Below, piece by piece: positions 1 to 25,772 of a stretch of 25,772 bases of DNA. Made by a program: the position numbers and the translations under genes. The stretch covers positions 1-25,772 of IMG/VR virus record IMGVR_UViG_3300044846_003597. One strand, 5' to 3'. This DNA comes from a virus. Under the pieces are notes generated by a model. The model ran no database searches. It was not told where the DNA came from and was given only the letters and a program-made list of their open reading frames with translations. The stretch's first letter is position 1. The number at the start of each line of letters is the position of its first letter.

Positions 1-339
1 GATTGGTTTACCATTTTCATCAACACTAACAAATACCATTTTATCTATTTTTAATATTTCGTTTTTGGTGTCTTTTATTCTGGCTACAACCTTTAATGTA
101 ATTGAAGTTCTACCAAATGAAACCGCATCAACACCAATTTCAATAACATCATTAAGATATGATGGTTTCATAAAGTTAATTTCTGACATCAATTTTGTAA
201 CAATTTTATTTGTTTCTAACTGACATATGGTATAGATTGAAGCTTCTTCGTCAATCCATTTTAATAGTTGTCCACCAAACAAAGACCCCCTTGAATTTAG
301 GTCTTCGTATTTTATTAATTTTCTTGTTTTAAAGTTCAT
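1..339 (-). CDS. Acyl-CoA thioesterase, hotdog fold (3' end beyond the window)
   Basis: This frame begins with ATG at 339 and stays open to base 1, giving 113 residues; the C-terminus lies outside the window. The N-terminal part has the acyl-CoA hydrolase pattern: an LNSRGSLFGGQLLKWIDEEA stretch at about residues 15-34 (Asn, GG and Asp/Glu are the recognisable positions), then KLMSEINF and FGRTSITLKV, as in YciA/ACOT-type hotdog enzymes. Such enzymes hydrolyse acyl-CoA to free acid and CoA in the cytoplasm. From memory the sequence closely resembles Flavobacteriia housekeeping thioesterases, so capture from a host is likely. It is the last visible gene of the leftward operon, 22 bases after the DUF2452 gene. 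The hotdog family assignment is firm; the substrate is unknown. Confidence 0.85.
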   Translation of the reverse strand, partial: MNFKTRKLIKYEDLNSRGSLFGGQLLKWIDEEASIYTICQLETNKIVTKLMSEINFMKPSYLNDVIEIGVDAVSFGRTSITLKVVARIKDTKNEILKIDKMVFVSVDENGKPI

Positions 340-361
340 TATCTAATTTGTTCATAATTTT

Positions 362-763
362 TTATTGTTTTATCCATTTTCTATCTGAACTTAATTCATA
401 TGTACCAATAAAAGAATCAAATTTTTTCCACTCTTCTGGTGATAGTAGAGATAGTGTGTTTACCCCATTAAAAGAATATAGGTAGTATGTTTTACCTACT
501 ATTGGGTCGAATGATATTTTAGACTCCCATACCAAAATAGAATCATTATACTCTTGGTATAATTTTTCTATTTTTTTTATGATTTCATTTTTTTCTTTAT
601 TAAAAACATCGACCATTTTTTTGGCCGATTCAGTTTTTATTAAATCAATTTTTGGTAATTCAAAAGAGGGTGCACCAATATTAGTTGGGTACGATTTAAT
701 CTTTGCATCATAACCGTTTAATTCATCCCAAACAACTAAATCTGGTTTCTTTTTTTCATTCAT
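362..763 (-). CDS. DUF2452 family protein
   Basis: This 133-residue protein matches the pattern I know for DUF2452, a family of unknown function mostly from Bacteroidota. The N-terminus has KKPDLVVWDELNGYDAKIKS and then a Pro/Gly segment NIGAPSFELP. A charged helix follows (about 45-75), and the C-terminal half has FDPIVGKTYYLYSFNG and FIGTYELSSDRKWIK. The family's typical length is similar, so the gene looks intact. There is no signal peptide or membrane segment, so it is probably cytoplasmic. The ATG at 763 has an A-rich leader. It lies between a small lipoprotein-like ORF and the thioesterase in the leftward operon. No function can be inferred; its main value is as a marker of a Bacteroidota host. 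Confidence 0.8.
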   Translation of the reverse strand: MNEKKKPDLVVWDELNGYDAKIKSYPTNIGAPSFELPKIDLIKTESAKKMVDVFNKEKNEIIKKIEKLYQEYNDSILVWESKISFDPIVGKTYYLYSFNGVNTLSLLSPEEWKKFDSFIGTYELSSDRKWIKQ

Positions 764-778
764 TTTTATGTTTTTAAA

Positions 779-886
779 TTAATTTTTAGTACATCCACTC
801 AATGCACTAACAATAACGGCAATCCCATAAATGAGTGTTATAAAAAATATAATTTTTGTAATTATTTTTTCCGTTTTTGTTTGCAT
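779..886 (-). CDS. Small lipoprotein-like membrane peptide (35 aa)
   Basis: This is a short frame from ATG at 886 to TAA at 779-781. It encodes a charged N-terminus (MQTKTEKIITK), one hydrophobic segment (IIFFITLIYGIAVIV) and then ALSGC followed by only four residues. LSGC fits a lipobox, so the product could be a lipid-anchored peptide, or simply a single-pass membrane peptide. It fills the gap between the 56-residue gene and DUF2452, with 4 bases to the former and 15 to the latter, as expected in a compact operon. It is too short for compositional proof of coding. Confidence 0.45.
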   Translation of the reverse strand: MQTKTEKIITKIIFFITLIYGIAVIVSALSGCTKN

Positions 887-890
887 TTAA

Positions 891-1061
891 TTACTCAAAT
901 TCAATTTTTTGAGTTACAATGTACTCCTTTAAAGCGTTCTCAGCTTCAATTTTTGTATCAAACGTACCAATAACTTGGTCGAACTCTGTCGGGTCACTTA
1001 CCGCAAATTTACCGTTTAATGTTTCATAAACGAATGTGTCTAAAATTTCTTGTGCTACCAT
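891..1061 (-). CDS. Hypothetical small acidic protein (56 aa)
   Basis: The frame runs from ATG at 1061 to TAA at 891-893. The leader before the ATG is a run of A residues, the translation-start style seen across the window. The product reads VAQEILDTFVYETLNGKFAV, then DQVIGTFDTKIEAENALKEY, an alternation of strand and helix suggesting a small folded cytoplasmic domain. No cysteines, membrane segment or known motif are visible. It sits 17 bases after the 67-residue gene and 4 bases before the lipoprotein-like peptide, all on the minus strand. I do not recognise the family; position, leader and balanced composition support a real gene. Confidence 0.6.
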   Translation of the reverse strand: MVAQEILDTFVYETLNGKFAVSDPTEFDQVIGTFDTKIEAENALKEYIVTQKIEFE

Positions 1062-1078
1062 TTTTTTTATTTTATTTT

Positions 1079-1282
1079 TTAAAAATTATCCCAATCTGTT
1101 AAATCAATTTCTTCTCCCGTTGCTTCATCCTTTGCCCAAACAATAGTCCCCAAACCAGATGGTGTGAACATGAATGTCCATCTTTCACCGGCTGTTGGCA
1201 TGGAATCATTCTTTTTTTTCATTTCTTTTTTCCACTTCTCGAATTTTTTAATTTCCGATTCGGTTAGTTCAAATTTATACAT
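1079..1282 (-). CDS. Hypothetical protein (67 aa)
   Basis: A lysine-rich N-terminal helix (KFELTESEIKKFEKWKKEMK) is followed by a compact C-terminal part, ERWTFMFTPSGLGTIVWAKD, ending in an acidic DLTDWDNF. I chose ATG at 1282. A GTG two codons upstream (1288) is in frame and would add Met-Ile. The gene overlaps the stop of its upstream neighbour by 8 bases, which suggests translational coupling. The aromatic, glycine-containing C-terminus looks like a small beta domain. No membrane segment or catalytic motif is visible and no family is recognised. Confidence 0.65.
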   Translation of the reverse strand: MYKFELTESEIKKFEKWKKEMKKKNDSMPTAGERWTFMFTPSGLGTIVWAKDEATGEEIDLTDWDNF

Positions 1283-1523
1283 AATCACTTTTGGTTATTC
1301 TTATTGTTATTCCGGCAGTACCTGAAGAAAGTTCATATTTGTTGAATCTATTATCATTAATAAACCCATAATTTTTAAATCTAAAAATAATAACTTCCTT
1401 ATCTTCAAAATAACAATGAATTGCATTTGTTGCATAATCAATATGTGGGTGTTTTAATAGACCTTGTTTCCATGGTTGTTTAAAATCGTCTTCAAATTCT
1501 TCAGGTGTTATATGAATGTACAT
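1275..1523 (-). CDS. Hypothetical protein (82 aa)
   Basis: The product opens MYIHITPEEFEDDFKQPW and contains hydrophobic strands (AIHCYFEDKEVIIFRFKNYG and GTAGITIRITKSDYV), suggesting a small alpha-beta protein. It starts 3 bases after the stop of the D12 methylase gene and overlaps the next gene by 8 bases, so it is read as part of the same leftward operon. There is one cysteine and no membrane helix. Family and function are not recognised; the placement beside the methylase gives no firm clue. Confidence 0.6.
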   Translation of the reverse strand: MYIHITPEEFEDDFKQPWKQGLLKHPHIDYATNAIHCYFEDKEVIIFRFKNYGFINDNRFNKYELSSGTAGITIRITKSDYV

Positions 1524-1526
1524 TAA

Positions 1527-2327
1527 TTAATAATTCTTCCAAAGAGTTTCTGTTTTTATTTTAGGATTAAAGTTACCATCAATGGTTTTAACTTCGAAAT
1601 TAATCTTAGTAAAACCGTTATCAGTTAGCGTTTCATATAGTTCACAATCATAACCACTAATTAGAATTTTAGAACTACTATTAATAACCGCATCTAAAAA
1701 ATCTAAATGACCTTCTCTATTCATATCAACACTATACCTTGCTCCGGTTCTTGTTGATTGTTCATAAGGTGGGTCGCAGTAAATCATATTCTTTGAGTCG
1801 TTGTATTTCCTGATTAAATCATTACCGTTTGTATTAGTAACGATTACTCTTGATAAACGATTGTGAAGTTCCGGTAATCTATCAATACAAGATAAGAAAT
1901 CAGAAACCGCTTTACTCATGTTTCTTCTAATACTTGAGTTGGATGAGAAACCACCAATGCCGTTATGTGATGTTCTATTTACATAGAAAAAATAAAACGC
2001 CCTATCTTCAATTGAGATTTCTTGTTTTAGTTTTTGTTTGAATTCTTTTCGGATATCATCGGAATAAAGAATCAAGTCACATCTGTCCTTAAATCTTTGA
2101 AACATTTCAGGGTCAGATAGTACCTTATACAATGAATAAACATTTTGGTCTAAGTCGTTATAAACTTCAACCTTTGCTGGTTCTTTTTTTAAACCAATAG
2201 AGTACGAACCACCAAATGGTTCAACATAAATGTCATAGTCCTCTTTGTTTGGAAAATATTGTATAATATTATTGAACATCGTTCCTTTACCTCCGTAAAA
2301 TCTTATTGGTGCGTTAAATCTTTTCAT
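1527..2327 (-). CDS. D12-class DNA adenine (N6) methyltransferase
   Basis: This 266-residue protein transfers a methyl group from S-adenosylmethionine to adenine N6 in DNA. The order of motifs is that of the Dam/D12 (alpha) class: FYGGK near residues 10-14, the AdoMet-binding VEPFGGS at 35-41, and the catalytic YCDPPYEQ with DPPY at 185-188. KILISGYDCELYETL and a C-terminal KIKTETLWKNY complete the usual fold. Length is normal for the family, so it should be active. No restriction partner is nearby, so it is probably a solitary phage methylase protecting phage DNA or changing expression. It lies 1 base after the LAGLIDADG endonuclease gene. The target site cannot be read from sequence. Confidence 0.9.
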   Translation of the reverse strand: MKRFNAPIRFYGGKGTMFNNIIQYFPNKEDYDIYVEPFGGSYSIGLKKEPAKVEVYNDLDQNVYSLYKVLSDPEMFQRFKDRCDLILYSDDIRKEFKQKLKQEISIEDRAFYFFYVNRTSHNGIGGFSSNSSIRRNMSKAVSDFLSCIDRLPELHNRLSRVIVTNTNGNDLIRKYNDSKNMIYCDPPYEQSTRTGARYSVDMNREGHLDFLDAVINSSSKILISGYDCELYETLTDNGFTKINFEVKTIDGNFNPKIKTETLWKNY

Positions 2328-2328
2328 C

Positions 2329-3135
2329 TTATTTTTTACCTTCTTTTTTTAAAACTTTTTTGAATATTTCTTTTTTTCTTTCTAAATAAAATTCAGAATC
2401 ATCATAAAAATAATGATATAGTTTTTTCATATCATTTACTCGTGTTATTTTTAACATAGTTGTATTAGAATTATTTTCCCTAAAATCCTGTTTAGATATC
2501 CCAAAATCATTAAAAATTTGTTTTAAATCATTAAGAAACTCAATCGAACCTCCACAAATATAAAATTCAATTACCTTTGTTTTAAACATCTCGGATATAC
2601 ACCCATCCCCATCAAAATAACCCCTAATGAAATGTCTCATTAGATTATCAGGTATTGGTGGTACTCTAATTAATTTGGTTTTATTTTCAATACAACCCAT
2701 TTTAATTAAATCTGTGGTTAACTTTGTGGAATATACAGAAAATGATGTTTCATTAAATCCATTATTATTAATTGAATTTTTTATTATATTATTAGAATTT
2801 AAACTTTTTTTAAATAATTTAACGTGGTCATAATCTTTGAGTTGTAGTTTTAATTTAACTTCCCCATATTTTTTTTTTCTCATTCTAACATACCCGTCAG
2901 CAAATAAAAACCCTAACCAATAAGATTTTTCCTCATTATCGACTGTTTCAAAAAAATCTTCATTTACACAATATCTTTTTGTCCCAATTATTTCAATATT
3001 GTTTTCTTTAAGTACTTGAAGTATTTTATTTTTTCCATAACCAAAAATTTTAGAAATTTTAACACAACCTTCTCCATTTTTATAATGTTCTATTATGTTA
3101 TTCACTATTTCTTTTCTTATTGTTATTTTTCTCAT
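2329..3135 (-). CDS. LAGLIDADG homing endonuclease
   Basis: This 268-residue protein has both halves of a LAGLIDADG nuclease: YWLGFLFADGYVRMR (motif about 74-82, Asp80) and FIRGYFDGDGCIS (171-180, Asp176 or Asp178). Each motif supplies a helix and acidic residue to the shared active site. The N-terminal 50 residues resemble a helix-turn-helix (VKISKIFGYGKNKILQVLKE), which would help DNA binding. It is free-standing: no intron or intein borders are visible and the neighbouring methylase is whole. Its ATG lies inside the end of a small Lys-rich ORF with a 38-base overlap. Likely role: cuts alleles lacking the element and spreads by repair. Confidence 0.9.
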   Translation of the reverse strand: MRKITIRKEIVNNIIEHYKNGEGCVKISKIFGYGKNKILQVLKENNIEIIGTKRYCVNEDFFETVDNEEKSYWLGFLFADGYVRMRKKKYGEVKLKLQLKDYDHVKLFKKSLNSNNIIKNSINNNGFNETSFSVYSTKLTTDLIKMGCIENKTKLIRVPPIPDNLMRHFIRGYFDGDGCISEMFKTKVIEFYICGGSIEFLNDLKQIFNDFGISKQDFRENNSNTTMLKITRVNDMKKLYHYFYDDSEFYLERKKEIFKKVLKKEGKK

Positions 3136-3256
3136 AGTATTTCTCCATTGTTTTTTTATTTATTTTTTCTTTGTTACGATAATAATACTCTTTAGCCCAA
3201 TTTCGTTGAGCCTCAATTTTTTCTTGTTCTGTTTTGTATTTTTTTAATCGTCCCAT
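3098..3256 (-). CDS. Small Lys/Arg-rich protein overlapping the homing endonuclease (52 aa)
   Basis: The frame runs from ATG at 3256 to TAA at 3098-3100 and encodes MGRLKKYKTEQEKIEAQRNW, then EYYYRNKEKINKK and MEKYYEKNNNKK. The pattern (GRxKKY start, EYYxRNKEKI repeat-like basic helices) is one I recall from many small phage and giant-virus proteins of unknown role; a nucleic-acid contact is plausible from charge. Its last 38 bases overlap the start of the LAGLIDADG gene in another frame. The C-terminal NNNKKRNSE looks frayed, so the natural end may have been altered when the nuclease gene arrived; this is inference. The ATG has an A-rich upstream context. Confidence 0.6.
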   Translation of the reverse strand: MGRLKKYKTEQEKIEAQRNWAKEYYYRNKEKINKKTMEKYYEKNNNKKRNSE

Positions 3257-3286
3257 TTAATATAAATATATAACTAAAAGAATTTA

Positions 3287-4420
3287 TTAATCTTTTTTAT
3301 ACTCATCTAATAACTCATCATTTGTGAGTGTACCATATTTGTTTGATAATTCATCTGTATTAATTTCAGCGTACATTACATGTAATGTATTTTTTAACTC
3401 GTCCGCCAATGATAATGACTCAGAAATAACTCTAAGAATTTTATATGGGTCAGCATTAGAACCCGGTCTTCTATCCTCAAGATAGCCTTTCCATGTTTCA
3501 CCAACAGTTTTTGGTACTCTTATTGATGCTCCTCTATCTGATATACCCCATGAGAATTTATCAATAGATTGAGTTTCATATTTACCGGTTAATCTTAAAT
3601 GATTATCCGAACCATAGTTATTAATATGTTCTTTTGCTCTTGAATCGAATGTTCTAAAGATAGCAGTGAAATACTCTTCTCCACCTTCTTCTCTCATTTT
3701 CTTATTTGAAAAGTTTGTATGTAAACCTGAACCATTCCATTCTCCTGTTGTGATTGGTTTAGGGTGTAACTCAATTGCTACCGAATATCTTTCAGAAATT
3801 TTATTTAAGAAATAACGAGACATCCATAAATCGTCAGCACCTTTTAATTTACCTTTAGAAAATATTTGATATTCCCATTGACCCAACGCAACTTCTGCGT
3901 TCGTTCCTTCAACATTGATACCATAGTTTAAACACATATCTAAATGTTCATCACTAATAAGTCTACCAACAACATGACCACCAACACCACAATAATATTT
4001 TCCTTGTGGGTCAATCATCCCACCATTTTCAAAACCCAATACAGGTTGGTTATGTCCTGAACGAATAAAATATTCTTGTTCAAATCCAATCCATAAATCT
4101 TCATCTTCATTTCCTAAATGGAATCTTTGATTTGATTTGTGTGTTCCACCATTACCATCAAGTACCTCACACAATACATAGACTGTTGGGTAATCATCTT
4201 TACTGTTTTCGTTTTTATAAAATCTAACCGGTTTTAAATAACAATCGGAGAAGTTACCCTCCGCCTGATTTGTTGAACTTCCATCAAATCCCCAATTAGG
4301 AATTTCACTAATAACTAATCCAGTATTTTTTGGATTATAATCGACAACTTTAATTTTGCTTCTAAGATTTGGTTCGGGTAAACAACCATCTAACCAAATG
4401 TACTCAAATTTTATTTTCAT
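3287..4420 (-). CDS. glnII: Glutamine synthetase, type II (GSII)
   Basis: The enzyme joins ammonia to glutamate with ATP. All expected signatures are present in this 377-residue protein: the N-terminal beta-grasp region with WGFDGSST (43-50), metal/glutamate residues in FEQEYF (113-118), EGTNAEVALGQWEYQ (171-185), NGSGLHTNFS (229-238), LRLTGKYET (275-283), GASIRVP (297-303) and EDRRPGSNADPY (315-326). This is the eukaryote-like GSII form that Bacteroidota also carry. It extends about 35-40 residues past the last conserved block, apparently longer than the bacterial versions I recall. It is embedded among phage-type small genes, so it would be an auxiliary metabolic gene raising glutamine supply for nucleotide and amino-sugar synthesis. 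No catalytic residue seems missing. Confidence 0.93.
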   Translation of the reverse strand: MKIKFEYIWLDGCLPEPNLRSKIKVVDYNPKNTGLVISEIPNWGFDGSSTNQAEGNFSDCYLKPVRFYKNENSKDDYPTVYVLCEVLDGNGGTHKSNQRFHLGNEDEDLWIGFEQEYFIRSGHNQPVLGFENGGMIDPQGKYYCGVGGHVVGRLISDEHLDMCLNYGINVEGTNAEVALGQWEYQIFSKGKLKGADDLWMSRYFLNKISERYSVAIELHPKPITTGEWNGSGLHTNFSNKKMREEGGEEYFTAIFRTFDSRAKEHINNYGSDNHLRLTGKYETQSIDKFSWGISDRGASIRVPKTVGETWKGYLEDRRPGSNADPYKILRVISESLSLADELKNTLHVMYAEINTDELSNKYGTLTNDELLDEYKKD

Positions 4421-4423
4421 ATA

Positions 4424-4630
4424 TTACTTTTTTGAATATGCTTTTTGTGATTGAACTCCCGCCATGAATATTAACCATCTAATAGTTAATCCCCAAGAGG
4501 GTGTGTAAACTCCAGTTTCTAAAAACTCATATTTATGGTAGTAAAAAACTGGTGTTGGGATTAAAAACCAATGATGTTTCTTTTTAATAATAAAGAAATC
4601 GGTTATCCATTTTTCTTGTACTTTATCCAT
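4424..4630 (-). CDS. Hypothetical small membrane-associated protein (68 aa)
   Basis: This 68-residue product has a basic, aromatic N-terminal half (ITDFFIIKKKHHWFLIPTPV), a YHKYEFLETGVYTPSWG segment and one moderately hydrophobic stretch, LTIRWLIFMAGV, before a Lys-rich end. It may be peripheral or single-pass in the membrane. The ATG at 4630 overlaps the stop of the 57-residue upstream gene by 8 bases, and the stop falls 3 bases before the glutamine synthetase gene, so the three are likely cotranslated. No family is recognised. Confidence 0.6.
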   Translation of the reverse strand: MDKVQEKWITDFFIIKKKHHWFLIPTPVFYYHKYEFLETGVYTPSWGLTIRWLIFMAGVQSQKAYSKK

Positions 4631-4796
4631 TTTTTTTATTTTTTAAATAATCAAGTATGATATTAAAAGAACCTAATGAGATAATACCAAACCCGAAATA
4701 TTTTTCAAGTTCAACATTATCAGTTTGTAATCCGTACTTCTCAATTAGAATGCCCGTCAATATCATCATTATGTATATGATTCTTTTTATTTTCAT
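4623..4796 (-). CDS. Small two-helix membrane protein (57 aa)
   Basis: The frame runs from ATG at 4796 to TAA at 4623-4625. The product has a basic start (MKIKR) and two hydrophobic stretches, IIYIMMILTGILI and YFGFGIISLGSFNIIL, then KNKKNG: a small hairpin-type inner-membrane protein. It overlaps the end of the 82-residue gene by 56 bases in another frame and the start of the following gene by 8 bases (stop and ATG interleaved). Clean hydrophobic periodicity and coupling to the next gene argue that it is real despite the overlap. Function unknown. Confidence 0.55.
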   Translation of the reverse strand: MKIKRIIYIMMILTGILIEKYGLQTDNVELEKYFGFGIISLGSFNIILDYLKNKKNG

Positions 4797-4989
4797 TGTC
4801 TTTTAATTTTTCTAAACATTTATATATGCAATGGGATTCCAAGATACTAAAAGCACCCTGTTTATTTGCATGATTAAGAGCCATTTCAAGAATGGCGTGT
4901 GAAACTTCGGGTTTTAAATTGTTGACAAATACGTTCAAATCTTCTTTTTCATCGTATTCAAACTCCCCACCAAATAAAAATTCACTCAT
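4741..4989 (-). CDS. Hypothetical acidic protein, first gene of the leftward operon (82 aa)
   Basis: The product starts MSEFLFGGEFEYDEKEDLNV, continues with a helical segment, SHAILEMALNHANKQGAFS, and ends with a His/Asn/Asp-rich low-complexity tail (NENKKNHIHNDDIDGHSN) that could bind metal but is more likely an unconstrained tail overlapping the next gene. It is the promoter-proximal gene of the minus-strand block. A good Bacteroidota-type promoter lies so close that the transcript would have almost no leader. No family is recognised. Confidence 0.6.
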   Translation of the reverse strand: MSEFLFGGEFEYDEKEDLNVFVNNLKPEVSHAILEMALNHANKQGAFSILESHCIYKCLEKLKDNENKKNHIHNDDIDGHSN

Positions 4990-4994
4990 ATTGA

Positions 4995-5026
4995 CAAATA
5001 TATGAAAAAAAAACGAAAAGACAAAA
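4995..5026 (-). promoter_or_regulatory. Bacteroidota-type promoter for the leftward operon
   Basis: On the minus strand the sequence holds TTTTG (5026-5022), 19 bases, then TATATTTG (5002-4995). This matches the known Bacteroidota consensus of a -33 TTG, a 19-base spacer and a -7 TAnnTTTG. The -7 box ends only 5 bases before the ATG at 4989, so transcription would start at or next to the start codon. The spacer is rich in T on that strand. In AT-rich DNA chance matches occur, but the full consensus with correct spacing in a divergent intergenic gap is convincing. Confidence 0.55.
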
Positions 5027-5040
5027 TATTTATTTAAAAT

Positions 5041-5406
5041 ATGTCGGTAATAATAAACAACAAACTATACTCAGCAGAATACTTATCCACAACTGAGGAA
5101 ATAACCAAAGGTATGATGGGTAGACCTTCATTAGAAGGTTGTATGGTTTTTAAAATGGGAATGGGTCACCATTCATTTTGGATGAAAAATTGTCTAATAC
5201 CGTTAGATATTGTATTTGTAAATAAAAATAGAATCAACGGTATTCATCTAAACTGTCCATTGGTTGACCGACACAGAATGACACCACCAAAATATACAGG
5301 TATAGGTGACCATGTTATAGAATTTCCAGCGGGTACCGCTAATGACTTTAAGGTTGGGGATAAGGTTAATATGTACTTAGGTACACCTAAGAACCCGGTT
5401 CAGTAA
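5041..5406 (+). CDS. DUF192 family protein
   Basis: This 121-residue protein is a complete DUF192 domain. It has TTEEITKGMMGRPSL (16-31), where the G-M-M/L-G-R turn is typical, then HHSFWMKNCLIPLDIVFV (43-60) with the hallmark F-W-M-K-N, and a C-terminal VIEFPAGTANDFKVGD. The domain is a small beta fold found in bacteria, archaea and many phages; its biochemical role is not settled. Many cellular members carry a signal peptide; this one does not, so it is probably cytoplasmic. It is read rightward alone, divergent from the leftward operon, and its last 20 bases overlap the end of the methyltransferase gene. Confidence 0.9.
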   Translation: MSVIINNKLYSAEYLSTTEEITKGMMGRPSLEGCMVFKMGMGHHSFWMKNCLIPLDIVFVNKNRINGIHLNCPLVDRHRMTPPKYTGIGDHVIEFPAGTANDFKVGDKVNMYLGTPKNPVQ

Positions 5407-6286
5407 ACAATTTTAATTGTTTTTTTTCATCTCTATGACCATAGATTCTACCCATTGCTATGTTTGTGTAGTTTTCTGATAGTTCGAAACCGATAAAGTT
5501 ATCTTTATTACCCAAAACTTCATTTGCTAAAAATGTTGTACCACTACCCGAAAACGGGTCCATGATAATATCATTTTTAAATGATAGGATTTTAATTGCT
5601 TTCATTGGGATATCCAAAGAATATGTTGCTTTAGTTAGTGATTTGGTATCGTTAAAGTACTTCCATTGACCAAAAACAAGTTCCATAAACTCATTTTTAT
5701 CTTTATCCTCGTAGATTCTTTTATTTTTTACTTTACCTTCCTCATCTTCAACTTGAGTTGTTGTGTAATCCCAAAAAGGAAGACCTTTAGAATTTTTCTT
5801 ATAGTCCTTTTTATATGCAAGAATTACACATTCTTTAGGGTTGTAAATGTAAGGTGAAGAAGATGACATCCAAGAACCCCAAGCCGTAGTTTTTGAACGG
5901 TGTGGAGAATCTTCCTCTAAATCTACAATACCAAAGAAACCGAAACCAATTTCTTTCATTATTTGCCAAAATTCGGATGCGATGAATACTCTACCTCCTC
6001 GTTCTCTAACATTAACTTCATATGGTATGTTTAATGCAACCCTACCATCATCCTTTAGTGTTCTATAAACTTCAGATAACCATATTTTACACCATTCAAA
6101 GTAATCATCCATAGGTTCGTTGTCAATGTGTACATCATATGAAATACCAACATTATACGGACAACTTGTTACCACTAAGTCCACACAACTGTCAGGTAGT
6201 TGTTTCATACCCTCAACACAATCAATATTGTGGATTTTATTCAACATTTTTTTAAATTCAGGTAAATTTTTTATTTTGTTTTCCAT
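5387..6286 (-). CDS. DNA methyltransferase, beta class (N4-cytosine or N6-adenine)
   Basis: In this 299-residue protein the catalytic motif comes first, DLVVTSCPYNVGISYD (TSCPY at 40-44), and the AdoMet-binding motif last, DPFSGSGTTFLA (243-251). That order defines the beta class. The catalytic tetrapeptide is S-C-P-Y rather than S-P-P-Y or D-P-P-Y. This leans toward N4-cytosine or SPPY-type N6-adenine enzymes, but the base cannot be decided. GFELSENYTNIAMGRI near the C-terminus is also typical. There is no restriction gene beside it, so it is a solitary methylase. Length is normal. The ATG at 6286 faces the GIY-YIG gene across an 88-base AT-rich gap, and its end overlaps DUF192 tail to tail. 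Confidence 0.88.
   Translation of the reverse strand: MENKIKNLPEFKKMLNKIHNIDCVEGMKQLPDSCVDLVVTSCPYNVGISYDVHIDNEPMDDYFEWCKIWLSEVYRTLKDDGRVALNIPYEVNVRERGGRVFIASEFWQIMKEIGFGFFGIVDLEEDSPHRSKTTAWGSWMSSSSPYIYNPKECVILAYKKDYKKNSKGLPFWDYTTTQVEDEEGKVKNKRIYEDKDKNEFMELVFGQWKYFNDTKSLTKATYSLDIPMKAIKILSFKNDIIMDPFSGSGTTFLANEVLGNKDNFIGFELSENYTNIAMGRIYGHRDEKKQLKLFTEPGS
5405..5427 (+). terminator. Probable rho-independent terminator after DUF192
   Basis: Right at the stop codon, AAACAA and TTGTTT form a 6-bp arm pair around TTTTAA, followed by a run of T to 5427. The stem holds a single G-C pair, so it is weak, but the T tract is long (8 T including the stem end). It lies inside the 3' end of the opposing methyltransferase gene. 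Confidence 0.4.
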
Positions 6287-6374
6287 TTACTATTTGTTTT
6301 CTATTTGATATCTTTCGGTAAAGGTAAGTAATAAAAAACAATAAAACAAATATTTATAAAAAAACATTAAAATT

Positions 6375-6962
6375 ATGGGATGCGGTATCTACAAAATAAC
6401 CAATAAATTGACCAATAAGGTCTACATTGGGAGTAGTGTGGTTATCTCAAATCGAGAGTACAAACATTTTTGGATGTTACAAAAAAATATTCACGATAAC
6501 TCACATCTACAAAAATCATTTAACAAACATGGTCGGGATAATTTTATATTTGAGGTTGTTGAATATTGTTTGGAATCTGAATTAATTGAAAAAGAAAATT
6601 ATTATATAACATTCTATAAATCAAACGAAAGTAATTTTGGATACAATTTAGCAACCGTTAATGAATTTAGGAGAAATACATATAACACCGAAGTTAAAGT
6701 TAAACTATCAAAACATAATCTAAGTAAAAATGGAAATATTAACACATTTTCATTAACTAATATTAAAACTGAAGAAACTTTTATATTTGATAATTTAGTT
6801 GACGGTGCTAATTACTTAATTGAGTATGGGTTCGCTAAAGGTATCCCAAGGAATGTGAGAATGTCAATTTCAAATTGTTTAAGAGGTGTAAAACTAAACA
6901 ATGGTTACAAAGGTTCTATAAGAAAAACCTGTTATAAACATAAATTTAAAATAATAAACTAA
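6375..6962 (+). CDS. GIY-YIG homing endonuclease
   Basis: The N-terminal domain has CGIYKITN (GIY at 4-6), VYIGSS (YIG at 17-19), a following Arg (R27 in NREYKHF) and the acidic residues of LIEKENYYI (E72/E74). These are the catalytic elements of the GIY-YIG nuclease fold. The C-terminal 90 residues (about 105-195) look like a DNA-binding module, with a NUMOD-like segment around FDNLVDGANYLIEYG and RMSISNCLRGVK. At 195 residues it resembles free-standing SegA/I-TevI-type phage enzymes. No intron borders are visible. The gene lies alone on the plus strand next to a methyltransferase gene, preceded by an A-rich leader ending AAAATT. Confidence 0.9.
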   Translation: MGCGIYKITNKLTNKVYIGSSVVISNREYKHFWMLQKNIHDNSHLQKSFNKHGRDNFIFEVVEYCLESELIEKENYYITFYKSNESNFGYNLATVNEFRRNTYNTEVKVKLSKHNLSKNGNINTFSLTNIKTEETFIFDNLVDGANYLIEYGFAKGIPRNVRMSISNCLRGVKLNNGYKGSIRKTCYKHKFKIIN

Positions 6963-6985
6963 AATAAAACAAAAAAACAAAAATT

Positions 6986-7174
6986 ATGGCTGGATGCGGA
7001 TGCAAAAAAAAGAATAACCCACAACCAATTGGGAATTCACAAGTAACTATTCAACTAACTGAGGGTGGTAATCAAATTCAACAACAAGTTAATCTTATGG
7101 AACAACAAGTTGACCAATTAGTTAAAAAAATTGACGAAATTAACGATACGTTAGATACACCTATTTCGGAATAA
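6986..7174 (+). CDS. Small Cys-rich N-terminus and coiled-coil protein (62 aa)
   Basis: The product opens MAGCGCKKKNNPQP, then becomes Gln/Val/Ile rich (QQQVNLMEQQVDQLVKKIDE) with heptad-like spacing of hydrophobics, predicting a short coiled coil and probable oligomer. The CGC pair could bind metal or form disulphides. The leader is a run of A with ATT before the ATG. A strong terminator follows immediately, so it is either the last gene after the GIY-YIG endonuclease or a separately expressed small gene. No family is recognised; a second short protein with a similar start (MACSECKQK) is encoded at 21453. Confidence 0.65.
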   Translation: MAGCGCKKKNNPQPIGNSQVTIQLTEGGNQIQQQVNLMEQQVDQLVKKIDEINDTLDTPISE

Positions 7175-7188
7175 CAACACCAAACATT

Positions 7189-7213
7189 TATCGGACATTG
7201 TCCGATATTTTTT
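7189..7213 (+). terminator. Rho-independent terminator
   Basis: TATCGGACA (7189-7197) and TGTCCGATA (7199-7207) are exact inverted copies around one base, followed directly by six T (7208-7213). With a realistic 5-base loop the stem is 7 bp including three G-C pairs. It lies 14 bases after the stop of the 62-residue gene and separates it from the glycan operon. Confidence 0.75.
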
Positions 7214-7217
7214 ACCC

Positions 7218-7246
7218 TATCCGTATATATAATTTATATACCGATA
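7218..7246 (+). promoter_or_regulatory. Near-perfect palindrome, likely operator of the RHH-like gene
   Basis: Two 12-base arms, TATCCGTATATA (7218-7229) and TATATACCGATA (7235-7246), are inverted copies with one mismatch, separated by TAATT. The element lies 26 bases before the start of a ribbon-helix-helix-like gene, overlapping the region where its promoter should be. The arrangement fits an autoregulatory operator. There is no T tract after it, so it is not a simple terminator. Confidence 0.5.
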
Positions 7247-7271
7247 TAAAATTTACATACATATATATAAA

Positions 7272-7475
7272 ATGAGTAGCAACACAAATACTAAACTTAC
7301 TAGCGTAAAAATAATTGATAGAAATTACTATGAATTTAAGAAAGTAACTTTAGAAACGGATTTAACCTTACAGAAATTTGTAAATAGGTCAATAGATTTA
7401 TTTTTAAAAGATTCCGATTTTAAAGATAAGGTACAACAACACGAGACGGGTGGTGTTAAGAACTCAAAATATTAA
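7272..7475 (+). CDS. Ribbon-helix-helix-like DNA-binding protein (67 aa)
   Basis: The core LTSVKIIDRNYYEFKKVTLE then LTLQKFVNRSIDLFLKD has the layout of small RHH regulators: one beta strand (about 9-15), a helix, a turn and a second helix with FVNRSIDLF. Length (67) is typical. RHH proteins bind palindromic operators as dimers through the beta ribbon, and a 29-base near-palindrome lies just upstream. That suggests self-control and perhaps control of the downstream glycan operon, whose first gene starts 46 bases after this stop. The motif match is by eye; a different small helical protein is possible. Confidence 0.6.
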   Translation: MSSNTNTKLTSVKIIDRNYYEFKKVTLETDLTLQKFVNRSIDLFLKDSDFKDKVQQHETGGVKNSKY

Positions 7476-7521
7476 GTCATTAATATTTGTTATTGTCATT
7501 AATTTTTTATATATTTCAACA

Positions 7522-7878
7522 ATGTCATTGTCAAATTTCAAATTATTGTGTGGTCATAGATTACCTGAAGTCGAATTAAATATTCGAACAGTTGAGGTTC
7601 GTAATGGTGTAAGGAGAATTAGAGCTCAATGGACACCAGAAATGGTTCAGGATTTAAATGTAAACCATAATATTGACGCCGAAGCGGAATTAATGGCAAT
7701 ACTAAACCAAGAACTAACCGCAGAAATTGACAGGGAAGTAATTCGAAATATAATGAGACCAATTGTCGACGACTTAGTATCCGTTCAACCGATAGGTGTA
7801 CCTACCGGTCAACTTTTCTATATGGAACATGTTTATGATGGATACAACTTTAAAAAATTTAAATTATTAAAAGGATGA
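7522..7878 (+). CDS. gp23-like major capsid protein fragment (118 aa)
   Basis: I chose ATG at 7522 (MSLSNFKLLC); an upstream ATG at 7450 would overlap the previous gene. Residues 18-77 carry features I know from T4-type gp23 C-terminal regions: RRIRAQWTPEMVQDLNVNH, then DAEAELMAILNQELTAEIDR. Residues 79-101 resemble the gp23 N-terminal region (VSVQPIGVPTGQLFYM, compare VQPMTGPTG). In standard gp23 the QPMTGPTG segment precedes the DAEAEL segment; here the order is reversed and the protein is about a quarter of full length. It may be a rearranged capsid relic or a specialised small virion protein. The stop overlaps the ATG of the first glycosyltransferase (ATGA). The gp23 likeness is from memory. 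Confidence 0.6.
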   Translation: MSLSNFKLLCGHRLPEVELNIRTVEVRNGVRRIRAQWTPEMVQDLNVNHNIDAEAELMAILNQELTAEIDREVIRNIMRPIVDDLVSVQPIGVPTGQLFYMEHVYDGYNFKKFKLLKG

Positions 7879-9299
7879 TAACAATAGGATTTTCAACAAG
7901 AGAAGATAACCCCAAGTATGTGGACTATATACAGAAAACATCAATGTATAAAGATGTTCAAATTATACAAAAAATAAACAATGGTGAAAAATCACTATCT
8001 CAAGTTTATAATGAAATAATTAACGAATCAATATATGATATTGTAGTTTTGGTACATGATGATTTAGAATTTGAGACCAAGAATTGGGGTGAAAAAGTTT
8101 TAAAACATTTTAAAAGACAAACCGAATACGGTATACTTGGTTTAGCTGGAACAAAATATCTCCATGAGAGTGCACAATGGTGGTCAATTTCAAGTTCAAT
8201 GTATGGTATTGTAAACCATAAGAACGATGAAAAATCATGGACAAGTAGATACTCCAACGATATCGGAAGTAGAGTAGAAGAAACCGTAATTGTGGATGGT
8301 TTATTTATTGCATTAGATAAGACTATAATAAAACATAAGTTTGATGAGTCAATCGAAGGATTCCATTTTTATGATTTAGGTTTTTGTTTACCAAATTTTT
8401 TAGATGATGTTAAAGTAGGTGTAATGTTCGATGTTAGGGTCACACATTTATCTATTGGTGAGACCAATGAGAAGTGGGAAGAAAATAGAAAACAATTCGC
8501 TGAAAGGTATTCTGAAAAATTACCAATAGACATTAATTCAAAAGATGATTGTGACTCTTTTATTTTTATTCATGACCAAGAATTAGTATTATTATTTGAG
8601 GAAAGTAAAAAATTCAATAATTTATATTCATACCAATATGTTTTCTTAGGTGATAGACCAATTGATAAAATTGAACATTTAAGTAATATTATTGTTGCAA
8701 GAAATTATGAAGATAATATGGAACAGTATCCAAAATTCACATCATATACTGGATGGTATCTATTATGGAAAAACAATTTAATCAAAACAAAATTTGTAAA
8801 TTTATTTGAATATGATATTATATTAGATAAAAACTTTGCACAACATCAAATAAAATTCTTTGAAGATAGTAAACAAATTATTGGGTATGTTCCAACACCA
8901 ATGAATAACTATCACTTTATAATAAATAAAGACTGGAATGAGCATATCCTTGCATCAATTAAAAAACACTACAGAGTTGATAACTTATTAGGATTTTATT
9001 CTAATCTTGTAAATAAAAATCCTCAATCTATTTGGTCATCAACATCAAATACAACATTTAGAATTGATGTCTTTAATGATTATATGAAATGGTTTCAACC
9101 AATTGCCAATGACATTAAGGAAACAAAAACTTCAGGTCACGCACATGAAAGGTCGGTAACTTATTATTCAACTATAAACAATAAAAAAATTGGTATAACA
9201 AACGGTTTACTTCAACATGTCCAAATGGATTCACATAAAACGCAAGGTCATTATGTGGATGAAAAAGAACAAATAAAAAGATTAATAGAAAATAAGTAA
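7875..9299 (+). CDS. Two-domain glycosyltransferase-like protein
   Basis: This 474-residue protein is probably cytoplasmic. Residues 1-220 look like a GT2-like (Glyco_tranf_2_5 type) GT-A fold: ITIGFSTREDN at the start, VVLVHDDLEFETKNWG (DD as the metal/nucleotide motif), GILGLAGTKYLHE and a VDGLFIALDK segment. Residues about 225-474 form a second domain with YVFLGDRPIDKIEHL, YTGWYLLWKNN, a PTPMNNYHF stretch and GHAHERSVTYYS, which resembles unclassified polysaccharide transferases in viral gene clusters. It likely transfers one or two sugars. It begins the chain of coupled glycan genes, overlapping the gp23-like gene by 4 bases. Donor and acceptor unknown. Confidence 0.75.
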   Translation: MITIGFSTREDNPKYVDYIQKTSMYKDVQIIQKINNGEKSLSQVYNEIINESIYDIVVLVHDDLEFETKNWGEKVLKHFKRQTEYGILGLAGTKYLHESAQWWSISSSMYGIVNHKNDEKSWTSRYSNDIGSRVEETVIVDGLFIALDKTIIKHKFDESIEGFHFYDLGFCLPNFLDDVKVGVMFDVRVTHLSIGETNEKWEENRKQFAERYSEKLPIDINSKDDCDSFIFIHDQELVLLFEESKKFNNLYSYQYVFLGDRPIDKIEHLSNIIVARNYEDNMEQYPKFTSYTGWYLLWKNNLIKTKFVNLFEYDIILDKNFAQHQIKFFEDSKQIIGYVPTPMNNYHFIINKDWNEHILASIKKHYRVDNLLGFYSNLVNKNPQSIWSSTSNTTFRIDVFNDYMKWFQPIANDIKETKTSGHAHERSVTYYSTINNKKIGITNGLLQHVQMDSHKTQGHYVDEKEQIKRLIENK

Positions 9300-9301
9300 T
9301 A

Positions 9302-9967
9302 ATGTCAAAATATTTAAGTTTTAGTCTTTGGGGTGATAAACCATTGTATAATATTGGAGCAATAAGAAATGCTGAGATTTGGAAAACAATTTATCCAGAA
9401 TGGGATATGATTGTTTATTATGATAATTCAGTACCGAAAGAAACAATTGATTCATTAATATCCTTAAATGTAACAACTATTGATATGACAAACTCCGGAA
9501 CATATGGAATGTTTTGGAGATTTTTTGCGGTGTCATTACCAAATTGTGAACTTGCAATTTTTAGGGACACCGACTCAAGAATATCAATTAGGGAAAAGAT
9601 GGCAGTAGATGAATGGATTGAAAGTAAAAAATCGTTACATGTTATGAGAGACCATCCCGCACATGGAATACCTTATGGAAATAATTCATTAGGTATATTG
9701 GGTGGAATGTGGGGAATTAAAAATGGTACAATACCGTTAATAGATATGATGCAAAATTTCTTTAGTAGTGGTAAGGTTATGGTATATGGTGATGACCAAA
9801 GATTCTTAAAATCCGTCTATTCCATTTTAGAAAATGATAGATGTACCCATGATGATTTCTTTGAAAAAAAACCATTTCCAATTAAAAGAGAAAATGGTAG
9901 GTTTATTGGTGAAAGAATAGATATTAACGAACAACCATTAACCGACGATTATAAAATATTACTATGA
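9302..9967 (+). CDS. Glycosyltransferase-like protein (GT-A type)
   Basis: This 221-residue protein opens YLSFSLWGDKPLYNIGAIRN and has a clear DxD-type motif in LAIFRDTDSRISIREK, followed by VDEWIESKKSLHVMRDHPAH and GGMWGIKNG, then YGDDQRFL. I recall this pattern from uncharacterised viral and bacterial proteins in surface-polysaccharide clusters that are predicted GT-A enzymes. D/E metal binding by RDTDS is expected. It starts 2 bases after the previous stop and overlaps the next gene by 4 bases (ATGA). No signal or membrane segment is present. The specific family number is not assigned. Confidence 0.75.
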   Translation: MSKYLSFSLWGDKPLYNIGAIRNAEIWKTIYPEWDMIVYYDNSVPKETIDSLISLNVTTIDMTNSGTYGMFWRFFAVSLPNCELAIFRDTDSRISIREKMAVDEWIESKKSLHVMRDHPAHGIPYGNNSLGILGGMWGIKNGTIPLIDMMQNFFSSGKVMVYGDDQRFLKSVYSILENDRCTHDDFFEKKPFPIKRENGRFIGERIDINEQPLTDDYKILL

Positions 9968-10692
9968 GTTTAGAATATGTTATTGTAGGTTCAGATACCA
10001 ATCCAATGTATTTAGAATTTTGGGATGTGGTATCCAAAGTTTGGAGAGAAAAGTTTAATGTTATTCCTGTTCTTGGTTTAATATGTAATGAAGATTCTGA
10101 AATTTATGAAGACAAATATGGGTTAGTAAAAAAATTTAAACAAGTTAAGGGTGTTGATACCGCACTACAATCTCAAATTGTTAGACTTTATCTACCTAAA
10201 TTTTTAGACGGTAAATGTTTAATATCCGATATTGATATGATACCATTATCACCAAAATATTTTCAAAAAAATCTATCAAAAGTAAACAATGAGAATGTTG
10301 TTATTTATTCATCCGATAATTTAGGATGTATAAAAAATAATATGTACCCTATGTGCTACATATCGGCACATTCAAACACATTTAAAAATGTTCTATCTTT
10401 AGATATTAGTTGGGATGAATTTGTTTATTCTCAAAATATAAGAAAAGAAGGGTGGTACACCGACCAAAAATTTATATTTGAAAGAATTAATGAGTATAAC
10501 CAAGAAAAAAATAATTGTATTTTTTTGAATAGAGGGTGGTTATCATCAGGTTCAGCGGAAAAACGTATAGACCGAATTAAATGGGAATATATTCCAGAAA
10601 AAGTTAAAGAAGATTACTATATTGATTGTCATTCATTAAGACCATATAGTCAACATAAAGAAGAAATAGATAAATTAATAAAATTATTATAG
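9964..10692 (+). CDS. Glycosyltransferase-like protein with DxD motif
   Basis: In this 242-residue protein the key segment is QSQIVRLYLPKFLDGKCLIS followed by DIDMIPLSPKYF, where D-I-D is a DxD metal-binding motif placed after a strand as in GT-A sugar transferases. Further support is the CYISAHSNTFKNVL and WYTDQKFIFERI stretch. The product looks like a soluble enzyme of normal size for small viral transferases. It is translationally coupled to both neighbours: ATGA at its start, and its TAG stop shares a base with the next GTG start. Substrate unknown. Confidence 0.75.
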   Translation: MSLEYVIVGSDTNPMYLEFWDVVSKVWREKFNVIPVLGLICNEDSEIYEDKYGLVKKFKQVKGVDTALQSQIVRLYLPKFLDGKCLISDIDMIPLSPKYFQKNLSKVNNENVVIYSSDNLGCIKNNMYPMCYISAHSNTFKNVLSLDISWDEFVYSQNIRKEGWYTDQKFIFERINEYNQEKNNCIFLNRGWLSSGSAEKRIDRIKWEYIPEKVKEDYYIDCHSLRPYSQHKEEIDKLIKLL

Positions 10693-11366
10693 TGAATATT
10701 CTTATTTTAGTTTTATCATGCAACGATAATGGGATTTATAGTAAATTTTTTGAAACTCAAAAAAATACATGGGATTCTATTAATGTAGAAGGAATAGAAA
10801 CATTTTATTTTTTTGGTGACCACGATAAAGATGAAATTGTTGAAAACAAAATATACATAAATTTAAAGGAGACCACTAAAAAAGAATCTGACGGTAGTTT
10901 ATCTATAACAAATTCCAGTTTAAAAACTTTAAAATCTTTTGAAATGATTAAAAATATGGATTTTGATTATGTTTTTAGGACAAACGCTAGTTCATATGTT
11001 GATAAAAAATTATTAATGGATTTTATCAATAATAAACCAAAAACCAAATATTATTCAGGGTTTATTGGTAACCATGGAAAAATAACATTTGCATCGGGAA
11101 GTGGTTTCTTTCTAAGTAAAGATTTAATAAAACTATTAATTGAAAATAAAAATAGATGGGACTACTCTTTAATTGATGATGTATCAATAGCGTCTTTGTT
11201 AAAAGAATTTGGAGTGTCGCCTGAGAATAACCCTCGTTACGATGTTTGCAATGAAAATATTCCGTTAGATTATTTTCATTATAGAATAAAAACAAGAAAC
11301 AGAAATGATGATTGTAGATTAATGGAATTAATACATAATAAGAAAAATGAACTTTATAACCGGTAA
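10692..11366 (+). CDS. Galactosyltransferase-like (GT31-like) glycosyltransferase
   Basis: This 224-residue protein begins at GTG 10692 (TAGTG overlap with the previous stop). Features resemble GT31/beta-1,3 transferases: NILILVLSCNDNGIYSKFFE at the start, FDYVFRTNASSYVDKKLL in place of the usual D-D-D region, FASGSGFFLSKDLIKLL (the acceptor-side S/A-G-G/S-G loop) and LIDDVSIASLLKEFG. The metal motif is atypical (RTNAS), so activity or metal need may differ from classic members. It overlaps the following exostosin-like gene by 20 bases. Soluble; no signal peptide seen. Confidence 0.65.
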   Translation: MNILILVLSCNDNGIYSKFFETQKNTWDSINVEGIETFYFFGDHDKDEIVENKIYINLKETTKKESDGSLSITNSSLKTLKSFEMIKNMDFDYVFRTNASSYVDKKLLMDFINNKPKTKYYSGFIGNHGKITFASGSGFFLSKDLIKLLIENKNRWDYSLIDDVSIASLLKEFGVSPENNPRYDVCNENIPLDYFHYRIKTRNRNDDCRLMELIHNKKNELYNR

Positions 11367-12111
11367 CAAATTTAAAGATATTTCTGATTACATATTGGAT
11401 GAATCTGGGTTTAGGAAAACCGGTATAATAAATGATATACCTATTTTTTTTATTAAAACGGATTTCATTAATCTATTTTTTAATAGTCACAAACCAAATT
11501 TTAAATATAAAATTATAACACACAATAGTGATTTTCCAATATCTGATAATATTGCAAAATATATTGATGATGAGAACTTAATTAATTGGTATGGTCAGAA
11601 TATTAACTATTATCACCCAAAATTAATATCAATACCAATTGGTATTGCCAACCAAAGATGGGTTCATGGTGATGAAAATAAACTAAATGAAGTGATAGAT
11701 TTAAACATAAAAAAAGAAAATCTAATATATTGTAATTTTAATATTGATACCAATTTGAATGAAAGAACTAAATGTATTAATTCAATTCATAGGAATAATT
11801 TAAATCTAACAAGTGGAAAAGATTTCCATAATTATTTACAAGAATTATCGGGTTCATATTTTTGTTTATCACCAAACGGTAATGGGGTTGACTGTCATAA
11901 AACATGGGAATCGTTATATCTAAAAACAATACCAATCGTTACTGAATCAATAAATGTAAACTATTTTAAAGAATTACCTATACATATAATTAAAGATTGG
12001 GATTCATTCGATTCAAATGAAATAACAACTGAGTTGTATTTTGAATTGATGTCAAAATATGATAAAGATAAATTAAACATAGAACATTACTATAAAAAAA
12101 TTAAACAATAA
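11347..12111 (+). CDS. Exostosin-like (GT47-like) glycosyltransferase
   Basis: This 254-residue protein has its most telling segment at about 175-200: YFCLSPNGNGVDCHKTWESL, then YLKTIPIV. It matches the exostosin/GT47 donor-binding pattern in which Pro-x-G-x-G-x-D and a downstream Glu (W-E-x-L) hold the nucleotide sugar. ISIPIGIANQRWVHGD earlier is also usual for these GT-B-type viral proteins. The start ATG lies within the last codons of the previous gene. It probably adds one sugar in the glycan made by the cluster. Acceptor unknown; family call is by motif. Confidence 0.65.
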   Translation: MNFITGNKFKDISDYILDESGFRKTGIINDIPIFFIKTDFINLFFNSHKPNFKYKIITHNSDFPISDNIAKYIDDENLINWYGQNINYYHPKLISIPIGIANQRWVHGDENKLNEVIDLNIKKENLIYCNFNIDTNLNERTKCINSIHRNNLNLTSGKDFHNYLQELSGSYFCLSPNGNGVDCHKTWESLYLKTIPIVTESINVNYFKELPIHIIKDWDSFDSNEITTELYFELMSKYDKDKLNIEHYYKKIKQ

Positions 12112-12114
12112 AAT

Positions 12115-12738
12115 ATGACAAAAATAGGTATTTCAATGGGATGGAATTGTGGTCCCGCACAGATAGGTGTTGATAAGAAAATAAGAGGAACAAAATCCGA
12201 GGGTTATGAAACTTGTCCATTTGATGAAATGATAACAAACTTACCCGGTATTATTGAATGTATTCGTGATGACTTTAAAGATTTTATGAATGAAGAACAT
12301 TTAAGTTTAATGCAGTCACCTGAAAATGTTGGTGGTATTGTTAAAGGTGAAACTTTAGTTTATAATACAAAATATAATTTCATATTTAACCATGAATCTC
12401 CTGGTCATGCCAATCTTTTTGTTACTCAATCATGGTCGGGAGGTATAAATCATTATGTTGATAATAATTACTCATTATTAAAAGAAAGATACAATCAAAG
12501 AGTTGATAGTTTTAGAAAATATATTAAACAAGCTCAGGAAGGTCATGAAATTAATTTTATTTTATCCAGATTCAATAAAAATGTAGATGAATTACATAGA
12601 GTTCTAATAGAGAAGTATCCTAATTTAAAATATGAAATATTTGATTTAACACCAAAAGAACCTCGTGAATTAGTTTATAATCATCACATGTTAATGGGTT
12701 TAAGTGAAGATATAGTAAAAAATGAAGTAAACCAATGA
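12115..12738 (+). CDS. DUF1796 family, putative papain-like cysteine peptidase
   Basis: In this 207-residue protein the N-terminus KIGISMGWNCGPAQIGVD has the family's Asn-Cys (C12), and a following ETCPFDEMITNLPGIIECI matches the R-x-S-x-P-F-D segment typical of DUF1796. A later FNHESPGHANLF provides candidate His residues. The family has been described as a predicted papain-like cysteine peptidase, but members often sit in glycan clusters of viruses and bacteria, as here, and the true reaction is unknown. It starts 3 bases after the GT47-like gene and overlaps the next gene by 4 bases (ATGA). Confidence 0.7.
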   Translation: MTKIGISMGWNCGPAQIGVDKKIRGTKSEGYETCPFDEMITNLPGIIECIRDDFKDFMNEEHLSLMQSPENVGGIVKGETLVYNTKYNFIFNHESPGHANLFVTQSWSGGINHYVDNNYSLLKERYNQRVDSFRKYIKQAQEGHEINFILSRFNKNVDELHRVLIEKYPNLKYEIFDLTPKEPRELVYNHHMLMGLSEDIVKNEVNQ

Positions 12739-13406
12739 TAGTAATAACAACATATAATGGTAAATTTCATTTAGAAAGATTACTAAATGAATTAAATAAT
12801 TTAGATTTATTGGGTCATAAAATTTTAGTTGTTGATTCCGGAACAAACGATTCTGAATCTATTAATTATTTAAATTACCTAAAAGAAAATAACTCAAATT
12901 TTAATTATGAACTTTTATTAGATAAGACTCCAAATCCAAATTACGATAGTGGTGTTATTATTCATGTAATGAAAAACTACAATGAAGAATATTATATTTT
13001 TATTCATGATTCATTCTCAATTAAAAACAATGAATGTTTGGTTGAACTTAATAGACTAATGGATGGTGAAAATTCAGTCGTACCATTTCTAACATTTGGC
13101 GGTAATCAATATGATAATAAAAATCAAATTAATTTTTGTTCAACGCATTATGGTACGGGTAATAATAAATGCGGAATTTTTGCTTCAATATTTGGGATAT
13201 CAAATAAATCTATTTCAAAAATAGATTTAAATTCATTGGTTGGTCCATCAAATAAAGATGAGTCCAGAGCAATGGAAAGATGTTGGTCGGTTATATTTGA
13301 GAAAAGTGGGTTGAATATTATCCCTTTTGAGGGTGAGTTTGATTACACAAAAATAATAAATGATGAGTACGTATACTTTAGAAAATATTTCGGGGATAGA
13401 CAATAA
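12735..13406 (+). CDS. Glycosyltransferase family 2-like protein
   Basis: This 223-residue protein opens with MIVITTYNGKFHLERLLNEL and KILVVDSGTND, the first strand and nucleotide-binding loop of GT2 enzymes. A central YYIFIHDSFSIKNN gives a H-D-S motif where the DxD usually sits, as in other cluster members. GIFASIFGISNKSISKI and an acidic ESRAMERCWS stretch fall where the acceptor domain would be. It is short for GT2 and lacks membrane segments. It is coupled by ATGA to the DUF1796 gene and followed 1 base later by the first nucleotidyltransferase. Confidence 0.65.
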   Translation: MIVITTYNGKFHLERLLNELNNLDLLGHKILVVDSGTNDSESINYLNYLKENNSNFNYELLLDKTPNPNYDSGVIIHVMKNYNEEYYIFIHDSFSIKNNECLVELNRLMDGENSVVPFLTFGGNQYDNKNQINFCSTHYGTGNNKCGIFASIFGISNKSISKIDLNSLVGPSNKDESRAMERCWSVIFEKSGLNIIPFEGEFDYTKIINDEYVYFRKYFGDRQ

Positions 13407-13407
13407 A

Positions 13408-14118
13408 ATGAATGATAATCTTAATATAGTTATTTCAATTGCCGGTCCTTCTGATGTTATTAACGTAAAAGGTGTACCAACTTTAAAACATTTAATTAAG
13501 ATAAATAATGAACCGTTTTTAAGTGTGTTCCTTAAAAATCTCAATATACATGGTGATTATATTTTTTTAATTCAAAAGGAATACAACGATTTATTTGACT
13601 TAAAAAAAGAAATTAAGTACATAGTACCAAAATGTAAGATAATTGAGCTGGATGGGTTTAAAAATGGGTCAGCACTAACTCTTTTTGAATTAAAAGATAC
13701 CATATCTTTAGATAAACCTGTTTTATTTGTTAATTCTGATTTTACAATGGACTGGGATTCAAATTTATTTATGGACTTTATCAAAAATTCAAAATGTGAT
13801 AGTTGTTTGGTTACATACAAATCAGATTCATTGAAACATTCATACTGTATAGTCAAGGATGATATCATAACGGAGGTTGCGGAAAAAAAAATTATAAGTG
13901 ACGTAGCAATTGTCGGTGTTTATTATTGGTCAAACGGTAATATACTTATCAACTCTATTGAGAGTATGGTTAAAAAACAAATAAACCATAATGGGATATA
14001 CTACATCTCACTATCATTTAATGAGTTAGTAAAAGAAAACTATAAAATAACAACCTACCCCATAGATTCAATTAAAATTTTAGATTTTGAGAGTGATATA
14101 CCTCTTTTTAACCGTTAA
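13408..14118 (+). CDS. Sugar nucleotidyltransferase-like protein, degenerate active loop
   Basis: I chose ATG at 13408, directly after the previous stop; an earlier in-frame start at 13360 would overlap the previous gene by 47 bases. The 236 residues have the Rossmann-like layout of sugar-1-phosphate nucleotidyltransferases: IVISIAGPSDVIN, PTLKHLIKINNEPFLSVFL, GSAL (87-90) and VLFVNSDFTMDWD with the metal Asp at 111. The usual G-x-G-x-R-F loop is replaced by GPSDVI, so activity is doubtful. Its C-terminal block EKKIISDVAIVGVYYW is nearly shared with the intact enzyme at 16496, marking a paralogous pair. Confidence 0.7.
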   Translation: MNDNLNIVISIAGPSDVINVKGVPTLKHLIKINNEPFLSVFLKNLNIHGDYIFLIQKEYNDLFDLKKEIKYIVPKCKIIELDGFKNGSALTLFELKDTISLDKPVLFVNSDFTMDWDSNLFMDFIKNSKCDSCLVTYKSDSLKHSYCIVKDDIITEVAEKKIISDVAIVGVYYWSNGNILINSIESMVKKQINHNGIYYISLSFNELVKENYKITTYPIDSIKILDFESDIPLFNR

Positions 14119-14157
14119 ACCATTTACAAGTTTAAAAAAAACCAATATAATTTAATT

Positions 14158-14796
14158 ATGAAAGACACAGATTTACATTTAAGATTATTAAATCTTTTGT
14201 ACACGTACAACGAAGAACATGTGGGTAGTTGCTTTACATGTATCGATATCATGGATGATATCTTTAAAAACAAAAAAGAAGACGATATCTTTATCAATTC
14301 TAATGGACATTCAGCCTACGCCTTGTATGTTATATTAGAAAAATATCATAATGTTGACGCTGATTACTTAGCAAAAAAACATGGTGGTCATCCTAATTTT
14401 GATGAGACTGATAAAATCTACTGTTCAACAGGTAGTTTGGGTTCAGGTTTACCCATTGCAGTTGGTAGAGCAATTGGAAATCCAAATAGAAAAGTATATG
14501 TGACAATTTCAGATGGTGAATGTGCGGAAGGTAGTGTTTGGGAATCTTTAAGATTCATTCACGACCATAATATTAAAAATATTGAGGTTCATGTTAATGC
14601 AAATGGTTGGGCTTGTTATGACCCGATTGATGTGGATTTATTGGAAAAAAGAATCAAATCTTTTTTACCTACCGCGATTTTTCATAGAACATCAGTTGAG
14701 CAATTTCCGTTCTTAACGGGTTTAAGTGCTCACTATATGAAATTAACTGAAGAACAGTATAACGAAGGTGTTAAAATTTTAAAAAATGAGTGTTAG
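14158..14796 (+). CDS. Transketolase-like N-terminal (PP domain) subunit
   Basis: In this 212-residue protein, the thiamine-diphosphate PP domain is recognisable: HVGSCFTCIDIM (21-32), INSNGHSAYALY (GH at 50-51), GGHPNFDETDKIYCSTGSLG (76-95), and the diphosphate/Mg motif ISDGECAEGSVWES (SDGE at 118-121) closing at VNANGWACYD (Asn 147/149). The first G of G-D-G is Ser. Split transketolases usually have about 270-residue N subunits, so this one is trimmed. It must pair with the next gene's product, whose ATG overlaps its last codons by 11 bases. Expected reaction: transfer of a two-carbon ketol unit or a related TPP reaction. Preceded by a 39-base gap. Confidence 0.85.
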   Translation: MKDTDLHLRLLNLLYTYNEEHVGSCFTCIDIMDDIFKNKKEDDIFINSNGHSAYALYVILEKYHNVDADYLAKKHGGHPNFDETDKIYCSTGSLGSGLPIAVGRAIGNPNRKVYVTISDGECAEGSVWESLRFIHDHNIKNIEVHVNANGWACYDPIDVDLLEKRIKSFLPTAIFHRTSVEQFPFLTGLSAHYMKLTEEQYNEGVKILKNEC

Positions 14797-15268
14797 AAAA
14801 GCTTTTGTTCCTTTATTATTTGATTTAATGAAGGAAAATGAATCAGTCTACTTCGTAACTGGAGATTTAGGCTACGGTCACTTTGACCATTTCAGAACTG
14901 AGTTCCCTGATAGATTTATCAACGTGGGAGCCGCAGAACAGTTATTAGTCGGTGTTGGTATTGGTTTAGCATTAGAGGGTAAAATCCCCGTGTGTTATTC
15001 GATGACTCCTTTTATCCTATATCGACCATTTGAGTTTATTAGAAACTATGTTGATTATGAATCAATACCCGTTAAATTAGTGGGTAGTGGAAGAGATAAA
15101 GATTACGATTGGTTAGGTTGGTCACATTGGGCAACAGATGATGTTGAACACACTAGTGGTTTTAAAAATATATCAAAATATTGGCCAAAAGATGCTGATG
15201 AAATGAAAGAAAAATTCAATGAGATTTTATTGAATAATAAACCGGTTTATTTAAATTTATCACGATGA
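14786..15268 (+). CDS. Transketolase-like PYR-domain subunit, no C-terminal domain
   Basis: This 160-residue protein holds VRKAFVPLLFDLM, VYFVTGDLGYGHF, FINVGAAEQLLVGVGIGLAL (catalytic Glu51) and FILYRPFEFIRN (76-87), all standard for the pyrimidine-binding domain. GWSHWATDDVEHTSG replaces the usual G-x-T-H-Q-x-x-E-D segment. It ends at KPVYLNLSR, exactly where the PYR domain ends, so the transketolase C-terminal domain is absent. Together with the preceding subunit it would form a minimal alpha2beta2 TPP enzyme. It is coupled to both neighbours (11-base and 4-base overlaps). Alternative: a TPP decarboxylase-type enzyme rather than a true transketolase. Confidence 0.85.
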   Translation: MSVRKAFVPLLFDLMKENESVYFVTGDLGYGHFDHFRTEFPDRFINVGAAEQLLVGVGIGLALEGKIPVCYSMTPFILYRPFEFIRNYVDYESIPVKLVGSGRDKDYDWLGWSHWATDDVEHTSGFKNISKYWPKDADEMKEKFNEILLNNKPVYLNLSR

Positions 15269-15822
15269 GTAATTTAGGTAAAATAAAACTTTTAATTTTG
15301 GACATTGATGGTGTTTTAACCGATGGTACTAAAGTATACAACGAAAAACATGAAGTAATATCTAAGAGATTTCTTTGTAAGGATTTCACCGCAATTAAAA
15401 GGATAGTAGCTTCGGGTATTAAAGTTATTATGTTATCTGGTGACAACTTTAATAGAACAATGGCAGAAAAAAGAAATATTGATTTCTTTTGTACCAGAGA
15501 TAAAAATTTAAGTCTTGATAAATCATTATTTATAGATGAGTTTTACCAACGATACGGTGTGTCAGTTGATGAGATGGCGTTTATTGGTGATGATTATTTT
15601 GATTTATCAATGTTTAAAAAAATAACATACACATTTTGTCCGTCAGATTCTCCAAAAATAATTAAGGACTCATCATTGTATATTTTAAAATCAAAAGGTG
15701 GTGAAGGTACTATTGTTGAGTTGTATGATTTTTTAGAATCTAATGAATTTCTAATTGAATCGGATGAACAAACAGTAATTGATTTAGATAGTAAAGAAAT
15801 TACAAGTAAAGAAATGAAATAA
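15265..15822 (+). CDS. KdsC-like HAD phosphatase
   Basis: This 185-residue protein has HAD motif I LLILDIDGVLTDGT (Asp13 nucleophile, Asp15), motif II VIMLSGD (Ser59), a Lys in LDKSLFIDEF and motif IV FIGDDYFDLSMF (GDD 108-110). The capless C0 architecture and DGVLTDG match KdsC, the tetrameric KDO-8-phosphate phosphatase, and relatives in 9-carbon sugar synthesis. A C-terminal GGEGTIVELYDFL is also KdsC-like, followed by about 30 acidic, poorly conserved-looking residues. It likely removes phosphate from an intermediate made by the transketolase pair. ATGA overlap with the previous gene. Confidence 0.85.
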   Translation: MSNLGKIKLLILDIDGVLTDGTKVYNEKHEVISKRFLCKDFTAIKRIVASGIKVIMLSGDNFNRTMAEKRNIDFFCTRDKNLSLDKSLFIDEFYQRYGVSVDEMAFIGDDYFDLSMFKKITYTFCPSDSPKIIKDSSLYILKSKGGEGTIVELYDFLESNEFLIESDEQTVIDLDSKEITSKEMK

Positions 15823-15824
15823 TA

Positions 15825-16499
15825 ATGAAGATATCATTGTATGGTCACTTAATAACTGATAAGATTTTTATTGGATTTAAAACCCATGAAAGTTTAGGTG
15901 GAATTGCAAATGTGTGGGACTCATTAATTAAACTCAATAAAAAAAATGAGGTTATAATGAAACCATGTTCAATTGGTGAGGCTATCGTTTTAGTTAATGT
16001 GGAAAAGAACACAAGAGTAGGTAGAGCAAATTTTAATTTATTAACCGATGAACCTAAAATAGTAAAATCGGATTGGCACCATATTGCATATCTTAACCAA
16101 TTAGAAGACACTTCATTTATTAATGACATAACAACCGGTATAATATCAGCTGACGTATCTAAAGAATCTCCTGAAACAATAGTGGAACACCTTAAAGATA
16201 TTGATTTTCTTTTTATTTCAAAAGAAGACCTATTTAATGATATTATGGAACTATCTAAAATAACGAAGGGTTGGATTATTAGTCATGACCCAAATGGTAG
16301 TACCTCAACAAATGGAATAGAAACCATAAATTACGAAATACCTGAACATTTAAAATTAAAAAATATAGATGTATTGGGTGCCGGTGATATGTTTGCTGGA
16401 AGTTTTATCAATAATATCTTACAAGGAAAGACAATTGAGGATTCAATTATTCAATCACATAAAGATACGTTTGAGTTATTAAAAATTAAAAATTCTTGA
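15825..16499 (+). CDS. PfkB-family sugar kinase, compact
   Basis: This 224-residue protein shows the ribokinase fold: LYGHLITDKIFIG at the start, LGGIANVWDSLIKL (GG 25-26, substrate side) and IDVLGAGDMFAGSFINN near the C-terminus, where GAGD (185-188) forms the anion hole and Asp188 is the catalytic base. It is shorter than typical PfkB enzymes (about 300), with the lid region reduced. It phosphorylates a sugar with ATP; by analogy with HldE/HddA-type pathways it could supply the sugar 1-phosphate for the nucleotidyltransferase encoded next. The stop TGA overlaps a TTG start of that gene. Confidence 0.82.
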   Translation: MKISLYGHLITDKIFIGFKTHESLGGIANVWDSLIKLNKKNEVIMKPCSIGEAIVLVNVEKNTRVGRANFNLLTDEPKIVKSDWHHIAYLNQLEDTSFINDITTGIISADVSKESPETIVEHLKDIDFLFISKEDLFNDIMELSKITKGWIISHDPNGSTSTNGIETINYEIPEHLKLKNIDVLGAGDMFAGSFINNILQGKTIEDSIIQSHKDTFELLKIKNS

Positions 16500-17212
16500 A
16501 ACCCACCTTATTAATACCCATGGCCGGTTTAGGTAGAAGATTCTCCACCAACGGATACACAATACCAAAACAAATGGTTGACATCAATGGTAAACCAATG
16601 ATAGAAGTTAGTTTAGATTGTATAAAATTAGATGACTTTAAAAAAGTTTTTATAATTAGAAAAGAACATATTGCAATTCACAATATAGATTCATTTTTAA
16701 GAGACAAATTTGGTAATGATATTGAAATTGTTATTGCAGAAACCGATACTGAAGGGACAGTTTGTACATGTTTATTAGCTGAAGAGTTTTTAAATAATGA
16801 TTCACCGTTGGTTATTACGACCTTGGATGTTTACTTTGAACCTATCTTCAGTATGGATTTGATAAATCCTTCTGTTGACGGTACAATATTGGTATTTAAA
16901 TCAGATAATCCAAGTTACAGTTATTCTAAAATTAATAATGAAGGTTTTGTAATTGAAACGGCAGAAAAAAAAGTTATTAGTGATTTATCATCAATAGGGT
17001 TATACTATTTTAAATCATCTAAAGACTTTTTAGATTACTCAAAGAAAATGGTAAACGAAAACATTAGAACAAATAATGAATTTTATGTTTGCCCGTTATA
17101 TAATTTACTTATTAATGACGGTAAAAAAATTAACACTCTCCTTTTTGATAAGTGTAATTCAATTGGTACTCCTAATGAAATAAATGAATTTATATTAGAA
17201 AAATACAAATAG
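16496..17212 (+). CDS. Sugar-1-phosphate nucleotidyltransferase
   Basis: The protein starts at TTG 16496 (TTGA overlap with the previous stop); the first ATG at 16520 would remove the first beta strand, so TTG is preferred. The 238 residues have TLLIPMAGLGRRFSTNG (G-x-G-x-R-F, 11-16), IPKQMVDINGKPMIEVSL (Lys25), TEGTVCTCLLA (85-95) and VITTLDVYFEP with metal Asp111. This is an apparently intact NTP:sugar-1-phosphate transferase. The base used cannot be told. The block EKKVISDLSSIGLYYF shows it is a paralogue of the protein at 13408. It would activate the product of the kinase and transketolase module. Confidence 0.88.
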   Translation: MKPTLLIPMAGLGRRFSTNGYTIPKQMVDINGKPMIEVSLDCIKLDDFKKVFIIRKEHIAIHNIDSFLRDKFGNDIEIVIAETDTEGTVCTCLLAEEFLNNDSPLVITTLDVYFEPIFSMDLINPSVDGTILVFKSDNPSYSYSKINNEGFVIETAEKKVISDLSSIGLYYFKSSKDFLDYSKKMVNENIRTNNEFYVCPLYNLLINDGKKINTLLFDKCNSIGTPNEINEFILEKYK

Positions 17213-17214
17213 TA

Positions 17215-17985
17215 ATGGTCACTTTAAAATATGACGGTAGGTTAGGTAATAATTTAATACAGTACATCGCGTCACTTTTTTTTGCAAAAAAATTTAATTT
17301 AAATTTTAATTTAGAACCCAATTCATATTCAGGTAATTGGGATTTTTTATTAAAGAATAGACGGGTAGATGGGTCAACCGGAAACCAAACAATCGAGGTT
17401 AACGATAATAATTTTATTAATTTACTTAATAGAGAAAAAATTGACCCAAACCACTACCATTTTAATGGATACTTTCAAAATAAAGAATTTTTACAAACTT
17501 ACGAAAGTGAAATAAAATCTTTATTAAGTATAAACTACAATGATACTGGTAGGGATTCTGTTTTTGTTCATTATAGAATTGGTGATGTAATAAACGATAG
17601 GAGAATGTTACCTTTAGAATATTACATTGAGGCACTAGATTCAATAACATTTAAAAATGGTTTTATATCTTCGGATTCAATTGACCATGTTTTCTGTAAA
17701 CAATTAATATCAAAATACAATTTAACACCAATCCATGGATTATCACCAATAGACACTTTGAATTTTGGTAAAAATTTTAATAACTTAGTTCTATCTGAGG
17801 GAACATTTTCGTGGTGGATTGGATATTTGAGTAACGCCGAAAATATAATTTGTAATAAAAGAAATTATTTATGGCACGGTGATATATTTTTAGATAGATG
17901 GAAAAAACTACAATGGGATTACGATGAATCAGTAATCTATGATAGTAGAAAATTAAAAGAATATAAAATAAAAAAAATCACATGA
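17215..17985 (+). CDS. GT11-like (fucosyltransferase-like) glycosyltransferase
   Basis: This 256-residue protein has the three GT11 signatures: GRLGNNLIQYIASLFFA (8-24, compare G-G-L-G-N-Q-x-F-Q-Y), NGYFQNKEFL (84-93) and VFVHYRIGDVIND (117-129, the HxRxGD nucleotide-binding motif). VLSEGTFSWWIGYLS (192-206) is the donor-side S-x-F-S-W-W block. Family members are alpha-1,2-fucosyltransferases using GDP-fucose, but phage relatives may use other GDP sugars. Soluble, with no signal peptide. It follows the nucleotidyltransferase by 2 bases and overlaps the last gene by 4 bases (ATGA). Confidence 0.8.
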   Translation: MVTLKYDGRLGNNLIQYIASLFFAKKFNLNFNLEPNSYSGNWDFLLKNRRVDGSTGNQTIEVNDNNFINLLNREKIDPNHYHFNGYFQNKEFLQTYESEIKSLLSINYNDTGRDSVFVHYRIGDVINDRRMLPLEYYIEALDSITFKNGFISSDSIDHVFCKQLISKYNLTPIHGLSPIDTLNFGKNFNNLVLSEGTFSWWIGYLSNAENIICNKRNYLWHGDIFLDRWKKLQWDYDESVIYDSRKLKEYKIKKIT

Positions 17986-18419
17986 TTCTAATATCGCACA
18001 GGGGAAATATTAATGGTAGGATACCAGAAAAAGAAAATCATCCACACTACATTGAAACAACATTAGTTTCTGGTTACGATGTTGAGGTGGATGTTTGGTA
18101 TGTGGACGGTAAACTTATGTTAGGACATGATAAACCACAATATGAGGTTAACCTTATATGGTTTACACATAGGATTAATAAACTTTGGGTACATTGTAAA
18201 AATATGGAGTCTTTAATTTATTTTAGGGACTGCGGATATGATGTTAATTATTTTTGGCACCAAACAGATGATGTTATTATAACATCTAAAGGTTTTTTAT
18301 GGGCTCACCCTGGTAAACAACCAATAAACAATAGTATTGCTGTTCTACCTGAATTATATAACGATGACACTAAAGAATGTATCGGTGTTTGTAGTGATTT
18401 TATATTAAACCATCTTTAA
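17982..18419 (+). CDS. GDPD-like phosphodiesterase-type protein, short
   Basis: In this 145-residue protein the opening ILISHRGNINGRIPEKENH then GYDVEVDVWYVDGKLMLGHD places H-R-G, the E-V-D pair and G-H-D like the active-site strands of glycerophosphodiester phosphodiesterases (HRG...E-x-D...H). The usual 240-residue barrel is shortened. LWVHCKNMESLIYF and NYFWHQTDDVIITSKGFLWA continue the pattern seen in short relatives I recall from viral and marine glycan clusters. A role in cleaving or forming a phosphodiester on the glycan is inferred only. It is the last gene of the operon, 4 bases before a terminator. Confidence 0.7.
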   Translation: MILISHRGNINGRIPEKENHPHYIETTLVSGYDVEVDVWYVDGKLMLGHDKPQYEVNLIWFTHRINKLWVHCKNMESLIYFRDCGYDVNYFWHQTDDVIITSKGFLWAHPGKQPINNSIAVLPELYNDDTKECIGVCSDFILNHL

Positions 18420-18423
18420 TAAA

Positions 18424-18448
18424 AAAAGAGGGTTGTTAATCCTCTTTT
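18424..18448. terminator. Bidirectional rho-independent terminator
   Basis: AAAAGAGG (18424-18431) and CCTCTTTT (18441-18448) form a perfect 8-bp stem around a 9-base loop. Read leftward the hairpin is followed by a run of seven T, a strong terminator for the glutaredoxin operon whose stop codon lies in the loop. Read rightward it ends in TTTTGTT, closing the glycan operon. Confidence 0.85.
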
Positions 18449-18726
18449 GTTACTTCAATATATCTTTTAATAATTTCAACTGCCTCGTTATCATCTTTAA
18501 AATCCTTTTCAGGACAAAATATTGGTCCAGTATCTGAACCTTCTTTTCTAATAAAAAATGTAGGTAAGTATTCGTTTTTAGTTTGTTCAACAACTTGATT
18601 CCATAAACTTTGATTTGAGTTAACCTCAATCTCTTTAAATGGTAATGATTCGGTTCTTAATCTTTCTTTTAATGTTTTACAATGTCCACATGTGTCTAAT
18701 GTAAAAACTAATAATTTATTTGCCAT
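18436..18726 (-). CDS. Glutaredoxin-like protein
   Basis: This 96-residue protein opens KLLVFTLDTCGHCKTLKERL with redox pair C13-x-x-C16 (CGHC) and has the cis-proline in EYLPTFFIRK (Pro55), the glutaredoxin/thioredoxin fold signature. The CGHC site is like that of protein disulphide isomerases and some phage glutaredoxins. A GSDTGPIFCPEKDF segment adds a further Cys. It probably donates electrons to a ribonucleotide reductase or other target in the cytoplasm. The ATG overlaps the end of the thioredoxin gene by 11 bases, so the two are coexpressed. Confidence 0.82.
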   Translation of the reverse strand: MANKLLVFTLDTCGHCKTLKERLRTESLPFKEIEVNSNQSLWNQVVEQTKNEYLPTFFIRKEGSDTGPIFCPEKDFKDDNEAVEIIKRYIEVTKED

Positions 18727-19036
18727 ATTCTTGAACTTTAGTTAATATATCTTTATAGTGTATATCGGGTTTAGCTCCAATGGAGGTGTCCACTATCTCA
18801 TCACCATTAAAAACCATAATTGTTGGTACGGAACGAATTCCTAATTTCATTACATAATCTCGGTTCTTATCGATATCAACCTTCACAAATTTAATATCAG
18901 GAAAATCTGATTCGAATGATTCAAGTTTAGGCATTATCATTTTGCAGGGTCCGCACCATTCTGCGAAGAAATCAATAAGTAATTTTTGCTTATTTAATTT
19001 CATTTGTTCTAATTCTTGTGATGTTACTAATTCCAT
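18716..19036 (-). CDS. trxA: Thioredoxin
   Basis: This 106-residue protein is full length for the family. The active site FFAEWCGPCKMIMPKL has the classic WCGPC (27-31), with buried Asp22 in LLIDFFA and the cis-proline in IRSVPTIMVFNG (Pro71). It should reduce protein disulphides with reductase-derived electrons and support phage ribonucleotide reduction or DNA synthesis. It follows the AAA+ ATPase gene after 23 bases, with an A-rich leader, and overlaps the glutaredoxin gene. All key residues are present. Confidence 0.95.
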   Translation of the reverse strand: MELVTSQELEQMKLNKQKLLIDFFAEWCGPCKMIMPKLESFESDFPDIKFVKVDIDKNRDYVMKLGIRSVPTIMVFNGDEIVDTSIGAKPDIHYKDILTKVQEYGK

Positions 19037-19059
19037 TTTATGTTTGTTTTTTTATTTAT

Positions 19060-20139
19060 TTATTTAAATCCTATTTTTAATTTATCGTCTACTTTGAAAA
19101 GTTCTTCGTCTATATTGTAAATATCCGCTAATGTCATAGATTCGGTAACCTCACCTTCTTTCCCAATATGTTTTAATAAGTTATTAGATTCGTCAATTGT
19201 TAATTTACTAAATTTATGTTCAGCGATTAATCTACCTTTACGAAGTAATGCTTGGTCTATTTTTTCTCTTTTCATGTTGAAGGTTGCGATTACTTGAATA
19301 TTTAAACAGTCACCTAATATGCCATCGGTTAGATTTAGAATGTTTGATACACCCATAGATGAACCATTTCCTTCTCTATCTGCGATTACTCTCTCAGCAT
19401 CTTCCACAATTAATACTGAATTTTTATGTTCCATTAAAAATGGAATAATTGACGGTTCTGATAATGATTCCGCCATTGATGGTGGAATAAATAGAATTTC
19501 CTTATCTGTAATCAATCTTGTTAAATATTTTATGTAGGATGTTTTACCTGTTCCCGGGTCACCATGAAAAAGGATAATTCCCTTGTCATTAGGTTTGTTT
19601 AGTCTCTTTAGGATAACTTCATGTACCTTTAAGAATTCAGTCCCGTAATTCAACTCTAAATCGATATCAGGGACATTCATTTCATACTCTTCTGTGTCCA
19701 TGTGCCCCATTTCAACTTTTACTAAATTAATACCTGATTTTTTTAGTTTAACTTCATATTCCAATAATTCATCCATATTGAAAAAGGTATTAAACTCACC
19801 TCTAGTGATGTCATAATAAAAAGTTATCTCAAATAATGGTTCTTTTTTATCGTTAAATGTTTTTAACATTACCATGGTACGAGTATCTTTATTTATTAAC
19901 ATGGTAAATGAACTTTCAACATCATACTTTCTCCCAAAAGCCGAAATTTGACATTCTTTCTTGTATCCCTTTTTTAAAATATAATCTAATACTTTTTGAC
20001 TGTATTTTTTAGTTGAGTTGTTGTACTTCGATGGTAACCCATCAAAATAATGTACAAAAATTTGGTCGACTGGTACGTCGGAGCTATATGATGTCTCATA
20101 TAAGAAATAATCTGATGGTAGTTTTTTATTAATTTTCAT
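19060..20139 (-). CDS. AAA+ ATPase (BCS1/FtsH-like AAA domain)
   Basis: In this 359-residue protein the C-terminal half is a standard AAA module: Walker A FHGDPGTGKTSYIKYL (GDPGTGKT 193-200), Walker B SVLIVEDAERVI (242-249), sensor 1 IQVIATFN (285-288) and Arg-finger region LLRKGRLIAEHKF (298-303). The N-terminal 165 residues form an alpha-beta region with no motif I recognise, perhaps substrate binding. Such proteins act as hexameric unfoldases or remodelers; here the target is unknown. The start ATG shares a base with the stop of the 98-residue gene (20139). It sits in an operon with a DNA methylase and redox proteins. Confidence 0.85.
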   Translation of the reverse strand: MKINKKLPSDYFLYETSYSSDVPVDQIFVHYFDGLPSKYNNSTKKYSQKVLDYILKKGYKKECQISAFGRKYDVESSFTMLINKDTRTMVMLKTFNDKKEPLFEITFYYDITRGEFNTFFNMDELLEYEVKLKKSGINLVKVEMGHMDTEEYEMNVPDIDLELNYGTEFLKVHEVILKRLNKPNDKGIILFHGDPGTGKTSYIKYLTRLITDKEILFIPPSMAESLSEPSIIPFLMEHKNSVLIVEDAERVIADREGNGSSMGVSNILNLTDGILGDCLNIQVIATFNMKREKIDQALLRKGRLIAEHKFSKLTIDESNNLLKHIGKEGEVTESMTLADIYNIDEELFKVDDKLKIGFK

Positions 20140-20435
20140 TATTTTAGGTAAAATTTTATATCGTTTGGTATGTAATCATATATTGATTCTTCTATTTGAA
20201 TCTCTTTGTCAACTTCTTTAAAAATTTTCATGGACAATCTTAAAACCTCAAATTGTTCTTTTGATAATTGGGGTTCTCCATTTTTTTCCAAATTAATTTG
20301 TGCGATTTGACCAAGATTTTGGAAAAACAAATCTTCGTCCACATCTGATAAAAAATAGTCTTTAGTGTTTTTATTACTTTCTAAATATTTTTTTACTGTT
20401 TGTATGTATATTAAAATATCGGGTAAAAATTCCAT
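20139..20435 (-). CDS. Hypothetical helical protein (98 aa)
   Basis: The product is mostly helical and acidic: DILIYIQTVKKYLESNKNTK, then FFQNLGQIAQINLEKNGEPQ, LSKEQFEVLRLSMKIFKEVD and a tail IEESIYDYIPNDIKFYLK. No membrane segment or cysteine is present. The stop overlaps the ATG of the AAA+ ATPase by one base, and the ATG lies 1 base after the methylase stop, so it may be a partner or adaptor of the ATPase; this is inference from coupling only. Family not recognised. Confidence 0.65.
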   Translation of the reverse strand: MEFLPDILIYIQTVKKYLESNKNTKDYFLSDVDEDLFFQNLGQIAQINLEKNGEPQLSKEQFEVLRLSMKIFKEVDKEIQIEESIYDYIPNDIKFYLK

Positions 20436-20436
20436 A

Positions 20437-21321
20437 TTAATAATTCATTATTAGTAATTCTATACCTTCGTTTTGTGTTCCATCTTTTTTTGCTGCCGCA
20501 GCTTTCTTAAATGATTTTCTTTCCCATCTATATGTTGGGTCACCAAACATTAGTATTTGGTTATTCTTACCTAATGGTACTTGTGGAAACCATTCCGTTA
20601 ATTGAGGAAATTCATAATATGATAAACTAAATTTACCTTTTATTTTTTTAAGTGTATTTGCCAGTCTTATATGTGTTTCCCTACTGAATATATGGTTAGA
20701 ATAGTAATTCTCGGTCATATAATACGGAGGGTCCATATAGAAATATGTTGTTGGTGAATCATACTTCTCAACAACATCTTGAAAATCTAAATTCTCAACA
20801 AATGTTATCTTTTCTAAATGTGCTCTATACTCAGGATGTTTTAATTTATCCATAAAAATTAAAACTTTACAACGATACTTACCCTTATAATCAGTATAGT
20901 TTGATGTCTCAGGTTTTGAACCTGAGAATACTTGGGTTAAAACATAAACATACTTGGCAGCAATATCAAAGTTAGGTTCATCCCCAATTACCAAATCATC
21001 ATTAAAGACTTCTTTTTGGTATGTTTTAAACATTTCAGTATATTCAGGTGGTGTTTCCTCAACTCCCACTTGTTGACATGGATATTTTGCCAATTCTTCC
21101 CACATCCTATCACATTGTAATGAACATTTAAATAAATTAGCATTAAGTCGATTGTAGTCATTATAAACGACAGTTTTTAAATTGGGGTAACTTTTTAAGT
21201 CCATGTTAAAAAAGACCCAAAACATACCCGAGAACCCCTCCACGTAAGTTTCTATGTCTTTAGGTATGAACGGTTCAATCCAATTACCTATTCTAGCTTT
21301 TCCACCGATATATGATATCAT
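20437..21321 (-). CDS. D12-class DNA adenine methyltransferase, divergent
   Basis: In this 294-residue protein the alpha-class order is clear: MISYIGGKARIGNW (YIGGK 4-8), AdoMet loop YVEGFSGMFWVF (EGFSG 28-32, in place of the usual P-F-G/A-G-G) and catalytic FYMDPPYYMTEN (DPPY 197-200). A long insert between motifs (about 80-150) and a C-terminal GNNQILMFGDPTYRW with an Ala/Lys-rich patch set it apart from the methylase at 1527. A solitary enzyme for N6-adenine methylation of phage DNA is likely. It heads the leftward operon with the ATPase and redox genes, divergent from the gene at 21453. Confidence 0.87.
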   Translation of the reverse strand: MISYIGGKARIGNWIEPFIPKDIETYVEGFSGMFWVFFNMDLKSYPNLKTVVYNDYNRLNANLFKCSLQCDRMWEELAKYPCQQVGVEETPPEYTEMFKTYQKEVFNDDLVIGDEPNFDIAAKYVYVLTQVFSGSKPETSNYTDYKGKYRCKVLIFMDKLKHPEYRAHLEKITFVENLDFQDVVEKYDSPTTYFYMDPPYYMTENYYSNHIFSRETHIRLANTLKKIKGKFSLSYYEFPQLTEWFPQVPLGKNNQILMFGDPTYRWERKSFKKAAAAKKDGTQNEGIELLIMNY

Positions 21322-21452
21322 TAGTCTTTATTAAATGTTTGTTTAGTGTGATTTTATAAAAATATAAGTAAAAAAATTGGAAAAACGAAATGTTGACCAG
21401 AAATTTTTAATGGGTTGATAGTTATCTTATAATTGTGTATAATTTAATTACT

Positions 21453-21617
21453 ATGGCATGTTCAGAATGTAAGCAAAAATCAAAAAGTAGTGAGATGACA
21501 AAACAGGAAATTAATTCTATGGTTAAATCTATGGAAAAAGGTGTAACTTGGTTTGTTATTGTATGGAGTTTATTCGCCATATATGGTATCTACTCTTTGT
21601 TAGATAAATTTTTATGA
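21453..21617 (+). CDS. Small Cys-motif, single-pass membrane protein (54 aa)
   Basis: I chose ATG at 21453 (MACSECKQKSKSSEM) over a GTG at 21435, because the ATG follows an A/T-rich leader of the usual style and the start resembles MAGCGCKKK at 6986. The N-terminus has C-x-x-C, which may bind metal, then a helix (TKQEINSMVKSMEKG) and one membrane segment, VTWFVIVWSLFAIYGIYSLL. Probable topology: cytoplasmic Cys motif and one helix in the inner membrane. The stop overlaps the next ATG (4 bases). Function unknown. Confidence 0.65.
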   Translation: MACSECKQKSKSSEMTKQEINSMVKSMEKGVTWFVIVWSLFAIYGIYSLLDKFL

Positions 21618-22252
21618 AAAATGGAAAATACTTTATAGTTCTTTTCTGTAATAAGAAACGAGTTAAAATATTACATAGATGTCAAAAAAGAACGACTATC
21701 TATGAATATTGGCGCGAATTTAAAACGGAGAGAAAACCTAGATTTTTAAAAATCCAAGGTAGTAAAAGAAACAATGAAGTATTGTATGAATTGGCGTTGG
21801 TGTTCCCAAATAATCGTTGGGCAACAAAAACATTTGTTAAAGACAGTCTTGGTAGGTTGATTGAGGCTAAAATGGAAGATGAAAAACTTCGTATAAAGGA
21901 AATCATACCTTATTGGAAGGAAGAATTAATATACGACTTCCAACAGAAAAAAAGAATACGTTACCATGAGATGCTTGATGATATTTTAAAAGTTACCGAA
22001 ATTGGTCAGGTGTTTACATTGAACAATAAACTTTTTATTCAAAATGACGATAACATTAAATTGTATGGTAATAAAAATCTTAACGACGCTGAAAGATTGT
22101 TTGAATTAGTTAGAGAGGATGTGTTAAAAAATAAACGAGGTAATTTTATATTCGTTAAGGATGTAACAACCGCCCAACGTAAACAACTATATACCCTTTT
22201 AGAATCAAAAGGATTTAAACGGTCTGAACTTTTTCGACACTATTCTTATTAA
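21614..22252 (+). CDS. Hypothetical phage protein (212 aa)
   Basis: This is a basic protein: KYFIVLFCNKKRVKILHRCQ, TTIYEYWREFKTERKPRFLK, a central ELALVFPNNRWATKTFVKD, a helical IPYWKEELIYDFQQKKRIRY segment and a C-terminal TAQRKQLYTLLESKGFKRSE. It looks like a complete soluble alpha-beta domain protein; I have the impression of similar unnamed proteins in large Bacteroidota phages but no function. It is coupled by ATGA to the membrane gene and its last 38 bases overlap the opposing gene at 22215. Confidence 0.7.
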   Translation: MKNGKYFIVLFCNKKRVKILHRCQKRTTIYEYWREFKTERKPRFLKIQGSKRNNEVLYELALVFPNNRWATKTFVKDSLGRLIEAKMEDEKLRIKEIIPYWKEELIYDFQQKKRIRYHEMLDDILKVTEIGQVFTLNNKLFIQNDDNIKLYGNKNLNDAERLFELVREDVLKNKRGNFIFVKDVTTAQRKQLYTLLESKGFKRSELFRHYSY

Positions 22253-22466
22253 AAATAATATCAACTAAACCAATTTTTATTGTAAAAGTTTTTGGTAATA
22301 TACCATTACTTCTGTTTTGTTTTCTATTGATATAATTAAAGGTATTTAAATACTCTTTATCGTCCAATTCAATCACTAACGTACTATTGGTCATATTAAG
22401 ATTAACCTTTTCAATTAGGTCAGAAATTATTGCAAATTGATTTAATAAATCACCCTTTTTTTCCAT
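22215..22466 (-). CDS. Hypothetical protein (83 aa)
   Basis: The product has a helical start (GDLLNQFAIISDLIEKVNLN), a beta-like middle (STLVIELDDKEYLNTFNYIN) and an end KTFTIKIGLVDIIFNKNS. No cysteines or membrane segment. Its last 38 bases overlap the end of the plus-strand gene, and its start overlaps the preceding gene by 17 bases. The tail overlap in opposite directions leaves no room for a terminator, so opposing transcripts must meet inside coding sequence. Not a recognised family. Confidence 0.6.
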   Translation of the reverse strand: MEKKGDLLNQFAIISDLIEKVNLNMTNSTLVIELDDKEYLNTFNYINRKQNRSNGILPKTFTIKIGLVDIIFNKNSVEKVQTV

Positions 22467-22653
22467 GACCGAATATCATTAATATTTTTGTAAAAAAACT
22501 TATTTTCTTTTTTTCTGGTACTTTGAACATTTCTTTTCTATCAAGATTTTTGATTTCTTCAATCATCTTGTTCTTGTGTTTCGCTATCTGCACTTCGTCC
22601 CTCTTCATCTCCTTGTCCAACCAGTTTAATCCCTGTTGTAATCTCTTGTCCAT
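22450..22653 (-). CDS. Hypothetical charged helical protein (67 aa), overlapping gene
   Basis: The product is almost all helix: LQQGLNWLDKEMKRDEVQIA, KHKNKMIEEIKNLDRKEMFK, then VPEKKKISFFTKILMIFGHG. A coiled coil with a short amphipathic or membrane-touching end is suggested. Its first 95 bases overlap the end of the 150-residue gene in another frame, which is unusually long even for phage. Both frames look coding: this one for its regular charge pattern, the other for its acidic tail. Family unknown. Confidence 0.6.
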   Translation of the reverse strand: MDKRLQQGLNWLDKEMKRDEVQIAKHKNKMIEEIKNLDRKEMFKVPEKKKISFFTKILMIFGHGKKG

Positions 22654-23011
22654 TTTCTATAAATGATAATTCTTTTAACTTATCTAAAGATTCGTGTTGG
22701 AATAATAATTCCAATTCTTTTATTTTTGATTGAAATAATTTTTGTTTCTCCTCTATTTCGAAATTAACTTTTACTATTTCTTTTGCACATGAAAAAACTA
22801 TTTCATACCCATCCAATGTCGCGTTACCAATTAACGAAACCAAAGTATGTTTTTCGTTTTTATCCTGTACTTTAATTTTAATTGATTTGTAAGGTACAAC
22901 AATTGTTTCAAATTTCCATGTTGATGGTAATTTAACATCTAAGCTGACGTTATTATCAATTTCCCTTAATGAGAAAAAGTATGGTCTTAATTTTCTTATA
23001 TTGTCAAACAT
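22559..23011 (-). CDS. Hypothetical phage protein with acidic tail (150 aa)
   Basis: The N-terminal 100 residues are beta-rich (YFFSLREIDNNVSLDVKLPS, FETIVVPYKSIKIKVQDKNE, HTLVSLIGNATLDGYEIVFS), then a helix EIEEKQKLFQSKIKELELLF, and a disordered acidic tail from about 128 (GQGDEEGRSADSETQEQDD). Length and layout are intact; the ATG at 23011 follows the stop of the membrane gene by 1 base. I have seen similar acidic-tailed unnamed proteins in large marine phages. The tail region is also read in a second frame by the next gene. Confidence 0.65.
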   Translation of the reverse strand: MFDNIRKLRPYFFSLREIDNNVSLDVKLPSTWKFETIVVPYKSIKIKVQDKNEKHTLVSLIGNATLDGYEIVFSCAKEIVKVNFEIEEKQKLFQSKIKELELLFQHESLDKLKELSFIENGQEITTGIKLVGQGDEEGRSADSETQEQDD

Positions 23012-23012
23012 A

Positions 23013-23195
23013 TTATATTATTAAACTTGTAATTATGTACGATAATGAAAAGTAAAGTAAAACTTCATTCGTTTTACTTATTTTCATTGGTACGGGTTCT
23101 TCTTGAAGTAATTTTACTACAAATTCAATAATGAATCGTAAACTATATACTATACTTAAAATTAATAAGAAAATTTTTATTTCGTTAATCATCAT
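23013..23195 (-). CDS. Small two-helix membrane protein (60 aa)
   Basis: The first membrane segment is IFLLILSIVYSLRFIIEFVV, then a charged loop LLQEEPVPMKISKTNEV, then a second segment LLYFSLSYIITSLII ending the protein. Both ends are likely on the same side. The start is one of two adjacent ATG codons (23195 or 23192) inside the last codons of the Hc1-like gene (11-base overlap). Function unknown. Confidence 0.65.
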   Translation of the reverse strand: MMINEIKIFLLILSIVYSLRFIIEFVVKLLQEEPVPMKISKTNEVLLYFSLSYIITSLII

Positions 23196-23367
23196 GATTT
23201 TTAATTTCTTTTAAAATTTCTTTTCTGAAAATTGGAATTATCTCTTTAATTTCTTGTGCGTATTTTCTTGCACGTATAGACGCACTCCTATTCCCCTTTT
23301 CACGTACTTTAGTGGTGTCAACGGACATTTTTTCCACTAATACTTTTATTCTATTTAGCGTTTCCAT
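23185..23367 (-). CDS. Hc1/histone H1-like DNA-binding protein (60 aa)
   Basis: The sequence METLNRIKVLVEKMSVDTTK, then REKGNRSASIRARKYAQEIK and FRKEILKEIKNHDD, follows the pattern of the short Bacteroidota histone H1-like (Hc1) proteins: IKxLVxxMxxDxxKxxxKGNxxAxxRxRKxxQExK. These basic helical proteins bind or bend DNA and are abundant in Flavobacteriia. A phage version could compact its DNA or alter the host nucleoid. Length is similar to host forms lacking the long Lys/Pro tail. It overlaps the following membrane-protein gene by 11 bases. Confidence 0.78.
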   Translation of the reverse strand: METLNRIKVLVEKMSVDTTKVREKGNRSASIRARKYAQEIKEIIPIFRKEILKEIKNHDD

Positions 23368-23404
23368 TATTATTCATTTTTGATACTAATATACGGAATA
23401 AATT

Positions 23405-23860
23405 CTACTTTTTCAAGTTTTGTTCCAATAATTTATACACCTCGGTTAATATATCAAGTTCTGACCTTGTTTTTTTATACCTAAAATCAAAAAGTTTAAA
23501 AAAATATTCACCTATTTTGGTTGTTTTCTTCTCCAATTTAACCGAATAGTACGCTTCAAAGAAAAAGTTCCATAGATACTCATAATGATTTCCATCATCT
23601 TTGAAGTTAATTTTTTCTTTAGTAAAATTTTCGATTGTTTTGTTCCAACACCAACTGAAGTGGTTTCTTTGGTCGGACTCATTATATAGGACATCAGAAC
23701 CTAAATAGGTATTATCCACTAACTCATATAACGAAGAAAGAAAGTCGTAAAATAACTCGACTTTCTCTCTGTGTATATTGTATGCTCGATACCAAACATC
23801 TATTTGGTTTCTATATTTGTCCGAAATATCAAACTCATTATAATCTTTTCTGTTTTCCAT
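23405..23860 (-). CDS. Hypothetical phage protein (151 aa)
   Basis: This aromatic and charged soluble protein contains YRNQIDVWYRAYNIHREKVE, LFYDFLSSLYELVDNTYLGS, then NHFSWCWNKTIENFTKEKIN, HYEYLWNFFFEAYYSVKLE and a C-terminal helix SELDILTEVYKLLEQNLKK. It is mostly helical with many Tyr/Trp. The ATG at 23860 has AAGGAATT just before it, one of the few Shine-Dalgarno-like leaders in the window. A 47-base gap separates it from the large mosaic gene. Family not recognised; by position it may be virion related, which is only a guess. Confidence 0.65.
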   Translation of the reverse strand: MENRKDYNEFDISDKYRNQIDVWYRAYNIHREKVELFYDFLSSLYELVDNTYLGSDVLYNESDQRNHFSWCWNKTIENFTKEKINFKDDGNHYEYLWNFFFEAYYSVKLEKKTTKIGEYFFKLFDFRYKKTRSELDILTEVYKLLEQNLKK

Positions 23861-23907
23861 AATTCCTTATTTTAAAATATAAGGATAAAAGAAATTAAAA
23901 AAAAGAA

Positions 23908-25458
23908 TTACTGAGTTTTTTTATTATATCCGTACATTTTCTTCATTCTTTCGATTTCCTCGTTTAAAACTGAAGACATATTTGTTTTTGATTCTTTAAC
24001 AACCACAACTTTTTCAGGTGAAGCCCAAGAATGACCCCAACTTACTTCTTTACCTTTCTTTTCAATTTCTTTTTTCTTTACTGAGGTCTTACCAATATTT
24101 TTACCGGTATCTGTTTTAATAACATTAGCAGCATCTTGTGAGTTACCCATTTTCGGGTCACCCTCCAATGCCATTTTTAATCTTTTTTTGAAATTTTCAG
24201 ATGGTTCTTGGTCATAATCTAAATCCGCCAATGTTCCTCCTCTATGGGTTTTGGTGTATTCATCTTGCTCAGGTGTTGCATTTATTACCATTTTTTCACC
24301 TTTACCGTTTTGTTTTGGAAATTCTGGATTATCCGCTCCGTCAAATGATGATGCTTTTTTAAGTTTATCTTCAACTTGTTTCATGTAGTCATCATTTTCT
24401 TTCTTAGAACCTTGTTGTGCCTTCTTTGTGGCTGAGTGAGTAATAACATCAGATTCAGAAACCATTCTTGAAATCATATCAACCATTTCTCTTTCGGTTA
24501 ATCTTAATGTTCTCTTCTTTGACTCATACATCATTTTACCACACTCATTACACATACCTCCTTCATTCATTCCACCACCACATTCACATAATTTTTCTTC
24601 CATGATTTCATTATTTTTACCTGATGTTGAAAATGAATCGTATTCACTACTTGTTGAATTATCTTTTTTATCCATACGGTTATCTTCAACTGAATTAACT
24701 AACTTAATATTTTCATCATCCCATTCATCAATTTCACCGTCTGTGGTACTACCTGTAGTTTCGTATTCGTTTCCGTCTTCATCTGACCCCATTAACATAA
24801 TAGAATCATTGTGACCTCCGCCGTCTATATTTCTTTCCATCACCTCGTAATCATCCCAAGTAATGGTTTTTCCATTATAATCTGATGTTGGTCTACTTTC
24901 TGAATGTGAATTTTCTTCCATTTTTTGTGAACACTCATCACATTTACCTTCTTTTTTGTTTCTCAACATTTTGAAGTCCTCTTTGTTAATTATACCATTA
25001 TCATCCAAGTCTATTTCATCTCGACCATCGCCAAATTCTTCTTCCTCAAGTTGTTTCCAAGATTCATCAACATTATGTGTTTCCCCGTTAAGTTTGAATT
25101 CTTTTAATCCTTTTTCTTTAGCATCCTTAACTGCATGTGCGAAATTATTAACTTTTGTTTTCATTGTTTTGTTTTCTTTTACTTCTAGTTTTTCTCCCAT
25201 CTCATCCAATTTATCAAACATATCAGACGGTGAGTTATATTTTTTCTTTTCAATTATGAATTCCTTTTCGGGATGTTTCTTCTTATAAATATCCAAATGT
25301 GACATTGCTTCATCCTCATTTTCAAAAGTTTCAACAGGTTCACCTTCACATGTGATGTGATATACCTCATTACCTTCTTTATTTTCTCTTAGAATGGTTT
25401 TTTTAACCTCATCAAAAAGAGATTCGTTAATTATATTTTGGATATCTGTGGACTTCAT
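23908..25458 (-). CDS. Large acidic mosaic phage protein with EF-hand and zinc-knuckle motifs (516 aa)
   Basis: The protein is low in hydrophobics and very charged. In order: an N-terminal helix MKSTDIQNIINESLFDEV; a small domain VYHITCEGEPVETFENEDEA (32-51); an EF-hand/dockerin-like loop DLDDNGIINKED (150-161, Asp150, Asp152, Asn154, Asp161); a CxxC (173-176); a zinc-ribbon-like CEC...CNEC (291-306); RTLRLTEREMVDMISRMV (316-333); an ALEGDPKMGNSQDAANVIKT stretch (430-449); and LNEEIERMKKMYGY at the C-terminus. I recall the last three motifs from many unnamed marine phage proteins, often near structural genes. Role unknown: scaffold, internal virion or regulatory protein are options. It sits 4 bases after the right-edge gene. 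Confidence 0.7.
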   Translation of the reverse strand: MKSTDIQNIINESLFDEVKKTILRENKEGNEVYHITCEGEPVETFENEDEAMSHLDIYKKKHPEKEFIIEKKKYNSPSDMFDKLDEMGEKLEVKENKTMKTKVNNFAHAVKDAKEKGLKEFKLNGETHNVDESWKQLEEEEFGDGRDEIDLDDNGIINKEDFKMLRNKKEGKCDECSQKMEENSHSESRPTSDYNGKTITWDDYEVMERNIDGGGHNDSIMLMGSDEDGNEYETTGSTTDGEIDEWDDENIKLVNSVEDNRMDKKDNSTSSEYDSFSTSGKNNEIMEEKLCECGGGMNEGGMCNECGKMMYESKKRTLRLTEREMVDMISRMVSESDVITHSATKKAQQGSKKENDDYMKQVEDKLKKASSFDGADNPEFPKQNGKGEKMVINATPEQDEYTKTHRGGTLADLDYDQEPSENFKKRLKMALEGDPKMGNSQDAANVIKTDTGKNIGKTSVKKKEIEKKGKEVSWGHSWASPEKVVVVKESKTNMSSVLNEEIERMKKMYGYNKKTQ

Positions 25459-25462
25459 ATTA

Positions 25463-25772
25463 TTATATAAATATCTTCTTTATTTCATTTATCACTATCT
25501 TTTCCATTTCTAAATATGGTATCCCATATTTTTTAGAAACTTCTTGAACCGATTCCTTTAATCCCTCAACTTCGTAGAATTCTATTGCTCCTGTATTTCC
25601 TTGGTTACAGTACGGGAATTTCTTACATTTCTCTTTTACCTTAACAAAAACACCACCAGGACCACCCCATTTAGGGAAGTTTTTATCTTTAACGGCTCTA
25701 CTTTGCATTACACTATTAGGTCCATTTACTTTAAGTGGATTTTTACTACCATCCCCAAACGGAGCATCATAT
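25463..25772 (-). CDS. Hypothetical phage protein (5' end beyond the window)
   Basis: The frame is open from the right edge, so the N-terminus is cut; an internal ATG at 25708 would give 81 residues, but the sequence before it (YDAPFGDGSKNPLKVNGPNS) looks equally coding. Then SRAVKDKNFPKWGGPGGVFV, KVKEKCKKFPYCNQGNTGAI and a helical end, KYGIPYLEMEKIVINEIKKI. The paired cysteines in CKKFPYC and the Gly-rich loop suggest a metal or structural turn. It is directly upstream of the large mosaic gene (4-base gap) and probably coexpressed. No family recognised. Confidence 0.7.
   Translation of the reverse strand, partial: YDAPFGDGSKNPLKVNGPNSVMQSRAVKDKNFPKWGGPGGVFVKVKEKCKKFPYCNQGNTGAIEFYEVEGLKESVQEVSKKYGIPYLEMEKIVINEIKKIFI

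Follow-up and report, generated by a model that had tools for sequence, protein, structure and literature searches.

A minimal split transketolase beside putative sugar-activation genes in a viral genome fragment

The ADP- and GDP-heptose pathways run through GmhA, HldE or HddA, GmhB and HddC, and the HldE kinase belongs to the PfkB family. Among TPP-dependent enzymes of sugar biosynthesis, YerE uses pyruvate to place a two-carbon branch onto a keto-sugar, for yersiniose. Ribose 5-phosphate is a metabolite common to canonical RpiB and canonical transketolase. The split-gene transketolase of Carboxydothermus hydrogenoformans is an active alpha2beta2 enzyme that holds TPP between its chains (PMC7661550). 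Rif15, also a two-subunit transketolase, transfers a C2 unit to a ketone (PMC6002545). Split-gene transketolases were proposed for branching in miharamycin and amipurimycin, and 13 Streptomyces split-gene transketolases are predicted ketosugar branchers, none of them characterised (PMC12247030). Phages encode pentose activation for DNA modification, as with arabinosyl-hmC of RB69, which involves nucleotidyltransferase-like and sugar-phosphate isomerase-like proteins (PMC6024577), and the UDP-xylose pyrophosphorylase of Thanatos (PMC12838424).

We analysed a 25.8 kb IMG/VR virus record, itself a fragment (IMGVR_UViG_3300044846_003597; below, the window). An earlier note had proposed that six consecutive genes form a phage pathway for an unusual activated sugar, in a combination not described for phages. 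A literature search gave no such phage system: work on transketolases in O-antigen and cyanophage LPS clusters, on viral transketolases as auxiliary metabolic genes and on phage RpiB/PfkB/KdsC sets does not describe it, and we found no paper on a viral minimal PYR/PP transketolase family.

Gene layout and enzyme families

ORF calls and Pfam hits above cut-offs agree with the six-gene layout, families and overlaps claimed earlier (Table 1). PP and PYR genes overlap by 11 nt and PYR and phosphatase by 4 nt; 2 nt separate phosphatase and kinase, and kinase and nucleotidyltransferase overlap by 4 nt. The gap between the first nucleotidyltransferase-like gene and the PP gene is 39 nt. Pfam places glycosyltransferases on both sides of the set. 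The upstream run holds Glyco_tranf_2_5, two genes without family, Galactosyl_T, a GT47-like gene, DUF1796 and a weak GT2; the GT47-like gene and this second GT2 score below Pfam cut-offs. The family-11-like glycosyltransferase downstream is a possible user of the sugar. The short GDPD-like protein, in which H6, E18, E35, D37 and H49 are invariant, is a frequent companion of the phosphatase, kinase and nucleotidyltransferase (hereafter the trio), lying within the loci of most viruses that carry them. An Rfam search of the window gave no matches.

Table 1. Positions of the sugar genes and their neighbours in the window
Feature	Coordinates	Strand	Basis
Glycosyltransferase-like and related genes, upstream run	7875..13406	+	Pfam
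Degenerate nucleotidyltransferase-like paralogue	13408..14118	+	Longest ORF from 13360; homology to intact copy, PHROG 3980
PP (diphosphate-binding) subunit, minimal split transketolase, 212 aa	14158..14796	+	Pfam Transketolase_N
PYR (pyrimidine-binding) subunit, 160 aa	14786..15268	+	Pfam Transket_pyr
KdsC-like C0-type HAD phosphatase, 185 aa	15265..15822	+	Pfam Hydrolase; TIGR01670 below cut-off
Compact PfkB/ribokinase-fold sugar kinase, 224 aa	15825..16499	+	Pfam PfkB; AlphaFold model
Sugar-1-phosphate nucleotidyltransferase (PHROG 3980 family), 238 aa, TTG start	16496..17212	+	Pfam NTP_transferase
Family-11-like glycosyltransferase, directly 3' of set	17215..17985	+	Pfam Glyco_transf_11, E 4.2e-6
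Short GDPD-like protein, 145 aa	17982..18419	+	Invariant residues; similarity to GDPD in Foldseek is weak (E 0.011)

Both transketolase subunits score above Pfam cut-offs (Transketolase_N, E 1.2e-6; Transket_pyr, E 1.6e-15), and their best PDB matches in profile searches are chains of the solved split transketolase (6yak N chain for PP, E 7e-19; 6yaj C chain for PYR, E 1.9e-20). The PYR subunit terminates where the PYR domain ends, without a TKC domain. Transketolase_C (PF02780) is absent from the window and from the records of eight relatives, and was detected in all 14 control genomes, which agrees with the earlier description of a transketolase lacking its C-terminal domain. Judged by sequence, the pair is a minimal TKC-less split transketolase; to our knowledge, no two-chain transketolase has a smaller design than these 212 + 160 residues. 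Every catalytic or TPP-site position of the E. coli enzyme that was tested is retained, phosphate-site residues excepted, and the TPP-site residues are conserved on both chains. Equivalents of TktA H26, H66, H100, G114, D155, G156, E160, N185 and H261 in PP, and of D381, E411, F437 and H473 in PYR, are invariant in 41 minimal sequences, the window included. Among phosphate- and sugar-site positions R358 and R520 are kept, H461 is replaced by G, D469 by L, and S385 falls in a gap. Since these changes affect specificity positions, canonical substrates are not assured.

The phosphatase matches Pfam Hydrolase above cut-off (E 2.6e-8) and KdsC structures in profile searches (E about 1e-21), and its DxD, GD and GDD motifs are invariant. 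Against the KdsC subfamily model TIGR01670 it reaches 88.7 bits (E 3.6e-25), below the cut-off of 106.95; it is best classed as KdsC-like, not as a KdsC. The kinase passes the PfkB cut-off (E 1.6e-7), with D12, G25 and N29 invariant and GAGD nearly so. Its AlphaFold model (mean pLDDT 95.4) aligns over its full length with ketohexokinase and ribokinase (Z about 22, 214–217 of 224 residues), so that it models as a complete ribokinase fold with a sugar-binding N-terminus.

The intact nucleotidyltransferase scores above the NTP_transferase cut-off (E 6.2e-9), belongs to PHROG 3980 (E 3e-70), matches the nucleoside-diphosphate-sugar pyrophosphorylase 4evw (E 2.7e-23) and carries the GxGxR...PK signature. 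The first copy is 24% identical to it (E 2e-17; PHROG 3980, E 8e-35) and has lost this motif, as the earlier note had seen. It was also counted there as a member of the set; its absence from five related loci (L002, L003, L009, L011 and L019) places it outside the conserved set, as a degenerate paralogue. A fusion to PfkB had been expected at the N-terminus of the long B23 and S-CAM9 nucleotidyltransferases; a beta-PGM-like HAD domain is found there instead.

Distribution of the trio and of the minimal transketolase

A search with the kinase yielded 80 viral loci. The phosphatase lies upstream in all 80, and the nucleotidyltransferase is present in 77, the other three being cut by contig ends. 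In most trio viruses the nucleotidyltransferase is fused to an RpiB-family isomerase and transketolase is absent; a smaller group has neither, and some others carry both. Hence neither RpiB nor transketolase is essential for the trio, and the transketolase cannot be the obligate core for which it was first taken. On the trio tree, separate lineages carry RpiB only or RpiB with transketolase (11 rows, support 100), and in a 22-row clade the RpiB fusion is gone and the transketolase is present or lost again. The pattern reads as if transketolase and RpiB served one and the same trio. The isolated cyanophages Bellamy and SynMITS9220M01 have the form phosphatase, kinase, nucleotidyltransferase + RpiB. 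The RpiB domain of Bellamy gp206 exceeds the cut-off of TIGR00689 (RpiB/LacA/LacB; 105.2 bits versus 88.3) and stays below that of the RpiB equivalog TIGR01120 (103.4 versus 138.65). A sample of 694 genomes from two phyla, with no positive control for the second, yielded no cellular copy of the compact kinase; the sole match lies on a virus-like contig that had been assigned to a Flavobacteriaceae MAG.

Relatives of PYR are encoded by at least 330 viral IMG/VR contigs. In the 80 that we examined, the PP partner is kept alongside PYR (one contig is cut). The trio accompanies the pair in 24 of 25 viral loci with transketolases of at least 59% identity, the 25th contig being cut, and in none of the 55 below this identity. 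The gene set thus recurs in viruses, its kinase, phosphatase and nucleotidyltransferase travelling together, and homologues of the pair are not always apart from them. Window-type transketolases form one clade (27 rows, SH-aLRT 100), with one change on the tree. The pair precedes the trio in some viruses and follows it in others, mostly directly adjacent. Among isolated phages (INPHARED) the minimal pair has only distant matches (at most 38% identity), most of them split transketolases of normal length from records that look bacterial.

The 55 remaining loci form a sister viral clade with different neighbours. An SDR lies near the pair, nearly always adjacent (family f3 in 33 loci, f8 in 20), an RmlB-like 4,6-dehydratase occurs in 29 and an RfbH-like gene in 18 (NCBIfam identities). 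A sister clade of the same enzyme tied to NDP-sugar oxidoreductases speaks against a supply role. In one Micrarchaeota locus, genes for glucose-1-phosphate cytidylyltransferase, SDR, PP, PYR and CDP-glucose 4,6-dehydratase are consecutive (L129). In Patescibacteria and Omnitrophota the pair lies near an SDR, often with a methyltransferase, and beside NDP-sugar oxidoreductases, often with 4,6-dehydratase and RfbH; 12 of 14 such genomes encode another, larger transketolase. CDP-glucose 4,6-dehydratase was considered as a genome-wide partner of the cellular minimal pair and rejected; since only 3 of 23 genomes exceed the cut-off, the link is local.

Possible pathways and relation to known systems

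Family identities, intact catalytic residues, strict co-occurrence, co-variation of trio lineages with RpiB or transketolase status and the modelled kinase fold lead us to favour, tentatively and a little short of even confidence, a phage operon (genes 14158–17212) for one NDP-sugar that neighbouring glycosyltransferases would use, with transketolase or RpiB supplying a sugar phosphate. Complex formation, substrates, step order, nucleotide and final acceptor would then be as follows. By analogy with the solved split transketolase, PP and PYR would form an active TPP-dependent complex, which would shift a two-carbon ketol unit among host pentose-phosphate sugar phosphates. The kinase would add a phosphate to the resulting sugar phosphate at its anomeric (or 1-) carbon, the phosphatase would take off the terminal phosphate, and the nucleotidyltransferase would link the sugar 1-phosphate to a nucleotide. 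Phage glycosyltransferases could attach the sugar to a host surface glycan, the virion or DNA. In related viruses, the fused RpiB domain may perform or share the supply step. Dephosphorylation had earlier been set before 1-phosphorylation; an HldE-type, kinase-first order fits equally. The carbon-skeleton role proposed for the transketolase is likewise only one reading, because the sister clade sits with 4,6-dehydratase, RfbH and SDR genes, which suggest branching of NDP-keto-sugars.

The main rival, which we consider possible but doubtful, has the minimal transketolase attach a glycoloyl unit as a two-carbon branch at the keto group of an NDP-keto-sugar, the trio making the same or another NDP-sugar. 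The neighbours in the sister clade, the Micrarchaeota row, the Patescibacteria and Omnitrophota clusters with their second transketolases, the changed D469 and H461 positions and the precedents of Rif15 and the Streptomyces enzymes point this way. However, the partner SDR families f3 and f8 occur in 0 of 25 loci of the window's own clade, and Pfam and other family scans recognised no oxidoreductase or dehydratase among the window's sugar genes. Loci with transketolase and trio do not carry RmlB-like genes significantly more often than trio-only loci (7/23 versus 9/49, dereplicated, P-value 0.36), and transketolase loci without RpiB carry none.

An auxiliary metabolic transketolase that feeds the host pentose-phosphate pathway towards ribose 5-phosphate for nucleotides, its proximity to sugar genes being incidental, appears improbable. 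Other genes of the pentose-phosphate pathway are indeed known from cyanophages, talC among them (PMC2984593), and S-CAM9 has a transaldolase, but the pairs found with the trio form a single clade and lie strictly next to the trio genes, their substrate-site residues are altered, and cellular members of the family lie in sugar clusters, mostly with another transketolase in the genome. That the genes are inactive hitch-hikers retained by chance in a plastic gene-transfer region is very hard to credit: the region is plastic and the first nucleotidyltransferase is degenerate, but catalytic residues are invariant in 41 sequences, packing is compact, and the set is not a chance one since PP and PYR are 66–84% identical to those of L002 and L003 (the latter with the same genes in a different order), and since each of the five genes at 14158–17212 has a dN far lower than its dS, dS being near saturation.

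The favoured operon would place transketolase chemistry inside viral sugar-making gene sets, beyond host carbon metabolism. A broader proposal, which we regard as speculative and rather unlikely, is that viruses diversify minimal TKC-less transketolases for two-carbon-branched or undescribed activated sugars, one clade serving NDP-4-keto-sugars and the other, to which the window belongs, the virus-borne trio, with transketolase and RpiB exchangeable; if true, this would be a nucleotide-sugar pathway so far undescribed in any organism. The two clades could test the unproven idea of keto-sugar branching by transketolases. Because the RpiB form of the trio occurs in isolated cyanophages, the phage sugar can be searched for in cultured systems.

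Like the window pair, the C. hydrogenoformans enzyme (6yaj/6yak; PMC7661550) has PP and PYR on separate chains and the same catalytic residues; it measures 309 + 341 residues with TKC, whereas the window pair is viral, lacks TKC, differs in substrate-site residues and is tied to sugar-activation genes. YerE and, as proposed, the miharamycin and amipurimycin transketolases represent TPP-dependent two-carbon addition in sugar biosynthesis, and partners of the same types occur in the sister clade. However, YerE is a pyruvate-using, decarboxylase-type enzyme, and window-type operons lack dehydratase and SDR; no such yersiniose-type neighbours (4,6-dehydratase, SDR) lie near the window's pair. RB69 and Thanatos also encode sugar activation, there of a pentose, and a nucleotidyltransferase-like protein takes part; as described, these proteins appear to be of other families (a SIS-type protein, the bifunctional ORF53_52c) and include no TPP enzyme. 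The heptose pathways resemble the route proposed here in that a supply or isomerase step, kinase, HAD phosphatase and nucleotidyltransferase act one after another on a sugar phosphate from the pentose-phosphate pathway. They differ in that the viral sets have RpiB or transketolase for GmhA, a KdsC-like rather than GmhB-like phosphatase and a compact kinase; scans of the sugar genes in the 25.8 kb fragment showed neither GmhA nor GmhB. The sets of Bellamy and SynMITS9220M01 share phosphatase, kinase and nucleotidyltransferase families and their order with the window (37–48% identity); they have RpiB fused to the nucleotidyltransferase and no transketolase, and the window has the reverse.

Gene set and minimal transketolase

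The ORF check bore out the positions that the earlier note had given for six consecutive genes, and Pfam, PHROG and NCBIfam profile searches backed their family assignments. The reported tight packing was likewise recovered: the genes for the diphosphate-binding (PP) and pyrimidine-binding (PYR) transketolase subunits overlap by 11 nt, PYR and the phosphatase gene by 4, and the kinase and second nucleotidyltransferase genes by 4, with 2 nt between phosphatase and kinase. The first nucleotidyltransferase has lost its signature, as had been noted; it and the second are paralogues (24% identity, E 2e-17). The proposed membership of the first copy in the set did not hold up, as no such gene adjoins the set in the closest relatives. 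Glycosyltransferase-like genes flank the set (Pfam, window).

Coordinates and contigs of the features discussed
Feature	Location	Details
First nucleotidyltransferase	window 13408-14118 (+)	
PP subunit	window 14158-14796 (+)	
PYR subunit	window 14786-15268 (+)	
KdsC-like phosphatase	window 15265-15822 (+)	
PfkB kinase	window 15825-16499 (+)	
Second nucleotidyltransferase	window 16496-17212 (+)	
gp23-fragment ORF	window 7450-7878	142 aa; T4-type major capsid; profile 129-195 then 20-48, out of order; downstream of GIY-YIG gene
GDPD-like protein	window 17982-18419	145 aa; PHROG 34507; His/Glu/Asp residues invariant
Glutamine synthetase-like protein	window 3287-4420	377 aa
D12-class adenine methyltransferases	window 1527-3135; 20437-21321	two genes; one adjoins LAGLIDADG endonuclease gene
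N6/N4 methyltransferase	window 5387-6286	
Nucleotidyltransferase-RpiB fusions	L005:8001-9158 (Bellamy gp206); L004:8001-9158 (SynMITS9220M01)	labelled 'phosphatase'
Nucleotidyltransferase fused to beta-PGM-like HAD domain	L006:5344-6717 (B23); L007:5344-6729 (S-CAM9)	same family
Two tandem nucleotidyltransferase domains	L005:10226-11800; L112:6628-8202	~524 aa
Separate HldE-kinase-like and HldE-nucleotidyltransferase-like genes, small HAD gene	L112:4833-5976; L203; L198	near some sister-clade pairs
Trio with neither RpiB nor transketolase	L010, L012-L018, L020-L023	
Patescibacteria/Omnitrophota contigs with minimal pair	L104-L105, L108-L109, L111, L114-L115, L118-L127	

The PYR chain ends where the PYR domain ends, in agreement with the claim that it lacks the transketolase C-terminal domain; no Transketolase_C domain was found in the window or in 8 other virus records (up to 269 kb). 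By profile comparison the closest solved structures are both chains of the Carboxydothermus hydrogenoformans split-gene transketolase, an alpha2beta2 enzyme that holds TPP between chains and whose lone chains are inactive (PMC7661550). With E. coli TktA as reference, the tested TPP-, metal- and catalytic positions are identical in 41/41 minimal sequences, viral and cellular (PP: H26, H66, H100, G114, D155, G156, E160, N185, H261; PYR: D381, E411, F437, H473). At the substrate phosphate/acceptor region, H461 is replaced by Gly in all 41 and the S385 position is an alignment gap. At D469 the window and half of the minimal sequences have Leu; R358 is retained, and R520 is Arg or Lys.

The N-terminal half of the window kinase gave no strong sequence match. 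An alignment of its model (mean pLDDT 95.4) over the whole length of ketohexokinase and ribokinase (Z about 22) shows the protein, as modelled, to be a complete, compact ribokinase-fold kinase.

The window, an IMG/VR virus record of 25,772 bases, also encodes a glutamine synthetase-like protein. The gp23-fragment ORF represents a partial or rearranged gp23 instead of an ordinary capsid gene. The GDPD-like protein, a common member of phage sugar loci, falls clearly short of known GDPD enzymes in size, and its model, of high confidence, has only weak matches to GDPD structures.

Linkage of the transketolase pair to the trio

A kinase scan of viral contigs gave 80 loci, all with the phosphatase gene upstream; the nucleotidyltransferase gene lies downstream in 77, and the contig ends in the other 3. 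Phosphatase, kinase and nucleotidyltransferase genes together make up the trio. In most loci an RpiB/LacA/LacB-family domain is fused to the C-terminus of the nucleotidyltransferase, as in the trios of the isolated cyanophages Bellamy and SynMITS9220M01. Across 694 sampled genomes from two bacterial phyla (the second searched without a positive control), the kinase family turned up only on one contig of viral appearance assigned to a Flavobacteriaceae MAG.

A PYR profile scan found 330 viral loci; the 80 best were analysed. The neighbourhood search proposed earlier placed window-like pairs with the trio: it accompanies 24 of the 25 top-ranked pairs (at least 59% identity to the window), the 25th being cut by a contig end, and is absent from all 55 pairs ranked below. 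Fourteen of the 24 trio-carrying loci have RpiB and 10 do not. In quick trees, built without bootstrap and with independence limited by near relatives among the contigs, trio-linked pairs form one PP+PYR clade (27 rows, SH-aLRT 100), context having changed once, and trio lineages on a phosphatase+kinase+nucleotidyltransferase tree (73 dereplicated rows) track supply genes: RpiB-only lineages comprise 37 rows, and RpiB plus transketolase a single 11-row clade (support 100). In a further clade of 22 rows fused RpiB is missing; its members have transketolase, except for ten rows nested within it that lack both. The pair precedes the trio in some viruses and follows it in others. Because trio lineages track supply genes and the position of the pair varies, we read transketolase and RpiB as feeding one pathway, either in place of or in addition to each other. 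Two loci with neither gene that were examined, L012 and L023, carry a small cupin-like gene between the nucleotidyltransferase and GDPD-like genes.

Pairs outside the window clade

Among the 55 trio-less viral pairs, whose partner genes were identified from representatives by NCBIfam, an SDR gene is close and nearly always adjacent (two families, 33 and 20 loci); an RmlB-like 4,6-dehydratase gene occurs in 29/55 and an RfbH-like gene in 18/55. Minimal pairs in Patescibacteria, Omnitrophota and an Elusimicrobium (47-54% identity) usually have an SDR gene nearby and often a methyltransferase gene, and 12 of 14 cellular genomes tested encode another, larger transketolase. In Micrarchaeota, one contig has a split transketolase of greater length flanked by genes for glucose-1-phosphate cytidylyltransferase, an SDR and CDP-glucose 4,6-dehydratase.

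Viral-looking contigs in Flavobacteriaceae, Maricaulis, Planctomycetaceae and archaeal MAGs (L128, PBVB01000112.1; L106, L107, L112, L113, L116, L117) are probably misbinned, because their pairs cluster with virus contigs on the tree. Ordinary-length bacterial split transketolases occur in phage-collection records L103, OR849068, OR847014 and others; one such record is a whole Salmonella contig, and the rest may be host contamination.

Supply or branching

For the window clade we prefer a model in which transketolase or RpiB supplies a sugar phosphate to the trio, because the trio is the constant partner, the SDR partners of the sister clade are absent (0/25 loci), and RmlB-like genes are neither enriched with transketolase among trio loci nor present in transketolase loci without RpiB. 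Judging from the canonical enzymes rather than these proteins, the shared metabolite would be ribose 5-phosphate. Addition of a C2 branch to an NDP-keto-sugar, to which the altered substrate site and the sister-clade contexts point, is possible but rather doubtful here. Such chemistry has precedent in YerE, the TPP enzyme that extends a CDP-4-keto-sugar by two carbons in yersiniose synthesis, and split transketolases, still uncharacterised, are proposed for miharamycin and amipurimycin (PMC12247030); in rifamycin synthesis a two-subunit transketolase passes a C2 unit to a ketone (PMC6002545). The fixed genomic context of the pair makes a purely central-metabolic role unlikely.

Split transketolases, RpiB, PfkB kinases, KdsC-like phosphatases and nucleotidyltransferases are each already known; in open-licence PubMed Central literature we found no description of this gene set, of a pair lacking the C-terminal domain or of its spread in viruses. 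The gene contexts of the sister-clade, cellular and Micrarchaeota pairs resemble yersiniose synthesis and the split enzymes suggested for miharamycin and amipurimycin, and the logic of the window set is similar to that of heptose pathways.
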